This document shows, piece by piece, positions 1-59,525 of a DNA stretch of 59,525 nucleotides. Positions within the stretch are counted from its first letter, which is position 1. Each line of letters starts with the position of its first letter. Both the position numbers and the translations under genes were made by a program. Location: NCBI GenBank assembly GCA_028819575.1, contig JAPPLB010000067.1:1-59525 (forward strand), written 5' to 3'. Below the pieces are notes generated by a model that was given only the letters and a program-made list of their open reading frames with translations, ran no database searches and was not told where the DNA came from. Source of the DNA: Bryobacterales bacterium. GTDB taxonomy: Bacteria > Acidobacteriota > Terriglobia > Bryobacterales > UBA6623.

Positions 1-73
1 CGCGTAGCTCAATTGGTAGAGCAAGTGACTCTTAATCACTAGGTTCGGGGTTCGATTCCCTGCGCGCTCACCA
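1..73 (+). tRNA. tRNA-Lys(CTT), first three bases outside window
   Basis: The anticodon loop reads CTCTTAA, giving anticodon CTT for lysine. The D arm (GCTC/GAGC), anticodon stem (AGTGA/TCACT) and T arm around TTCGATT all fold. The 3' acceptor strand CGCGCTC is followed by discriminator A70 and an encoded CCA at 71-73. The matching 5' acceptor strand should be GAGCGCG; only CGCG is inside the window. This tRNA is the attachment site of the island that follows: its 3' half recurs at 44006. Confidence 0.93.
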
Positions 74-132
74 TTTCCTTTCAACAACTTACAGCACTTC
101 TACTCTTGCCGATAAAACGCTCGTGTCACCAC
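28..132 (+). repeat. Left attachment-site repeat (att, tRNA 3' half plus flank)
   Basis: Positions 28-132 align without gaps to 44006-44110 (offset 43978), with roughly 16 mismatches over 105 bases. The first 30 bases are identical and lie in the tRNA anticodon loop, variable and T arm. The match continues about 60 bases past the tRNA CCA end, which is more than a simple att core needs. It marks the left junction of the island. Confidence 0.85.
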
Positions 133-144
133 TATGTCACCAAA
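122..144 (+). repeat. Arm-type direct repeat, left copy
   Basis: A 23-base stretch beginning CGTGTCACCACTATG occurs perfectly here and at 43856-43878, just upstream of the integrase start, in the same orientation. In the circularised element the two copies would lie on either side of the att core. This is the expected arrangement for integrase arm-binding sites. The role is inferred. Confidence 0.6.
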
Positions 145-210
145 CTGACACCCGAAAAACCCAGTTTTTCGCCGCAGTGAGGCTCAGCTATCGACTCCGG
201 CAGCGGTGCT

Positions 211-503
211 TCAGCGGCCGAGTTCATCCTGAATGATCGACGGGCGCTTCTCGATCTATGCGAGAAGTACGCGAGCCGCACCCCCGGCCTCCGCCGTCCC
301 TGCTCACAATTCTTGAGCGTGCCCAGAGGTACGCCGATGCTCTTGGCAACAGCCGGTTGCGAGAGTACCGTCTCACCTCGGATCGCCACGACGTCGGGCT
401 CGGGCACATCGATGTCATCAACCGCGAACCAGCCACGGTCGCCGCTCAACTAGCCTCGGGCAACCTCAAGCCCGGCCATGAGCTTGTCGTGTGCCTTGGG
501 CAT
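211..503 (-). pseudogene. Xre/HigA-type HTH antitoxin, disrupted
   Basis: Read from the ATG at 503, the frame gives MPKAHDKLMAGLEVARG, then a TAG (452-450), then SGDRGWFAVDDIDVPEPDVV and a helix-turn-helix core (SQPAVAKSIGVPLGTLKN followed by a Q-G-R-R-R-P turn). This is the pattern of HigA/NadS-like antitoxins, which bind DNA and neutralise a RelE/HigB toxin. After about 285 the reading shifts frame: the expected tail (AARVLLA, stop, IEKRPSIIQDELGR) is in another frame and ends at 211. One nonsense codon, one frameshift and a second stop show it is dead. No toxin partner was recognised upstream. Confidence 0.7.
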
Positions 504-715
504 GATTGTCGTCCTCTGTACTCTCCAATCAGTTCTTGGGCGGCCGCCACGAGTGCTGCCCGTCACCCCGGATTCTTGGCTGCCTGGCCGCGCAGAATTG
601 AGCATGGTCGTGTACGGCCCATCTCTCTGGTACTAAAGTTACTTTAATCGCCCAACCTTCACTTGGCCGAAATCTAACCTTGCAATCAGCCGAGATCAAA
701 CGTTACGATCAGCCG

Positions 716-2062
716 ATGCCTGAGTCGCTCTTTTACCCACGCTATGTTGAGCGCCGACTTGAGGAAGCGCTGGAAGACTCGCCGGTCGTACTGATCCACG
801 GCCCGCGTCAGTGCGGCAAGACAACCCTCGCCCAATTCGCCTATGCGCCGAAATACCTCAAATGGGGAGACGACTACCTGACCTGGGAGGGCAACCGCCT
901 CACTTGGGGAGTGTCCCGGAAACATCGAGACTATACCTACATCAGCTTCGACGATGCTGTCGCAAGAGACGGCGCTCGCGCCGATCCCATGGGTTTTGTT
1001 GCCGACCTTCCCGAGCGCGTCATCCTGGATGAGATACAACGTGTTCCGGAGCTGTTCGAAGCTCTCAAGATGGAAGTGGACCGCCGACGGGCGCCCGGCC
1101 GTTTCATACTCACCGGTTCCTCCAATGTGCTGCTCATCCCAACCTTGTCCGAGTCCCTGGCGGGACGCATGCAAATCATTCGGCTACATCCGCTGGCACA
1201 GCAGGAACTGGCTGCTCGATCAGCACTTTCTGATTCATATTCAGGAACTGGATTCCTGGATGCCTTGTTCGGAGATGGATTCGAGGTGCGGCAGACTGAG
1301 CGGCTCGGTGAACAGCTCATCAACAGGATCGTCGCAGGTGGATTCCCCCCAGCCCTGATGCGGCCAACCTCCCGGCGCCAAGCCGAATGGTATCGCAATT
1401 ATGTTGAAGCACATATCCAGCGTGACGTGCGCGACATGTCGCACATCAGATCATTCGACGTTCTGCCAAGGCTTCTGAGCGCGGCGGCCTCACAGACAGC
1501 CCGACTATTCAACCTCAGCGATTTGGCCTCGCCCTTCCACCTCAGTCGACCGACGATCGATGTCTACATTTCGCTTCTCGAGAGGCTTTTTATCCTGGAA
1601 CGACTCCCCCCCTGGCATAGCAATCGTCTGAGCCGCCTAGTCAAGAGTCCAAAACTACATGTCGGCGATAGTGGGCTTGCCGCGGCAATGCTGGGTGTGG
1701 GCACCGCTTCGCTCGCAGCCGACCGTGCTTTGCTTGGACAGCTTCTGGAAACGTTCGTCTTTCAGGAACTACGGCGACAAGCAAGTTGGCATGAAGCACC
1801 AATGGCGTTCTATCACTTCCGTGACAGGGACGATGCGGAAGTGGACATCGTTATTGAGCGCGGCACTCGATCCGTTGCCGGAGTGGAGGTCAAGGCAGCA
1901 GCAACAGTAAACCAGACAGATTTTCGCGGCTTGCGCAAACTGGCCAAAGCCGCTGGCGAGCGCTTTGCCCACGGACTAGTGCTCTATGACGGTGAAACCA
2001 GTACAGGCTTTGGTGATCGCCTTTATGCCGTGCCGATTCGCCGAGTGTGGGAAACACCATGA
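716..2062 (+). CDS. AAA ATPase with DUF4143 C-terminal domain
   Basis: A 448-residue protein of the AAA_14/DUF4143 family. It has Walker A (GPRQCGKTTLA, about residues 28-38), Walker B (VILDEIQ, about 105) and a C-terminal DUF4143 region that ends in a nuclease-like EVDIVIE...GVEVKAA pattern. Proteins of this family are common in bacteria and archaea and poorly understood; some sit in defence or toxin-antitoxin settings. The frame is also open from a TTG at 680, but the ATG at 716 (MPESLFYPRY) fits the family start better. No strong ribosome site is visible. It stands alone between a dead antitoxin gene and a small membrane protein gene. Confidence 0.85.
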   Translation: MPESLFYPRYVERRLEEALEDSPVVLIHGPRQCGKTTLAQFAYAPKYLKWGDDYLTWEGNRLTWGVSRKHRDYTYISFDDAVARDGARADPMGFVADLPERVILDEIQRVPELFEALKMEVDRRRAPGRFILTGSSNVLLIPTLSESLAGRMQIIRLHPLAQQELAARSALSDSYSGTGFLDALFGDGFEVRQTERLGEQLINRIVAGGFPPALMRPTSRRQAEWYRNYVEAHIQRDVRDMSHIRSFDVLPRLLSAAASQTARLFNLSDLASPFHLSRPTIDVYISLLERLFILERLPPWHSNRLSRLVKSPKLHVGDSGLAAAMLGVGTASLAADRALLGQLLETFVFQELRRQASWHEAPMAFYHFRDRDDAEVDIVIERGTRSVAGVEVKAAATVNQTDFRGLRKLAKAAGERFAHGLVLYDGETSTGFGDRLYAVPIRRVWETP

Positions 2063-2252
2063 GGAGCGGTTCTGAAACACTGCGGCGGGGCGGGGAACTG
2101 CCCCAACCATACCACCCGAGACGCGTGATTCTGCCTCCGGACTCCAGGCCACGTAAAAAACTCGCTCCAGGAGTCCCTACAAGGCGTTTTCAGCGCTTGG
2201 GTGGACCCCAACTACCTGGAAAATCTCGCTCGGCGGGCGACTCCGTCTCTGA

Positions 2253-2462
2253 TTAGCGACAAACGTAGCCGACGTAGATCGCCAGGAACGCCGCGGGGAT
2301 CCACCCGAGAACCACGCCCCACAGCAAGAACAACGTGGCTAACGAGCCCCAGGTGGCGAGGAAGATGATCGCCGCGACCAAACGGCCGAGGTTGCTCTCG
2401 AGCACGTCGATCATCATGTAGCGAAGAGCGGCGAGCATCTCGTGGCGTTCGTATTCGCTCAT
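2253..2462 (-). CDS. Small membrane protein, unknown function
   Basis: A 69-residue protein starting MSEYERHEMLAALRYMM. A short charged N-terminal helix is followed by two hydrophobic segments (about residues 25-45 and 48-66), so it probably sits in the inner membrane as a hairpin. An in-frame start further upstream (2555) would add a Pro- and Ala-rich extension that looks non-coding, so the ATG at 2462 is preferred. No family was recognised. Confidence 0.5.
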   Translation of the reverse strand: MSEYERHEMLAALRYMMIDVLESNLGRLVAAIIFLATWGSLATLFLLWGVVLGWIPAAFLAIYVGYVCR

Positions 2463-2656
2463 CGGGACTTGGTAACAGGGAAGCGCGGAAGCGGCGATGA
2501 GCGGTCTCGTCTGGGGATGATTTTCAGCCCCCATCGCCCCCCGCGAGGGCAGCATTTCCTAGTAGGGTAAATGCGTGTGGGGTGTCAAGCTCAACCGTAG
2601 TGCCTGAAAAGTGCGTTGGCAAGGGATCGTCCGGCCGGGGACAGTGTATCATGGGC

Positions 2657-3007
2657 TCAGCGATATCGTTCCTGCTTCAGCTTTGCCACCGCCGTCGGCA
2701 ATATCTCGGCGATCATCTCCAGGGCATCGGCGGGATGGGTGGTCGCATAGTGTTCCAACCAACCCCTGAGTTCATCAGGGCTGGATTTAAGAACTGCAAA
2801 CCAGCGCCCGCCGGTGTTGTTAGGAAGGCCACCCTCAATCTCCCCCGCTATGAATCCATCTGCATGCCACTGAGGAACGGGTACAAGTTTACCTTCTCGG
2901 CGCATCTCCGAACGTTCATGTCTGTTGGAAAATCTATCAACCAATTCCCTCGGTTCGGCGACTATTTTGTTCGACCCTCTGGGAAGCCTCGAGAACGCGA
3001 TCTTCAT
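2657..3007 (-). CDS. Hypothetical protein, about 116 aa
   Basis: The frame reads MKIAFSRLPRGSNKIVAEPR onward and ends in a helical, Ala/Lys-rich tail (MIAEILPTAVAKLKQERYR). It is soluble and has no signal peptide or membrane segment. The ATG at 3007 follows GTGGAG at good spacing; a GTG at 3019 would add four residues. The composition is protein-like, but no family was recognised. It lies just downstream of the odd tRNA on the same strand. Confidence 0.45.
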   Translation of the reverse strand: MKIAFSRLPRGSNKIVAEPRELVDRFSNRHERSEMRREGKLVPVPQWHADGFIAGEIEGGLPNNTGGRWFAVLKSSPDELRGWLEHYATTHPADALEMIAEILPTAVAKLKQERYR

Positions 3008-3098
3008 GTTCAACTCCACACATGCCGGACACTCCTCCTAAAGGCGAGCCAAGAAGGAGCTTGACAGGATGCGGTAACATACTACGGTGCTTTAAGCA

Positions 3099-3187
3099 TG
3101 GTGCGGACGGAGGGGTTCGAACCCCCAATTCCCTATTAGGACCACGGTTTTGGAGACCGTTGCGTATGCCAATTCCGCCACGTCCGC
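3099..3187 (-). tRNA. Class II tRNA: tRNA-Leu body with CCA (Trp) anticodon
   Basis: On the minus strand: acceptor GCGGACG pairs fully with CGTCCGC; TG at 8-9; D arm GCG...CGC with loop GAATTGGCATA; anticodon stem ACGGT/ACCGT with loop CTCCAAA, so the anticodon is CCA; a 17-base variable arm that folds TCCT/GGGA; T stem GGGGG/CCCTC around TTCGAAC; discriminator A73 and encoded CCA (3101-3099). The long variable arm, A14, A15, G18G19, A20a and A73 are tRNA-Leu features. Bacterial tRNA-Trp is class I with G73. The fold is complete with no mispairs in the main stems, so this is not a decayed gene. An automatic call would probably be Trp or undetermined. Confidence 0.88.
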
Positions 3188-3452
3188 TCTTTGTCCGGGG
3201 GTGGGCCTCACACGCCCATCCCCGGCTTGCTTTTTCTCTTGACACACGGACCTGATTCGTTGGAAAATCAGAAAAGTCGGTTGTCAAGACACACCCCTCC
3301 TGGAGGCACAAAAGGTACCTACTCCGTAAAATTCTCAGTTCTGAACGGGCCGTCGATGAGTAGATCGCGGCCCGTTTCTTCATTCCCAAACTATCCGCAA
3401 AACGGGTTCTTGTCAACAGCTATTTCCACATATAGTTAGCGTCACCGACGAA

Positions 3453-4290
3453 TCAACACGCCGCCTCGATCAGTTCCTCGATTCCCCACTGTCGATCAGC
3501 CAGGCTCGCCGCCATCGCCGGCGTCTTCTTTAGCGTCTTGTGGCGCCAGCAGAAGTTGTACGTGGCGAAGAACAGGGCCAGTGCGTGTTCCAGCATCGGC
3601 CAGCACTTCGAGAAGGCATACCCCTTGCGGGTGAAGCGCCGGCAGTGCTGCCGCAACGTCCCATTGAGCCGCTCGACGTAGATGGTTTCCGTTTCGTCGA
3701 GGTCCGGTTGCCCTAGCGCCGCCTCCACCCTCCCCGGCCTCTTCACCTTCACGATCCGCCCGTAGCTGGCACGTTTCTCCATCCAGAGGTCGATGGCCAG
3801 CTTGGTACGAGGCGATAGCGTCGTTGCTGATCTGGCAACTCCCCGTGGTCGCGTCTCGAACCTTTTTTACGAAGCGCGATGTGTTCTGGTCGTCGCGTTT
3901 TCCGAGGTGCCAGGCGACAACCAGGCGGCTCCTGCAGTCGAGCGTGATGAAGCAGTAGGCGTCACCCATCGTCACCGGGTCACCGTACATGACGCGCTTC
4001 TGCTTCTTGTGAACGAACGTCTAGATTTCATCCAGTTCGAGATGAGAAGCCTTCACGCCGCGCACCCGGCCCCGCAACAGATCGGCGCAGCCCTCGTCCA
4101 GATGGGAGAGAAGCGTCAGGACGGTTTGCTTCTCGATGCCGACGATGTGGGCGGTGGAACGGATCGAAGTTGCCTTCGACGAGTAGCCGAGCAGCGAGCT
4201 TCGCCTTGTCGAGCGGCAGACACATGCTGGCGTTGGATCGACGCTTTTCGGAGTTTATCGTAGGTATTTTTTCGCTCGAAGGAGAGCTGC
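3453..4290 (-). pseudogene. IS1-like transposase, frameshifted remnant
   Basis: Fragments in two frames match the intact transposase at 33766-34674: MCLPLDKAKLAARLLVEGN near 4220, then YGDPVTMGDAYCFITLDCRS and VVAWHLGKRDDQNTS near 3900-3990, then YGRIVKVKRPGRVEAALG and ETIYVERLNGTLRQHCRRFT down to 3453. The order is collinear, but at least two frame changes and an internal stop break it. The N-terminal zinc-ribbon part is mostly lost. It is related to, not identical with, the intact copy, so it is an older insertion. Confidence 0.85.
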
Positions 4291-4369
4291 GATAGCAGTG
4301 GCGTACAGGGGCCGATCCCACACGGCTCCGCTCCCTGCTGGCGCGGGAGAAAAACCCGCTGATCCCGCG

Positions 4370-4710
4370 ATGACCGCCGACCGCCAACAACATCAGCTCC
4401 CGTTGTGCTACCCCTGCGGCGAGTCCTCCCTCTACAGCCGCGGGCTGTGCGAGTTCTGCTACAACCGCGGCCGGCGCTCGCGCGCGACCATCACCTCTGC
4501 CGCGTCTGCCAGGCCTCCGCGCCGCTCGTCGTCCATCACCGCACCCCCTCGAACCGGTCTACGGCCCTAATCGACCTCTGCAGGGCGTGCTATGCGCGCC
4601 TGCACAGATTGTGGACGATCGATCGCTGGGTCCCCGACCTGCTCGAACCCCTGTGGGCCGAGCAGCACCCCGGATGTCCCCGCCAGATGCAGATCCCACC
4701 CACACGCTGA
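4370..4710 (+). pseudogene. Zinc-ribbon/HNH-like protein, frameshifted
   Basis: The first frame from ATG 4370 gives LCYPCGESSLYSRGLCEFCY, a two-knuckle zinc site. Near 4475-4490 the sense shifts frame and continues CRVCQASAPLVVHHRTP and LCRACYARLHRL, an HNH-like C-x2-C...HH...C-x2-C...H pattern, ending at 4710. Proteins of this design often sit directly upstream of tyrosine recombinases on mobile elements, as here. One frameshift separates the halves. Confidence 0.6.
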
Positions 4711-4763
4711 TGCGGGAGACGGCAGGGGAGGGTAGTGCGGCTTCCGCGCTGGTCCCGGTCTAG

Positions 4764-5656
4764 CCGGCGCCGCTCGTCGACCTAGTTCTCGACTCTCTGG
4801 CGAGATCCCACTCCCGTCTGGCGTATGGCCGGGCTTTGGGGGAGTTCTTTGCCTGGTGCCCGTCCAACGCTTCCAGAGAGGGCTTTATCCGGGCCGTGCT
4901 GGGGCGCTACCGCTCGCATCTGATCGAGCGCGGACTCTCGGCCGCCTCGGTCAACCTCGCGCTCGCCGCGCTGCGCAAGCTCGCCGCCGAAGCCGCCGCG
5001 AACGGCGGGTTCTCCCCCTGGCCGCCGCCGGGATCCGCAACGTCCCCGGAGCCCGCCGCTCCAGAGTGAGGACCGGCGACTGGCTGACCCTTCCCCAAGC
5101 CCAGCGGCTGATGGCCGCTCCTGATCCGGAAACGACAAAAGGCCTGCAGGACCGGGTCTTGCTGGGGTTGCTGGTGGGTTGCGGCCTTAGGAGGGGGGAG
5201 TTGTCGGGGCTGGGGTTTGCTGACATCGCGCAGCGCGAAGGCCGCTGGGCGATCGTCGATCTCGTCGGCAAGCACGGCCGCGTCCGCACCGTTACGATGC
5301 CGTCGTGGGCCAAGACGGCGCTGGATGCCTGGGCCTCGGCCGCCGGGATCTCCACTGGGGCCGTGCTGCGGCGTGTGGACAAGGGCGGACGCGTCGGGGA
5401 CGGTCCGATCACCCCACAGGGGGGCTTCGAGGCGGTCGTCTCCTACGCCCGCCGGGCCGGGCTAGGCAGGATCACGCCGCTCGATTTACGAAGAACCTTC
5501 GCCAAGCTCGCCCACCTCGGCCGGATGCCGCTCGGGCAGCTCCAGAATAGCCTCGGCCACGCCTCCAGCCAGACCAACGAGCGATACCTAGGGCTGCGTC
5601 AGAACATACACAATGCGCCTTGCGATCGGTTGGGGTTGGGTGGGTGGAAGGCGTAG
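4764..5656 (+). pseudogene. Tyrosine recombinase, frameshifted
   Basis: The N-terminal core-binding part (SRLAYGRALGEFFAWC, then SASVNLALAALRKLAAEA-like sequence) is in one frame to about 5068. The catalytic part (LTLPQAQRLMAAPDPE, CGLRRGEL, LDLRRTFAKL, LGHASSQTNERYLG) is in another, to 5656. The catalytic Arg, Arg, His and Tyr are visible; the usual HxxR histidine is an Asp-containing LDLRR. Related fragments of the same gene recur near 23130 and 26150, so this recombinase family has marked several module joints in the island. Confidence 0.8.
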
Positions 5657-5759
5657 AGGGATCCGCGAAAACGGCACGGCGCCAGCAGCAATGCTTCGTC
5701 GATGACTCCAATGGCAGCATTCAGGAAGCCCGGCACGGCCCTGGACTGAGTTACCCTTC

Positions 5760-5895
5760 GTGACTTCGCGGCCGTCAACTACCTTTCCACCTGTCCTGCT
5801 ACGGCTGCCAGAAGAACCTGTCGGACGGCGGGGTTCTCGTTGCCCCTTTCCCAAGTCCAGGGCCGTGCGGCCATATTCATTAATCGCGAATCGCT
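5760..5895 (-). pseudogene. Ankyrin-repeat gene remnant
   Basis: On the minus strand one frame reads NEYGRTALDLGKG, and the next frame continues NENPAVRQVLLAAVAGQVER before a stop. The xxxGxTALDLA...xxVRQVLLAA pattern is that of an ankyrin repeat at a protein C-terminus. A frameshift splits it, and no upstream repeats were recognised, so only the tail survives. Confidence 0.45.
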
Positions 5896-6200
5896 CTCAC
5901 GAGACTGTCCAGTTACCGGATGCGTCGTTCCTCTCGACAGGTGCGGCAAGAAGTCGATCGACGGCCGTACCTGCACGTTTGGGCGTTGGTGTGTGAGAAC
6001 CAATGTTGCCACCGGAGTCGTCAAGAGGCAGCGTCATCCCATGCATCATGACTGGTTTGAACGGCGACGCTGCTACGTGTCGGAGCCGTCGCTGACAGAT
6101 GATTGACAGAACACCGAGCCACATTCTCTGAGTGCGTTCGCCTTGTCTGTCGTTGAGCGACGGCAGCAACGAATGGCTTCCGGACCCACGCCACATGAAG
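5896..6200. other. No gene recognised
   Basis: The stretch between the ankyrin remnant and the end of the AAA/TOPRIM gene has short open frames on both strands, but none with recognisable domains or a credible start. Nothing else was seen. Confidence 0.4.
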
Positions 6201-8351
6201 TTAGCTTCCTGATTCTCTTCGATATGCGAGAGCCTTTTTGATTGTCTCCTTCATGCCTGCTGGTTTATGCCCGTCTCTCGCCATTAATCCGACTACTACG
6301 TTTCGGACTTGTATACTGCTTCCTTCTCCAGCTAGCGTCTCCGTCACTTTCTGGAGTACTCGCTTACCCGGTACCGTTCTCTTCCATCCGTCTGTGTCCC
6401 ATACCTCGGTGGAGTGTTCTCCCTCTCCCAACTTTCTCAGTTCAGTTGCCAACTCCTCCTTAGTCGTTGCCTGCGCCACGGCGAATATTGCTGCGGCGGC
6501 CTCCTTGCTTGCCACCACCAAGCTCGCCAAATCGTCCTCGGTAATCCTCCCTCCGTGTCCGGGTCTCCTCACCTTTACGTTGACTTCTCCCTTCAGCTTT
6601 CTGCGCACATACTCCACAAGTTGATTGTTGACCACCTCTTGCCACACCTCTCTCGCACAGCTTCGTAGAAGTGCCTCCACTCTCGCTACTGGGATCTCCA
6701 CAGGTCGAAGCAAGGTGATCTGCCCCACGGCTTGGGAAATATACTCCGCGTCCAATAGGTACGACTCGATGTCGTATAGATCCCATCTGAATTCTCCACG
6801 TTTCTCGCCTTCGTCCCTTCGTGTTGCTGACATGCCATCTCCGTCCGTTATCGTAACGACCTCTTTCCTGACACCTTGACTCTCTTGCATCTTCCATAGC
6901 TCGTTCTTCTTCTTTATCACTTCGTTCTTTCCGGCTATCGAAGCAACGTTAACTCCTCGCAACTCTGAGGCGAATAGCCTCATTACCATCTCCTGATCGA
7001 ACTTGCTCCCCCCTTCCACCAGAATCGTAGTTCCCTGCGGCTCGTATGTCGCGAAATCGCCGATCAGTTCCAAGCATGCTCGCTCGAACCGTTCCTCAGT
7101 GCCAACGTGCTTCATCTGGTTGAATGTGGGTTCCTGGTCTCTTGGCATATCCATGTGAAACACTTGCATTCTTCCCGATTCAAATGCTCGTCTCAGGAAC
7201 ATGTCGGAATGAGTCACTAACCACACTTGGTTCTGTAGTGCCCGTCCGATGTGTCGTTCGTACAAGTTCGGCAGCCCGGCAATCATCCTTGGGTTCATAT
7301 GAAGCTCTGGCTCGTCCACGATTATCACGGAACTCTTCGGTGCTCTAGCTCGGGTCTTAAGATAGCCGAACAGGATTTCTTTTTCACCCGAAGACAAGTC
7401 GTCGATGTCGTGCTCATTCCCTCCCGTGTTCACATTGAACTCCAGTCGCCCTTCACGTGTAGGTCGTGGTCCTGTGAAGTCCTTATCCGGAATCATATCT
7501 CTGAAGATCTCCCGCATCGCCGCAGCCATTTCTTGTGTTCCCGCGGTGTCTCCCGCTTCCTTCCTTATGATTCCTCTGATCCATTCATTGCCCAGCGCTT
7601 CCTTCACCCCTCCGTATTTTCCCTCTGTGTTGTACATAGCCGACTGCTTCCATGCTTCGTCTTGCTTTTCCACATCCACCGTTACATTCGTAAACCGTTC
7701 CGGTGGATATCGTCTATCCGCTGGGTTGAATTCAATAATTCCAAGCCGGCGAGGTTCGAACGTGCCAAATACAAAACTCAGCAGATAGTTGGCCTTCATC
7801 TCTAGTCCTCCATCCGCTCTGATGTCAAATCTCCCAGTCGTAGTTTGACTTGCCAGTTCCCGCTCGATCTCTTCTTTGATTCCCTGGACTCGTTGGAATA
7901 TCTCCCTAGCTCGTTCAGCCAATCCTGGTATAGCTCTCCAGTTTTGGAGGGACCAATTCCGTAGCCTATACTCGATTTGGTTCTCGATTCCCGGTGCAAT
8001 CATTCGAATCGCCATCACTTCAATGAGACGATGGGGATCCTCGCGCACGTATTCCTTTTCCCCGCTGGTCAGTTCGATTTCGGCCTCTACAATTGCGCGT
8101 TTCTCCTTGTTGCGCAGCACCTTCCGCGTCGCCCCCGGTCGGTTCAAGTCAACCTGCTTCTCGTCCCACCACGCGCGATCTTCGTTTTCGTTGTAGTGTC
8201 CGTACCGGCTCTTCAATAGTCGAATGCCTTCCAGTAAGCATGTCTTTCCGCATCCGTTCTTTCCAGCGATTGTGATCACGTCTTGCAGATCGGTCATGTG
8301 TATCTGCTGGATCCCTTTGAAGTTCTCTATCAGTAGTCGTCTAATCTTCAT
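6201..8351 (-). CDS. OLD-like AAA ATPase with C-terminal TOPRIM/DUF4435-type domain
   Basis: A 716-residue protein. The N-terminus MKIRRLLIENFKGIQ is typical of SMC/RecF-like ATPases. Walker A GKNGCGKT lies at 30-37, the signature DDLSSGEKEILFG near 345, and Walker B VIIVDEPELHMN near 365. The C-terminal half has ILVEG (near 460) and VVTITDGDG (near 525), the acidic pattern of a TOPRIM-like nuclease fold as in OLD proteins or DUF4435. Such proteins act as ATP-controlled nucleases in anti-phage defence. The ATG at 8351 follows AGGTGAAAGA and replaces an in-frame start 117 bases upstream. It lies downstream of DISARM on the same strand, with base composition that looks lower in GC than the neighbours, suggesting separate acquisition. 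Confidence 0.8.
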   Translation of the reverse strand: MKIRRLLIENFKGIQQIHMTDLQDVITIAGKNGCGKTCLLEGIRLLKSRYGHYNENEDRAWWDEKQVDLNRPGATRKVLRNKEKRAIVEAEIELTSGEKEYVREDPHRLIEVMAIRMIAPGIENQIEYRLRNWSLQNWRAIPGLAERAREIFQRVQGIKEEIERELASQTTTGRFDIRADGGLEMKANYLLSFVFGTFEPRRLGIIEFNPADRRYPPERFTNVTVDVEKQDEAWKQSAMYNTEGKYGGVKEALGNEWIRGIIRKEAGDTAGTQEMAAAMREIFRDMIPDKDFTGPRPTREGRLEFNVNTGGNEHDIDDLSSGEKEILFGYLKTRARAPKSSVIIVDEPELHMNPRMIAGLPNLYERHIGRALQNQVWLVTHSDMFLRRAFESGRMQVFHMDMPRDQEPTFNQMKHVGTEERFERACLELIGDFATYEPQGTTILVEGGSKFDQEMVMRLFASELRGVNVASIAGKNEVIKKKNELWKMQESQGVRKEVVTITDGDGMSATRRDEGEKRGEFRWDLYDIESYLLDAEYISQAVGQITLLRPVEIPVARVEALLRSCAREVWQEVVNNQLVEYVRRKLKGEVNVKVRRPGHGGRITEDDLASLVVASKEAAAAIFAVAQATTKEELATELRKLGEGEHSTEVWDTDGWKRTVPGKRVLQKVTETLAGEGSSIQVRNVVVGLMARDGHKPAGMKETIKKALAYRRESGS

Positions 8352-9012
8352 TCTTTCACCTGTTAGGTCACCAACTCGATACGGATCGCCGAGGTGACCA
8401 GTTGTTGCGACGCGTAACGTACTATACGCCAGAGTAGCCGATGCACGGCCGGAGTGACCGTCGAGCATGTGATTGGCAGATGGTATGGACTGTGGAATGC
8501 GCGATATGGCAGCGTGTCCGTCGCATTTGCGAACATGTGCGCCCGCGCCGATTCTGGGCGGCGCTGGCGCATGCGAGGGGCTTCATGATGCAAGCGCCTT
8601 TGAGCGAATAGCACCCAACCCGCATACCAGCATCAGAATCCGGACTGCGGAGGTAAGCTCTCGGAGGGCTTCAGCCACGAGAAGAAAATGGCCGAGAGAC
8701 TACGGATTAAAGATTCGGAAGGCTCCACCCGAGGGACCGATTCGGCGCGCTCATAGAGACGTACCGACTGTCAGCCGCGCTGCCAGCTGTTTCGGTTTCA
8801 ACCACGACTTACGTACGCTCCTCCGCGGTGGTGGATTAGGAATTCGCAGGGAAAGCCTTATTGGAACCGCGCTTGAGGATTACCCCCATCATCCAGCCTT
8901 GTCTGAACTGTTGTGATGTTTGGGAGGTTGCCTAGTGCAGTTGTTCAATCGAGTTCACCCAATACGTCTGCAACGCCTCGCCATACTTCCACCACTTCAA
9001 GAAAAGCGGTGT
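8352..9012. other. No gene recognised
   Basis: About 660 bases with no recognisable protein or RNA. A long plus-strand frame (8473-8916) has a residue mix unlike a real protein and no ribosome site. The segment separates the OLD-like gene from the DISARM locus and presumably holds the promoter of the former. Confidence 0.4.
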
Positions 9013-9399
9013 TCACACCGACTCCTGTTTTGGGCGGCAATCCCTCGGATCCAGGCAGTCTTCGTAGAACGCCCGGTCCATCCGGAACAAGTCCATGCGG
9101 TCGATGCCGCGCGTCGCGCTCACACTCGGACCGTGCGGGAAGGCCGAGATGACCTTCAACCACCGTACATGTGCACGCGCGATGTCCCTCACTTCCTGCG
9201 CCACCTCCGCCAAGTCTTGGTCCTAGCTAAAGACAATGGCGACGTCCAGTGCGCCGTTGTGCGCCATGCGCATCACGTCCAGGCCGAGCCGCAGGTCGAT
9301 CTCTTGCTCGCGTTCGACCGGGATTTCATGCAACGATCCGTCTGGCAGGCGCACCCCCTCGACGCGGTAGCGTAGCGTCCGAGACGTGACGACGATCCC
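9013..9399 (-). pseudogene. NYN (PIN-like) nuclease domain protein, truncated, with stop codon
   Basis: The minus strand reads RTLRYRVEGVRLPDGSLHEI, then EQEIDLRLGLDVMRMAHNGA and LDVAIVFS, a TAG at 9225-9223, then DQDLAEVAQEVRDIARAH and a C-terminal part ending at 9013. The D...R.ALD...A.....DVAIV.S.D.D pattern is the NYN RNase core. The N-terminal strand with its first aspartate is missing: homology begins right behind the drmC stop. Truncation plus an internal amber codon make it a dead gene. Confidence 0.7.
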
Positions 9400-9409
9400 G
9401 GAGCGAGGA

Positions 9410-10207
9410 TCAAGTTAGCGGCAGCCGTTCCAGATAACCGTTTCGGATCAAGGACATGAAATGTTCTTCGATCCGGTGTGCGATGCCAGAAGAATCGACC
9501 AACAGACCAAGTTCGATGTTTCGTTCCTGTGCAGCTTCCGTGAAATTCGCGGAGGTTACAAGTGCCTCCAGGCCGTCAATAACCACGCACTTCGCATGCA
9601 TCGCACTATACGCCTGAGCTGCGGGTGCCAGGGACCGGGGATCGTAATAGACACGAGGCAGACGGGTCCCGGGCCACTCCTTGTCAATGAAATTCTCTGC
9701 GAAGCGCCGGACCACGTGGCTATCGATGGAGCTGTCATCTCTTTGACGACGAACATCAATACAGAGGATTACGTCGAGTAAGCCTTGCCCGTCGAGCCGA
9801 CGTGCTAAGGCTTGGAACACTGATTTTCCTTGATGGATGGCGAAGCCGACGGCTAGCACGCGCTGGCGCGCCTTCTCGAACATTTGCCTTATCACTACGC
9901 TCGTATTTCGTGCCATTAAGGTCGCGTCCGGTCCGCTGACGACGATCTCGACGGATGCGGCTGCTTTGCTCCCAGTGCTGCTACCAGCAGTGAACGCACG
10001 CAGCACCAATGCCATCTGTTCGGATGTCAATTCATATCGCGACAGATCCTCGAACCATCGGGTAATGGGTTCAACTTGAGAAACGGCTACCTGGTTTCTC
10101 AGTGTGAGAGGACCTAAAGGCGGCTTCAACAAGCCAGCTTCCAACAGCTCCGCTAGTCGGATGAGATCGTCCCGTTCAAGTTCTGATAGGGCGTGGAATT
10201 CTCTCAC
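9410..10207 (-). CDS. drmC: DISARM PLD-family protein DrmC
   Basis: A phospholipase-D-fold protein of about 265 residues, the last gene of the DISARM locus. The C-terminal HKD motif is seen as HAKCVVID followed by a TSANF serine/asparagine pair and ERNIELG. The first HKD half is degenerate, as is common in this family. The start is taken as GTG 10207, which overlaps the drmB TGA as GTGA; GTG 10216 is also possible and adds three residues. DrmC is a predicted nuclease and is reported as dispensable in tested DISARM systems. Its partners drmB and drmA lie immediately upstream. Confidence 0.85.
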   Translation of the reverse strand: MREFHALSELERDDLIRLAELLEAGLLKPPLGPLTLRNQVAVSQVEPITRWFEDLSRYELTSEQMALVLRAFTAGSSTGSKAAASVEIVVSGPDATLMARNTSVVIRQMFEKARQRVLAVGFAIHQGKSVFQALARRLDGQGLLDVILCIDVRRQRDDSSIDSHVVRRFAENFIDKEWPGTRLPRVYYDPRSLAPAAQAYSAMHAKCVVIDGLEALVTSANFTEAAQERNIELGLLVDSSGIAHRIEEHFMSLIRNGYLERLPLT

Positions 10208-12012
10208 GGGCCGCACCCGGCTGGATCAAAGAATTCGGCGTCCTCGTCGCTGACTGTTGGAACGACCAGCGCACGATCGAGGAAGTCATTGCGCTGCTCG
10301 CAGCTCGTCTCCGCAATCAGAAGGCAGCCGTGGCAAGCGGCGCCCTGCAACATGCGACCCTCAAGCGTAGAATCCGGCGAATGCTCCGCACAGACCGGGT
10401 CATTCGAGCACAGTAGGCCAGCATCCAAAGCACGGCGAAGATACTCGTGAAGATGTCGGCCTGTCTCGACCAGCCCGCCTAGAGTTCCTTCCGAGTCGGA
10501 TGACCCCGTATAGATCAGTATTCCGTAGCCACTGTCACCCGCGTAGACACGTTCTCGTAGCGAGCTCGCCGGATAGCCGCAATCAAGCGCGATTGACATC
10601 ATCAGCATGTGAGAGAGTGAATGCAGCATCACATAGGGAAGTCCGGGGAAGCCCTCTACCGGACGCTGACGCTCCTTGGCCCATGCCTTCCAGCCGGATT
10701 CGATTCTCCGCCCGCGTGCGATTACACCCGGACGGATCAGCCATTGCTTGACCTGGTCCTGTTTGAAAGAAATGAACACCCCCTCGCCGCGATTCTCGAA
10801 CGCAGGCAGCCAGTTAATCGTTTCAGCGAGCGAAGCCCGCACGACATCGAGATCGAGTTCGCCATCCTTGTCCGGGCTGATCGCCTCGAATCGCGTGAAA
10901 CCGAGCAAGGATACGACCTCGCGCAAGCGGTGTACCAGCACGAGCTTGTCGACCAGTTTGAGGAGATCGTCACCCCCCAGATCCCATGATCCTCGCTCGG
11001 GTGTCTCAGCATAGAACTTGGACCGCGAGTCATCCTCGCCGATGCGGGGATCTCCTTTGTCAAGTATTTCGAACTCGGCAGTCTTGACCGCAATGTTCTC
11101 GCTCTCACCGCCGTCTTTCTGCCGTTGGTACTCGACCATTACTGCCTCATCGGAGATTTCTGCGAAAACGGCATCGAGCTCTGGGATCATTCGAAAATTG
11201 CCGAGAACCCCCAGGTCGTCGGCGGCCTTCAGGCGCTCGAAATGGATCGAAACCTTCGCAGCCAAAGCGGTATCGAATTCTGGCAGGGAAATGACGCTCA
11301 TCGTCTGCGGGAAATAGGCGTTGCTCGCCGTGCGCACAAGTAGCCGATAAGGCTCCCCGCATGCTTCTCGCGCATATTGTCCAATCCACGGTCGCTTTCC
11401 TTCACAGTGTCCGAGTGCACCAGTGTCAGGGCTCGACGCTTCGTATAGCGAGCGTTCCTCACCGCATTCGCACACGCCGAAAGTGTCTCCGATGTCGCTG
11501 CCGGTTCCGCGTTCCTCGAGCCACAGTGGCCGCTCGCAGCTCTTGCCGCTTTGATGAACAAATGTTCTCCAGTCCAGATCATCGATGTGGCCACGCCGAC
11601 AGCCGCAGACGAAACGTACAGGGACAACCGGCTTGTGTTCCCCACCCTCGTCGCGGAAGCGGTGGCGATCCAGATGAACCCACCGCACCAGCCTGCGACG
11701 GCGCCATTGTGGATTCCGGGGGGCAGGCCTTGCGTCTTTGACGATAAACCAGGTCGGGAAGATACGCGCACCGACCGGGGCCGCTTGCCGAACGCTTTCC
11801 TCGTGTCGAGGGGGAGTGTAAAGGTCCAGCGCGGGTACGGACAACAACCTCCGCAACTTGGCCTGTAGGCGTGGTTCGTGGATCTTCTCGCGTCGCAGAT
11901 GAGACCAGTCTTGCAAGCCTGAAACGATCACCGAATGATCGGGTAGATCGATCATCGCGCCTGGACCATAGGTCGTGACCAACTGGCTCTGGCGAAGGAT
12001 ATTGTCGCTCAT
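10204..12012 (-). CDS. drmB: DISARM protein DrmB (DUF1998)
   Basis: A 602-residue protein opening MSDNILRQSQLVTTYGPGAM, the conserved DrmB N-terminus. A cysteine-rich segment (CGCRRGHIDDLDW, then CECGEE) and a C-terminal DUF1998 region follow, with HSLSHMLMMSIALDCGYP, GILIYTGSSDSEGTLGGLV and the zinc-like CSNDPVC...GAACHGC cysteines. DrmB forms a complex with DrmA that loads on single-stranded/5'-overhang DNA. It starts 8 bases after drmA and ends inside the drmC start, so translation is coupled. Confidence 0.9.
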   Translation of the reverse strand: MSDNILRQSQLVTTYGPGAMIDLPDHSVIVSGLQDWSHLRREKIHEPRLQAKLRRLLSVPALDLYTPPRHEESVRQAAPVGARIFPTWFIVKDARPAPRNPQWRRRRLVRWVHLDRHRFRDEGGEHKPVVPVRFVCGCRRGHIDDLDWRTFVHQSGKSCERPLWLEERGTGSDIGDTFGVCECGEERSLYEASSPDTGALGHCEGKRPWIGQYAREACGEPYRLLVRTASNAYFPQTMSVISLPEFDTALAAKVSIHFERLKAADDLGVLGNFRMIPELDAVFAEISDEAVMVEYQRQKDGGESENIAVKTAEFEILDKGDPRIGEDDSRSKFYAETPERGSWDLGGDDLLKLVDKLVLVHRLREVVSLLGFTRFEAISPDKDGELDLDVVRASLAETINWLPAFENRGEGVFISFKQDQVKQWLIRPGVIARGRRIESGWKAWAKERQRPVEGFPGLPYVMLHSLSHMLMMSIALDCGYPASSLRERVYAGDSGYGILIYTGSSDSEGTLGGLVETGRHLHEYLRRALDAGLLCSNDPVCAEHSPDSTLEGRMLQGAACHGCLLIAETSCEQRNDFLDRALVVPTVSDEDAEFFDPAGCGP

Positions 12013-12020
12013 CGAATGAT

Positions 12021-15000
12021 TTATGCGAGGTCCTGCCCCTCGGGCGTCTTGATTCCGAGCAGCACACTCGGCTCTACGTCACGTAGCGAACGCGGCGCAC
12101 GGAAAAGAAGCTGGGTGTCGGTCAACGTGTCTCGATTGGGGTCGATCATCTCACGCAGTAACGGAGCCGAAACCTTGCTCTCTCGGCCCAGAGAGTACCC
12201 GAACGTCACGCCCCCACGTTGGGCCTCATGGGAAAGCGTCGCCCAATCGTCGATAAGGCTTCGAACGCGGTCCTTGACGTTATCACCGAAGTCAGCCGGC
12301 AAACCTTTCACGTGGCCCTGAGCACGGGCACCCACCGACTCGGCCAGCTCCTTCGTCTTGTCGCCATGGTCTTCGATATTTTTTGCGGCGAGCATGGGTG
12401 TGAGTTCCGAGATCCCGAGACGCGCAAGTGCAACGGTGACCGCAGAAAGTCCGCGATCCATGGCGCGCGCCGAGAACGGAGTGACGCTGGTCGCTTCGAC
12501 GCCGCGGTAGAACGAGTCATGATAGGTGGCGAACCGTTCGTAGTGGGAGCGGTCGCGCGGCTTGTGGACGTTCAACAGGGTTACCACGAGGCCGGGCCTC
12601 GAGGCATCACGTCCGACTCTGCTGGTGGCTTGGATGTACTCCGCAGTCATCTTGGGTTGGCCTGCAACGACCATCAGGCCGAGCCGAGTAATGTCTAGCC
12701 CCACGGAGATCATGTTGGTGGCCAACGCAACATCGACATGTTCGTCTTCGTGAAAGCCCAGGGCGAGGCAACGCTTGGCATCAGCGACATTCGCGGTTCC
12801 GACGCGCGAGGTCAGCTCGACCGGCTCGAACGCGATTCGCCGGTCAGCGAACAGGCCGCTCGATTCATCCAAACGCTTGCGGCCCGCATAGGTCAACAAT
12901 CGCGACCCGATCTCGTCTTCAACGATGCGTCGAGCGCTTCCCAGTTCTCGCAAGGCATTGAAATACGTAACCGCAGTCATGTAGGGATCGGCCGGGTTTG
13001 GACTTGTGCCCTTGGAGGCAGCATTCCAAGCCGCCTGTGCTGCCGCCATCAGCGTGATCATGCTTCGCAAGAAGACGACCTTCGGTCCGCGCCCCTGTGC
13101 GGCGAGACCGAGATAAAGGCGCGCGTCAACCTCTTCTTCCGGGGCTTGCCTCGCAAAGAACGAGTCCCGGCGGTCGATCCCGGGCGGGGGGAACACTTCC
13201 ACCAAAGGTCGATCGAATAGAGCGCGGATTTGTTTTTGGGCAAGGCGTACGGTCGCTGTCGAAGCGACGACTTTCGGGCGCACATCCCTGTCACCGATCC
13301 GGCGTCTGCACAGGTGATCAATCGCAGTCTCGTAGAGCCCCGCCATGGTGCCGAGCGGTCCCGAGATCAAGTGCAGCTCGTCCTGGATAATCAGATCGGG
13401 CGGTCTCGCATCCTCCGGGTCACCGCCTCTGAAAAACCGCGCCGTTTCGCCGCTCCACGGCAAGGCCGCGAACTTGTCGGCGGTTGCGATCATGAACGCC
13501 GGCAGGCGGCGGTAGATTGGCTCGTCCACCGCGACGATCGGCAGGTGACGCTTTCTTCCCGAGAATTGACAATGCCGGTTTGCGCATCGCACCAACAGGT
13601 CGGTCGGTTCGTTTGAATTCGGATGAAGACGGAACGAATGCCGGTTGAATTTCGTGCCGCACCAGGGACATTGATCCAGCGGCAAGGGAGGGTCGCGCGA
13701 GGTATCTCGGGCGAACCGCAGGGTCTTGGCTCGCGCCGTGTCGTTCGACCGATCACCCTTTCGGCCCATATAGTTGGGCGTAGCGGCACGTCCAACCCAC
13801 AGAGCGATTTCAAACGGCCATTCTCCCAGTTTCCTGGATGCCGCCTCACGCTCGAGTTCAAGTGCGCAGACGAGCGCCGCGGCACGCCCGAGCTGGTCGA
13901 GGGTAAGGAGCCGTAATGTATAGCGCATTAACACGGACAGTCCGCGATAGGTGGGATCGGGTTCACGCAGTCGTCGCAGAACAAGGGTGAACGCAGCAAG
14001 CCCGAGATAGGCTTCCGTCTTTCCGCCGCCGGTGGGAAAGAACAGCAAGTCGACCATTTCGCGCTCGACATGAGTGGGCTCGGCGATACCCCGCAGGTTC
14101 ATGAGGATGTAGGCAAGCTGGAAGGGACGCCAAGCTGGCGGGCTCACCGCTTCCGGTTTGCGGCTCTCTTCCTGCGCACGCCGCCGCCGCGCCGCCGCCG
14201 CCATCGCTCGGTTGGCAATACGAAACGCCTCCAGAACATCGGGTTCGGCAAGCAGGTCGATCCCGGTCTGGATACGGTCCGCTGTGCGAACAGCGCGCAC
14301 CGTCAATTCGTCGGCGACCTCTCGGCGCCGACCGCCAAGTCCCCCGGCACTGACACGCTGTCCGACAATCCAGTCGCGGTATTGGCGGACTAGGGGCTCC
14401 AGCAAATCCTTCGCGGCGTGGGCGTCTGAGAGAGCGCCCAGCGCCTCCATGCCAAATTCGACGTCGGCAATGCTGGACGGCTCCACACGCTCCACGGAGG
14501 CCCGAGGCATCCATTCCGTATGCACGCGGAGACAGCCGCTATCGATCACATCGTCCCGCGTCGATACGTTGTGGCCGACCGAGTAGTCCGCGACGTCACG
14601 ATAATGCAGATCGGCCAAGCGCTCGTCCCAATCCTCACTGTCGAAACCGCTCGGGTCGAATCTCGGGACAAGGGGCCGATCCACCTCCACGCTCATCGCG
14701 AGCTGAAAAGCGAAGGCGGTGTCCTGCAGTTCGTTGTCCTTGGCAGGAGGGCGGCGATTCACGATAAACACCGACACCGCGCGCACGTTCCTGATTCCAG
14801 CGGCCGTCTTGATCCTAGTCGGGCGTAGCAAAGAGACCACCTTCAGACCGTCGCTGCCAGGAACGTCGAAGGAAACCGGGGTTCCGATCTTGACGGATGA
14901 GAGATTGATGCTGATGGCTTCTGAACGCGGTCGACGAACCCATGGCAGGAAGCGCAAGCGGAAAGAGTCGTTGTCCACACTGCCGCTGCCTTGTGGTCCT

Positions 15001-15416
15001 TCGCTCTGGGCGCGATGGGTCGTTCCCTTGTCACCTGGTACGTAATCGCCCCATGACACCGTTACCTCGAGACTGGTTGTCTCCTCATCCACAAGGATGC
15101 TCAGCCCCATCGACGATGGCAGAAAGACGCGTTTGCCGCTACCGCGATCGGGAGTGGTCGAATCGTCGCCGCCTTGAATCGGTTCGGCCGGCTCGTCGAG
15201 CTCCTCTTCGGCGTCCTGGGTTCGTTGCTCGTCCGGCGCACCGGTCGGCACCAGAAACCCCGTCAAATACCAACGCGACGGAGCTTGCGGAAGACGTTCA
15301 TGCTGGAGGGCCTAATCTCCAGGACTGGGGCCGATCAGATCAAGCCGCAGCGCCTCGATCAGATAGCGACGGACAGAGACACTGTCGTTCAAGGGTGGAG
15401 CGGCTGGCGAGTTCAT
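12021..15416 (-). CDS. drmA: DISARM helicase DrmA, in-frame amber at codon 35
   Basis: An SF2 helicase. Walker A lies within FFPTGGGKTEAYLGL, the DEAH-like box is IIQDELHLISGPLG, ATATVRLAQKQI is motif III-like, and the C-terminal helicase motifs are LATNMISVGLDITRLG and EYIQATSRVGR. The ATG at 15416 overlaps the drmMI stop as ATGA and reads NSPAAPPLNDSVSVRRYLIE, matching the DrmA N-terminus, but codon 35 is TAG (15314-15312). The frame then continues ALQHERLPQAPSRWYLTGFL without a break to 12021. From TTG 15266 the uninterrupted part is 1081 residues. Either the gene restarts internally without the first 50 residues, or the amber is suppressed, or the protein is lost. A sequencing error is also possible. 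Confidence 0.85.
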
Positions 15417-18400
15417 GAAGCTGCATTCACCCTACGGGGAGTTGACCCAGCGTCTCCTTCGGCCATGCGTTCCTCGGCCGCTCGCTCTGCATTCAGAGCC
15501 AACAGGCGCGCAAGCACCTCATCGCAAACCTCATCGCGCCAGCGGTAGCGCCAGGGTTTCTTCCGGTTGCCCCAGGTCTCAGGGTCGATTTCGAAGTCGA
15601 GCAGGAATTCACATTCGGTGGAGATATCGCACCAGCCGTAGGCATCGAGAACGGCGCGGTCCATGGCGGCATGAAGCTCTCGGAGCCTCGTGATCCGCGG
15701 GTCGCGCTCACCGGGGTCGTGGAAGCGGTTGTAGGTCTTGGTCATTCCCTCATCATTCTCGACCATCAGCGACGCGCGGTAATCGAAGTAGGCCGCTCCG
15801 GCTTCTTCAAGGGTGGGATGCCTCTCCCAGGATTCGGGGAAGGGGTAGGTTTCGAAGCAGTCGGAGAGAGAGTAATTAAGACGGTCTTCGAGCGTTGAAC
15901 TAAAGAAGCGAGCCCAGATTTCGTGGGGGCGGGATTGGAGGGAGCAGAAGGCAGCATGAGTAGAAAGAGCAAATACATTTTGGCCGGCATATACCATACC
16001 TTTCGGCAAAAAGGTGAACTGGAGATGTTGGCATATGTAGGCATGAAACAACACCCGATCCAGTCCGGCGATCGTCGAGTGGAGTTCTGGACGGGGGCGA
16101 ATGAACTGCCACCATTTCTCTTTCGCACCTGAGTCTTTTTTGTTCAGCCTCTCCGTTTTCACTTTCGTTCCAACTATTTCGAGCAAGTCCGGCCAGTCCG
16201 CCGCCACCGGCTCTGGATAATCCAGGGGTACGATACCCTCCCGAAGCCATTCCCGGCGTTGATCTTCGTCGGCTTCCCGCCACCGTTCGTCCATACTCTC
16301 CCGGCGCAGTGGGTAGTTCCAGAAGTTGATGACGTATCGGTGATGGGCATGGGTCGGGCTGGAATTGACCTCATCGCCGCCGATATACGGGAAGATCACC
16401 ACCTGATTGCGCGGGTTCTCTTCGATCAGGCGGTGCATTTCCGCTAGCGGTGTGGCGACGCCCTTATTGTCGGTGTCATCGAAGGTGAAGCCCATGCCGA
16501 GGACAATGCTTCCCTGGAAGCTCTTGTGCTCGTTCGCGGTAAGCCGCGCCGGATCGTCGTGGCCGCCGCCCTGGGAGAGAAACGCTGAGATGCTCCCTAC
16601 TTCTCGGTTGTCGAGAGCCTTTCTGCCTATACAAGATCCCTTGGAGATGTGAACCACGCTCACCACGACCGCCGCCTCACCCGGCCATTGTATGCGGCGG
16701 TCGGCTCGGTAGATCTCACCGCCGTTCTTGCAAATCCATCGCAACCCGGTCGAACGGGTATCATCCTGTGCGATGGTGTTGGTGGCGATGAGGCCGAGCG
16801 CGCCTCCCTCTCGCAGCAGTCCAAAAGCACGGCGGAAGAAATGAGCCACAAGATCCGCGTTTCCGTGACTCCCGGCATGAACTTTCTTGAGCCAGTCGGG
16901 GTAGCTGGCGGCATTCGCGGCGATGACGGTGTTCTTACCTGCAAAGGGCGGATTGCCGATGACTGCATCGAAACCCGGGCTCTCGCGCTCGAACACCTCC
17001 GGGAACTCCAACTCCCAATGGAAGGGCGCGATTTGTGGATCTGTGGACGCTAGCGAGGCGTTCACACGTCCATCATTCTCCAGAAACAGATCCCTGTACT
17101 CAAGGCGTCTTCTCTCGCGCTCCTTCGGCTTTCTTGACTCGAAGAATGCTGCCAGCACCAGATCGGCGATCCAGCAGACACCTCTGAGCTCGTTTTCTGT
17201 CTGTTCCAGGAGTTCCCGAAGTTCCTGCTCGGGCATCTCCTCGCCGAGCTCGCGGATCAGTTGACGCAGCTCAAGCGCCCGCGCCACCCGGCTGCGCACC
17301 TGCATCGACTCCAGTCCCATCTGAAAGCGCGGTGCATCGGCATCCCAATGGAATCCCTCAATCTGGCGGCAGGTCAAACCGACCAGCGAATCACCGTGAC
17401 GCAATGCATGGTCAATGAAGGTGAACTCATGATCCTTTGCGAGTGTGGCCAGCCAGAGCGACAACCGTGCCAGATCAATGGCCATTGGGTTCTTGTCCAC
17501 GCCATAGAGGCATCGCTGAGCTACAAGGCGTTGGGCGTGAAGCAGCTCGTCCTCGTCGGAAGGCAGGTCAGTTGGGCCGCCGTGAATGCTCCAGGCTTCA
17601 ACCAACCGCGAGGACAATTGGCGGCACGCCTCGACCAGAAAGGCACCCGAACCGGTCGCCGGATCGAGGACCTTGAGGTCGAGGATGTCACCGGGTCGCG
17701 CATCCGGCCCCAGACGATCGAGGAGCGGACGCAAGGCTTCGGAAACGATCGGCTCGGTCAAGGAGCGCGGCGTGTAGTGACTGCCGGACCGCCGCCGCTC
17801 GTCGGTCGGCTGAAGGACGGGCGTTCCCTCGGGCAAGATGTCCGGTGTCACATCTCGGTCGACGGCTGAATCAAGGGCAGCAACGACATCAGCGGGGATC
17901 AATGCCGAGCGGAGCTTTGCCGCTGCCTTGCCCGTCAGTCTCCGGTTCGTGGCGTCCTGCAGGGCTTTCGCACGCTTTCCGCCTTCCAGTTCCAGTAAGC
18001 CGTCGAGGTCGATAACGACTGCCGCACCGGAACGCTTCGAGGAGGTCACAGCAATCGACCGGCCCGTCGTCAACTCGACACGGAAACCCATGATCGACTC
18101 ATAGACCGAACCGATCTGCTCGACATCGAGAGTGCGGTACGACAGCCGCTCGCCGTCCAGCATCATCAGGCTTTGCAGTACCTTCCAGACCGTTGCATCG
18201 GGCACCATGGGGACCGCACCCTTGCCCACGAGCCCCCGCCCTTCGAGGAACGGGAATCGATCGGGGTCGAATAGCGCGCCCTGACGGGCGACAAACCTGA
18301 ATCCGGCGTGGCCACCGCCACGGTGGATCAGCCGGAACAGCGACAGGAGCTGTGCCCAAGCGCCGAAACGCTGATCCATGGTGTCGGGCCAGGCCGATAC

Positions 18401-19372
18401 GTCGGAGCGCAGTCGGGCGAACAGGCCGCCCAGCGAATAGTACTGCTGGTAGACGGGATGATCGGGCATCAGGCCGCGATCTTCCGCGTAGAGCACGAAA
18501 ACCAGCCGCATCAGCGCTGTGATCAATCCACCGTAGAGATGATCCGGGTTGCATCGCGCCAATTCAGTCACAGTCCCGCCTTGACGGACATCCGCCGTGA
18601 CAAAGCCCCGCATCAATTCATGGAGTGCGGCCAGTACCTGCCTCGATAGCCGTGTCGAGACCTCGACTTGAGCCTCTCGGCTCTTGGCGAGCAGTATCGG
18701 CAGGCGCTCTTGAGGGGCGCCCTGGAACAGCATGTCCGCCGAGAGAAGCATCTCGAAGGCAGCCAGGATGGGACGTCCCGCCGGCAGCGCCATCTGGGAA
18801 AACTCAAATGTCATGTACCCCGACGACTCGCCCTTGGGAGCGTAGACCAGACGGACTCGCTCGTCGGTGCACAGCAGGCCAATCGGGATTCCGGTCTCGC
18901 GCAGCAGCCGTTCGAAGCGGGAGTGACGAGTCGCGTTCCACCCGTCCCTCTCAGCAGGCGTTTTGTCGAAATCCGCACCGTTCTCCTCAACGCGAATGAG
19001 CATCGTCCATTCCGAGCCCGTATCGTCGTCCGCCGGCACTGCCCAGGTCGGCGAGAGAACGACCTGCAACTCGGGTAGTGCGATCTCTAGCGAGCCGCGG
19101 TGTGCAGCCGTCTCCACAAGATCGCTTTTCTCCCAACCGAGATAGTTCAGAAACACTCGAAGCAGGTCGGGCGAACGCCAGCGGGCCGTGGCACCATTCC
19201 GTTCTTCTATGAGCAACTCTCGAAACTCTCGCTGCCGACCGGAAACGTTGCGGTTCGGGACGACCTGAACGTCGACCATCACCGTCGGTGAGACGACGAG
19301 GCCCACCGGCTGGACGAAACCGAGCCACTCCTGATGGGCAAAGATCAGGTTGCTTCGTTCGCGATCCGCCAT
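15413..19372 (-). CDS. drmMI: DISARM class 1 adenine methyltransferase DrmMI
   Basis: A 1319-residue N6-adenine methyltransferase in the type IIG/BREX PglX-like style. The SAM motif LDPATGSGAFLVEAC and the catalytic VIGNPPFAGKN (NPPF) lie in the middle third. The long N-terminal part carries DUF-type helical sequence with ERLPILLAKSREAQVEVS, and the C-terminal part is a likely target-recognition region (YVINFWNYPLRRES). In class 1 DISARM this enzyme marks host DNA so that the system spares it. It begins 3 bases after drmD and overlaps drmA by 4 bases, consistent with a single transcript. Confidence 0.9.
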   Translation of the reverse strand: MADRERSNLIFAHQEWLGFVQPVGLVVSPTVMVDVQVVPNRNVSGRQREFRELLIEERNGATARWRSPDLLRVFLNYLGWEKSDLVETAAHRGSLEIALPELQVVLSPTWAVPADDDTGSEWTMLIRVEENGADFDKTPAERDGWNATRHSRFERLLRETGIPIGLLCTDERVRLVYAPKGESSGYMTFEFSQMALPAGRPILAAFEMLLSADMLFQGAPQERLPILLAKSREAQVEVSTRLSRQVLAALHELMRGFVTADVRQGGTVTELARCNPDHLYGGLITALMRLVFVLYAEDRGLMPDHPVYQQYYSLGGLFARLRSDVSAWPDTMDQRFGAWAQLLSLFRLIHRGGGHAGFRFVARQGALFDPDRFPFLEGRGLVGKGAVPMVPDATVWKVLQSLMMLDGERLSYRTLDVEQIGSVYESIMGFRVELTTGRSIAVTSSKRSGAAVVIDLDGLLELEGGKRAKALQDATNRRLTGKAAAKLRSALIPADVVAALDSAVDRDVTPDILPEGTPVLQPTDERRRSGSHYTPRSLTEPIVSEALRPLLDRLGPDARPGDILDLKVLDPATGSGAFLVEACRQLSSRLVEAWSIHGGPTDLPSDEDELLHAQRLVAQRCLYGVDKNPMAIDLARLSLWLATLAKDHEFTFIDHALRHGDSLVGLTCRQIEGFHWDADAPRFQMGLESMQVRSRVARALELRQLIRELGEEMPEQELRELLEQTENELRGVCWIADLVLAAFFESRKPKERERRRLEYRDLFLENDGRVNASLASTDPQIAPFHWELEFPEVFERESPGFDAVIGNPPFAGKNTVIAANAASYPDWLKKVHAGSHGNADLVAHFFRRAFGLLREGGALGLIATNTIAQDDTRSTGLRWICKNGGEIYRADRRIQWPGEAAVVVSVVHISKGSCIGRKALDNREVGSISAFLSQGGGHDDPARLTANEHKSFQGSIVLGMGFTFDDTDNKGVATPLAEMHRLIEENPRNQVVIFPYIGGDEVNSSPTHAHHRYVINFWNYPLRRESMDERWREADEDQRREWLREGIVPLDYPEPVAADWPDLLEIVGTKVKTERLNKKDSGAKEKWWQFIRPRPELHSTIAGLDRVLFHAYICQHLQFTFLPKGMVYAGQNVFALSTHAAFCSLQSRPHEIWARFFSSTLEDRLNYSLSDCFETYPFPESWERHPTLEEAGAAYFDYRASLMVENDEGMTKTYNRFHDPGERDPRITRLRELHAAMDRAVLDAYGWCDISTECEFLLDFEIDPETWGNRKKPWRYRWRDEVCDEVLARLLALNAERAAEERMAEGDAGSTPRRVNAAS

Positions 19373-19375
19373 GGC

Positions 19376-22300
19376 CTATCCCGTGCGCGGCCAGAGATAC
19401 ACTAGGCCCAGCGGATCTACCCGAACGGCCCTGACCGTATAGGTTTCGGCGATCCGCTTCGGCTCGGTCTCGAGCTCAGTCTCGATGCTTAATAGACGCC
19501 GTGCCCAGGCGCGGCGGTCGGCTTCTCGCTGACGCTGTTCGACGGGATCGAAGTCCAGCGTCATTTGACTGTCCTGTTGACTGCTGGCCTCCAAGATCCT
19601 TTTTCGCTGGCGCTGCAGCAATTCAGTCATGCTCCGGCCTTCCACTTCCGCCCGCTCGGCAAGACGTTTCTTCACCCGTTCAGTAAGCTCGGCAGCACGA
19701 CTCTTCAGATGCGGCAGCAAATCCGCGATATCGGCCTGCGCCGCCGTCGCTAGTCGGGCCTGGACTTGATCCGGAACGCGCTCTCGTCCGGCCTCGTCAA
19801 GCGCTGTCTGTAGAGAAGCCAAGGTCGTCTGTTCTCCACTTCGGCCATATGGGGTAAGCACGCCTTGTCGCCGCACGGGCTCAATCCAACGGGCAGCCAC
19901 AGGCAAGATCTCTTCATGCAGTCGCGCAGCGCGAGGTCCGTAGACGGCGAGCCGGCCAATCAGAACAACGCGTGGGATAGCTTCCGGAACCACCGTCAGA
20001 CAGGCTTTGGACAGGTCGTGATGGATCAAACCCTGCGAGGTGAATCGTCCGAGCAGGCGCCGGGTCACTCGATGCTCGAGGTGAAGTTGTACGACGTTAT
20101 CTCCGGACCGGCCGGTATCCTCGAACGCGACGGGGCGGATGATAGCGCGGCGGCGCCATTCGCTGAATGTCTCTCCGCGCCGCTTGCGATCGCGCAGCGT
20201 ATCGAGAGCCGCAGCCCAGCCTGGGTCGCGGGTCACAGCATCGTTGTCTGAGAGTAAGGTAAAGCGGCGTGGGATGCCCGGCTCTCGTTCTTCGCCAGGA
20301 TTCATCTCCACAAGCTCGGAAACACCGGCGAGACGCAGGCTCATCGACAACGTCTGCCGGAACTGAGGCGCAGAAATGCCGATACGCTTACAGGAACGTT
20401 CCAACCGAGTCCGAAGACCGTCGATGTCCTCCTGCAGTTTGTCCTGTCTGAGACGCGATTCTTCTAGCTCTTCCTCGATGGTCTGTTGTTTCTCGCTGTC
20501 CGATAAGTCCCGGATGAAGGCAGTCATCTCGTCGATTCTGTCACGTCTCATGCCTTCCTTTTCGATACTGCTGGCCACTCGGCCTTCGAGAACCTTTGCC
20601 ACGCTGCCAAGTTCTTCCCGAACACGTTCGGCCTTCTTGACCAACACCTTCAGAACACGGTCCTCGGGCCGTTGAACAAAAACGAAGTAGCGGCAAAAAA
20701 CTTCTTGTGCCGGTTGCAGCTTGCGGTCGATGCGCCCGTTGCGCTGATCCAGTCGGCTCGGGTTCCAGGGCAGATCGAAGTGGAACAAATCACGACAATG
20801 CCGTTGAAGGTTGAGGCCCTCGCGCGCGGCGTCGGTAGCGATGAGAATGCGTATCGGGTGGTCTTTCGGCTCGGTGTTGAAGGCATGCTTGATATCCTCT
20901 CGCTTCTGCCTTGACGTAAGCCCGGTGAAGGTGGCAATCCGTTCGGATGCCCTGTCTGTATATGCGATCGCCTCGCTCAGGCATCGTTGGATAAACCGGC
21001 GTGTATCCTCGTATTCGGTGAAGATGATGAGGCGACGGTCGTTCCAGCGCGAGGGCGTACCTTCTTGCGCGGAGAGTCCAGTACACATATTGACCTCGAT
21101 CCACTCGACGATCTTTCGAATGCGCGGATCGGCTTCGTAGCGGCTGGCCTCAGCAATTTCGCGCATCTCATCAACAAGATCGAGTTCGCGCATCAGCGCT
21201 TTCTGCGCTCCCGTTCGGCTAGCATCACTGGATGCCGTCGTCGCCCGAGCCATCAGGTCGGTGAGTTCGAGTTCGGTCTGATCGGATCGTTCCCAGTCGT
21301 CCGAAGCACTGTCTTCGCCTTCAAGATCGGCCTCATCTTCAATCGTTTCGGCGACTGCACCGTAGGGCTCCTCACCAGCAGTAAATTGTTCGGGAGCGGT
21401 GCCCAGAGCACCTGTCAACTCTTCAACCTTTCGGGCTCTCTGCAGAGCCCGCTCGACGCTCTTCCGATGTACCGCGAGCGTTTTCGCGAAGGCCTCTATG
21501 GATGACAACAGGCGTTTCTGCAGCCCTCCAATCACCAGTGCGCCAGCCGCCTGCCGCGAACGTGATTCGTCCTTGAGCCGTTTTTCTCGCTCAAGACGGT
21601 AGGAATCCAGCTTCATCGGAAGTACCAGCTCAGGAGCGTCTGGATGCAGTCCATCGATATCGACCTGGACTACGGTGCGCTTCGGGAATCCACCTTCAAG
21701 TTGCCGGATATCCGACTTCAACCTGCGTACCAGAATCTCATCTAGCTGACCTTTGCGCACCCGCACGCCGCGGCAGAAGCGTTGCGGGTCAAGTATTTCG
21801 AGCAGAGCGGAGAAGCTGTTGGAATGTCCGTTATGCGGTGTTGCCGACAGGAACAGGCGATGCTCGAAACGAGGCGCAATGTCGCGAACGGCGCGCGTGA
21901 TCTGCGAATCGACCGCGTAGCGTGCGCCGCTCGCTGGCGCGGCGTTGTGCGCCTCATCAAGGATCAACAGGGATTGCGGAGCGAACTCGCCAAGCCAGTC
22001 GCGCAGCCCCGAAGCGTAGGCCTCATCGATGAGCAGACGGTGCGAAACCAGAAAGCGGGAATTCGTCGTCCAGGGGTTGACCGAGAATCCGCGCTCGCGG
22101 CGCATTCTTGTAACGTAGTTGCGGTCCAGGATCGTGAAGGTGAGCCCAAAACGCGTTTCCATTTCATCCAGCCATTGTTCCAGCATCGAGGGTGGACAGG
22201 CGACCACGATGCGATCGATGCGGCGCCGCAATAGCAATTCACGCGCAATGAGACCCGCCTCGATAGTCTTCCCGACGCCGACGTCGTCCGCAATAAATAG

Positions 22301-22690
22301 ATTGACTCGCGGGAGACGTAGCGCCTTGCGCAAAGGATCGAGTTGGTAAGCATCAATGCGGATGCCAGCACGGAACGGCGCCTGAAACAGATTTGGGTCA
22401 GTCGCCGTCAAGCAGTTCCATGACAGAGTCCGCAGATAGGCAGCGAACAGCTCTGGATCGTCGAAACCCTTCTCGGCGACCGCAGACCAACCGTCATCTT
22501 CGAGCACACAGGCATCGAGTTCGTGCTCCCACAATACTGACAGTGATTCACCCTGAGCGTCGTCATCCAGACAAGAGAGGTCAACAAGCGTCGCTTCAGT
22601 AGACGACGAAGGAGCCGTGACGTTCTCAACCAGATAGCGGCGCTGCCGAACCAATGCAATCTGGCCCGGTTCGGGGCAGGGCGCAGTCAT
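19376..22690 (-). CDS. drmD: DISARM class 1 SNF2-like helicase DrmD
   Basis: A 1104-residue SNF2-type helicase and the first gene of the locus. Motif I is ADDVGVGKTIEAGLIA, the DEAH box is LLILDEAHN, motif III is LFLSATPHNGHS, and the second RecA lobe is seen as IIFTEYEDTRRFI, LIATDAAREGLNLQ and NPSRLDQRNGRIDR. The presence of drmD together with drmMI, in the order drmD-drmMI-drmA-drmB-drmC, defines class 1 DISARM. A coiled-coil-rich C-terminal third (LEESRLRQDKLQED, AELTERVKKRLAER) follows. The ATG at 22690 begins MTAPCPEPGQIALVRQRRYL, the usual DrmD start. Confidence 0.9.
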   Translation of the reverse strand: MTAPCPEPGQIALVRQRRYLVENVTAPSSSTEATLVDLSCLDDDAQGESLSVLWEHELDACVLEDDGWSAVAEKGFDDPELFAAYLRTLSWNCLTATDPNLFQAPFRAGIRIDAYQLDPLRKALRLPRVNLFIADDVGVGKTIEAGLIARELLLRRRIDRIVVACPPSMLEQWLDEMETRFGLTFTILDRNYVTRMRRERGFSVNPWTTNSRFLVSHRLLIDEAYASGLRDWLGEFAPQSLLILDEAHNAAPASGARYAVDSQITRAVRDIAPRFEHRLFLSATPHNGHSNSFSALLEILDPQRFCRGVRVRKGQLDEILVRRLKSDIRQLEGGFPKRTVVQVDIDGLHPDAPELVLPMKLDSYRLEREKRLKDESRSRQAAGALVIGGLQKRLLSSIEAFAKTLAVHRKSVERALQRARKVEELTGALGTAPEQFTAGEEPYGAVAETIEDEADLEGEDSASDDWERSDQTELELTDLMARATTASSDASRTGAQKALMRELDLVDEMREIAEASRYEADPRIRKIVEWIEVNMCTGLSAQEGTPSRWNDRRLIIFTEYEDTRRFIQRCLSEAIAYTDRASERIATFTGLTSRQKREDIKHAFNTEPKDHPIRILIATDAAREGLNLQRHCRDLFHFDLPWNPSRLDQRNGRIDRKLQPAQEVFCRYFVFVQRPEDRVLKVLVKKAERVREELGSVAKVLEGRVASSIEKEGMRRDRIDEMTAFIRDLSDSEKQQTIEEELEESRLRQDKLQEDIDGLRTRLERSCKRIGISAPQFRQTLSMSLRLAGVSELVEMNPGEEREPGIPRRFTLLSDNDAVTRDPGWAAALDTLRDRKRRGETFSEWRRRAIIRPVAFEDTGRSGDNVVQLHLEHRVTRRLLGRFTSQGLIHHDLSKACLTVVPEAIPRVVLIGRLAVYGPRAARLHEEILPVAARWIEPVRRQGVLTPYGRSGEQTTLASLQTALDEAGRERVPDQVQARLATAAQADIADLLPHLKSRAAELTERVKKRLAERAEVEGRSMTELLQRQRKRILEASSQQDSQMTLDFDPVEQRQREADRRAWARRLLSIETELETEPKRIAETYTVRAVRVDPLGLVYLWPRTG

Positions 22691-23128
22691 TCACTTCTCT
22701 TCCTGTTATCTTTCATCTCTTTTTCATCGCGTCTCTCCACAGGAGCATCGAACATCTCACTCTCCTCGTGCGAGCAAAGCTCTGTGGAAGCAGTCCGGTA
22801 GCATAACGCAACACACCGGGTGTCGTTCAGAGAGTAGCTTTTTCCCTGACGCAGGGATCGCTCTTGTCGGCATCTCACAGCAAAATTGGTTTTCAGAGCC
22901 CATAAAGAAAGTGTCACCGAATGCACAAGTCGACCAGTTCCGCCACAAGTAGAAAGACAAATCCAAGGACGAACAGGAGCCCCTGAATTTAGCTATTTTC
23001 ACCCTTCTCGGCCGAAGCTCTTTCCAACGTCCTCTATGCTTTCTGGATTCACCTTCTACGACAAAATGGCGCTCCACCGAGGATCTGGAAATGTCTCCGG
23101 CGCATGATCGAACAGAAGCAACACATCC
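22691..23128. other. Region upstream of DISARM, no gene recognised
   Basis: About 440 bases ahead of drmD. There are short frames on both strands but no recognisable protein, and no WYL-type regulator of the kind that can precede DISARM. The DISARM promoter is presumably here; no convincing -35/-10 pair was picked out by eye. Confidence 0.4.
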
Positions 23129-23318
23129 GTAGTCCGGACCGGCAACTGGCTGATCTTGCAGCAGACCCAGCAGTTGCTGGCTGAGCCTGACCCGGAAACG
23201 ATCAAGGGCCTGCGGGATCGGGTGCTGTTGGGGTTGCTGGTGAGGTGCGGGTTGCGGAGGGGGGAGTTGGCGGCGCTGGATTTCCAGGACCTGGCGCAGC
23301 GTGAAGGCCGCAGGGCGA
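23129..23318 (+). pseudogene. Tyrosine recombinase fragment (second copy)
   Basis: The plus strand encodes TGNWLILQQTQQLLAEPDPE, then GLRDRVLLGLLVRCGLRRGE and LAALDFQDLAQREGR. These are the residues at the start of the catalytic domain, matching the broken recombinase at 5068-5240. It stops abruptly and runs into an IS3-type transposase fragment. No catalytic His or Tyr is left. Confidence 0.75.
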
Positions 23319-23320
23319 TT

Positions 23321-23560
23321 TATGGGCCTACGCCAACAGCGTAGTGATGGAATATTCCCTGCCAGGAAAGCCGACCGTCAACACCTGAATCGAGTCGTTC
23401 AACGGCAAGCTGCGGGACGAATGCCCGAATGTACAATGGTTTGACGATTTGACGGACGTACGGAGGAGGTTGCAAACCTGGCAGAGGGAGTGCCATGAGA
23501 GTCGACACCACCAATCTCTCAACGAACTCTCGCCCCAGGAATTCAAGGCATTTTGGGTTC
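23321..23560 (+). pseudogene. IS3-family transposase OrfB, C-terminal remnant
   Basis: The frame reads AYANSVVMEYSLPGKPT, VNT, a TGA, then IESFNGKLRDECPNVQWFDD and RRRLQTWQRECHESRHHQSL, NELSPQEFKAF. The ESFNGxLRDEC block carries the last catalytic Glu of the DDE domain, and the HHQSLNELSPQEF end is typical of IS3 OrfB. An internal stop and loss of the N-terminal two thirds make it non-functional. No terminal inverted repeats were found. Confidence 0.8.
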
Positions 23561-23564
23561 AACG

Positions 23565-23998
23565 AATGTCAGAAATTCAAGGCCAGAAATGCCTCTGACG
23601 GCTTCCTGAAGGCGCTTTTCTTAGCGGGGAAGGGCTGGTTTGGGCAGTTTGGGCTGCCAAAGTGCATGAGTCCATCGGCAGGGGAGTGGCAAGGGGTGCT
23701 TCCAACGCCTGTAGAGAGCAACGCTGTCAACTCAGGACCGTCGTGTGGTTCTTGGCCTACGTCGACGGCGCACCAGAACGGACAGTGCCGGTGCGGCGGT
23801 AAGGGATACGACCGAGGGCTATCTGAAAGAGACGCAATCCCCGGCTACTGGGGAAATGCGGCTCGACTCGTGGAGATGGCTCTGGCATTCTGATGGATGT
23901 CCACTCGTTCCTCCAGGAGGAACCCGTGCGCTATTCTCACAATTGGTTTCTTCTATCGGAGTCGAGTGCACAACGCGTTGAAGGGTAACGCCTAGGGG
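23565..23998. other. No gene recognised
   Basis: About 430 bases between the IS3 remnant and the TIR gene. Short frames are present, but none has a family match I recognise. It probably holds the promoter of the TIR gene and transposon debris. Confidence 0.4.
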
Positions 23999-24838
23999 GT
24001 GTTGTTGAAGCTCACAACGAAATACGAGAGAACTCGATTCTCGGAGACCGCGATTCGCAAGGCTTTAGCGAAATTCGACGAACTATTCAGGACTCCACAG
24101 AACCTGTGTGTGCACTACGTACTGCTTATTGTAACGCTGGACAATGAGGAGTGGAGCTTCGACAACGAAGATGACTTCTTTACGGCGTATCCGAGTGGCG
24201 GCTTCACCCACTTCAAGCGAGGTATTCATGAAGAGAACGATGATGAGATCCTAGGCACAGCCGAGGCCGAGGTCGAGTTGGTTTATAAAAACGGTACATC
24301 TTGGGTCTCCGTGAAGACTAAGCAACATGACTTGGGAACCGGGCAACGAGCCTCAATCCAGGCGGTGTTTCAGGTGCTAGGCGAGCACGAAGAGGACTGC
24401 CGCCTACCAAGTGAAACTTCTAGCCTCAACTCGGAACCCGTGATTTTTATTGGTCATGGTCGCAGCAAGGCGTGGCGTGACCTGAAGGATCATCTGACCG
24501 ACAAGCACGGCTACCGTGTGGAAGCATACGAGGCGGGCGCCCGTGCCGGCCACACGGTTAGAGACATTCTGCAGTCGATGCTTGAGCGTAGTTCATTTGC
24601 GTTACTGGTTCTGACGAAGGAGGATGAAACGGCACAGGGGAACATGCGCGCCCGTCAGAACGTTATCCACGAAACAGGCCTATTCCAAGGCAAGTTGGGC
24701 TTTTCCCGCGCGATTGTGCTCCTTGAGAACGGGACAGAGGACTTCTCGAACATTAGCGGGGTCGAGCAACTGCGGTTCAACAAGATTCAAGAGACATTCG
24801 GAGATGTTCTCGCAACCCTGAAGCGGGAATTCCGCTAA
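23999..24838 (+). CDS. TIR-domain (CAP12/PF10137-like) protein with unknown N-terminal domain
   Basis: A 279-residue protein. Residues about 148-256 match the TIR-like nucleotide-binding family PF10137: VIFIGHGRSKAWRDLKDHL, FALLVLTKEDE, RARQNVIHETGLFQGKLG with the likely catalytic Glu225, and EDFSNISGVEQL. Domains of this kind degrade NAD+ in CBASS (Cap12) and related abortive defences. Residues 1-140 are a separate alpha/beta domain with no match I know (VHYVLLIVTLDNEEWSFDNE, FTAYPSGGFTHF) and may sense a trigger. An in-frame TAG at 23993 limits the start to GTG 23999 or TTG 24002/24005. No cyclase gene is next to it, so it is not an obvious CBASS operon. Confidence 0.8.
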   Translation: MLLKLTTKYERTRFSETAIRKALAKFDELFRTPQNLCVHYVLLIVTLDNEEWSFDNEDDFFTAYPSGGFTHFKRGIHEENDDEILGTAEAEVELVYKNGTSWVSVKTKQHDLGTGQRASIQAVFQVLGEHEEDCRLPSETSSLNSEPVIFIGHGRSKAWRDLKDHLTDKHGYRVEAYEAGARAGHTVRDILQSMLERSSFALLVLTKEDETAQGNMRARQNVIHETGLFQGKLGFSRAIVLLENGTEDFSNISGVEQLRFNKIQETFGDVLATLKREFR

Positions 24839-25456
24839 GAGGTGAAGTGATGTGGCGCTCGCAGATGCCGTGCCAAGCATATTCCCTCGGCGATCGCAAC
24901 GGAAGGATCCCCTTTGGTAATGCTCTCGGATCGACTGGACCGGATCCTGGCGGAAAAGACCGCGGTTAGCGGCTATGAAATGAGCTACGAAGTGTTGCTG
25001 TCGGAGCACATCCGGACGGTGGGATAGAGGCTGGTTTCGGGGCGCGTGGTGCGCGGGGGTCGCAGGCGGGGTGTGCGTGTAGGACCCCCCTGGATTTTGC
25101 GCTCGATGAGCACAGGCCCCTTGCCGTAGTCAAGGAACCGGGGGTCTCTACACTCTCGATCGATCTCTGCGGGAAGGCCGCCCTCAGCAGTGTTGACTTT
25201 GCTGAAACTCTACTGAGTTGCCCCCGTTCCACTGGTGTGGGACCGAGGAGAGTTGCTCGAAGTGGTCACGATGGTGGGGAGGCGGGTCGGGATGTCCTCA
25301 GCAAGCAAAGACACAGTCTCCATCATCAGGGCTACCAAGCGTTTTTCGATGCCACCCCCGACCATATGCGCCCAGACGCGCTCCACCTGTTGGACAGCAA
25401 GTCCAGACCCCGTTTTGTTGACACCAAGCTATACAAGTAGGAGACTGACAAGTGTC
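24839..25456. other. No complete gene recognised
   Basis: About 620 bases between the TIR gene and the Phd/VapC pair. A plus-strand tail reading MLSDRLDRILAEKTAVSGYE, then MSYEVLLSEHIRTVG and a stop (to 25027), looks like the C-terminus of a lost protein, but its family is unknown. The last bases before the antitoxin contain repeated ACAAGT-type words that could be its operator. Confidence 0.35.
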
Positions 25457-25720
25457 ATGGAGACCGTTAACGCATTGGAGCTTCGCCAATCGCTCGGCAA
25501 GGTTCTCGACCGGCTCGAGCGCGACGGCGCGCCGATCGTGGTGTGCCGCCGCCGAACCCCGGCCGCGGCTCTCGTCAGTCTCAAGGACTACCGCGAACGG
25601 TTCGTCGATCGGGAAGCCGACCAACGGCGGCGAGACATCGTCGCGCGGATGAAGCAGCTCAAGTTCGAACCGCCGCCCGCGGGCACCACCCTCGACATGC
25701 TGCGAGACTTGCGGTCGTGA
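25457..25720 (+). CDS. Phd/YefM-type antitoxin
   Basis: An 87-residue protein, METVNALELRQSLGKVLDRL, followed by APIVVCRRRTPAAALVSLKD: the Phd/YefM DNA-binding fold. The C-terminal tail (KFEPPPAGTTLDMLRDLRS) is the part expected to wrap the toxin. It binds and silences the PIN-domain toxin and represses its own operon. The ATG at 25457 is the family start, and the stop overlaps the toxin GTG (GTGA). Confidence 0.88.
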   Translation: METVNALELRQSLGKVLDRLERDGAPIVVCRRRTPAAALVSLKDYRERFVDREADQRRRDIVARMKQLKFEPPPAGTTLDMLRDLRS

Positions 25721-26127
25721 TCGTTGTCGATGCCTCGGTCGCACTCAAGTGGTTCGTGACCGGTGAACCATTGGCCGAGGAGGCCGGGTCGGTGCTCACA
25801 GAGATCGAGCGCGATCCGGCACCCTATTTGGTTCCGGATCTCTTCATGAATGAGTTGCTGGCCGTGTTGTGCCGACTGCCTGAGAGCCGCCCGTCGAAAG
25901 TGCAGGAGGCCTTGGCCCTTGTCGAAGCGCTCGGCATGACGCGTGTCGGAAACGGGCACGAACTGCTGGCGCTCGCTGCCGATTTCGCCGGTCGGTGGAG
26001 ACTCTCGGGGTACGACGCGGTATACGTCGCCCTCTCTGCGCTGTCCGACGGCGTTTGGCTCACGGCCGACGCGCGCGCCGCCCGACGCGTCGGGCGCAGC
26101 AATTTGGTTCGCTTACTCGGATCGTAG
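25717..26127 (+). CDS. vapC: VapC-type PIN-domain RNase toxin
   Basis: A 136-residue PIN domain: MIVVDASVALKWFVTGEP with the first Asp, FMNELLAVL with the second acidic residue, SGYDAVYVALS with the third, and WLTADARAARRV with the fourth. Toxins of this fold are Mg2+-dependent RNases that cut tRNA or rRNA when the antitoxin is lost. The GTG start at 25717 overlaps the antitoxin stop by four bases, so the pair is translationally coupled. The pair may stabilise the island. Confidence 0.9.
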   Translation: MIVVDASVALKWFVTGEPLAEEAGSVLTEIERDPAPYLVPDLFMNELLAVLCRLPESRPSKVQEALALVEALGMTRVGNGHELLALAADFAGRWRLSGYDAVYVALSALSDGVWLTADARAARRVGRSNLVRLLGS

Positions 26128-26149
26128 ATTGCCGGTGAACTCTCCCTTG

Positions 26150-26350
26150 CAGGTCCATCGACGGGATCCGCGGCGTCCCCGGAGTTCGCCGCTCCGGTGT
26201 CCGGACCGGCAACTGGCTCACGCTCCAGCAGGCCCAGCGGCTGCTGGCCGAGCCCGGCCCGGAAACGAAGAAAGGACTACGGGATCGGGTTTTAATGGGG
26301 TTTCTGGTGGGCTGCTGGTTGTGGAGAGGGGAGTTGGCAACGCGAGGGAG
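26150..26350 (+). pseudogene. Tyrosine recombinase fragment (third copy)
   Basis: The plus strand reads GVPGVRRSGVRTGNWLTLQQ, AQRLLAEPGPETKKGLRDRV and GFLVGCWLWRGELA in shifting frames. It is close to the fragment at 23129 and to the recombinase at 5060-5210. The TGLR catalytic arginine has become WLWR, so it is degenerate. It sits directly behind vapC. Confidence 0.75.
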
Positions 26351-26378
26351 GAACATGGTTCATCGACCGCGCGTTTGC

Positions 26379-27593
26379 TCAAAACTCCCGGTCGACCTCA
26401 AACACCGTCTCGTCCTCGTCGACAAGAATCCAACCCGTTCTCATATCAGATTTAGACTCAACTCGAATCCACGCTTCAGTGACAGGTTCGACGACAAGTT
26501 CAAGAGGGTGGTTCGATCCCAGCCAAGGCAAGTACTCGATGTCCAAGACAAGGCCCTGCCACCGAATGAACCCAGAACCCTCGGCGCGATATTGCAAGTA
26601 CTCCAGCAGATCACTCGGCTCAAGCTGAAGCGTGACCACCTCACCACCTTCATGGTAGTAGTTGGCCTGAGACACGTAATCGGTTCGTCCCAAGTTGCGA
26701 CCAGTAAGCGTGTATTCCTCGTGGACAACAACACGCCCAGGCCGCAGAGTACGGTATCTGAAGCCGGAGTACGGTACACGTGATCCAAGTGCCGTCGAGA
26801 GATACCCACTCACTGGAGCATCAAAACTGGGACGGGCTCGCAGGGCAAGACGGCCATACTTAGCCTCGAAGACTGGCATTCCTTCTTCAGGCCAAAACTC
26901 TGACTCGAAGGGACGCATCTTAGGTTGTGGCAAGGCCTCGCCGCCGGTCGGCACACGACGGTACTGTCCCTCGAATGTGACGTTCATTCCGAACACGCCC
27001 AACTCACTGTTATCCTGTGCACTCAAGCCTGACCCAGTGAGCACCATGGAGAGTTTGTAGTCTTGGTTCTTGAGCACTAGGCGGTCGCCACTCAGCATCG
27101 CCTCTTCGTCGAAGTCGCCGATATTGGGACCGTATGGATTCTGGGTGCCCCAGAACGCGATCCCAGAAACCCAATAGCAATCGGGCTCACCCTTCGCACT
27201 CTTGAAGATCTGCAACTCCGCAGAGGCATCAGCGGTCTCCCATCTGAAGGTGCCTTCCCATTCTTTCATGGCGATCTGATCTGTTTGCAATTCTATGGGT
27301 GCCGTAAGGGCACACCGCAACGCCTCCTCAAGTTCGGCTCGATAGTACTTCACTTCCGTACTTTTGAGCCCTTTGCTTTGGCTCATCCTGCTGTCGTATT
27401 GGTCGTGATGATCAAGACAGAGAAAAGCAAGATTTTCAATCTTGTTGTTCGAGCGGTCACGATCCAGGTGAGCGATCTGACCTTGCTTGACGGAAGTGTC
27501 GCGGTTCAAGCCATAACAAATCGCGCAACGGCGACGGGAACTGAGGAGTACTTCCGTCTCGATCTTAGATGGGAGTCCGGAGCGAGATGTCAC
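26379..27593 (-). CDS. HNH endonuclease with long unknown C-terminal domain
   Basis: A 404-residue protein. Residues 20-67 form an HNH nuclease: CAIC at 23-26, GQIAHLDRD with the active His42, NL at 54-55 and CLDHHDQYD at 59-67. Residues 110-404 are mostly beta-strand (FRWETADASAELQIFKSA, FEGQYRRVPTGGEALPQP, ALRARPSFDAPV) and match no family I know; they may be a sensor or binding domain. It follows the relaxase by 31 bases on the same strand and may be co-transcribed. HNH plus sensor is a common plan for defence effectors, but a homing or maintenance role is also possible. Confidence 0.7.
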   Translation of the reverse strand: MTSRSGLPSKIETEVLLSSRRRCAICYGLNRDTSVKQGQIAHLDRDRSNNKIENLAFLCLDHHDQYDSRMSQSKGLKSTEVKYYRAELEEALRCALTAPIELQTDQIAMKEWEGTFRWETADASAELQIFKSAKGEPDCYWVSGIAFWGTQNPYGPNIGDFDEEAMLSGDRLVLKNQDYKLSMVLTGSGLSAQDNSELGVFGMNVTFEGQYRRVPTGGEALPQPKMRPFESEFWPEEGMPVFEAKYGRLALRARPSFDAPVSGYLSTALGSRVPYSGFRYRTLRPGRVVVHEEYTLTGRNLGRTDYVSQANYYHEGGEVVTLQLEPSDLLEYLQYRAEGSGFIRWQGLVLDIEYLPWLGSNHPLELVVEPVTEAWIRVESKSDMRTGWILVDEDETVFEVDREF

Positions 27594-27624
27594 AGATTTT
27601 CTCCGAATCCGGCACCCGGCTCAG

Positions 27625-29697
27625 CTAGCGGCTCCATTCCGGATCGTCGTCTCGACCCCTCGGTCGGCCCAGCTCTTTTTCAACGCTTCGTTGGTGTTCC
27701 GTCGTGAAGGAGGGAGCAGCATCGAAGGTACTGCGCTCCTGTTCTTGCGGCCGGTAGCGGTCGTACTGAAGGATATAATCGGCCATCCGGTCGGCGTCGT
27801 GGGCCGCATGCCGCAGTTCGTTCGGGTCGTTCTTGAGAGCCTGGATCCACTCGCCCACGTAGGACGTGTGGCGTTCGGGCTCGTGCGGCAGCTTCATCAC
27901 TCCGTTGACCGTTATCGAGGTTATCTCCGCCCTGAGCTCCTCCTTGGCGTAGGCTTGCGACGCGGACCCTTCCTTGAGTCCCTGGTTCAAGGTGTTGCGG
28001 TCCAGCCGGTCCTTGTGACCGGTCCAATGGCCCATCTCGTGCAGCGCCGTCGTGTAATAGTTCTCGTAGCTACGGAACTGCTCCGGCTCGGGCAGCACGA
28101 TCTTGTCCTCTTTCGGCCGGTAGTACGCCCGGTTGCCGTACTGGTGCTCGATCCGGGCGCCTGATTCCCTCAGAAGCCTCTCGGCGCGTTCAGAGACTTC
28201 CCAATCCGGGACCCGCTTGTGTTCCAGCGGTGGCATCTTCTCGCACTGCTCGGCGTTGAACACGGTGTAGGTGCGGTGTCGGATCTTGCGTTCTCCGGGC
28301 TGCTTTTTGTCCTCGGCGGGCATTCCCTCGTCCTTGCCTTTCCCGGTGGGAGAGAACTGCTGGTATTCGACCTTCGTTCCCCGCTCGCCCTTGCGCACCC
28401 GCGCTCCGATTTTCTGGGCTTGGCCGTAGGTCAGCCAGCGCGGATCGTGATAGCCGTGCTCGGTAGCCTCGGACCGCAGCACGATCGCGTTGAGACCCTT
28501 GTAGCGCGTGCCGGAGACCGGATTGTAGGGCGGCTCGTTCGCGCCCGTCGGTTGCTCCCATCGCTTCTGCCAGGGAGCGACACCCCTTTCGAGCTGCTGG
28601 ATGACGCGCTCGGCGGCGTTCTCGGCAAACCGTATTCGGGAGTCCTCGCTTTGCCGCTGCTCCCGGTGCTCGAGGTAGCGCTCCCACAGGGAGGGCTCTC
28701 TAGGCGGAGATGTCGGCGTCCTCGAGGCCGTCGCTGACTGCTCCCCTTCGCTGCGTCGGGCCTTGGCCAATCCCCACCTGATTGCCTTGCCGGCGGCCCG
28801 CCCGATGGCCCGCTCTTCCTGAGTCGTCGGAACCACCCATTCGGCGGCTTCGAGGGCTCTCCGCGCCCATTGCGCCTTCTGGCTGCGCTGCCGGCACTGC
28901 TGCCGCCACTCGTCATTCTCCACCCGGGTTCGCTTCCACGCCGCCACCGATCTTGATGGCACGGGGGCCTGGCCCTGCTCATAGCGCCGCTGGATGGCGT
29001 CGCCGGCGCCGCGCTTGGGCTCCGGCGTCCGACTCAGCTCGGCGGCCTGGTCCAGGTCGCCCCTCTCGAACGCTGCGCGGGCCTGCTCGGCCAGCGTACG
29101 TGGGTCGACCCTCTCGGCCCGCCCGGCCCTCTCCAGCGCCCGGTTGCACTCTCCGGCCCAGCCCTGCCGGATATGCTCCGGCCACTCCCGCGCCTGCAGG
29201 TGGGAGACCTTCCGCGCCCCGCCGCGCTCCGGATCCTTTCGATTAGCCCGTCGAAACCACGTCTCCGCCGTGCGCAGCACTCCATCATTCGACCGCTCCG
29301 ACAAGACGATATGGGCGTGCGGGTTGTCCGGCTTCGACGGATTCTTCGACTCGCCCCGATGGACCGCCACGGTGTACGGCAGCCTCTCCCTCTCTGTCAG
29401 TTGCCGCGCGAAGGCCCGCGCCAGATCACGTTGCTGGGTGCGATCCAGCTCGTTGGGCAACGCGATCTGCACCTCGACGAACAGCCGCCCGTTGGCCCTC
29501 TCCCCCGCGTCGGCCGCCTGCCAGTAGCCTCGCTCATCCCCGGCGGCCCATGACGGCATGTTGCCGTGCTCAACGTGCTCGACCTCGTCCGCGTCGCGGC
29601 CGTACTTGCCCTCGCGGGTGATATAGTCGTGCTTCGCCGTCGCGGACTGGCCCCGCGCGGCGCTACCCACGCTGGTTCTGAGGTGACAGATTGCCAA
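27625..29697 (-). CDS. MobA/MobL (MOBQ) relaxase fused to ArdC antirestriction domain
   Basis: A 690-residue fusion. Residues 1-220 are a MobA/MobL relaxase: a tyrosine in KHDYITREGKY near residue 25, and NPHAHIVLSE carrying the metal-binding His pair. The middle is charged and helical. From about 340 the protein is ArdC: the N-terminal ssDNA-binding part (ENAAERVIQQLERGVAPWQK, YNPVSGTRYKGLNAIVL), then a zincin protease core with HExxH in TTALHEMGHWTGHK and the downstream AKEELRAEI glutamate. The relaxase nicks oriT and pilots the strand; ArdC shields incoming DNA from restriction. The fusion links the two jobs in one protein delivered with the DNA. The matching oriT lies just upstream. Confidence 0.85.
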   Translation of the reverse strand: MAICHLRTSVGSAARGQSATAKHDYITREGKYGRDADEVEHVEHGNMPSWAAGDERGYWQAADAGERANGRLFVEVQIALPNELDRTQQRDLARAFARQLTERERLPYTVAVHRGESKNPSKPDNPHAHIVLSERSNDGVLRTAETWFRRANRKDPERGGARKVSHLQAREWPEHIRQGWAGECNRALERAGRAERVDPRTLAEQARAAFERGDLDQAAELSRTPEPKRGAGDAIQRRYEQGQAPVPSRSVAAWKRTRVENDEWRQQCRQRSQKAQWARRALEAAEWVVPTTQEERAIGRAAGKAIRWGLAKARRSEGEQSATASRTPTSPPREPSLWERYLEHREQRQSEDSRIRFAENAAERVIQQLERGVAPWQKRWEQPTGANEPPYNPVSGTRYKGLNAIVLRSEATEHGYHDPRWLTYGQAQKIGARVRKGERGTKVEYQQFSPTGKGKDEGMPAEDKKQPGERKIRHRTYTVFNAEQCEKMPPLEHKRVPDWEVSERAERLLRESGARIEHQYGNRAYYRPKEDKIVLPEPEQFRSYENYYTTALHEMGHWTGHKDRLDRNTLNQGLKEGSASQAYAKEELRAEITSITVNGVMKLPHEPERHTSYVGEWIQALKNDPNELRHAAHDADRMADYILQYDRYRPQEQERSTFDAAPSFTTEHQRSVEKELGRPRGRDDDPEWSR

Positions 29698-29756
29698 GGC
29701 CTTAGAGTAGCACGCAAATCAGGGGGCGCAGGGGGTATTTTCCCCCGCCGCGATGG

Positions 29757-29790
29757 TGTTTCTCGAAGAGAAACCCTGTATCGCGCCCTT
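29757..29790 (+). other. Predicted oriT, RSF1010/R1162-like
   Basis: GTTTCTC GAA GAGAAAC (29758-29774) is a perfect 7-bp inverted repeat, followed by CC, four variable bases and ATCGCGCCCT (29780-29789). From memory, the RSF1010/R1162 oriT core has the same GTTTCTCGAAGAGAAACC hairpin followed about four bases later by the nick region ending GCGCCCT. The predicted nick is near 29785/29786. It lies between divergent relaxase and MobC-like genes, as in IncQ plasmids. Confidence 0.8.
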
Positions 29791-29861
29791 CTTATTCAGT
29801 CGGGTCCTTTCTGAACTGCTGCTGCCAACGGTTTCTACCCGACTGCTATACTTCACAGATA

Positions 29862-30431
29862 GTGGCGGATACGCAAAAACGGATCGACGAACTGCGTCAG
29901 AAACGCGTCGATACCAAGCGCCATGCCAAGGACAAGATCGCCGCTCTGAAGGCGACGGTCAAGGATGTCGAACGCCAGCAACTCGACGCTATCGACCGTA
30001 AGCTCCGCCGCGCCGAGTCACGCCTGCGGGGGCAGGCCCGCCGTGATGACACACGCCGCAAGATCCTCATCGGAGCCGCCCTGCTGAGTGAGGCCACCCA
30101 CAACCCACAATTCAAGAAATGGCTCGCCGGCGATTTCAGCGCCTATCTGACACGCGACCGCGACCGCGCTCTGTTCGGCCTGGACCCGAGCTCCGCCGAA
30201 GTCGAGCCGCTCCCGGACTTCTATCCCAAGACACTCCCCGATGGAAGCTGGGGAGCAGAGTTCACCGGCGACACCTCTTCCCTGCCCCACGTGCTCGTCG
30301 GGCGTCAGATCCGCGTCACCCCCAAGAGCGTGGAGGCCTGGACGGCCACCGTCACCGAGGTCATCGAGTGCGATGCGGACCACGTCAAGGTCCGCCATTC
30401 CGGCAAGCCCACCAAGAGAGCCCAAGGATGA
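29862..30431 (+). CDS. MobC/TraD-like mobilization accessory protein
   Basis: A 189-residue protein, MADTQKRIDELRQKRVDTKR followed by a long charged coiled coil to about residue 60, then DDTRRKILIGAALLSEAT, a pattern seen in TraD/MobC-like relaxosome helpers. The C-terminal 90 residues (LPHVLVGRQIRVTPKSVEAW) look like a small beta-barrel. It is transcribed divergently from the relaxase with the oriT between, which is the RSF1010 mobC position. It starts at GTG 29862. The assignment rests on position, coiled coil and motif. Confidence 0.6.
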   Translation: MADTQKRIDELRQKRVDTKRHAKDKIAALKATVKDVERQQLDAIDRKLRRAESRLRGQARRDDTRRKILIGAALLSEATHNPQFKKWLAGDFSAYLTRDRDRALFGLDPSSAEVEPLPDFYPKTLPDGSWGAEFTGDTSSLPHVLVGRQIRVTPKSVEAWTATVTEVIECDADHVKVRHSGKPTKRAQG

Positions 30432-30468
30432 CCACCACCTCAGACCTCAAACTCGAGAGTAGACCTGT

Positions 30469-31023
30469 ATGACGACCGCTGAAGCGATCGCAGAGCGACT
30501 CAAGGATTTCGGCCATAACCAGCCCAATTCGGAATGGAGCGAGCTGGACTCGGACACAGAGAGCCTCGTTAAGGGCAACCCGTTCGCGTTGCTGCTCGCC
30601 GTGGCTTTTAATCGCGGCATGCCCTGGCAGAAGGCATGGCAGATCCCTGCGGAGATCCATAAAAAGGGAGTTCTGGACCCCAAGCTATTGGCCTCAATTT
30701 CCAAGGCCGAACTGGTCGAGTTGCTGAACAGTCTGCCGTTCCTGCCCAGGTACGGTGCACAACAAGGCGCCAGGACCTTGTCGGAGGCGGCCCGCCTGGT
30801 CTGCGAGCGGTTCGATGGTGACACCGGCGCGATCTGGAAGAACGAGGCGCCCGCCGAGGTGGAGAAGACCCTGCAGGAAATTCATGGAATCGGTGCTGGG
30901 ATCGCCTCCATGGCTACTCGCATTTTGTACGAGGACTTCGGCTGCTTCCGGGGACAGGAGCGGCAGATCGACATGAGGCCGGACAGTCTGCTTTGCGTGT
31001 CAACGAGCATGGGAAGCCGCTGA
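30469..31023 (+). CDS. HhH-GPD DNA glycosylase-like protein, C-terminus replaced
   Basis: A 184-residue frame with LLLAVAFNRGMPWQKAWQIP (an endonuclease III-like helical core), FLPRYGAQQGARTLSEAARL and the helix-hairpin-helix IHGIGAGIASMATRIL. Family members continue past the GQERQIDMRPD segment with the catalytic Asp region and more helices. Here the frame runs into the recombinase fragment at about 30975 and ends in unrelated residues (SLLCVSTSMGSR). The gene is therefore 3'-truncated and may be inactive. It follows the MobC-like gene on the same strand. Confidence 0.65.
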   Translation: MTTAEAIAERLKDFGHNQPNSEWSELDSDTESLVKGNPFALLLAVAFNRGMPWQKAWQIPAEIHKKGVLDPKLLASISKAELVELLNSLPFLPRYGAQQGARTLSEAARLVCERFDGDTGAIWKNEAPAEVEKTLQEIHGIGAGIASMATRILYEDFGCFRGQERQIDMRPDSLLCVSTSMGSR

Positions 31024-31283
31024 ACGACAACCGCATGTTGCGGCTGCTGGCACAGCACGGGATCGAGGCCGTCCCCTACGGATTACGATCGAGCTTCCGG
31101 GACTGGGTGGACGAGGAGATGGATCACTCGCGCGAAGTCGTCGAGGCGACCCCGGCGCACGTCGTGGGGAACAAGGTTGAGGCGGCCTACAAACGGACGG
31201 ACCTGTTCCAGCGCCGACGGCGGCTCATGGACGATTGGGACGCCTACCTCAACGGGGAGTACGGGCGAGCGATCTATCAATAA
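30978..31283 (+). pseudogene. Phage-type integrase C-terminal fragment (first)
   Basis: The frame reads RVNEHGKPLNDNRMLRLLAQ, GIEAVPYGLRSSFRDWVDEE, REVVEATPAHVVGNKVEAAY and KRTDLFQRRRRLMDDWDAYL: the end of a P4-type tyrosine integrase. The second catalytic Arg is in YGLRSSFRDW (the His is Tyr), and the terminal nucleophile AY...RTD is present. The N-terminal catalytic parts are missing, so it is a remnant fused to the 3' end of the truncated glycosylase gene. Confidence 0.8.
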
Positions 31284-31371
31284 TAGGTAAGGGCCGGCAT
31301 CGTCTCGTGCCAGTCGCGAGATGGCATGGGCTCGAATCGGAATCCATCTATGGTCGATACTGTCGCTTCAG

Positions 31372-32154
31372 TCAGCCCTTCTGTCGTTCCTGCACGACAA
31401 AGAGCTGAGACTCCAGAAAGACGGAGGCATAGTAGGCTACTCGGTGAAGCGGTGTTTCAAGATGCACTGCCTTCGGCGAGATGTCACGCTGTCGCTGGCT
31501 GATGTCCCTTGGCTGGTCAGCAATACTGGCGATCGCATCGGCCAGATCTTCTAAGCGTCCTACCGATAAATCGATCCTCCCACGTTCCAACAACCGATTC
31601 ATCAGGTGCCTCTCAACGTCCTCGAAGTCGCGCTTGTCTTCGATCTCCCACGGTTCAGAGAACCGCGCCCACCGACCTCCAGGTTCGAACGAAACGTGGT
31701 GATCGTCATCATCCGGTAGTGGCCCGATGTCGTTTGGGCGTATCCAAACGGACCGTGCACGGACTGAGCATTGCAGGAACGCGTCGCTCAATTCATCTGG
31801 TTGGTGGAACATCGGCGCGGAATAGTACACTTCTTCGCCTCTCCTCTCGAGACACCGCAACATCTCGTGTTGCCGGGATAACCTCGATGGTCGCAGGTGC
31901 ATCCGGTAACAAGGCACGTCAAAGCCGGCCTCTCGTGCTTCCCTGCAGCTACGGCGATTCATCCGATCGCAGAGCTTGAACTGCAGAAACAATGGGAATC
32001 CGGGGCGATCCAGCTTCACGTCCCATCCACCTCCTTGCTGGCCTTCGGCACGGAGCGAAGGAAATACAGGAGCCGCGGTGACTGCTCCCGGAGCCCGAAC
32101 GAGTTCTCTAGTGAGGGCAAAACCGTAGCTGAATTCAGAGATAGTTGGACTCAC
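31372..32154 (-). CDS. Unknown protein with PD-(D/E)xK-like D-QFK motif
   Basis: A 260-residue protein, MSPTISEFSYGFALTREL, then VFPSLRAEGQQGGGWDVKLD and PLFLQFKLCDRM. Asp45 and Gln58-Phe-Lys60 match the spacing of a D...(E/Q)xK nuclease core. The rest includes CYRMHLRPSRLSRQHEMLRC, EEVYYSAPMFHQPDELSDAF and PNDIGPLPDDDDHHVSFEPG. I have a sense that this conserved block occurs in other genomes, but I know no named family. It lies alone between two integrase C-terminal fragments, the position of island cargo, so a defence nuclease is a fair guess. Confidence 0.55.
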   Translation of the reverse strand: MSPTISEFSYGFALTRELVRAPGAVTAAPVFPSLRAEGQQGGGWDVKLDRPGFPLFLQFKLCDRMNRRSCREAREAGFDVPCYRMHLRPSRLSRQHEMLRCLERRGEEVYYSAPMFHQPDELSDAFLQCSVRARSVWIRPNDIGPLPDDDDHHVSFEPGGRWARFSEPWEIEDKRDFEDVERHLMNRLLERGRIDLSVGRLEDLADAIASIADQPRDISQRQRDISPKAVHLETPLHRVAYYASVFLESQLFVVQERQKG

Positions 32155-32215
32155 TTGCAGACCGCCAAATTAGGGACACTTCAGACATCGTCATTAATTG
32201 TCACGTCAGACCACG

Positions 32216-32362
32216 CCGGGCGCAACCGAGCTGTGGCGCGTCGTCGGGAACAAGGTCGAGGCGGCCTACAAGCGGACAGACCAGTTTGAGCCTCGGCGCG
32301 GGCTGATGGACGAGTGGGTCAAATATCTGGCCGCAAGGATCGGGAATGCCGTGGTGTCTTAA
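32216..32362 (+). pseudogene. Phage-type integrase C-terminal fragment (second)
   Basis: The frame reads VVGNKVEAAYKRTDQFEPRR, then GLMDEWVKYLAARIGNAVVS and stop at 32362. It is the same terminal segment as at 31160-31283, with the nucleophile tyrosine in EAAYKRTD. Only about 45 codons remain. Together with the first fragment it brackets the 31372-32154 gene. Confidence 0.8.
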
Positions 32363-32370
32363 AAGTGCGG
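32351..32370 (+). repeat. 20-bp inverted repeat, left copy
   Basis: GTGGTGTCTTAAAAGTGCGG is found here, and its exact reverse complement lies at 35337-35356. One base is gapped outside the match and then GAATGC matches again on both sides. The left copy contains the integrase stop codon. Confidence 0.85.
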
Positions 32371-32373
32371 AGG

Positions 32374-33342
32374 TCAGAACTCGTAAAGGCAGGCCAGGAG
32401 CATTTTCTCCACCGCTCCGAGCCTGACCTTTGAAGTGTAGAAATTCGTGAGGATGCGCGCCCGGTCGTTGGTGATGGGCATCCAGCGCGTGTATTGAACG
32501 TTTCCGATCCGATTGAACTCATGGTGGTCTACGAAGAAGTCGTGCCCGACCCTTTCGATCCCAGAGTACCGATGGAGCATGTGCATGTGCATCGTCATCG
32601 GAGCCTCCCACTGTTGCTTGACCCCCTCTGACGGGCTGTAGCTCATGATGTTGCCGGACACCGGAATGTGGCCGAGGCCAAGGGCGTGGCCGAGCTCGTG
32701 CAGGATCGTCAGATAGGCAGAGTGGCAGTAGAGCCATATCCCGTAGTTGCCGTCGAAGTCGTACCCCAGCAGCTTTTCGATCTCTGCGACAGGGAAGCCT
32801 TCCCCCTCTTCGCGCTGTGTGTTGATGTAGATGTCGGCTTCCGCGATCTCGTTCGAGAAGCTATACGTCCAAATCTGGGCAACACCCAAAGGCGCTGACC
32901 ACTCGCTACTGGGCTTGAAGTAGATCACGTTCTCGTCATCTTCCTGATCCGTCGTAACATCATCGTCGGCCTCGAAGTCTTCCCAGAACGAGCTGGCGAT
33001 CCGGTAGTTGCTCGGCCGCTTGTTGCTGATCTCGAGCACGGGTCCGAACGAGTTATCGCTGAGGGCATCGTTCCAGGCATTGACGGCCATTTCGATCCAT
33101 TCCCGGTACTCCTCGGCACCCTCGCCAAGCTGTAACACCATCGTCTCTTCCCAGCCGGCGCCGTAGGTGTAGTGCCCGCACAGATCGCCGCCGGGAACAG
33201 CGAACTCCCTTGGTTCGAGGACATCGGCCTTCGGAGCGCCACCATTAGGTCCGGTGAAGCCGCACCAGTTAGGCTGGCGCGAGGTCGGTTCCTGAGCGGT
33301 TGCGGCGAGGGCTACGGTTATCAGCAACACAACTATTCGCAT
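32374..33342 (-). CDS. Secreted metzincin-type zinc metalloprotease
   Basis: A 322-residue protein with a signal peptide (MRIVVLLITVALAATAQ). The zinc site is HELGHALGLGH (His215, Glu216, His219, His225), followed by the Met-turn NIMSY at 231-235, the matrixin/metzincin (M10-like) signature. It should be exported and degrade protein outside the cell. Four cysteines (C27, C55 and others) may form disulfides. It has no defence link and is accessory cargo. The gene ends right beside the left 20-bp inverted repeat. Confidence 0.8.
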   Translation of the reverse strand: MRIVVLLITVALAATAQEPTSRQPNWCGFTGPNGGAPKADVLEPREFAVPGGDLCGHYTYGAGWEETMVLQLGEGAEEYREWIEMAVNAWNDALSDNSFGPVLEISNKRPSNYRIASSFWEDFEADDDVTTDQEDDENVIYFKPSSEWSAPLGVAQIWTYSFSNEIAEADIYINTQREEGEGFPVAEIEKLLGYDFDGNYGIWLYCHSAYLTILHELGHALGLGHIPVSGNIMSYSPSEGVKQQWEAPMTMHMHMLHRYSGIERVGHDFFVDHHEFNRIGNVQYTRWMPITNDRARILTNFYTSKVRLGAVEKMLLACLYEF

Positions 33343-33608
33343 GAGGTCTCCTCCTTGGCTGCGGCCATCGGAGCCGGGCCTTGGTACCTTTCAGCAGATG
33401 TGTTGAGAAGCCCCGCCTATTCGCCGATGGCGGGGTCATGACTCCCCGCCTTGTGTTCGGCTGTTTTATTCAGCAGGAGGCCCGACACGGGCTGCTGCTG
33501 AAGGTACCTGGACAGAGAGTACCACGATAGACCTAGGCGTAAACCCGGTTGTTCAGCATGCGGGACGGGTGAACCGCGGTGTTAGGATGGGAGCACTTAA
33601 ATAACGAA

Positions 33609-33637
33609 GCCCCCGGGTGGTGTCAACACCCGGGGGC
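33609..33637. terminator. Strong GC hairpin, possible bidirectional terminator
   Basis: GCCCCCGGGTG (33609-33619) pairs over 11 bases with CACCCGGGGGC (33627-33637) around a 7-base loop. No clear T-run follows on either side, so Rho-independent action is uncertain. The rest of 33343-33765, between the protease and the insertion sequence, holds no gene I can support. Confidence 0.55.
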
Positions 33638-33765
33638 GGTGGTCGTTAGGATTGAACAGTGTGGGCACTGTCAGAAATCGCGCATGCGGTTTCCCCCCTG
33701 TTAGACCATGCATCGCCTGATGCCCCACAAGTTTAAGTCCTGATGGCCGGAAAGGTCAAGGGACT

Positions 33766-34674
33766 GTGGTATGCCACAACTGCGCGGTCCAGTGCATCCG
33801 CCGCGGCCGCAACCGCAACGGCACCCAACGCTATCAATGCCGCCGGTGCTTGAAGTCGTTCTCCGAAGACCGCCGATCCGTCGGCAATATGTACACACCC
33901 CTCGACAGGGCGCGTCAGGCGACGCAACTCCTCGTCGAGGGCAACTCGATCCGTTCAACCGCCCGCATCACCGGCCTCGAGACCAAAACGGTGATGACCC
34001 TGCTAGCCCGCGTGGGCGAAGGGTGCCGCGACCTGTTGCGCATCCGCATCCACGGCCTCAAGGTCTCCCACCTCGAGCTCGACGAGCTCTGGACCTTCGT
34101 CTACAAGAAGCAGAAGCGCGTCATGTTCGGAGATCCGCCCGACGTCGGTGATGTCTACTGCTACATCGCGCTCGATCGCAGCAGCCGCCTAGTCGTTGCC
34201 TGGCACCTGGGCAAGCGCGACGACCAGAACACGTCGCTGTTCATTCGGAAGGTGAAGTGGGCCACGACGGGGAGCTACCAGATATCGACAGACGCCTTCC
34301 CGTCCTACCTGCCGGCCATCGGCCTGCATCTCGAAAAGCAAGCCAGCTACGCAAGGATCGTGAAGGTGGCCGCCCCTGGCCGCATCGAGGGCGTGCTGGG
34401 CTCACCCGAACTGGACCTGACCGAGACCACCTACGTCGAACGGCTCAATGGGACGCTCCGGCAGCACTGCAAGCGCTTCACCCGCAAGACCTACGCCTTC
34501 TCGAAGCGCTGGAGGATGCTTGAAGCGGCCCTGGGACTCTTCTTCGCGCACTACAACTTCTTCTGGGCCATGAAGAGGCGGAAGGAGAAACCGGCAACGC
34601 CAGCGATGAGGGCAAAACTCACCGATCACGTGTGGTCACTGGACGAGTTACTGGAACAGGTTGTGGTAGGGTAG
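33766..34674 (+). mobile_element. IS1-like insertion sequence transposase, intact
   Basis: A 302-residue DDE transposase of the IS1-like group that encodes InsA- and InsB-type parts in one frame. An N-terminal zinc ribbon (CHNC...CRRC) is followed by a helix-turn-helix (LLVEGNSIRSTARITGLETK) and a catalytic domain with HLELDELWTFV (Asp), DVYCYIALDRSSRLVVAW (Asp) and YVERLNGTLRQHCKRF (Glu region). The frame is complete, so the copy may be active. The older copy at 3453-4290 is broken. Terminal inverted repeats were not resolved by eye. The start is GTG 33766. Confidence 0.85.
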
Positions 34675-34680
34675 AAGGAA

Positions 34681-34710
34681 CAAAGGCCAGCGAGGGAACG
34701 CCGGCCTTTG
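34681..34710. terminator. Hairpin after IS transposase
   Basis: CAAAGGCC (34681-34688) pairs with GGCCTTTG (34703-34710), 8 bp, seven bases after the transposase stop. There is no long T-run, so it is a weak terminator or part of the insertion sequence end. Confidence 0.45.
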
Positions 34711-34802
34711 AATTGCTGGGAGTGCTTGAGAGGGCGGTCCCAACAAGGAAAACTTGGTTCCTTCCTTGTAGCGTCCGGACTTACCGGATGTCAACCCCTC
34801 AG

Positions 34803-34831
34803 GCTCTCCCGGCCACAAAAGGGAGAGCATG
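34803..34831 (+). promoter_or_regulatory. Hairpin that would cover a ribosome binding site
   Basis: GCTCTCCC (34803-34810) pairs with GGGAGAGC (34821-34828). The 3' arm is the ribosome site (GGGAG) of the gene starting ATG ATG at 34829/34832. When folded, it would hide the site. Confidence 0.45.
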
Positions 34832-35107
34832 ATGCCACTAGTTAAAGGACCACCGATGGCTTCCACGCAGGGACGCGGCTTGCCAATAGCAATCGACAAC
34901 TTTTTGAAGCGCAGAGACCTTGAGCCGTCGATCGGCAGTATCGAGGTTAACCGACACTCACCAAACGGCGGGGTGCATCTGAGCTTCAACAAGGGGAACT
35001 ACACCGATTCGTATGGGATGACGCCTTGTGAAGCCCTCGAGCTTGCTACTCTGCTGATCCAGGTTGTGAAGAACGGCCAAGGTCACTACACCCTGAAAAC
35101 AGGCTGA
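34829..35107 (+). CDS. Small hypothetical protein, first of a two-gene unit
   Basis: A 92-residue soluble protein. GGGAG lies just ahead of tandem ATGs at 34829 and 34832. The core reads IAIDNFLKRRDLEPSIGSIE, HLSFNKGNYTDSYGMTPCEA and LELATLLIQVVKNGQGHYTL, an alpha/beta layout. No family was recognised. It is followed 14 bases later by a second small gene with a strong ribosome site, so the two are likely translated together. Confidence 0.55.
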   Translation: MMPLVKGPPMASTQGRGLPIAIDNFLKRRDLEPSIGSIEVNRHSPNGGVHLSFNKGNYTDSYGMTPCEALELATLLIQVVKNGQGHYTLKTG

Positions 35108-35121
35108 AGAGGAGGAAGCTC

Positions 35122-35304
35122 TTGAAAACTTACATCGTTGAATTTCGAAGTTCCCCATCATCCAATTTGACGATCAAAGCCGAAGAGATGAAAAGCGACA
35201 ACCCCGTTACTGTTTCCTTCTTGACGAATGGGGAGTGTGTCGCTCTGATGCCGCTTGATCGTGTTGAGGCGGTTTACGACGAGGATGTGGGGACATACGA
35301 TTGA
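35122..35304 (+). CDS. Small hypothetical protein, second of a two-gene unit
   Basis: A 60-residue protein, MKTYIVEFRSSPSSNLTIKA followed by PVTVSFLTNGECVALMPLDR, probably a short all-beta fold. AGGAGG six bases before TTG 35122 is the best ribosome site in this part of the island and fixes the TTG start. No family was recognised. The pairing with the upstream gene suggests a shared function, such as a small toxin-antitoxin or regulator pair, but the sequence does not show which. Confidence 0.6.
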   Translation: MKTYIVEFRSSPSSNLTIKAEEMKSDNPVTVSFLTNGECVALMPLDRVEAVYDEDVGTYD

Positions 35305-35333
35305 AGGGTAAGCAAGACCGCTCGCCGTAAGCA

Positions 35334-36017
35334 TCACCGCACTTTTAAGACACCACGCATTCGTTGCGCCGCGGCCAGGCGGTCTCCCACCCATCGCAGG
35401 AGAAGGGCCCGCGGGTCCGTGCCCTCCGACTCTCCCTTCCGCTCGCGCGCCTTGATCGACTCCGCCGCCACCCAGGCTCCGGCTCGCTCGGGGCTTCGGT
35501 CGTGAACCGCCAGCACCGCGTCCTTGAGAGAGCCGTTGTGGTATCGGATCCTCGACCCCCACGGAATCTCCGACAGCAAGCCGACGAGGAACCCTGCCAT
35601 CAGGGAATATCGGCCGACATCGCCTTCTTGCCGCGCCGTGCGGGCCTCTCTCAACACGGCCAGCATTTGTAGAGCCCCGGCCTGCCATTTGTGATCGCCC
35701 CTGTCAGCGGGGGGCGCGTCAGGCAGGCGGTCCGCACCCAACCTAGCTGAAACCGATCTCAGTATGTGGCCAACCTGGTCGAGGTCTCGCTGCTCGGTAG
35801 CATAGGAGATGTCGTCGAAGAGGGCCTCCGAGCTGATCCCCGGCAGAAGACCGGCAAACGCGAGTCCCGCTGCCACGCCAAGGGAGAACTGGGCCGACCG
35901 CTGAGCGTCGTGCGCCTCCGGGCCCTCTGCAGGGGGTCGTTCAAGCCAACAGAGGGCTTGCTGCAGTGCTTCCTGGATCTGCTCGTATGCGGATCGGGGC
36001 TGCTTGTCACGGTCCAT
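35334..36017 (-). CDS. Hypothetical protein
   Basis: A 227-residue protein from MDRDKQPRSAYEQIQEALQQ. It is mainly helical with a hydrophobic central part (FSLGVAAGLAFAGLLPGISS) and a second Gly/Leu-rich stretch (YSLMAGFLVGLLSEIPWG). No domain was recognised. The last codons (WVGDRLAAAQRMRGVLKV) lie in the right 20-bp inverted repeat, so the natural C-terminus may have been replaced. An upstream start at 36062 is open but adds a Pro/Arg-rich extension. Confidence 0.5.
   Translation of the reverse strand: MDRDKQPRSAYEQIQEALQQALCWLERPPAEGPEAHDAQRSAQFSLGVAAGLAFAGLLPGISSEALFDDISYATEQRDLDQVGHILRSVSARLGADRLPDAPPADRGDHKWQAGALQMLAVLREARTARQEGDVGRYSLMAGFLVGLLSEIPWGSRIRYHNGSLKDAVLAVHDRSPERAGAWVAAESIKARERKGESEGTDPRALLLRWVGDRLAAAQRMRGVLKVR
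35337..35356 (-). repeat. 20-bp inverted repeat, right copy
   Basis: CCGCACTTTTAAGACACCAC is the exact reverse complement of 32351-32370. The two copies bracket 3 kb that holds the metalloprotease, the IS1-like element and two small genes. Confidence 0.85.
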
Positions 36018-36127
36018 CCGGAGACTCCTGTTCCGCCCTGACGCCGGCGCCCGGGCGACCACATGCCGCGGTCTCCCGGTTCGTCGGCCCTACTCCGATT
36101 CTAGGCCTCGACCGTGCCCGCCGCACT

Positions 36128-36322
36128 CTTGAATCCGGGGGGGCTGGAGGTCCACCCTCGATCTGAAAACGCCTCCAGCGGCCTCCTGGCGCGACTTTTT
36201 TCGCCGGCGAGCTCGCAAACGGGGTTTGAGTCCTCGCCGGTCGGGTCGATCGCTCTCCAGGTCTGCGAGCTGCTGCGGCCTCGACCTGGTTGCCTTCTCC
36301 AGCGCCGCCAGGCGCTACCTCG
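36128..36322 (+). repeat. Dispersed 190-bp repeat, copy 1
   Basis: The stretch beginning GAATCCGGGGGGGCTGGAGG aligns through CACCCTCGATCTGAAAACGC, GCGACTTTTTTCGCCGGCGA and CGGCCTCGACCTGGTTGCC to GCCAGGCGCTACCTCGTG with 39474-39668, in the same orientation, at about 80% identity by eye. It has no recognised coding capacity. Confidence 0.8.
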
Positions 36323-36670
36323 TGTGGAGCACACCCTTGCTCCACGCAGACTCCAGCAAATCAGAGCGGAAAGAGGGGTTCACCCGGCCAGCGCCTCGGA
36401 GGTCAAAACAGACCGCTGGCCGGCGCCGCGGCCAGGACATCCGGATCGTCGTTGCGGACGCTGTTCACCCGGGTACTAACGGCGCGCCTCTCGAAAGGGC
36501 CGTCATGGGGTTGCCGCGCCAGCTCGAGCAGCGCCGGCAGCGCCGTCCGCGGGTCGAGCCAGTTGCTGAACCATCGAGGTTCGATGTTCGCCGGCTGGCG
36601 ATGGTGGACGTCTTCGAGGCCTGGGGAGGCCGCCGTGGTAATGATCCTATTGCAATGAGCAGGGCCAGAC
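36323..36670. other. No gene recognised
   Basis: About 350 bases between the repeat and the thioredoxin-TIGR03435 gene. No protein family, RNA or clear promoter was seen. Confidence 0.4.
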
Positions 36671-37849
36671 CTACCATGTCACAGCGCGCTCGATGGATTG
36701 CACAATCAGATGCTCCATCTCCCGTACCTTCGGTCGTAGTTCGAGGCCTAAGTTGTCTCGTACGAAATCCAGAATGGAAATGGGATTCCGTATGTCCCAG
36801 AGCAGTTCGAAATCGTAACGGCCCTTCAGGCCTGTCTCGTCGAGAACAGGCCTGTCAAGTTCGCGCTGCAACAGCCGGGCCAGGTCTCTCAATTCCCCAC
36901 CCGTAACCTTGAAATTTCCTCGTTTTCCACTGCGCAGGTGGGAGGAGAACTCTGAGGACTTCATTACGGGCATCTTTTCCAGAGTCTTTTGCAGAACATA
37001 GACCTCCGTGTGACGGGCCTCGCGCTTGACCTCCACGCGAAACGTTTCTGTGAGCACTTGGCGGATCAGTCGGCGGCGGTCCGGCGAACTTTCTAATAGA
37101 GGTGAAGCAAGGACGACATCGTATCGTGACTCATCACACCAAGATGGTGCCACGACGCGATCTTCCGGCAGGCCGTAGGCCATCGCCAGGAGAATCCTCA
37201 CTGTGAGTCCGTATCCCTCAAATCTGCCGCCCCTCGATACGATGGCGCCCGGCGAGTATTCTGTAACGGCCACCGGACCGGCAGGTCGAATGGATAACTC
37301 GAACAACGTGTCCGCCAGGGCCTGCCCTATCACGTCGTCATGGCTTTCCGACTCTTCAGTAATACCCAACGGCTCTCCTGCAATGAGCGCTTCCACGATA
37401 GAGTCCGTCACAAGACCTGCTCCGGTCGCGGCTCGTACAATGCCTGACGCATCCACTAGGACTGTGAAGGGCCGCGGTATGACCCCGTAGCTCTCAAAAG
37501 TTGTGCCGTCCGAGTCGAGCCCGACCCAGCCGGCAATAGGCTGATCTTTGAGAAAGCGCGTCACAAGGTCGATGTCTTCATCTGTGATCGAGATGAACTG
37601 GACGGGCCTTGCTGCGAAGCGCTCAATGAGACGGTTCAGTTGCGGGATCTTCTCGCGGCACCCTGGGCACCATGTCGCCCAGAACTCTATGACAACCGCT
37701 TTCCCCTGCAATTGCTGCCAGTCCGCTTCGGTGCCGGGGGGTGACTGCAGGATACGGTCTAGAGTCAACGGCGGCGCTGGATACCCGACTTTGATCTCTT
37801 CCGCGGGCAGCAGGCTCACAAGCAGGAGTAGGGCTACAACGAATCGCAT
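36671..37849 (-). CDS. Thioredoxin-like (TlpA/ResA) protein fused to TIGR03435 domain
   Basis: A 392-residue exported protein. The signal peptide is MRFVVALLLLVSLLPA. The thioredoxin domain carries VVIEFWATWCPGCREKIPQL with a CPGC active site near 65-68 and the cis-Pro region VIPRPFTVLVD. The C-terminal half has DTLFELSIRPAGPVAVTEYS, LLAMAYGLPEDRV, YDVVLASPL and RDNLGLELRP, the pattern of the soil-associated TIGR03435 family abundant in Acidobacteria. It is probably a periplasmic disulfide oxidoreductase with an unknown binding tail. The ATG at 37849 is preferred over 37867 because it opens on the signal peptide. It lies inside the island, bracketed by the 190-bp repeats. Confidence 0.8.
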   Translation of the reverse strand: MRFVVALLLLVSLLPAEEIKVGYPAPPLTLDRILQSPPGTEADWQQLQGKAVVIEFWATWCPGCREKIPQLNRLIERFAARPVQFISITDEDIDLVTRFLKDQPIAGWVGLDSDGTTFESYGVIPRPFTVLVDASGIVRAATGAGLVTDSIVEALIAGEPLGITEESESHDDVIGQALADTLFELSIRPAGPVAVTEYSPGAIVSRGGRFEGYGLTVRILLAMAYGLPEDRVVAPSWCDESRYDVVLASPLLESSPDRRRLIRQVLTETFRVEVKREARHTEVYVLQKTLEKMPVMKSSEFSSHLRSGKRGNFKVTGGELRDLARLLQRELDRPVLDETGLKGRYDFELLWDIRNPISILDFVRDNLGLELRPKVREMEHLIVQSIERAVTW

Positions 37850-38125
37850 GGCATGTGTCCTCACCAAAGAATCTCCAGTACGAGTATAGTTCTCTCAACG
37901 CAAGAGGGATGGTGAAGGTTTCGAGCAGCCTGCTGTCGTTCCCAGCTGAGGCTGTCCTGGTGGCACAGGCTTTGCGGTCCGGTTATGTTGTTGGCCCCAT
38001 TGGGTTCTTCCCTGCCCTTCCCGCCATGCCTGGATGGCAAGCCCTCCGTCTTGGCGGTTCTCCAGCGACGCCAGACGCTGCGCCTGTGTGGCCGCTGCCG
38101 CTGCTCTATGCCGCCAACCCGGCAG

Positions 38126-39388
38126 TTACGCGAGGCGTTGAGGGAGTGTCTTGTCACAGTATTCGGCAAGGGCTACGAGCTTCTTCCTGAGGTCTTCCAC
38201 GAATTCGCGGCGCTTGGATTCGTTGAATAAGTACTCGATTTCTTCCGCGGTTTTGTACCTTCCTTTCGGGACGTAGCCCCAATAGGGCTCGCCCGAATTA
38301 TTATTCCGATTGAGCCAAGGAAACTCCTTGTTGACATCCACGCGCCTCTTGTCCCATTTCTGGGCACCCGGAGATTCCGGTGGAACGCTGATAGCGACCC
38401 AGTCGTCTTCCCAGTACACCTGGGTTTCTCCCCAACTCTTCTTGTGGGTGAGGACGAGGCCCGGGCGCTTCTGCAGTCGCCGCATGTCCCACTCCTGTTG
38501 TTTCGCTTGCGGTTCGATCTGTTTCTGTACCTGCCGGACCAAATCCTGAACTTGCTCGGAAACCAGGGCATCGAAAGTATGTCGAATCTCAAAGGCGGCC
38601 TTGTAGTGCCGCTTCATCGTGTCTCTGATCTGGCTATCCATGGTGAGCACTCCCGTCAGTTTCTTGACCGTGATGATGTATTGCTTGATCGTCTCCCGCA
38701 GGATCGGGAAGTCCACGGCGTGCCGATGGCAGGACTCGAGCCACGGAAGAATGTGCTCTGAGTAGGAGATCGGCCGGTAATTCTCCTTCGCCGTGTCCGC
38801 CTTGTCTCCTTGGAGCGTCAAAAACATCACGAAGTTTATATCCGACTTGTAGTTGCAGTAGCGGGTAACCTGCATCTCGCCCTCTCCCGACCGGATCTTG
38901 TTTTCGATCGAGAGATGGTGTTCGCCGTCCGTGAGGAAGATGTCAATGCGCCCACCGGTCGAACTCTCCGGATCATCTTTCACAATCTTCCCGTTGCCAA
39001 TCAGCTTCTCCGGCTCGACCGTGGCGTTTTCCGTCTTGATCCATTCCTTCGCGGCGATCCGGCGCGACTCATCCTTCCAGACGAGATCCCCGAGTTGTTC
39101 CAGAAAGAACCGCAGGAACGCATCGCCCTGGTCGTGGGAGCCGCGGGGATTAAGCAGCTCCGCAATGAACCGCGAATGCAGTTTGTCCTCGTTGTCCTCT
39201 ATGTGGAGTACGCGAAAGACATTGAAGTTCTCGCCCCGCAGCCGTTGCAGCTTGCGGTCCTGGCGGATCGTCTCGAGACGCGCTTCGACGGATTCAAGCA
39301 GCAACTGGATAGAGCAAAGCAACTCTTCGCGCCTCGCCCGGAGATGCTCCTCGACGGATTCGAGGAGTTCGCTTGCGGTGCTCAGCAC
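38126..39388 (-). CDS. PD-(D/E)xK nuclease family protein (PDDEXK_4-like)
   Basis: A 420-residue protein. GGRIDIFLTDGEHHLSIENK holds Asp149 and Glu162-Asn-Lys164, the nuclease core, followed by GEGEMQVTRYCNY with the Q and Y seen in PF14281-type proteins. The N-terminus is coiled coil (LLESVEARLETIRQDRKLQR), and ENFNVFRVLHIEDNEDKLHS precedes the catalytic part. The C-terminal 120 residues are a separate domain (KKSWGETQVYWEDDWVAISV). This family is frequent in defence islands, and its target is unknown. The start is GTG 39388; the frame is closed by TAA just upstream. Confidence 0.75.
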   Translation of the reverse strand: MLSTASELLESVEEHLRARREELLCSIQLLLESVEARLETIRQDRKLQRLRGENFNVFRVLHIEDNEDKLHSRFIAELLNPRGSHDQGDAFLRFFLEQLGDLVWKDESRRIAAKEWIKTENATVEPEKLIGNGKIVKDDPESSTGGRIDIFLTDGEHHLSIENKIRSGEGEMQVTRYCNYKSDINFVMFLTLQGDKADTAKENYRPISYSEHILPWLESCHRHAVDFPILRETIKQYIITVKKLTGVLTMDSQIRDTMKRHYKAAFEIRHTFDALVSEQVQDLVRQVQKQIEPQAKQQEWDMRRLQKRPGLVLTHKKSWGETQVYWEDDWVAISVPPESPGAQKWDKRRVDVNKEFPWLNRNNNSGEPYWGYVPKGRYKTAEEIEYLFNESKRREFVEDLRKKLVALAEYCDKTLPQRLA

Positions 39389-39473
39389 ATCCGTGCGAGG
39401 GCGGCCTTCGCTACGGGCTTCCCTTCTCCATTAGCCATGATCGGATTATAGGCTCTGCCGGCCCGCGACACCC

Positions 39474-39668
39474 TCGAATCTGGGGGGCTGGGGGGCCACC
39501 CTCGATCTGAAAACGCCGCCAGCGGCCTCCTGGCGCGACTTTTTTCGCCGGCGATCACGCGATCGGGGTTTGTGGCATCGTCGGTCGGTTCGACCGCTCT
39601 TGAGGCCTGCGAGTTGCCGAGGCCTCGACCTGGTTGCCTGCTCCAGCGCTGCCAGGCGCTACCTCGTG
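39474..39668 (+). repeat. Dispersed 190-bp repeat, copy 2
   Basis: Same repeat and orientation as 36128-36322. It starts GAATCTGGGGGGCTGGGG and ends GCCAGGCGCTACCTCGTG. The remaining space to 39912 shows no gene. Confidence 0.8.
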
Positions 39669-39912
39669 ATCGCAGTGGTCCCTACCGGCAGTAGTCCGCT
39701 GACTATCCGCGCTTGAGAATTCGAACTCTGTCAAACGCAAAGCCCAACCCTGGATCCTGATCAACAATGTTTATCTGGCAGGTGGCCATGGAGGATGCGA
39801 AAATGGACGAATTGAGTGACTCAGATCCGACCACCTCGAGCGGTTCAACCGATGATCTTCGCGAGTTACGTAGCCTATCCAGAGGTTCAACTGTCTCAAG
39901 GAGAGCCACTTG

Positions 39913-40830
39913 ATGCTTGCGCGACAGTGGATCCGTAGTACAACGTCAAGTCTCCTTTGGACGTTGCTTGAACTCGGTGACTCTACGTCGCGAAACCTGG
40001 AGTTCGCCCACAGGCGAGACGTCTTCGTCAGCTACGGGGAAGAGACGATCACAGAACAGAACTTGCTGGCAATCCGCCGCTGGCATTGGCTGCACACTCA
40101 TGTGAAGACCTTCCCTAGGCGAGACGAAGCCATCAATGGTGCGGATTGGGAGTGGCATCTCATAGGCCGAGTCCGCACCCTCAAGATGCGTGTTCAGGCC
40201 AAGCGAGCCCAGCAAGACGATCGACTCAGAATCAGGTACCGAGTGAGGTCGTCCGGAAAGCAGCAACACGAATTGCTGGTCTGCCAGTCGCGCGCAGTCG
40301 GGATGAAGCCGACTTACTGCATCTACTGCACCGAGGCCCAGCGCGCGGTCTGGAAACTGGGTGTCCCGATTAAAGGCATGGGCCGGTTTCAAACCGGTTG
40401 CCTCCTGGTAGATGCGCGCAGTGTGCCGGGCACGACAACCGACCTATCTAGTATCGAGCACAGGTGCATTCCCTGGCATTACCTCTGCATGCCAAGGGCT
40501 GCTTCGGGAAGTCCCGGTCGAGATGACGGGCTCGATCACCAAGAGCTCCATTGGTTGGAAAACGACAGAACGGAGCGATTGAGTTTCCCCTCTATCGACC
40601 AACTCAACGAGGGCGGACCGGAGAACTTTGACTTAACTGGGGTCCATGAAACGAACCCAGGTGACCTGCATTCGCTCGAGTCCGGCTCAGGGTACAACCC
40701 GCAGGCGAGAGAAAGGGAATACAGGAGGCTGTCGGAGCAGGGGATCCACCGTTTGGTAACGATTGATGTTCGGCATGAAGAGCCATTTAGCTACCGCGAC
40801 GAACCAGTTCGGGAACTGGGGGAGACTTAA
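39913..40830 (+). CDS. DUF6615-type protein, possible nuclease fold
   Basis: A 305-residue protein. The family-like core is VSYGEETITEQNLLAIRRWH, INGADWEWHL with an Asp, then MRVQAKRA with a Q-A-K pair, a D...QxK pattern suggestive of a restriction-endonuclease fold. Later parts include RAVGMKPTYCIYCTEAQRAV and HRCIPWHYLCM. AAGGAG nine bases ahead supports the ATG at 39913. Its function is unknown; family members are scattered on mobile DNA. It is the third protein in the island with a QxK/ExK-type core. Confidence 0.55.
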   Translation: MLARQWIRSTTSSLLWTLLELGDSTSRNLEFAHRRDVFVSYGEETITEQNLLAIRRWHWLHTHVKTFPRRDEAINGADWEWHLIGRVRTLKMRVQAKRAQQDDRLRIRYRVRSSGKQQHELLVCQSRAVGMKPTYCIYCTEAQRAVWKLGVPIKGMGRFQTGCLLVDARSVPGTTTDLSSIEHRCIPWHYLCMPRAASGSPGRDDGLDHQELHWLENDRTERLSFPSIDQLNEGGPENFDLTGVHETNPGDLHSLESGSGYNPQAREREYRRLSEQGIHRLVTIDVRHEEPFSYRDEPVRELGET

Positions 40831-41019
40831 TCCTGCACCGTGCCGGCAATCGGAGAGTCGACTCAAAAGAAGTGGCTGTGTACGACTGGAGGAGCGCGGA
40901 TCGAGCTACGCACACAAACGCCGGGGACCCATTACTAGCGGAGACAGGGATTCAGGCGCGGGTCTCTGACGCGCCCATCGTGCGGCGCAGCGCAGCCTAA
41001 GCGCCAGGGCATTAGGCTC

Positions 41020-41243
41020 GCTCAAACAGGAATCGACTGGCAGCAGGCAGCGCCGTAAACGGAAGGCGGCTCGGAACGAGGGCTTGTAGTGGACGGACTC
41101 GGCGCGGGCATTGATCAAGTAGGAACCCGCCCTGGCGTCGCGCGCCCAGGAGGGCACCAATCCCCAGCGCAGCCGGACGATCGCGCGGGCACCTTCCTGC
41201 TCGTGCCGGCAGGCGGTGAAGTCCTGCCCGGGCGCGACCAACG
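41020..41243 (-). pseudogene. SRAP (YedK/HMCES-like) peptidase fragment
   Basis: The minus strand reads VAPGQDFTACRHEQEGARAI, RLRWGLVPSWARDARAGSYL, INARAESVHYKPSFRAAFRL and RRCLLPVDSC. These are the central motifs of SOS-response associated peptidases, which crosslink abasic sites in ssDNA. The N-terminal catalytic MCGRF is missing and the conserved GFYEW after the RRCL motif is lost, so this is a fragment. Confidence 0.75.
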
Positions 41244-42305
41244 TTCACCGGCGAAGCACCAGTGAAACTCCCCTATCTGAGGGACCAAACCATCCTGAAA
41301 AAGCGCGACCAAACTACCCCACCTAGCGCAACACCCCCCCAAGAAAGCGGGACCGTTTCAGCCCAAAACAGCACGGCCAAGGTTCTCCAGTGATCAAGGG
41401 CAGACGACAAGCTGTGTGTCCTGGCGATGAACGGTAGAGGGAAAATCCAGATAACAGCAGCACTGCCCCGCTCCGGGCACAAGCCTCACGGGAGCAGTTT
41501 TTCGGTGGGGGAAACAGATCAGCGAGCGAGTACGACAGCGAGGCTCTCGCGAACGATAGCGGGCAAGTCACTCGACCCTGCCCAGTAGGTGTCTGACTGC
41601 AACTCGAGCAAGCAACTTGGGACTGCTGCGGGTTGGGGGGTAAAAAAGACCAGATCCTTGAAGCGACTCGATACCGCTGCCTCATCCGTGTACTTGCTCT
41701 TGTTCGCAAGCACGGTTGCCCAAGCGCTATTCAACAGGGCGCGGGACCACGATTCAGCACTCTCTTGTGTTATCAGCCGATGTCGTTAACGAAGTATTCG
41801 TGTTCGATGATGAAGATCCGCTTGTTGCCGGTCCCCTCTCCGCGCTGTCTGAAGAGAAGCTCAAGCTCACTCATGCTCTTTCAGCAAGTGCTTGATTGTT
41901 GAAAGGCTTGCAGCAATCTCATCATGCTGTGACCGATGTCGTTGTTATCCCTGGAGTTACGGTCGTTGTTCGGCAATCTTCTTTGCCTGGATGACGGCTG
42001 ATTCTCTAACTACACAGGGTCACTGGATCAACCATGACCATGGGAATCCGGTGTCGATCCCAGCCCTCCATGCTCTTGAGCACATGAGAGTAGAGGGATG
42101 GGGTGGGATAGCTTTCAGTAGTGAGGTTTCTGCAGACGCTCTCCACCAGGCGAGCCATCCACCGTCAAAGTCATAACGGCTGGAACCGCCCAGCCCCTCG
42201 TCCGCGATTGGGTACGGCGTTGCATAACGTCGCGCGTCATTCCCTCTCTGTGAAGCAGGGGAGTCGATTGCGTAACCCCGCAGAAACGTTTCTTTTCGTT
42301 TGAGG
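41244..42305. other. Decayed region, no gene recognised
   Basis: About 1 kb. On the minus strand a short start (MSELELLFRQRGEGTGNKRI, 41874 down) is followed in another frame by an open stretch to 41519 (SAWATVLANKSKYTDEAAVS), which may be one frameshifted gene of unknown family. Another minus frame (42361-42020) shows no domain. The composition fits gene debris beside the integration module. Confidence 0.35.
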
Positions 42306-42542
42306 TCAGGAGGTTGTGCTTCGGTGCTTCGCGTTGGATCGAGCTTCTCCGGATGGGACAACTACATGGTTTTCAAGCCATTCATTCAGGGTTTTGCCGT
42401 TATACAAGACTCGGTTTCCGAACTTGATGAAAGCCGGTCCGCGCCCATGGCAGCGCCATTGAGCCAGACATCCCTCCGTCCCCAACAACCGCATCTTCGG
42501 ATCTGACGGCTTGTAGAATTCGTCGTCATCGAAATAATTCAT
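42306..42542 (-). CDS. AlpA/excisionase-like helix-turn-helix protein
   Basis: A 78-residue protein, MNYFDDDEFYKPSDPKMRLL, then GCLAQWRCHGRGPAFIKFGN and RVLYNGKTLNEWLENHVV. This is the winged-helix pattern of AlpA/MerR-type excisionases, with the W-R-x-x-G-x-GP turn and the K-x-G-x-x-V-x-Y wing. AGGGAG seven bases upstream fixes the ATG at 42542. It sits 130 bases past the integrase stop on the same strand and is the likely recombination directionality factor for excision. Confidence 0.75.
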   Translation of the reverse strand: MNYFDDDEFYKPSDPKMRLLGTEGCLAQWRCHGRGPAFIKFGNRVLYNGKTLNEWLENHVVVPSGEARSNAKHRSTTS

Positions 42543-42670
42543 CTGAGACTCCCTGAAGCCCGACGTAGCATCGCGTACTCTTCTTTTGTCATCCAAAAGT
42601 TCGTAGTACGCAAGCTCTCGGAGTCCCAGCCAAGTGCGAACGAGCGATGTCATCGTCACTCGTTGTTCGT

Positions 42671-43843
42671 TCAGACGGAGGCTCGGTCTTGGGTGACGCT
42701 CATCGCCTCGGCCATGGCCGCCCCCACGCGCACGCGCGCCTCTCTCACCGGATCACCAACTGCACGGATGTACCTATCGGCCATTGCCGTCGTCTTGTGT
42801 CCGAGCAAGTCGCGCAAGAGATGGGTCCCGACGCCTGAAGCGGCCGCGCGGGTCATGAACCCGCGTCTGAGGTCTTGCAAGCGTACGTCAGCCAATCCCG
42901 CCATGCTCGCAACCATCGCAAAGACCTTCCGTGCGTGGCTGTATGTCACGGCAGCGTCCCGCCCGACGGTGAAGGCCCAGGCGTTGATGCGCGGAAGCTG
43001 CTGGAGGATGTCGATCGCCGCCGGGGGCAAGTCATGCGTCCGCCTTCCGGTCTTCGTCCGTGGAAGCAGCAAGCGGCGGGAGTCGAAATCGACGTGCTCC
43101 CAGCGGATGGCCAGGATTTCTCCGATTCTCAGCCCGGTCAACACCGCGAGTCGGATCGCCGCGACGGGTGCGGGGTGTCTGGGCTCGGTGGCCGCCAGGG
43201 CTTTGCCCAAGGCTGCCAGCTCGGACCTCGACAGGACGCGGTCACGGGGCTCCTCGCGCGCCCTCTCGATGCCGCGGACCGGGTTCGTGTGCTGGTCGCG
43301 CCATTCCCAGATCTCGGCAAGATTGAACAAGCGGCTCAATAGCGCCAGCACGCGGTTGCGGAGCACGGGTTTGAGTTCCGCCACCGCCGCCTCGATGTCA
43401 TGGCGCGTCACTTCAGTAACGCGGACGCTACCCAGGGCCGGGCAAATGTAGCGGCGGCATTGCCGCCCGTACAGCCGCAGCGTGCTCTCGGTCATGCGTC
43501 CATGTTCGATCCGGCCGGGAGCGTAGTCGGTCAGGAAACGCTCGATGAGCCGGCCGACCGTGGGCTGTCGCTCGGCCGACGCGCGACGCGCGAGTGGGTC
43601 GGATTCCCCGGAGCGGATGGTGGCCAGTTCCGTCCCGGCCCGCTTGCGAGCTGCCTTCAGGCTGATCTCCACGGCCCGAGCCAGAGTCATGCACCGTTTG
43701 CGCCCGGCGAAGCGGTAGCTCAGGACATAGCTCTTGGTTCCCGACGGCGTGATACGCAGTCCCAATCCGCGCATCTGGCCGTCCCAGAGGATGCGGGTAC
43801 GAGTCTGAGCCGCTACGTCCCGCACGATGCGCTCGGTCAGCAT
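42671..43843 (-). CDS. int: Tyrosine integrase of the island
   Basis: A 390-residue full-length phage/ICE-type integrase. The N-terminal DUF4102-like arm-binding domain is MRGLGLRITPSGTKSYVLSY; the core-binding domain spans about 95-190. The catalytic residues are Arg in LTGLRIGEIL, Lys in PRTKTGRRTHDLP, LQDLRRGFMT (the usual His is Gln), LLGHKTTAMADRYIRA with His and the Tyr nucleophile. It is transcribed away from the right att site, which starts 160 bases upstream of its ATG. The tRNA-Lys copy at 44006 is its probable target, so it very likely moved the island. Confidence 0.9.
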   Translation of the reverse strand: MLTERIVRDVAAQTRTRILWDGQMRGLGLRITPSGTKSYVLSYRFAGRKRCMTLARAVEISLKAARKRAGTELATIRSGESDPLARRASAERQPTVGRLIERFLTDYAPGRIEHGRMTESTLRLYGRQCRRYICPALGSVRVTEVTRHDIEAAVAELKPVLRNRVLALLSRLFNLAEIWEWRDQHTNPVRGIERAREEPRDRVLSRSELAALGKALAATEPRHPAPVAAIRLAVLTGLRIGEILAIRWEHVDFDSRRLLLPRTKTGRRTHDLPPAAIDILQQLPRINAWAFTVGRDAAVTYSHARKVFAMVASMAGLADVRLQDLRRGFMTRAAASGVGTHLLRDLLGHKTTAMADRYIRAVGDPVREARVRVGAAMAEAMSVTQDRASV

Positions 43844-43855
43844 TCTTACCTCTTC

Positions 43856-43878
43856 CGTGTCACCACTATGTCACCAAA
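43856..43878 (+). repeat. Arm-type direct repeat, right copy
   Basis: Perfect second copy of 122-144, in the integrase leader between its ATG (43843) and the att site. It contains two GTCACC words ten bases apart. It may bind the integrase arm domain and also control integrase expression. Confidence 0.6.
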
Positions 43879-44005
43879 ACGACAAAATTCTGGAGCAATT
43901 GGATTCATCGGGGCGAATCCGGAAACATCCTTAAAGTACTGTAATACAAGGAGTTATAGCATATTCTTCCAATCAGATGCAAGCTGTTGAAAGGGAAAAA
44001 TGCAA

Positions 44006-44110
44006 ACTCTTAATCACTAGGTTCGGGGTTCGATTGCCTGCGCGCTCACCATTTCTTTTCAACAACTTACGGCATGAACGTCCTTGCCGACATCATGCTC
44101 GTGTCAGCAC
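44006..44110 (+). repeat. Right attachment-site repeat (degenerate tRNA-Lys 3' half)
   Basis: ACTCTTAATCACTAGGTTCG onward repeats the tRNA-Lys sequence 28-57 exactly. A C-to-G change at 44036 would break a T-stem pair, so this is not a second tRNA. The match goes on past the CCA through TTCAACAACTTAC and TTGCCGA to about 44110. It marks the right end of the island; core-type genes begin at 44283. The 44111-44282 gap has no gene. Confidence 0.85.
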
Positions 44111-44282
44111 AAGCTCCCCTCACCCCTGTCAATCCATACAGACCGACGAGAATGGCGCTCTTCAGCGACTTGACACGTGCCGCAGGGCACGCGTTGCGCC
44201 CGATCCAGCATCCTCATCAAGACTCGAACTTCGGGAAGCTGGAAATTGCTGAGCTTGCGGAAGTGGATGTTGAAGGGTACGG

Positions 44283-46661
44283 TTATTCCTCAGCCCGCTG
44301 CAGGAAAACGTCACTGGTGACGATCGCGGCGACCGCCACGGAGAAGCGGTATCCGTGGTCTTCCAGAGCACGGCGCATCGAGAGCAACGTATGGAAGTCG
44401 CCGGATTGCAGCTTGCGAGTCAGGGCGTACGTCATGAGGCGTTTGGAAAAATTGTCGACGAACTTCCGCCGTTGCGGACCTTGCAGAAGATAGCGTTTGA
44501 GATCTTCGAGTCCGTGCAGCGTGGCGCCATCCGGCAATTCGGCCCAGTCAGCAAGCGAGCCGCCGTTTACCGATTTCGAGTTCGTCCGATGGCCAATCCC
44601 GTCGAACTCTTCCAGCGCGAGGCCCAGAGGGTCCATGCGGCTATGACAGCCGGCACAACGGGTTTCTCGCCGATGCCGTTTCATCATTTCAGCCAAGGTC
44701 AACGGACGTCCGTCCTCGGCTTGGACGTCCTCCAGTTTGTCGACCGTGACGGGCGGCGGCAGCGGTGGCGTGCCAAGAATCTCGCGCAGGATATAAGCGC
44801 CACGCTCCACGGCGCTGCGCCGGTCCGGATGCGAAGTCAGACTCAGAATCCCGGCCATGCCCAATAAGCCGCCGCGACCGTCGCGGTCCGTCAATCGGAC
44901 TCTTTGAAAACCCTCACTGGCAACGTCCGCCATTGCGTAGTACGCCGCCAGTTCGCGATTCACAAACGTGAAATCAGAGTCGATGAGATTCAGGATGCTC
45001 AGATCACGGCGAATGATTTCCTCGACGAAACAAAGCACTTCGTCATACATCGCCCTTTGCAGCGATTCGGTAAACTCCGGAAAGCGCTGAGGGCTGATGT
45101 CGAGATGGTCGGCGATCTTGTTGAACTTGAGCCAGTACCCGGCGAACTGCGTCGCCAGGGCGGCAGCCTTGCGGTCCGAAAGCATTCGCCTTACCTGAGC
45201 TTTCAGCACCTCAGGATCGTGCAGCCGCCGCTCGACGGCTAAACGAGTCAGTTCCTCATCCGGCGGCCCGGACCACAGAAAATACGACAGTCGGGACGCT
45301 ACTTCGTGATCGGACAACGGAGCGGTCGCTTCGGATTTCTCCCGTTTCTTGTCACTCCAGTTGATCACCTTTCTTTCCCAGCGGTGCTCCTCGGGCAGGT
45401 AGACAAACTGCGGCGAGGCCAAGATACCCTGCAATACCTGTCGACAGGCGCCCTCGAAATTCTTGCCGCTTTTGATCTGTTCGTCATAAAGGCCCTTGAG
45501 GCCGGCGGCCTCCTCTTCGTGCAGAGGCCGGCGGTAGGCCCGGGCGGCAAAGGTGGACAGGTGTTGGTAAGCCGCAGCCTTCAATTCGGCCGGCGGAATC
45601 GGGTACGAGGAGCCGAGCCGAGCCGGTCGTGGCTCCGGGTGAAAACGGATGCCCTTGTCAGGATCGACTGAGGCGTGGGCGACGATCTGATCTGCCGCCA
45701 GCAGATAACGCGACAACTTCGAGGGGGACAACTGCATCTCAAGCCCCTGGTTCAAGAAGCCGCCGTCACTGGCTGTTCCACCCGGTTGCGTCAGACTACC
45801 GAGGCCCAGGTCGAGACCGGTCAATTCGCGCACTGTGTTGTCGTACTCGAAAGGCGTCATCTGTCGCAGCCGCGCATTGCTGGCGCGGGACGAGTCGGGT
45901 GTGATGCGCGATTCCATCTCCTTTTCGAACCACAGGCCGAAGAGTTCCCGTTCTTTTTCGGAGGGTTGGCGCTTCTGGCTCGGATGAGGCATGGCGCCGG
46001 TGGTGACGGCGCGTGCAATCTTCTCCCACTGCTGATGCCAACTACCGAGTTCCTCGCCTGGCCACTGATCCGAGTATTCCTCAATGGCAAGTCCGCCTTC
46101 ACGGCTCTGTTTGCCATGGCAGTCGTAGCAGTAATGCCGCAGGAAGGGATGGATCTCCTTTGCGAACGTCAACTCTTTGGCCGGCCCGGACAGAACTTGA
46201 TATGCCTCAGGTTGTTCCGGCGCCTTCTCTGACGCAGCGTCCCCTTCCTGCTTGTCCGCTGGCCACTCACCCTCGTCGATCCATCCTGCAATGACCCTGA
46301 TTTGTTCCCCGCTAGGTCTGGGATTGCCCTGGGGAGGCATCGCGAGGCTGTCCGCGACAGGAGCCGACAGACGTTGTATCAGCAGACTTCGGGAAGACTG
46401 TTTGGCAATGATCACCCGGCCGTTGTCACTGCCCTGCAATGCAGTTTCACGGCGATCCAGCCGCAGGCCGGCCATCCGGGTTTCCGGGCCGTGACACTGC
46501 ACACAAAATTGCTCGAAGATCGGTCGAACCTTCGTATCCCATTCCTGGGGTTGATCATTGTTCGCCGCGAGGGCGGGTAAATAAACCATCCCGACGCAAA
46601 GGAAAAGAGCGAGTCCGCAGGCACTGGTGACGGGCCGGATGGCGAAGCGGGCAGGCTGCAT
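44283..46661 (-). CDS. Secreted DUF1587/1592/1588/1585 protein with cytochrome-like heme sites
   Basis: A 792-residue exported protein with an N-terminal hydrophobic signal. Two CxxCH sites lie near the start (FCVQCHGPETRMAGLRLDRR in the PSCyt1-like domain, and HYCYDCHGKQSREGG). They are followed by DUF1587 (RQMTPFEYDNTVRELTGLDL), DUF1595, DUF1592 (with WSGPPDEELTRLAVERRLHD), DUF1588 (with RRETRCAGCHSRMDPLGLAL) and DUF1585 (FSKRLMTYALTRKLQSGDFH). Such proteins are abundant in Acidobacteria, Planctomycetes and Verrucomicrobia and pair with DUF1552 proteins; the reaction is unknown, possibly an oxidative step in polysaccharide use. It lies 10 bases behind the DUF1552 gene, in one operon. Confidence 0.88.
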   Translation of the reverse strand: MQPARFAIRPVTSACGLALFLCVGMVYLPALAANNDQPQEWDTKVRPIFEQFCVQCHGPETRMAGLRLDRRETALQGSDNGRVIIAKQSSRSLLIQRLSAPVADSLAMPPQGNPRPSGEQIRVIAGWIDEGEWPADKQEGDAASEKAPEQPEAYQVLSGPAKELTFAKEIHPFLRHYCYDCHGKQSREGGLAIEEYSDQWPGEELGSWHQQWEKIARAVTTGAMPHPSQKRQPSEKERELFGLWFEKEMESRITPDSSRASNARLRQMTPFEYDNTVRELTGLDLGLGSLTQPGGTASDGGFLNQGLEMQLSPSKLSRYLLAADQIVAHASVDPDKGIRFHPEPRPARLGSSYPIPPAELKAAAYQHLSTFAARAYRRPLHEEEAAGLKGLYDEQIKSGKNFEGACRQVLQGILASPQFVYLPEEHRWERKVINWSDKKREKSEATAPLSDHEVASRLSYFLWSGPPDEELTRLAVERRLHDPEVLKAQVRRMLSDRKAAALATQFAGYWLKFNKIADHLDISPQRFPEFTESLQRAMYDEVLCFVEEIIRRDLSILNLIDSDFTFVNRELAAYYAMADVASEGFQRVRLTDRDGRGGLLGMAGILSLTSHPDRRSAVERGAYILREILGTPPLPPPVTVDKLEDVQAEDGRPLTLAEMMKRHRRETRCAGCHSRMDPLGLALEEFDGIGHRTNSKSVNGGSLADWAELPDGATLHGLEDLKRYLLQGPQRRKFVDNFSKRLMTYALTRKLQSGDFHTLLSMRRALEDHGYRFSVAVAAIVTSDVFLQRAEE

Positions 46662-46671
46662 TGGGATCTTC

Positions 46672-48021
46672 CTATCCCGCTAACGTCGAACCATACGACT
46701 CGGTCGCCTCCTGGAACCCGTCCAGCGGGGCGCCCATGGTTTCCGCGATCGACAAGAAGAGTCGAGACATCGAGCCGCCCTGGAAATCGATGGACCGCCC
46801 GGTCTTGATCCTGCCGCCGCCACCGCCAGCCAGAAGCAATGGATACTGGGTGCAGGTATGGCGGTTTCCGTCCCACATATCGGATCCGATCATGACCATC
46901 GAATTGTCCAGCAGGGTGCGATCCGCTTCCTGCACTTCGTCCATCTTCTGCAGCAAATAAGCATATTGAGAGATATGCCAGCGGTTGATGAGATGGTATT
47001 GGTGCAGCGAAATCGGTGTTTCCTTATGGTGGCTCAATGCATGCCACTGGCCAGTGACGCCAGGCAGGAAGCTGAAGTCCATATATTTGGGGCCGTAGCT
47101 GTCAAACATGAACGTCAGCACGCGGGTCTTATCCATTCGCAAGGCCAGCACGATCAAATCAAGCATCAATCGGGTGTGTTCGCGGAAGTTCTCCGGCTGA
47201 TAGAGGGCAAAATCCGCTGTCTCGCCGGCACCGCTCGGGTCATCAGCGTGAAAACGCCTGGAGATGGCAGGGGGAGCCGCCTGTTGACGTTGCCAAGCGT
47301 TCTTTTCCCGCTCCAGGCGCTCGATCCGCAGCTCCAATTCGCGAATGCCCTCGAAGTATTCGGCCAATGTCTGGCTGTCTTGCGCACTGATGCGTTTTTC
47401 AAGATCCTTGGCTTGGCCGAGCACAAAGTCGAGCACGCTCTTGTCCCGCTTCAACCAGGACTTGTCGGAGAACAAAGCCGCGAACGTCATGGCGGGATCG
47501 ATCTCCTTGGAAAGAGGCTTGTCAGGACCTCTCCAAGAGATGCTGGAATCGTAGAAGGCACGACCGTTTCTTGCGGGAGCAATGCCCATCACGAGCGAAC
47601 GAAACTCAGTTTGGCCGCCGATCCGAGCAGCGATCTGCTGATCGAAAGAAATGCCTGATCGGTTATGGTCCCGTCCTCCTGGTTCGCCTGTCAGAAACGC
47701 GGCGACCTTGCCGGCATGTCCGCGAACTTTGCTCAGATGCAGATGGGACATGTCCTGAAGGACATTGACCTTGTACTTGATCTCTTCCAGCGGCTCAAGC
47801 GTAGGCCCAAGCTTCAGATCTTCGCCCGAGCCGGAGGCTCCCCATTGATGCGTATTGACTCCAAGCGGAAAGAAAGTCGTCACAAAGCGAATCGGGGCCT
47901 GAGCAGCCGCCTGCTTTGCCGGAGCCGCAGTGAGCGTCGAGACGGATTCCAGCCACGGCAGAGTGAGGCTCACTCCCGCAGCTTTCAGGAAGGACCGGCG
48001 ATTCGCTTGATGGTGTCTCAT
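46672..48021 (-). CDS. DUF1552 protein with Tat-like signal
   Basis: A 449-residue DUF1552 protein. The N-terminus MRHHQANRRSFLKAAGVSL has a twin-arginine motif, so it is likely exported folded. The body includes RFVTTFFPLGVNTHQWGASG, NVLQDMSHLHLSKVRGHAGK and MVMIGSDMWDGNRHTCTQYP, giving a sulfatase-like/DUF1501-like impression. It is the first gene of the two-gene unit with the DUF1592-type protein and its usual partner. The sequence alone gives no substrate. Confidence 0.88.
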   Translation of the reverse strand: MRHHQANRRSFLKAAGVSLTLPWLESVSTLTAAPAKQAAAQAPIRFVTTFFPLGVNTHQWGASGSGEDLKLGPTLEPLEEIKYKVNVLQDMSHLHLSKVRGHAGKVAAFLTGEPGGRDHNRSGISFDQQIAARIGGQTEFRSLVMGIAPARNGRAFYDSSISWRGPDKPLSKEIDPAMTFAALFSDKSWLKRDKSVLDFVLGQAKDLEKRISAQDSQTLAEYFEGIRELELRIERLEREKNAWQRQQAAPPAISRRFHADDPSGAGETADFALYQPENFREHTRLMLDLIVLALRMDKTRVLTFMFDSYGPKYMDFSFLPGVTGQWHALSHHKETPISLHQYHLINRWHISQYAYLLQKMDEVQEADRTLLDNSMVMIGSDMWDGNRHTCTQYPLLLAGGGGGRIKTGRSIDFQGGSMSRLFLSIAETMGAPLDGFQEATESYGSTLAG

Positions 48022-48193
48022 GGATAATGCCCTTGGAGAAACGTCGACATGTTCGTCTGGCGGCGTTCAAACGACCGTCTCAGACAGAGCGAAGTGCGCT
48101 CACATACTTGGCTAAAGTATACACCCGTCCAGGTCTCCGAGGAAGTCGTAAGTGTGTGGTATCATAACCATACTGTAAAGTAAGAGAGCTGTC

Positions 48194-48781
48194 ATGTGGG
48201 GACACAAGGAAGAACCGTTACCAACGAAAACCGCTACGCCGACAACCGGCCAACCCGTTTCCCGTTCCGACACGGCCCAACCTTCAGGCTTGAGCGCGGC
48301 CAGCCGGCCGGGGGCCGGTGTTGACCGCTCCGGGCAAGCCCAAGCGAAGATCGGAAAGACCATCAAGCTCAAGGGTCAAATGAACGGCAGCGAAGACGTT
48401 TTCGTCGATGGAGAAGTCGAAGGAACGATCGAGTTACCTGAAAACGCCCTGGTCATCGGACCGAGCGGCAACGTTCGTGCGCAAGTGAAAGCCAGCTCAG
48501 TCACCATATTTGGTCATCTGGAAGGGAAAGTGCAGGCTGGCGAAAGGATTGAGATTCGCAAGACCGGATCGCTGGAAGGCGACTTGGTGACGCCTCGAAT
48601 CGTCATCGAAGACGGCGCAGTATTTCGGGGAAGCATTGATGTCTTGAAACCTGAAATCAAAGAGAAAGCGCCGCCGAAAGTGAGCAAACCCCCGCGGAGC
48701 AGACCACCGGTTGTAGCAGCATCAAGACCCGATCGGCCAGCCATCTCCACGGCCGGATCAACTGGCAACTCGGGTTCCTAG
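48194..48781 (+). CDS. Bactofilin family protein (polymer-forming cytoskeletal)
   Basis: A 195-residue protein. The central right-handed beta-helix repeats are visible as GSEDVFVDGEVEGTIELPEN, LVIGPSGNVRAQVKASSVTI, FGHLEGKVQAGERIEIRKTG and SLEGDLVTPRIVIEDGAVFR. The flanking tails are Pro/Ser/Arg-rich and disordered, as usual. Bactofilins polymerise without nucleotide into filaments that organise wall synthesis or cell shape. It is divergent from the DUF1552 gene. Confidence 0.85.
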   Translation: MWGHKEEPLPTKTATPTTGQPVSRSDTAQPSGLSAASRPGAGVDRSGQAQAKIGKTIKLKGQMNGSEDVFVDGEVEGTIELPENALVIGPSGNVRAQVKASSVTIFGHLEGKVQAGERIEIRKTGSLEGDLVTPRIVIEDGAVFRGSIDVLKPEIKEKAPPKVSKPPRSRPPVVAASRPDRPAISTAGSTGNSGS

Positions 48782-48835
48782 GCAGCGCCCGGCAAGATCA
48801 GTCACGACAGCATCAGGGAGTGCAGGGAGAACAAG

Positions 48836-49513
48836 TTGGCGGAGTTCTCCGACAGGTTAGTTGATAACAGCCAGCGCGCGGCCTCACCGGATGCGTCCAT
48901 CGGGGAGGATCCGTTCGAAGCAACTCCCACGCCAAGCTCCTCGAAGCGTTACAGCCGAGGTCTCAGATACTGCCTCTCTTCGCTGCCGGACGCAGAGCAC
49001 CGCCAAGTGCTTGACCTGGGCGGCTTAAGCGAATCGAGTGTCAGTTTCCTCAGTTCCCTGGGTTGCAGAATCCACGCGCTTGACTTGCTATCGCTGTTCG
49101 ACGCTTATCAGGAGAAATTGCCGGGACAAAGGTTTAGTCCAGTCGACGCCAAATCATTCATCAACGAATATCTTGGATACCCGCCCGCGACCTTTGACAT
49201 CATCCTCGTCTGGGATGTGATCGAATTCTTTGACACGGAAGTGCTCAAGCTTGCCGTGTCTCAATTCGGCCGGATTTTGCAACCCGGCGGGTCGCTGTTT
49301 ACCTTTTTTCACACCAGGTCAAAGGGAATGCCTGTCACGGCGAACCAGTATCAGATCGAAGATGCAGACCATCTCCGGCTCCGGGAACGGCATCGGAGGC
49401 CGCTGTCCCATACCTTCAATAATCGAAGTCTGGAGCGACTGTTCGGCGGTTTCGGTTCGCTGAAGTTTTTTTTGACACACGACAGCATCCGAGAGGTAAT
49501 CGTAATACGCTGA
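48836..49513 (+). CDS. Class I SAM-dependent methyltransferase
   Basis: A 225-residue protein. Motif I is degenerate (VLDLGGLSESSVSFLSSLGC), motif II carries IHALDLLSLFD, and motif IV is FDIILVWDVIEFFDTEVLKL, followed by FGRILQPGGSLFTFFHT. It resembles UbiE/Methyltransf_11-type enzymes. The substrate is unknown. The TTG start at 48836 follows AGGGAGAAC. It lies between the bactofilin and TPR genes on the same strand, possibly one transcript. Confidence 0.75.
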   Translation: MAEFSDRLVDNSQRAASPDASIGEDPFEATPTPSSSKRYSRGLRYCLSSLPDAEHRQVLDLGGLSESSVSFLSSLGCRIHALDLLSLFDAYQEKLPGQRFSPVDAKSFINEYLGYPPATFDIILVWDVIEFFDTEVLKLAVSQFGRILQPGGSLFTFFHTRSKGMPVTANQYQIEDADHLRLRERHRRPLSHTFNNRSLERLFGGFGSLKFFLTHDSIREVIVIR

Positions 49514-49531
49514 CCTGCGTCATACAGGTTA

Positions 49532-50536
49532 GTGGAGCACGCGTTCCCCAGAATCCGGCTTCTGTTTCTTCTGGCGATCACTGTTTCGCCGGACCTCCCG
49601 GCAGCAGCATCGGACAGAGTCGATGATCGCGTCCTCGGGCACGATCATTTCTATAACCTCGAGTACGAGGAAGCGATTGAAGCGAACCGCCGGCTCGTTT
49701 CACAACAGCCGGATGATCCGTCTGCGCACAATCGCTTAGCGACAGCGATTCTCTACAAAGAGCTGCTGCGACTGGGCAAGCTGGAAACAAAGGCTTTCAA
49801 AGGAGATACTCAATTTCATGCCTGGGAGAAGCCAAACGCCGACCCCAAGGTCTGGAACGAATTCAAGGACGTTTTGATGCGTGGACGGCAGATCGCCGAA
49901 GACACACTCGAGGCGGACTCACAAGATGTCAAGGCCCTTTACGCGCTGTCAACCAACCATGCGCTCGAGAGCACCTATCAATTCATGGTGCGCACATCGT
50001 ATTTCAGAGCACTGCAGAGCAGTAACCGCGCGGACAGGCATAGCCGTGAATCGATCAAAACTCATCCCGAGTTCATCGACGGCTATCTCATCGCAGGCAC
50101 ACACGAATATGTCGTTGGCAACCTACCCTGGGCTTTGCGATTCATGGTGGCTGTCGGTGGCGTGCGAGGTAGCAAGAAGAAGGGGGAGGAATACGTTCGA
50201 CTTGTCGCCGAGAACGGCGATTTGGCGCGAGACTCTGCCCGTGCCTTGCTTGTGCTGTTGCTGCGCCGCGAGCAGAGGCCTCTCGAAGCCGTTCCAGTTC
50301 TCGAAGGCATCATCCGCGATTTCCCGCGCAACTACCTCATGCATCTCGAGCTTGCCGGGGTATATGAAAATGCCGGTCAAGAAAACACGGCGCTCGACAT
50401 CTTCCGAAATATACAGGACAAAGTGAAGACGAACACAGACCGCTTCGGACGCATGCCCACGCGAGTGCAAGAAGCGCTCGCCCGCCGAATCGCGAAAGTC
50501 GAAAGGGACATGGGAGTCAGGTCCGGCGGCTCATAG
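49532..50536 (+). CDS. Secreted tetratricopeptide-repeat protein
   Basis: A 334-residue protein with an N-terminal hydrophobic signal (LLFLLAITVSPDLPAAA). TPR-like helices are seen in FYNLEYEEAIEANRRLVSQQ, KALYALSTNHALESTYQFM, PLEAVPVLEGIIRDFPRNYL and LELAGVYENAGQENTALDIF. It is likely a periplasmic scaffold. The start is GTG 49532, 18 bases after the methyltransferase stop. Confidence 0.75.
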   Translation: MEHAFPRIRLLFLLAITVSPDLPAAASDRVDDRVLGHDHFYNLEYEEAIEANRRLVSQQPDDPSAHNRLATAILYKELLRLGKLETKAFKGDTQFHAWEKPNADPKVWNEFKDVLMRGRQIAEDTLEADSQDVKALYALSTNHALESTYQFMVRTSYFRALQSSNRADRHSRESIKTHPEFIDGYLIAGTHEYVVGNLPWALRFMVAVGGVRGSKKKGEEYVRLVAENGDLARDSARALLVLLLRREQRPLEAVPVLEGIIRDFPRNYLMHLELAGVYENAGQENTALDIFRNIQDKVKTNTDRFGRMPTRVQEALARRIAKVERDMGVRSGGS

Positions 50537-50606
50537 CAGAGCCAATCGCCAACTCCTCCATGGCCTCGCCCTCATCTATCGAATCGGCGACCCATTCACA
50601 CACTAG

Positions 50607-50783
50607 CCTGCATTTCTCACCACCCGACGGCCGAAGCACACCATACGGCCGCCATGACTTCGTTGCGCTTGCTTGCCGTGCTCAACGTACTGTTCAAGTA
50701 CGCCTGCGCGCGCCAAGCGGCTCGCGCCTCGTCCTGAAGGCCCTCTCACGCACTTCGTCTCGCCACGTGGTGAGAAATGCAGG
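50607..50783. repeat. MITE-like element with 17-bp perfect terminal inverted repeats
   Basis: CCTGCATTTCTCACCAC (50607-50623) and GTGGTGAGAAATGCAGG (50767-50783) are exact inverted repeats enclosing 143 bases without a gene. A second copy starts at 59473 and runs off the window. It lies between the TPR gene and argR. No clear target-site duplication was seen. Confidence 0.8.
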
Positions 50784-50854
50784 TCAGGACTCCTGTGAGT
50801 CACATTGATCAACCCAAGCAGGATTGTTCCCGCCTTTCGTATTGAGGAGGGGAT

Positions 50855-51301
50855 TCACACCTGCCAGAAGGCTGCCAGTTTCCGCATCACCCGCTTCGCG
50901 TGTTGCGGGCTGCTTGCCGCGGCGAAAATGGTGTTGTCACCAGCGATCGTTCCGACGATGCCGAGGTCGGTTTCGAAGTCCAATGCTTCAGCGACCGTTC
51001 CCGCGCTTCCGGGGAGCGTCTTGACAACGACGAGGTTGCTGGCGAGCTGAAGGTCGCGGACAAGCTTTCCCAGAACCCGCCGCAACGTGTCGCGGTTTGC
51101 TTCTGAGTGCTGGAGCACGTCGCGCTCGCGGTAGCCCTCACGGGTCTTGACAACGCCCAATTCCCGCAGATCGCGGGAGATCGTTCCCTGGCTGGCTCGG
51201 ACACCGACGGACTTCAGGTGTCTGGCAAGGTTTTGCTGCGTGGTAATGGACCGGGAGCGTAGTATCTTTTGGATCTGCGCTTGCCGGAACGTCTTGGTCA
51301 T
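50855..51301 (-). CDS. argR: Arginine repressor ArgR
   Basis: A 148-residue protein. The winged-helix N-terminus has RSRSITTQQNLARHLKSVGV and RASQGTISRDLRELGVVKT, the ArgR DNA-binding helix. The C-terminal arginine-binding/hexamer domain has VVVKTLPGSAGTVAEALD and LGIVGTIAGDNTIFA with the Gly-Thr-x-Ala-Gly-Asp-Asp/Asn-Thr site. It binds ARG boxes when arginine is high. It is the last gene of the arginine operon and its ATG overlaps the argH stop by four bases, so it is made together with the enzymes it controls. Confidence 0.95.
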   Translation of the reverse strand: MTKTFRQAQIQKILRSRSITTQQNLARHLKSVGVRASQGTISRDLRELGVVKTREGYRERDVLQHSEANRDTLRRVLGKLVRDLQLASNLVVVKTLPGSAGTVAEALDFETDLGIVGTIAGDNTIFAAASSPQHAKRVMRKLAAFWQV

Positions 51302-52686
51302 TGTGTGCGCCGCATCGCCTCCAGACGCTTGCCGGCTTCTTCGAGCGCACCAAGAAGTACGGAGGAGGCAGTACCGCCGGGAACGACGTGATTGCTCAGC
51401 GCACTCCGCGCCGTGAGAAGATCGCGCGCCTTGTCGTCGAACTCAGAGGCAATCTCCTTCAGCTCACCCGTCGTCCAGTCCTGGGGTCTGTTGCCGGTGC
51501 GAACGCTCTCGAGTACAAGCTTGCCTACGATCTGATGGGCGCGGTGGAAGGGGACTCCTTTTTTCGACAACTCCTCCGCGAGCGCAGTCGCGGAAACCCA
51601 GCTTTCATCAGCCGCAGCTTCCATGCGGTCAGGATGGATGGCGGCAGTCTGAACGGTAAGCTTCATGACAGCCAGGCAGCCGGAGAGCTGCGCGGCGGCG
51701 TCAAAGACAGGTTCCTTGTCTTCTTGCAAGTCTCGGTTGTAGGAGAGAGGGAGGCCCTTGAGCGTCATCATCAGTGAAAGCAGGCTCCCGCTGACGCGTC
51801 CGGATTTGCCGCGCACCAACTCGCAGGCATCGGGGTTCTTTTTCTGGGGCATCAGGCTGGAACCGCTGGTGACTTCGTCCCCCAGCTCGAGGAAGCCGAA
51901 CTCCTCGCCGGAATAGAGAATCCAATCCTCGGCCAAGCGGCTGAGGTGGAGCATCGTGCCGGCCGCGGCGTAAAGGAAGTCCAAGGCGAAGTCGCGGTCG
52001 GAGACGGCATCGATACTGTTGGCGGAAAGCTTACTGAAGCCCAGCTCGTCGGCCATCGCTTGCCGGTCGAAGGGGAACCCGCTGCCGGCGAGCGCACCGC
52101 TGCCGAGAGGAAGAACGTCAGTGCGGCGATAGGCGTCGTCGAAGCGCTGCCAATCGCGTGCGAACATCTCGAAGTAAGCCAGTAAATAGTGAGCCCATAA
52201 GACAGGCTGCGCGCGCCTCAAGTGCGTGTAGCCGGGAAGCAAAGCGTCGGGCTCGCGCATTGCGAAGTCGAGCAGCACGCCCATCAACCCCACGAGAAGC
52301 TCTTGGATGGCATTGATTTCGGTCTTCATCCAGAGGCGGAAGTCGGTGGCGACTTGCTCGTTGCGGCTGCGCCCGGTGTGGATCTTTTGGCTCAAGGAGC
52401 CAGCCTTCTCGTCGAGCTTTCGAATGACGAAGGTGTGAATGTCTTCGTCTTCCGCCTCGCCGAACATATCTGCTTCTCGCGCTTCCGAAAGGATTTCGTC
52501 GAATGCTCGGTGAACGATCTCGCGATCCTCGCAGGTGAGGATACCGACACTCGCCAAAGCCGAAGCGAATGCTTTTGAACCGAGGATGTCCGCTTCGAGG
52601 AGCCTGCGGTCAAAATCCAATGAGCCGGAGAACTGTTCGAACAGCTCGGCCGGACCATGCTCGAATCGACCGCCCCAAAGCTTCAT
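51298..52686 (-). CDS. argH: Argininosuccinate lyase ArgH
   Basis: A 462-residue protein that cleaves argininosuccinate to arginine and fumarate, the last step of arginine synthesis. The fumarase/lyase signature is visible as GSSLMPQKKNPDACELVRG, with the catalytic serine in the flexible loop. TGRSRNEQVATDFRLW and GYTHLRRAQPVLWAHYL are the other conserved blocks. The length is normal. It overlaps argG and argR by four bases each. Confidence 0.96.
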   Translation of the reverse strand: MKLWGGRFEHGPAELFEQFSGSLDFDRRLLEADILGSKAFASALASVGILTCEDREIVHRAFDEILSEAREADMFGEAEDEDIHTFVIRKLDEKAGSLSQKIHTGRSRNEQVATDFRLWMKTEINAIQELLVGLMGVLLDFAMREPDALLPGYTHLRRAQPVLWAHYLLAYFEMFARDWQRFDDAYRRTDVLPLGSGALAGSGFPFDRQAMADELGFSKLSANSIDAVSDRDFALDFLYAAAGTMLHLSRLAEDWILYSGEEFGFLELGDEVTSGSSLMPQKKNPDACELVRGKSGRVSGSLLSLMMTLKGLPLSYNRDLQEDKEPVFDAAAQLSGCLAVMKLTVQTAAIHPDRMEAAADESWVSATALAEELSKKGVPFHRAHQIVGKLVLESVRTGNRPQDWTTGELKEIASEFDDKARDLLTARSALSNHVVPGGTASSVLLGALEEAGKRLEAMRRTQ

Positions 52687-53903
52687 GATTCATCCACGCC
52701 GGTCATCACACGTGAGCGCGCTTCGATCGGCAGGCCGATCAGGTTGATGAAGCCACGCGCGTCCTTCGGTTCGTAGTCTGCGCCCATGGTGAAGCTGGCT
52801 ATGTCGAGTGAGTAGAGCGAATACGGTGACGTACGGCTGAGCACATCGATGCGGCCCTTGTGGAGCCGCAAGGTGACTTCACCGGAGACATTCTCCTGGG
52901 TTTTATTGACGAAAGAGTCGAGCGCCTCACGGAGAGGCGTGAACCACAGCCCGTTGTACACAAGATCGGCGTAGTCAAGTGCGAGTTTCCGCTTGCAATG
53001 AGCTGTGGCTCGATCAAGCGTGAGCGCCTCGAGCTCGCGATGGGCCGTCATGATCGAAGAGCCGCCGGGCGTCTCGTAGCAGCCGCGCGACTTCATTCCG
53101 ACGAAGCGGTTTTCGACCAGGTCGACCCGGCCCACTCCGTTTTCGGCGCCAAGGCGGTTCAGATTCGCAAGAAGATCGGCCGCGCCAAGCTCCTCGCCGT
53201 CGATCGATACCGGGTTCCCTTGTTCGAAGCCGATCGTCACTTCGGCGGGCTCGTCGGGGGCGTCGTCCGGATCGACCGACCACGTCCAGACGGAGTGGCT
53301 CGGCGAGTTGACCGGGTCCTCCAGTTCGCCGCCCTCATGAGAGAGGTGCCAGAGATTTCGGTCGCGGCTATAGATCTTGGCTTTTGTGGCATCGATCGGA
53401 ACGTTGTGCGACTGGGCGTAGTCGATGGCGTCCTCGCGGGATTGGATGTCCCAGATTCGCCAAGGAGCGATGACCTTCAGATGGGGTGCGAGGGCCTTGT
53501 AGGTCAGCTCGAAGCGGACTTGGTCGTTGCCTTTTCCGGTACAGCCGTGACAGAGGGCGTCGCAGCCGGTTTCGAGTGCGACCTCGACTTGCCGTTTCGC
53601 CAACAGAGGCCGGGCGATCGAAGTACCAAGCAGGTACTTGTCTTCATAGACCGCACCCGCGCGCACCACCGGCCATACATAGTCGCGCACAAACTCTTCT
53701 TGCATGTCGTCGACAAAGATCTCGGAAGCGCCGCTGTCCCTGGCCTTCCGCTGAATATCAGCCAACTCCTCGTCACCCTGGCCGATGTCGCCGCACACAG
53801 CGACTACCTCGCAGTCGTACTGCTCACGCAACCAAGGAATGATGATGGATGTATCAAGGCCCCCGGAATAGGCGAGGGCGATTTTTTTCGGGTTTGTCTC
53901 CAT
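52683..53903 (-). CDS. argG: Argininosuccinate synthase ArgG
   Basis: A 406-residue protein that joins citrulline and aspartate using ATP. The P-loop is ALAYSGGLDTSIIIPWL, followed by LCHGCTGKGNDQVRFELTY and GRVDLVENRFVGMKSRGCYE. The length is standard. It precedes argH with an ATGA overlap and follows argF by 95 bases, with no obvious terminator between. Confidence 0.96.
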   Translation of the reverse strand: METNPKKIALAYSGGLDTSIIIPWLREQYDCEVVAVCGDIGQGDEELADIQRKARDSGASEIFVDDMQEEFVRDYVWPVVRAGAVYEDKYLLGTSIARPLLAKRQVEVALETGCDALCHGCTGKGNDQVRFELTYKALAPHLKVIAPWRIWDIQSREDAIDYAQSHNVPIDATKAKIYSRDRNLWHLSHEGGELEDPVNSPSHSVWTWSVDPDDAPDEPAEVTIGFEQGNPVSIDGEELGAADLLANLNRLGAENGVGRVDLVENRFVGMKSRGCYETPGGSSIMTAHRELEALTLDRATAHCKRKLALDYADLVYNGLWFTPLREALDSFVNKTQENVSGEVTLRLHKGRIDVLSRTSPYSLYSLDIASFTMGADYEPKDARGFINLIGLPIEARSRVMTGVDES

Positions 53904-53998
53904 GGCAACCTGTGCTTCACATGACAGTAGAAGATTTATTTTGCTTTGCCATCTCGAAAGAATCGCTGGGAAGGCTCGCTTGTCGCCACCGTGATCCC

Positions 53999-54964
53999 TC
54001 AGCCATCCTCCTCGGTCAAGAACATCAGCAATAGAGCCTTCTGGGCATGCAACCGGTTCTCGGCTTGATCAAAAACGACCGAAAAGGGCGACTCGATTAC
54101 GGAGTCGGTCACCTCTTCTCCGCGAGACGCCGGGAGGCAATGCATAAAAACCGCGTTGGAAGCCGCCTGCGACATCAGTTCGTCATCGACTTGAAAATCG
54201 GCAAAGGCGGCGCGGCGTTGGTGCGTCTCGGCTTCCCAACCCATGCTGGTCCAGAGGTCGGTGTAGACCGCCGAGACCCCCGACACGGCTTCGCGCGGAT
54301 CGAACGAAAGCTCGATTGTGGCAGAGGACGTCCGCGCCAACTCGCAAGCCCTCGCGACGACGTCAGGATCGGGTCCATACTCGGGTGGAGTCGCCACGGT
54401 GAGTGACACCCCCAGTCGAGCGGCGCACAACAGAAGAGAATGGCAGACATTGTTGCCATCACCGACGAAGGCCATCTTGAGGCCTTCGAGTTGGCCAAAG
54501 TGTTGCGTCAAGGTCTGAAAGTCCGCGATCGCCTGGCAGGGATGATATTTGCCACTCAGCGCATTGATGACGGGGACCGAAGACCATTGTGACAACTGTT
54601 CGAGGGTCTCTTGCTTGAACGTGCGGGCCACGATCGCATCCACCCAGCGGTCCAGATTCCGCGCGATGTCCTTGACCGGCTCGCGCTCGCCGATGCGGCC
54701 GTCGCGGTGATCCTGGAACACGGTGAAACCCCCCAGTTGCTGGATGGCGAGCTCGAAGGTCAGCCGGGTGCGCAGCGACGGTTTTTCAAACAGTAGTGCG
54801 ATCGATCGCCCGGTCAAGCTTGCTGCGTAGTCGCGCGGCGCATTCTTGACTCTGGAAGCCAGCCCGATCAGCGCTTGCAACTCTCCCGAGGTCAGGTCCG
54901 TGTCCGAGAGCAGGTGCGGGGCCTGTATTGATTGAACGGGGCTCTTGCTCACAGCGGAGGTCAT
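53999..54964 (-). CDS. argF: Ornithine carbamoyltransferase ArgF
   Basis: A 321-residue protein that makes citrulline from ornithine and carbamoyl phosphate. The carbamoyl-phosphate loop is KPSLRTRLTFELA (the S-x-R-T-R motif), the substrate loop FMHCLPASRGEEV carries HCLP, and DLWTSMGWEAE is the ornithine-binding segment. It is the first gene of the argF-G-H-R series. A candidate ARG box lies 40-55 bases upstream. Confidence 0.95.
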   Translation of the reverse strand: MTSAVSKSPVQSIQAPHLLSDTDLTSGELQALIGLASRVKNAPRDYAASLTGRSIALLFEKPSLRTRLTFELAIQQLGGFTVFQDHRDGRIGEREPVKDIARNLDRWVDAIVARTFKQETLEQLSQWSSVPVINALSGKYHPCQAIADFQTLTQHFGQLEGLKMAFVGDGNNVCHSLLLCAARLGVSLTVATPPEYGPDPDVVARACELARTSSATIELSFDPREAVSGVSAVYTDLWTSMGWEAETHQRRAAFADFQVDDELMSQAASNAVFMHCLPASRGEEVTDSVIESPFSVVFDQAENRLHAQKALLLMFLTEEDG

Positions 54965-55005
54965 GGGACCAGCCAGCGGCCAGAGTTAATAAATTGCCGC
55001 TATAA

Positions 55006-55019
55006 TGAATAATTACACA
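55006..55019 (-). promoter_or_regulatory. Candidate ARG box upstream of argF
   Basis: Read on the minus strand the site is TGTGTAATTATTCA, 12 of 14 matches to the E. coli ARG box core TGAATWWWWATTCA. It lies 42-55 bases ahead of the argF ATG in an AT-rich island with a TTGAAT element just upstream. With argR as the last gene of this operon, autogenous feedback is plausible. Confidence 0.5.
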
Positions 55020-55097
55020 TTCAAGCCCGCATTGCAAGCGCCTCTTGGTCGAGCGTGACCAATGCGGGACGACGCGCCGTCGAGGACCGTCAGCTCT

Positions 55098-56399
55098 TCA
55101 TGCCTCAGTGATCTGGTCAAGCAGATCGTAGAACTCGGGAAAGGAAACGGATGCGGCATCGGCGTTTCTCAGTTCGGACTCGCCGTTCGCCTTCAGAGAA
55201 GCGACCGCAAAGGCCATAGCAATTCGATGGTCGCCGAATGAATCAAGCCGAGATGCGCGGAAGGATTGCCTGCCGGGGATGCGCAGGCCATCGGGATCGA
55301 CCTCTGCAGTCACACCCATGCGCGCAAGGTTGTCGGCTACGGTGGTAATGCGGTCCGTCTCTTTCAGCCGCAGTTCGCCGGCGTCGCGGATGATCAAGCC
55401 GTCGGCACTTGCTGCTCCGAGCACAGCGAGCATCGGGATTTCATCGATCACTGCGGCGGTCATGTCTCCTTCGATGACTCCGCCTTGCAACGGCGCCTGT
55501 CGGGCTGACTCAGGTCCGCAAACAAGGATTTCCCCAATCGGCTCGCCATACTTGCAGCGACGATCGAGAATTCTGATGTCGGCGCCCATCCCGCGGAGCA
55601 CGTCGAGCAGGGAGGTCCGCGTCGGGTTGAGCCCGAGACCATCGATCTTCAACTCGGAGCCGGGGAGCAGCAAGGCAGCGCCAATAAAGAATGCGGAGGA
55701 GGAGATGTCGCCAGGCACCGTCAGTTCCCGAGCGGTCAACCTGGGTTGGCCGAGGAGGCGGATTTCGTTGCCTTCGACCTCGACATCGGCTCCGAACTCA
55801 CCGAGGGCGATTTCGGAATGATCTCGCACAGGCAGGGGCTCGCGCACACTGGTCCATCCGGGTGCGGACAGGGCGGCGAAGAGAACGGCGGTCTTGACCT
55901 GGGCACTGGCGACAGGGAGTTCGTAGTCGATGGCGTTGAGCCCGCCTCCGAGGATGCGGAGGGGAGGGAAGTTGCCCTCGCGGGCATCGATGCGGGCGCC
56001 CATCTGCTCGAGCGGAGTGATGATGCGCTTCATGGGCCTCCGGGAGAGTGATTCATCACCGGTTATTTCCGAGATGAACGGTTGCCCCGCGAGGATCCCG
56101 GAGAGCATTCGAATCGTCGAGCCGGAGTTGCCGGCATCGAGCATCCCGGCCGGGGCCTTGAGCCCGGAGAGGCCGCCTCCTTCGACGATCACCTCGTTCC
56201 CGTCGCGGTCGATCGGGACGCTCAGACTGCGGAGGCATTCGAGCGTTGCGGCGCAATCGGCGCCGGTGGAATAGTTTCGGATGACGCTGCGGCCCTCGGC
56301 GACAGCGGCCAGTAAGGCGTAGCGATGGGAGATCGACTTGTCACCGGGGAGCCAGATGCGACCCTTCACGGAGCGGGCTGGCTGCAGTTTGCGCGTCAT
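55098..56399 (-). CDS. aroA: 5-enolpyruvylshikimate-3-phosphate synthase AroA
   Basis: A 433-residue protein, the sixth step of the shikimate pathway. The shikimate/phosphate loop is WLPGDKSISHRYALLA, the PEP-site blocks are LDAGNSGSTIRMLSGIL and LSRRPMKRIITPLEQMGARI, and KETDRITTVADNLARMG lies near the C-terminus. The residue after GNSGS is Thr, and the class is not certain by eye. It starts 10 bases after the NUDIX gene on the same strand and ends 133 bases ahead of argF. Confidence 0.95.
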   Translation of the reverse strand: MTRKLQPARSVKGRIWLPGDKSISHRYALLAAVAEGRSVIRNYSTGADCAATLECLRSLSVPIDRDGNEVIVEGGGLSGLKAPAGMLDAGNSGSTIRMLSGILAGQPFISEITGDESLSRRPMKRIITPLEQMGARIDAREGNFPPLRILGGGLNAIDYELPVASAQVKTAVLFAALSAPGWTSVREPLPVRDHSEIALGEFGADVEVEGNEIRLLGQPRLTARELTVPGDISSSAFFIGAALLLPGSELKIDGLGLNPTRTSLLDVLRGMGADIRILDRRCKYGEPIGEILVCGPESARQAPLQGGVIEGDMTAAVIDEIPMLAVLGAASADGLIIRDAGELRLKETDRITTVADNLARMGVTAEVDPDGLRIPGRQSFRASRLDSFGDHRIAMAFAVASLKANGESELRNADAASVSFPEFYDLLDQITEA

Positions 56400-56409
56400 C
56401 GGGAAACGG

Positions 56410-56811
56410 CTATTGTGGGACCTTCACCGCCCGCGATGCGAGACGGCGAACGAAGTCTATGTCGCCGTCGAGGAAGTCAAACGCCGGCAGGTCACTGCGT
56501 TGCGCCCAGCGAACCTCGGCGAACTGCTCATAGCACGGTTCGCCGTCGAATGAAGTCACCGCGAAAAAGATCAGCTCAATCGGCTTTCGTCCCGGGTATT
56601 CATAGTGGTAGCGCTCGATTTCCGAATCGATCCGCGCTTCGATCGACAGCTCTTCGCGCAACTCCCGCAGCAGCGCCTCGGCGGGCAGCTCACCGTCTTC
56701 CAACTTACCTCCCGGGAACTCCCACTTGCCGTCGTAATCCTGATCGGCGCGGCGGCGGCAGATAAGAACGCGGCCATCACGCTCGATGACAGCGGCAGCG
56801 ACGGTAATCAT
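56410..56811 (-). CDS. MutT-like NUDIX hydrolase
   Basis: A 133-residue protein. ITVAAAVIERDGRVLICRRR is the usual MutT N-terminus, and the NUDIX box is complete: GGKLEDGE, then seven residues, then RELREELSI. It probably removes oxidised nucleotides such as 8-oxo-dGTP; the substrate cannot be told from sequence. It is upstream of aroA in the same direction. Confidence 0.88.
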   Translation of the reverse strand: MITVAAAVIERDGRVLICRRRADQDYDGKWEFPGGKLEDGELPAEALLRELREELSIEARIDSEIERYHYEYPGRKPIELIFFAVTSFDGEPCYEQFAEVRWAQRSDLPAFDFLDGDIDFVRRLASRAVKVPQ

Positions 56812-57132
56812 GTCAGGAGTGCGCGGACGAGCAGAGTCGGGAGCAGCGCGGGTGACCCGCCTCTCGCGGCGTGAACCCCAGGCGAGAAAGTCGTTCTTGA
56901 GTCCGGCGACCGGTCAGGGTTCGCCAGAGAACGCAGACTCCAGGCTCGAGTACCGCCGGCCTGAAAGCACCGTCCTACCGTAGCCCCGAGGGGCCGGGTG
57001 CGAACGAGTTGCCTCCGGCTACGGATTGTAAAACAGAGTTCCCCCCGGGTTTCGAGCGGGGCTTGCATCCATTCCCCAGCCTGTCTTCCCAGGGTTCACA
57101 CCGCGAAAGGCGGCCGCCCTGCACACTCAGTA
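56812..57132. other. Intergenic region argS-NUDIX, no gene recognised
   Basis: About 320 bases. GC-rich with short pairing segments (GTAGCCCCGAGGGGCCGG near 56980 and a GTTCTTGAGTCCGGCGACCG word), but no recognised RNA family. It presumably carries the NUDIX-aroA promoter. Confidence 0.4.
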
Positions 57133-59211
57133 TTACATCACTTTGGGCGAGGGAATACCCATCGTGTCAAGCACGCGGGTGAGTTCGCCGAGGAAGAACC
57201 GAGCCATCCACAGCAGGAAGGTTTTCCTGAATTCATCGGGCTCATTGAGAATATGGTGCTGGTGATAGAAGTTGTTGAACATCTGTGCAAGCCGGAAAGC
57301 GTAGCGGGCGAGTTGGGCGGGCTCTTCTGCAGTCACAGAGCGGTCGATGGCCCACTCTCCGCGCGAGGCCTCGAGCAGAAGTTGCCAGCAGTCCTCTTGA
57401 GCGAGTTGCTCTTCAAAAGCCATCCGATCGAGTTGCTTGTCGAAATCGGGGAGCGACTCGCCGCGTTCTGCGAGTGTTCGCAAAATGTTGCGGGCACGAA
57501 CCGACGCGTATTGAACATACGGCCCTGTTTCACCATCGAAGCTGAGGGCTTCTTGCAGGTCGAAAGCGATTACCGTCGTCCGCGAGAAGCGCAGCATGAA
57601 GTAGCGCAGGGCGCCGACAGCGATTTCCGAGGCAATCCTGTGTTGCTCTTCTTCCGGCGTGTCGGCGTGTCGGCTGCGGACTTCTTCGAGCGCCTTGTCG
57701 ATCAGCATGTCGATCAGGTCGTCGGCCTTCACGCCGAGTCCCTTGCGGCCCGACACCTCGACGAACGAGCGTCTCTTGTCTTCGTCGGTCAGTTCAATGC
57801 CAAGCTCGGCGCAGCAGCGCGGCGTCAGCGCCACCATCTCGTAGGAGAAGTGGACCGAGTCACGCGCCTGCTGCTCGAAGCCGAGTGATCGCAGCCCGGC
57901 TCGAACGACATCCTGAAGGTAAGACTGCCGGACGTCGATGACGTTGTAGATTTTCTCGCCGTGTCCGAAGCGCGGCGCACTCGCGTCGCCTTCACCGGCA
58001 GAGGAGGCCCATAGCTCGCGGCCGTCCGTGTAGGTGCGGAAGGACACGTAGCGGAAATCCTTGTCGATCAGGCCGAACTTCCAAAGCTGGTAGGCAATGT
58101 CTTTCCCGACGTAAGTGACAGTACCGTTCGAGCGGACAATAACCTTATCCTGATCCTGGTCCTCCGTGATTTCCGATTGGTTCTCAGCGGAACCCTTCCT
58201 GCCGAGTTTCCGGGTCGTCTTCAGTGACTCTTGGAAGAGTCGAGCGGGCATGATCCAGCAACCCTTGTTCTTGCCCTCGGCTTCGAGGACGATCGCGCCC
58301 TGCTCTTTGAGAAGTTCAAAGGCTGCATCCCAGAAGCGTAGATGCAGAATCTCACTCTCGCGCGGCAGTAGATCGTACTCGACGCCAATGCGCCCCATTG
58401 TGTCAAGGTGCTTGTTGACGATGGCGTTTGAGACGATACGGCCCGTCTCGGCGAGTTCACCTTCATCGGATTCAATGGCGTGAAGAGTTGCGGCGCGCCA
58501 CTCCAGAGATTCGGGTTCGGCTTTATAGTGCTGCGAGGTGCGGGCGTAGAGGTCCCAGCAGCGAAAATCGAAGCGAAGATCGGGGTCGTCGACAAGGGCC
58601 TGCACTTGCCCGGGTGTTTTCTTTTCCAGGAAGTGGAATCCCACGACGACATCGGCGACCTGCACGCCGGTGTTATCGATATAGTTCTGGACTTCGACGG
58701 TGTGACCGAGCCGGCGCAGCATGCGAACGAGCGTGTCGCCCATGACGGCGTTGCGCAGGTGTCCGATGTGCGCCGCTTTGTTGGGATTAATGTTCGTGTG
58801 CTCGACGATGATTTTTCGGGTGCTTGACTCCGGAGCAGCGGCGGTTCTGCAAAGAAGACTCTCTCCATAGGCGCCGCGGTCGAATCGGACATTGATGTAA
58901 CCCCCAGCGGCGACTTCGAACGAGGCGACGCCCTCGATGGGCGGAAGTTCGGTGACCATCTCCTCGGCGATCCGGCGGGGGGCTCGCTTCAGCGTCTTCG
59001 CCAACGAAAAGCACACCGGCAGCGCGAGTTCGCCGAAGTTGGATTGCCGCGGCTGCTCGATGACGACGGAGACGTTCGCGTCATATCGTTGCCGAATGTG
59101 CGCTGCGACCGCGTCGCGTACACGATGGGCGAGAACGAGGAACACGGGAAGCTGACTGGGCTGGGGCAGCGCGGCGATGTTCGGCGAGCCCTTCGAGGGA
59201 GTAAAATTCAT
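57133..59211 (-). CDS. argS: Arginyl-tRNA synthetase ArgS
   Basis: A 692-residue class I synthetase that charges tRNA-Arg. The N-terminal arginyl tRNA-binding domain is NFGELALPVCFSLAKTLKRA and GGYINVRF. The HIGH motif is in NINPNKAAHIGHLRNAVMGD. A DALR anticodon domain with VQYASVRARNILRTLAERG and QLARYAFRLAQMFNNFYHQH ends the protein. It is somewhat longer than the usual 550-600 residues because of inserts between the catalytic parts. It clusters with arginine synthesis genes. Confidence 0.93.
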   Translation of the reverse strand: MNFTPSKGSPNIAALPQPSQLPVFLVLAHRVRDAVAAHIRQRYDANVSVVIEQPRQSNFGELALPVCFSLAKTLKRAPRRIAEEMVTELPPIEGVASFEVAAGGYINVRFDRGAYGESLLCRTAAAPESSTRKIIVEHTNINPNKAAHIGHLRNAVMGDTLVRMLRRLGHTVEVQNYIDNTGVQVADVVVGFHFLEKKTPGQVQALVDDPDLRFDFRCWDLYARTSQHYKAEPESLEWRAATLHAIESDEGELAETGRIVSNAIVNKHLDTMGRIGVEYDLLPRESEILHLRFWDAAFELLKEQGAIVLEAEGKNKGCWIMPARLFQESLKTTRKLGRKGSAENQSEITEDQDQDKVIVRSNGTVTYVGKDIAYQLWKFGLIDKDFRYVSFRTYTDGRELWASSAGEGDASAPRFGHGEKIYNVIDVRQSYLQDVVRAGLRSLGFEQQARDSVHFSYEMVALTPRCCAELGIELTDEDKRRSFVEVSGRKGLGVKADDLIDMLIDKALEEVRSRHADTPEEEQHRIASEIAVGALRYFMLRFSRTTVIAFDLQEALSFDGETGPYVQYASVRARNILRTLAERGESLPDFDKQLDRMAFEEQLAQEDCWQLLLEASRGEWAIDRSVTAEEPAQLARYAFRLAQMFNNFYHQHHILNEPDEFRKTFLLWMARFFLGELTRVLDTMGIPSPKVM

Positions 59212-59472
59212 TGTGCCACACGGGATCAGTACCGACGCGTGTTCCGAACCGGGAGTGCGATGCGCTCTAATGACTTACCATTTCTCCATGCAGGACGACC
59301 TTTCGTTGCCGGAGTATTGGGAAGTCGGCGATGAAACGGCTCAAGACGAATGCCTGGAAACTCGAGACGCGCGGCTCGGATTGACGTGCCGATAGGCCAA
59401 GCAAGGGGAATTGCCTTCCAGCGATGGCCGCGACTCCGTGATCCATTGCATTACTATGGCCATGGACCTTAG
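59212..59472. other. Region upstream of argS, no gene recognised
   Basis: About 260 bases up to the second MITE copy. Both strands carry short open frames with no recognised family. The argS promoter should lie here. Confidence 0.4.
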
Positions 59473-59525
59473 CCTGCATGTCTCACCACCCGACGGTCGA
59501 AGCACGCGATACGACCGCCAGGACT
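59473..59525. repeat. MITE-like element, second copy, cut by window end
   Basis: CCTGCATGTCTCACCACCCG onward matches 50607-50659, with a few differences (one T-to-G change in the inverted repeat). Only the first 53 bases are inside the window. Confidence 0.75.

What the first reader, a model, noticed from the sequence alone, without database searches (positions are those of the whole stretch)
3099..3187. tRNA-Leu body carrying a tryptophan anticodon on a mobile island
All stems pair perfectly and the CCA end is encoded, yet the anticodon is CCA in a class II tRNA with A73, A14, A15, G18G19 and A20a. Bacterial LeuRS largely ignores the anticodon and relies on A73 and the D-arm tertiary fold, while TrpRS needs G73 and a class I body. 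The predicted outcome is leucine at UGG codons. It could be deliberate mistranslation (for example of phage proteins), a decoy for anticodon-cutting toxins, or a vestige. A similar tRNA may already be in surveys of unusual class II tRNAs; I cannot check.
Basis: partly seen in the sequence, partly recalled or inferred. Interest (0 to 1): 0.78.

Follow-up and report, generated by a model that had tools for sequence, protein, structure and literature searches.

The report
Leucine tRNA with tryptophan anticodon, island-borne
A mobile bacterial DNA island that also carries antivirus genes encodes an intact transfer RNA that looks built to be loaded with leucine but reads the tryptophan codon; similar tRNAs recur as extras in scattered bacteria and a phage, so it is a candidate for deliberate miscoding, though nothing shows yet that it is made or used.

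Summary
At 3187-3099 (-) lies an intact 89-nt class II tRNA (ARAGORN; Rfam tRNA 54.8 bits) with anticodon CCA, A73, A14, A15-U48, G18G19, A20a, a long variable arm and encoded CCA. The host also has a normal class I tRNA-Trp(CCA) with G73, all five Leu isoacceptors, and one LeuRS and one TrpRS. The gene is cargo of a 44-kb integrative island (46-bp att repeats made from tRNA-Lys(CUU), P4-type integrase) carrying class 1 DISARM and a fused PARIS protein (AriAB). No orthologue was found in 256 genomes of the same order. A pattern scan of about 85,000 species genomes and 2.9 million viral contigs found nine more Leu-body CCA tRNAs; seven of their genomes were shown to have an ordinary tRNA-Trp too. 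All ten keep A73 and U48, which the search did not require, pair 99.5% of stem cells with many compensatory changes, and use a Trp-like U31-A39 closing pair found in only 8/108 Leu(CAA) bodies. So this is neither a sequencing error nor a decayed Leu(CAA). Best reading: a leucine-accepting, UGG-reading missense tRNA carried by mobile elements. Charging, expression and benefit are inferred. A PARIS link and a dedicated synthetase were tested and not supported. New variant of a known kind.

The parts
3099..3187 (-). class II tRNA gene: Leu-type body (A73, A14, A15-U48, G18G19, A20a, long variable arm), anticodon CCA, CCA end encoded
3151..3153 (-). anticodon CCA (C34 C35 A36) in loop CUCCAAA, closed by U31-A39
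3102..3102 (-). discriminator A73 (Leu-type; bacterial Trp needs G73)
   Evidence: identity table PMC9976931
3282..3287 (-). TTGACA of a weak promoter-like site (17-nt spacer, TCCAAC) about 100 nt upstream of the mature 5' end; function unproven
   Evidence: score 9; 5 of 200 shuffles reach 9; no site on this strand
3195..3225 (+). 12-bp hairpin followed by a T run on the + strand: terminator-like for + transcripts, lies in the 5' leader of the tRNA
1..73 (+). tRNA-Lys(CUU), 5' end cut by the contig end; 28-73 is attL of the island
44006..44051 (+). attR, 46-bp copy of the tRNA-Lys 3' part with one mismatch
42671..43843 (-). P4-type tyrosine integrase next to attR
6201..8468 (-). fused AriAB (PARIS) defence protein on the same island
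   Evidence: PADLOC PDLC02981, E 1e-126, 691 of 694 profile positions
9410..22690 (-). class 1 DISARM: drmC, drmB, drmA, drmMI, drmD

Best explanation
This is a functional tRNA gene carried as cargo on a 44-kb integrative defence island. Shown: it folds as an intact class II tRNA with the complete bacterial leucine identity set and a tryptophan anticodon embedded in a Trp-type anticodon arm; the host keeps a normal tRNA-Trp and one LeuRS; nine scattered relatives keep the same combination, and seven of their genomes were shown to have a normal tRNA-Trp as well. Inferred: the host LeuRS, which does not read the anticodon, charges it with leucine, and it then competes with Trp-tRNA at UGG, giving a low, dose-dependent Trp-to-Leu substitution. 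It is the missense counterpart of the Leu-body amber and ochre suppressor-like tRNAs seen in viral contigs. Its persistence on mobile elements suggests that it is conditionally expressed, or tolerated because it is weak. The beneficiary (island, host or phage) is unknown.
For: Intact tRNA by two programs. Leu identity elements present, and G73, A1-U72, G2-C71, G5-C68 and A9 of Trp absent. One LeuRS and one TrpRS in the host, so no dedicated synthetase is present. Ten members: 99.5% of 200 stem cells pair and 14 of 20 pairs have changes on both sides. A73 in 10/10 although the search pattern did not cover position 73, against G73 in 12/12 class II GUU (Asn-anticodon) tRNAs with the same D arm. 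U31-A39 in 10/10 versus 8/108 Leu(CAA) bodies, Fisher p 4e-10. Canonical tRNA-Trp also present in seven of the relatives' genomes. Leu-body CUA and UUA suppressor-like tRNAs with A73 in viral contigs.
Against: No expression, charging or proteomic data. The promoter is weak, and a hairpin sits between it and the tRNA. No orthologue in 256 genomes of the order, so there is no direct test of selection on this copy. Island proteins use Trp normally (1.8% versus 1.3% in the flanking chromosomal genes), so strong constitutive misreading is unlikely. The collections were scanned with one strict pattern, and the shared CCA and Leu D arm are by selection of that pattern.
Confidence: 0.6

Rival explanations
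1. Silent passenger: a tRNA of a phage or mobile element that was recombined or mutated in its anticodon and is not, or hardly, expressed; harmless because it is silent.
For: Single copy in one genome of the order; poor -10 sequence and a leader hairpin; the island holds IS and integrase remnants close to it; Leu-body tRNAs with assorted non-Leu anticodons recur in viral contigs.
Against: All stems and invariant positions intact; ten members keep A73, U48, U31-A39 and pairing across wide divergence.
Confidence: 0.18
2. Decoy or replacement RNA that protects tRNA-Trp function, or blunts a tRNA-cutting toxin, by presenting a Trp-type anticodon arm on another body.
For: Anticodon arm shares a 15-nt core with the host tRNA-Trp arm; the island and several relatives' neighbourhoods hold defence genes: AriAB and DISARM here, Cas3 next to L052, type I restriction next to L055, a Cas2/VapD-like protein next to L054.
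Against: AriAB homologues in one genome of the class and on two plasmids have no comparable tRNA nearby; the C40-A41 cut site of E. coli AriB (PMC12409363) is absent; four of the nine relatives have no evident defence neighbour; the Trp-type closing pair is also what decoding of UGG would require.
Confidence: 0.1
3. A true class II tRNA-Trp charged by TrpRS, a duplicate of normal function.
For: C34C35A36 is the strongest Trp determinant, and G3-C70 and G4-C69 are present.
Against: A73 instead of G73, G1-C72 instead of A1-U72, C2-G71 instead of G2-C71, A5-U68 instead of G5-C68, G9 instead of A9; A73 kept in all ten members, whereas class II GUU tRNAs of phages have G73, the base AsnRS requires; canonical tRNA-Trp present alongside.
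Confidence: 0.06
4. A non-ribosomal source of Leu-tRNA (for example for an aminoacyl-tRNA transferase) whose anticodon merely keeps it out of Leu decoding.
For: Leu identity is retained while Leu decoding is abolished.
Against: No aminoacyl-tRNA-dependent transferase was recognised among the island genes searched; the anticodon arm looks tuned for UGG decoding.
Confidence: 0.04

Closest known systems
Allo-tRNAs (Mukai et al. 2017, as reviewed in PMC7609411)
   Same: Naturally occurring bacterial tRNAs with the identity of one amino acid and the anticodons of others; found in Acidobacteria among other groups; some associated with transposon-related sequence.
   Different: Allo-tRNAs have 8/4 or 9/3 acceptor domains and Ser (some Ala) identity; this one has the ordinary 7/5 cloverleaf and Leu identity.
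tRNA-ProX with ProRSx of Streptomyces (as reviewed in PMC11415595)
   Same: Hybrid tRNA whose body specifies one amino acid and whose anticodon specifies another; accessory; proposed for mistranslation.
   Different: ProX comes with a dedicated ProRSx, A34 and A33; here there is no synthetase paralogue and the anticodon loop is normal.
Leu-body amber and ochre suppressor-like tRNAs in viral contigs
   Same: Leu D arm, long variable arm and A73 with a changed anticodon (CUA, UUA), U31-A39 closing pair.
   Different: They read stop codons, whereas this reads the sense codon UGG.
tRNAs with isotype prediction disagreement ('hybrid' tRNAs; tRNAscan-SE 2.0, PMC8450103)
   Same: Anticodon and body models disagree; candidate code-breakers.
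   Different: That paper is a detection tool; the passages read describe no Leu/Trp class on mobile elements.

Membership tests
Bacterial tRNA-Leu (LeuRS substrate) | A73, A20a, large variable region, tertiary set including A14 and A15-U48 | tested here: met
Bacterial tRNA-Leu (LeuRS substrate) | Leu anticodon (NAG, UAA or CAA) | tested here: not met
   anticodon CCA; not an element for LeuRS recognition
Bacterial tRNA-Leu (LeuRS substrate) | Charged with Leu by LeuRS | not testable with these tools
   needs aminoacylation assay
Bacterial tRNA-Trp | G73, A1-U72, G2-C71, A9, class I variable loop | tested here: not met
   A73, G1-C72, C2-G71, G9, long variable arm
Bacterial tRNA-Trp | C34C35A36 | tested here: met
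Allo-tRNA | 12-bp acceptor domain as 8/4 or 9/3 | tested here: not met
   7/5 acceptor and T stems
tRNA-ProX / ProRSx | dedicated synthetase isoform | tested here: not met
   single LeuRS and single TrpRS in the genome
Hybrid-identity (isotype-mismatch) tRNA | Body and anticodon specify different amino acids in an intact tRNA | tested here: met
Component of the PARIS system | Conserved linkage of the tRNA gene with AriA/AriB | tested here: not met
   no comparable tRNA near AriAB homologues L200, L236, L237

The most novel reading that the evidence does not exclude
Mobile defence islands and phages carry a class of leucine-charged, UGG-reading tRNAs that mistranslate Trp as Leu on purpose when expressed during infection or stress, damaging newly made proteins of an invader or diversifying the proteome, as the missense counterpart of phage stop-codon suppressor tRNAs.
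Probability: 0.2. Interest if true: 0.85.

Novelty: new variant of a known kind. Interest (0 to 1): 0.55.

Why it matters
Hybrid-identity tRNAs known so far in bacteria are mainly Ser/Ala allo-tRNAs and the tRNA-ProX family. A recurring class with full Leu identity, a Trp-type anticodon arm and no special synthetase would be the simplest natural missense translation device: one RNA gene, moved horizontally, changes what a sense codon means in proportion to its expression. It can be tested directly in E. coli, because LeuRS and TrpRS identity rules and UGG reporters are well worked out.

Tried and rejected
1) PARIS-tRNA module: AriAB homologues checked; ARAGORN reported a tRNA-His(atg) beside the one in G548, but Rfam did not confirm it, and plasmids H1 and H2 have none; no homologue in viral contigs. 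2) Dedicated LeuRS or TrpRS paralogue: none. 3) Partner protein downstream (116-120 aa, 2657-3019 -): no Pfam, PHROG, genome-paralogue or plasmid match. 4) Neighbours shared among relatives: L046 and L054 neighbours unrelated; the only shared piece is a C-terminal domain of nucleases in the two Saccharibacteria. 5) tRNA as attachment site: its 3' end occurs once in the window; the att repeat is the tRNA-Lys 3' part. 6) Copying of the anticodon arm from the host tRNA-Trp: close here, but in both Saccharibacteria the arm differs from their own tRNA-Trp. 7) Pseudomonas phage Milchi hit (92% over 37 nt) is an ordinary class I tRNA-Trp. 8) Pattern hits L045 and L050 have no tRNA; L051 is a Leu(CAA) with an extra C and an 8-nt loop, excluded. 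9) L368 was fetched from the wrong contig and not used. 10) Mukai et al. 2017 and Schuntermann et al. 2023 are not held in the library, so I could not check whether a Leu/Trp hybrid is listed there.

Full report
WHAT IS THERE. The minus strand at 3187-3099 encodes GCGGACGTGGCGGAATTGGCATACGCAACGGTCTCCAAAACCGTGGTCCTAATAGGGAATTGGGGGTTCGAACCCCTCCGTCCGCACCA. ARAGORN and Rfam both call it a tRNA. The acceptor, D and anticodon stems are fully Watson-Crick paired; the T stem has one G-U (and direct reading). The anticodon is CCA, the discriminator is A73, and the CCA end is encoded.

HOST BACKGROUND. The genome (5.37 Mb, 200 contigs, 98.7% complete) has a normal 74-nt tRNA-Trp(CCA) with G73 and five Leu isoacceptors, CAA, CAG, GAG, UAA and UAG. 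It has one LeuRS and one TrpRS. The odd tRNA is therefore an extra and has no synthetase of its own.

IDENTITY. According to the table in PMC9976931, bacterial LeuRS uses A73, A20a, the large variable region and tertiary interactions, with nothing in the anticodon; TrpRS uses G73, A1-U72, G2-C71, G3-C70, G4-C69, G5-C68, A9 and CCA. This tRNA has the whole Leu set. Of the Trp set it has only the anticodon, G3-C70 and G4-C69. Charging by LeuRS is thus inferred, not shown.

WHERE IT SITS. The contig begins inside tRNA-Lys(CUU). A 46-bp copy of the 3' part of that tRNA, with one mismatch, lies at 44006-44051, next to a P4-type integrase at 42671-43843. The 44 kb between are an integrative island with a fused AriAB PARIS protein, a complete class 1 DISARM (drmC, B, A, MI, D), a CAP12/Pycsar-type TIR protein, a MobA/ArdC relaxase-like protein and IS remnants. 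The odd tRNA is cargo 3 kb inside attL. It has no orthologue in 256 genomes of the same order, and no homologue at usable identity in phage or plasmid collections beyond ordinary Leu tRNAs and similar accessory tRNAs (plasmid hits H37 and H38 were not resolved to anticodon level).

RELATIVES. I scanned genome contigs (84,980 species) and viral contigs with a pattern that covers only the Leu D arm and a CCA anticodon loop (about 0.4 chance matches expected in the genomes by my own estimate). It found eight true tRNAs in genomes (Parcubacteria L046; Nomurabacteria L047 and L049; an unnamed 0.9-Mb genome L048/L367; Rhodopirellula sp. SM50 L052; Saccharibacteria L053 and L055; Hyphomonadaceae L054) and one in a tailed-phage contig, L043. 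L051 has an 8-nt loop and is a Leu(CAA) with an inserted C. Canonical class I tRNA-Trp was found in seven of these genomes as well: G257, G258, G259, G260, G262, G263 and G265. For Hyphomonadaceae it was not found, and the virus contig cannot tell.

EVIDENCE FOR SELECTION AS A TRNA. In the ten-sequence alignment, 99.5% of 200 stem cells pair and 14 of 20 pairs have changes on both sides; 0 of 500 shuffles reach the paired fraction or the covariation score. Two features the search pattern did not cover are invariant: A73 and U48. By contrast, twelve class II tRNAs with the same D arm but a GUU anticodon from viral contigs all have G73, the base AsnRS requires, so a class II body that changes identity does change position 73. 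The CCA group has not. The closing pair of the anticodon arm is U31-A39 in 10/10, as in tRNA-Trp, against 8 of 108 Leu(CAA) bodies from viral contigs (p 4e-10). The sequences are related, so this p-value is indicative only. It speaks against a single-base error or a decayed Leu(CAA), and for an arm tuned to, or taken from, a CCA-type decoder. In our genome the arm shares a 15-nt core with the host tRNA-Trp; in the Saccharibacteria it does not match their own tRNA-Trp, so simple copying is not the general origin.

CONTEXT OF RELATIVES. L052 lies directly after a Cas3 gene; L055 next to a type I restriction operon; L053 next to a resolvase and a NucS-like nuclease beside tRNA-Lys(CUU); L054 next to a Cas2/VapD-like protein; L043 within tail genes. 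L046, L047, L048 and L049 show ordinary neighbours. This suggests mobile and defence neighbourhoods but is too small for a test.

WHAT WAS TESTED AND FAILED. AriAB homologues have no such tRNA nearby. There is no synthetase paralogue. The downstream 116-120 aa ORF has no homologue. Trp is not avoided in island genes (1.8% versus 1.3%), so UGG is not reassigned and constitutive strong misreading is unlikely. The promoter is weak: TTGACA-17-TCCAAC at about -100, reached by 5 of 200 shuffles, with a hairpin between it and the tRNA.

MECHANISM. Most likely LeuRS charges it and the Leu-tRNA competes at UGG, a missense suppressor by design of its parts. Steps shown: sequence, fold, identity elements, co-existence with tRNA-Trp, island, relatives. 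Steps inferred: transcription, charging, decoding, any benefit.

NOVELTY. Hybrid-identity tRNAs are a known kind (allo-tRNA and tRNA-ProX, reviewed in PMC7609411 and PMC11415595; isotype-disagreement 'hybrid' tRNAs in PMC8450103). I found no description of a Leu-identity/Trp-anticodon class in the papers held, but Mukai et al. 2017, cited for 'diverse mismatched identities', could not be read. Hence: new variant of a known kind.

Noticed in passing
window 9410-22690: Complete class 1 DISARM (drmC, drmB, drmA, drmMI, drmD) next to a fused AriAB PARIS gene (6201-8468) on one integrative island.
   Followed up: partly
window 28-73 and 44006-44051: 46-bp att repeat (one mismatch) from tRNA-Lys(CUU) defines the 44-kb island exactly.
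   Followed up: yes
window 3195-3225: Strong 12-bp hairpin plus T run on the + strand just upstream of the tRNA 5' end, as if terminating an antisense transcript across the tRNA.
   Followed up: no
window 23999-24838: CAP12/Pycsar-type TIR-domain protein, possible further defence effector on the island.
   Followed up: no
L081, L087, L102, L103, L125, L128, L135, L159, L161, L170, L172, L185: Class II tRNAs with a Leu-type D arm, GUU anticodon and G73 in viral contigs, apparently converted to Asn identity; an annotated example is in Caulobacter phage CcrColossus (L390:1495-1583).
   Followed up: partly
L158:9328-9413 and 9548-9635; L198:1494-1578: Leu-body tRNAs with Gly anticodons (ACC, GCC), two side by side on a viral contig and one in a Saccharibacteria-order genome.
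   Followed up: no
L112, L145, L107, L140, L187: Leu-body tRNAs with CUA or UUA anticodons and A73 in viral contigs: suppressor-like.
   Followed up: no
L051:2038-2125: Burkholderiaceae Leu tRNA with an 8-nt anticodon loop (CUCCAAAA): frameshift-suppressor-like, or an assembly error.
   Followed up: no
L382, L385 (Rhodopirellula sp. SM50): Two dense tRNA arrays with many short or odd tRNAs, including a second unusual tRNA-Trp(CCA).
   Followed up: no
L049:1-2581: Nomurabacteria 23S rRNA with a long insertion, a homing-endonuclease-like ORF and a group I intron match, 470 nt from a Leu-body CCA tRNA.
   Followed up: no
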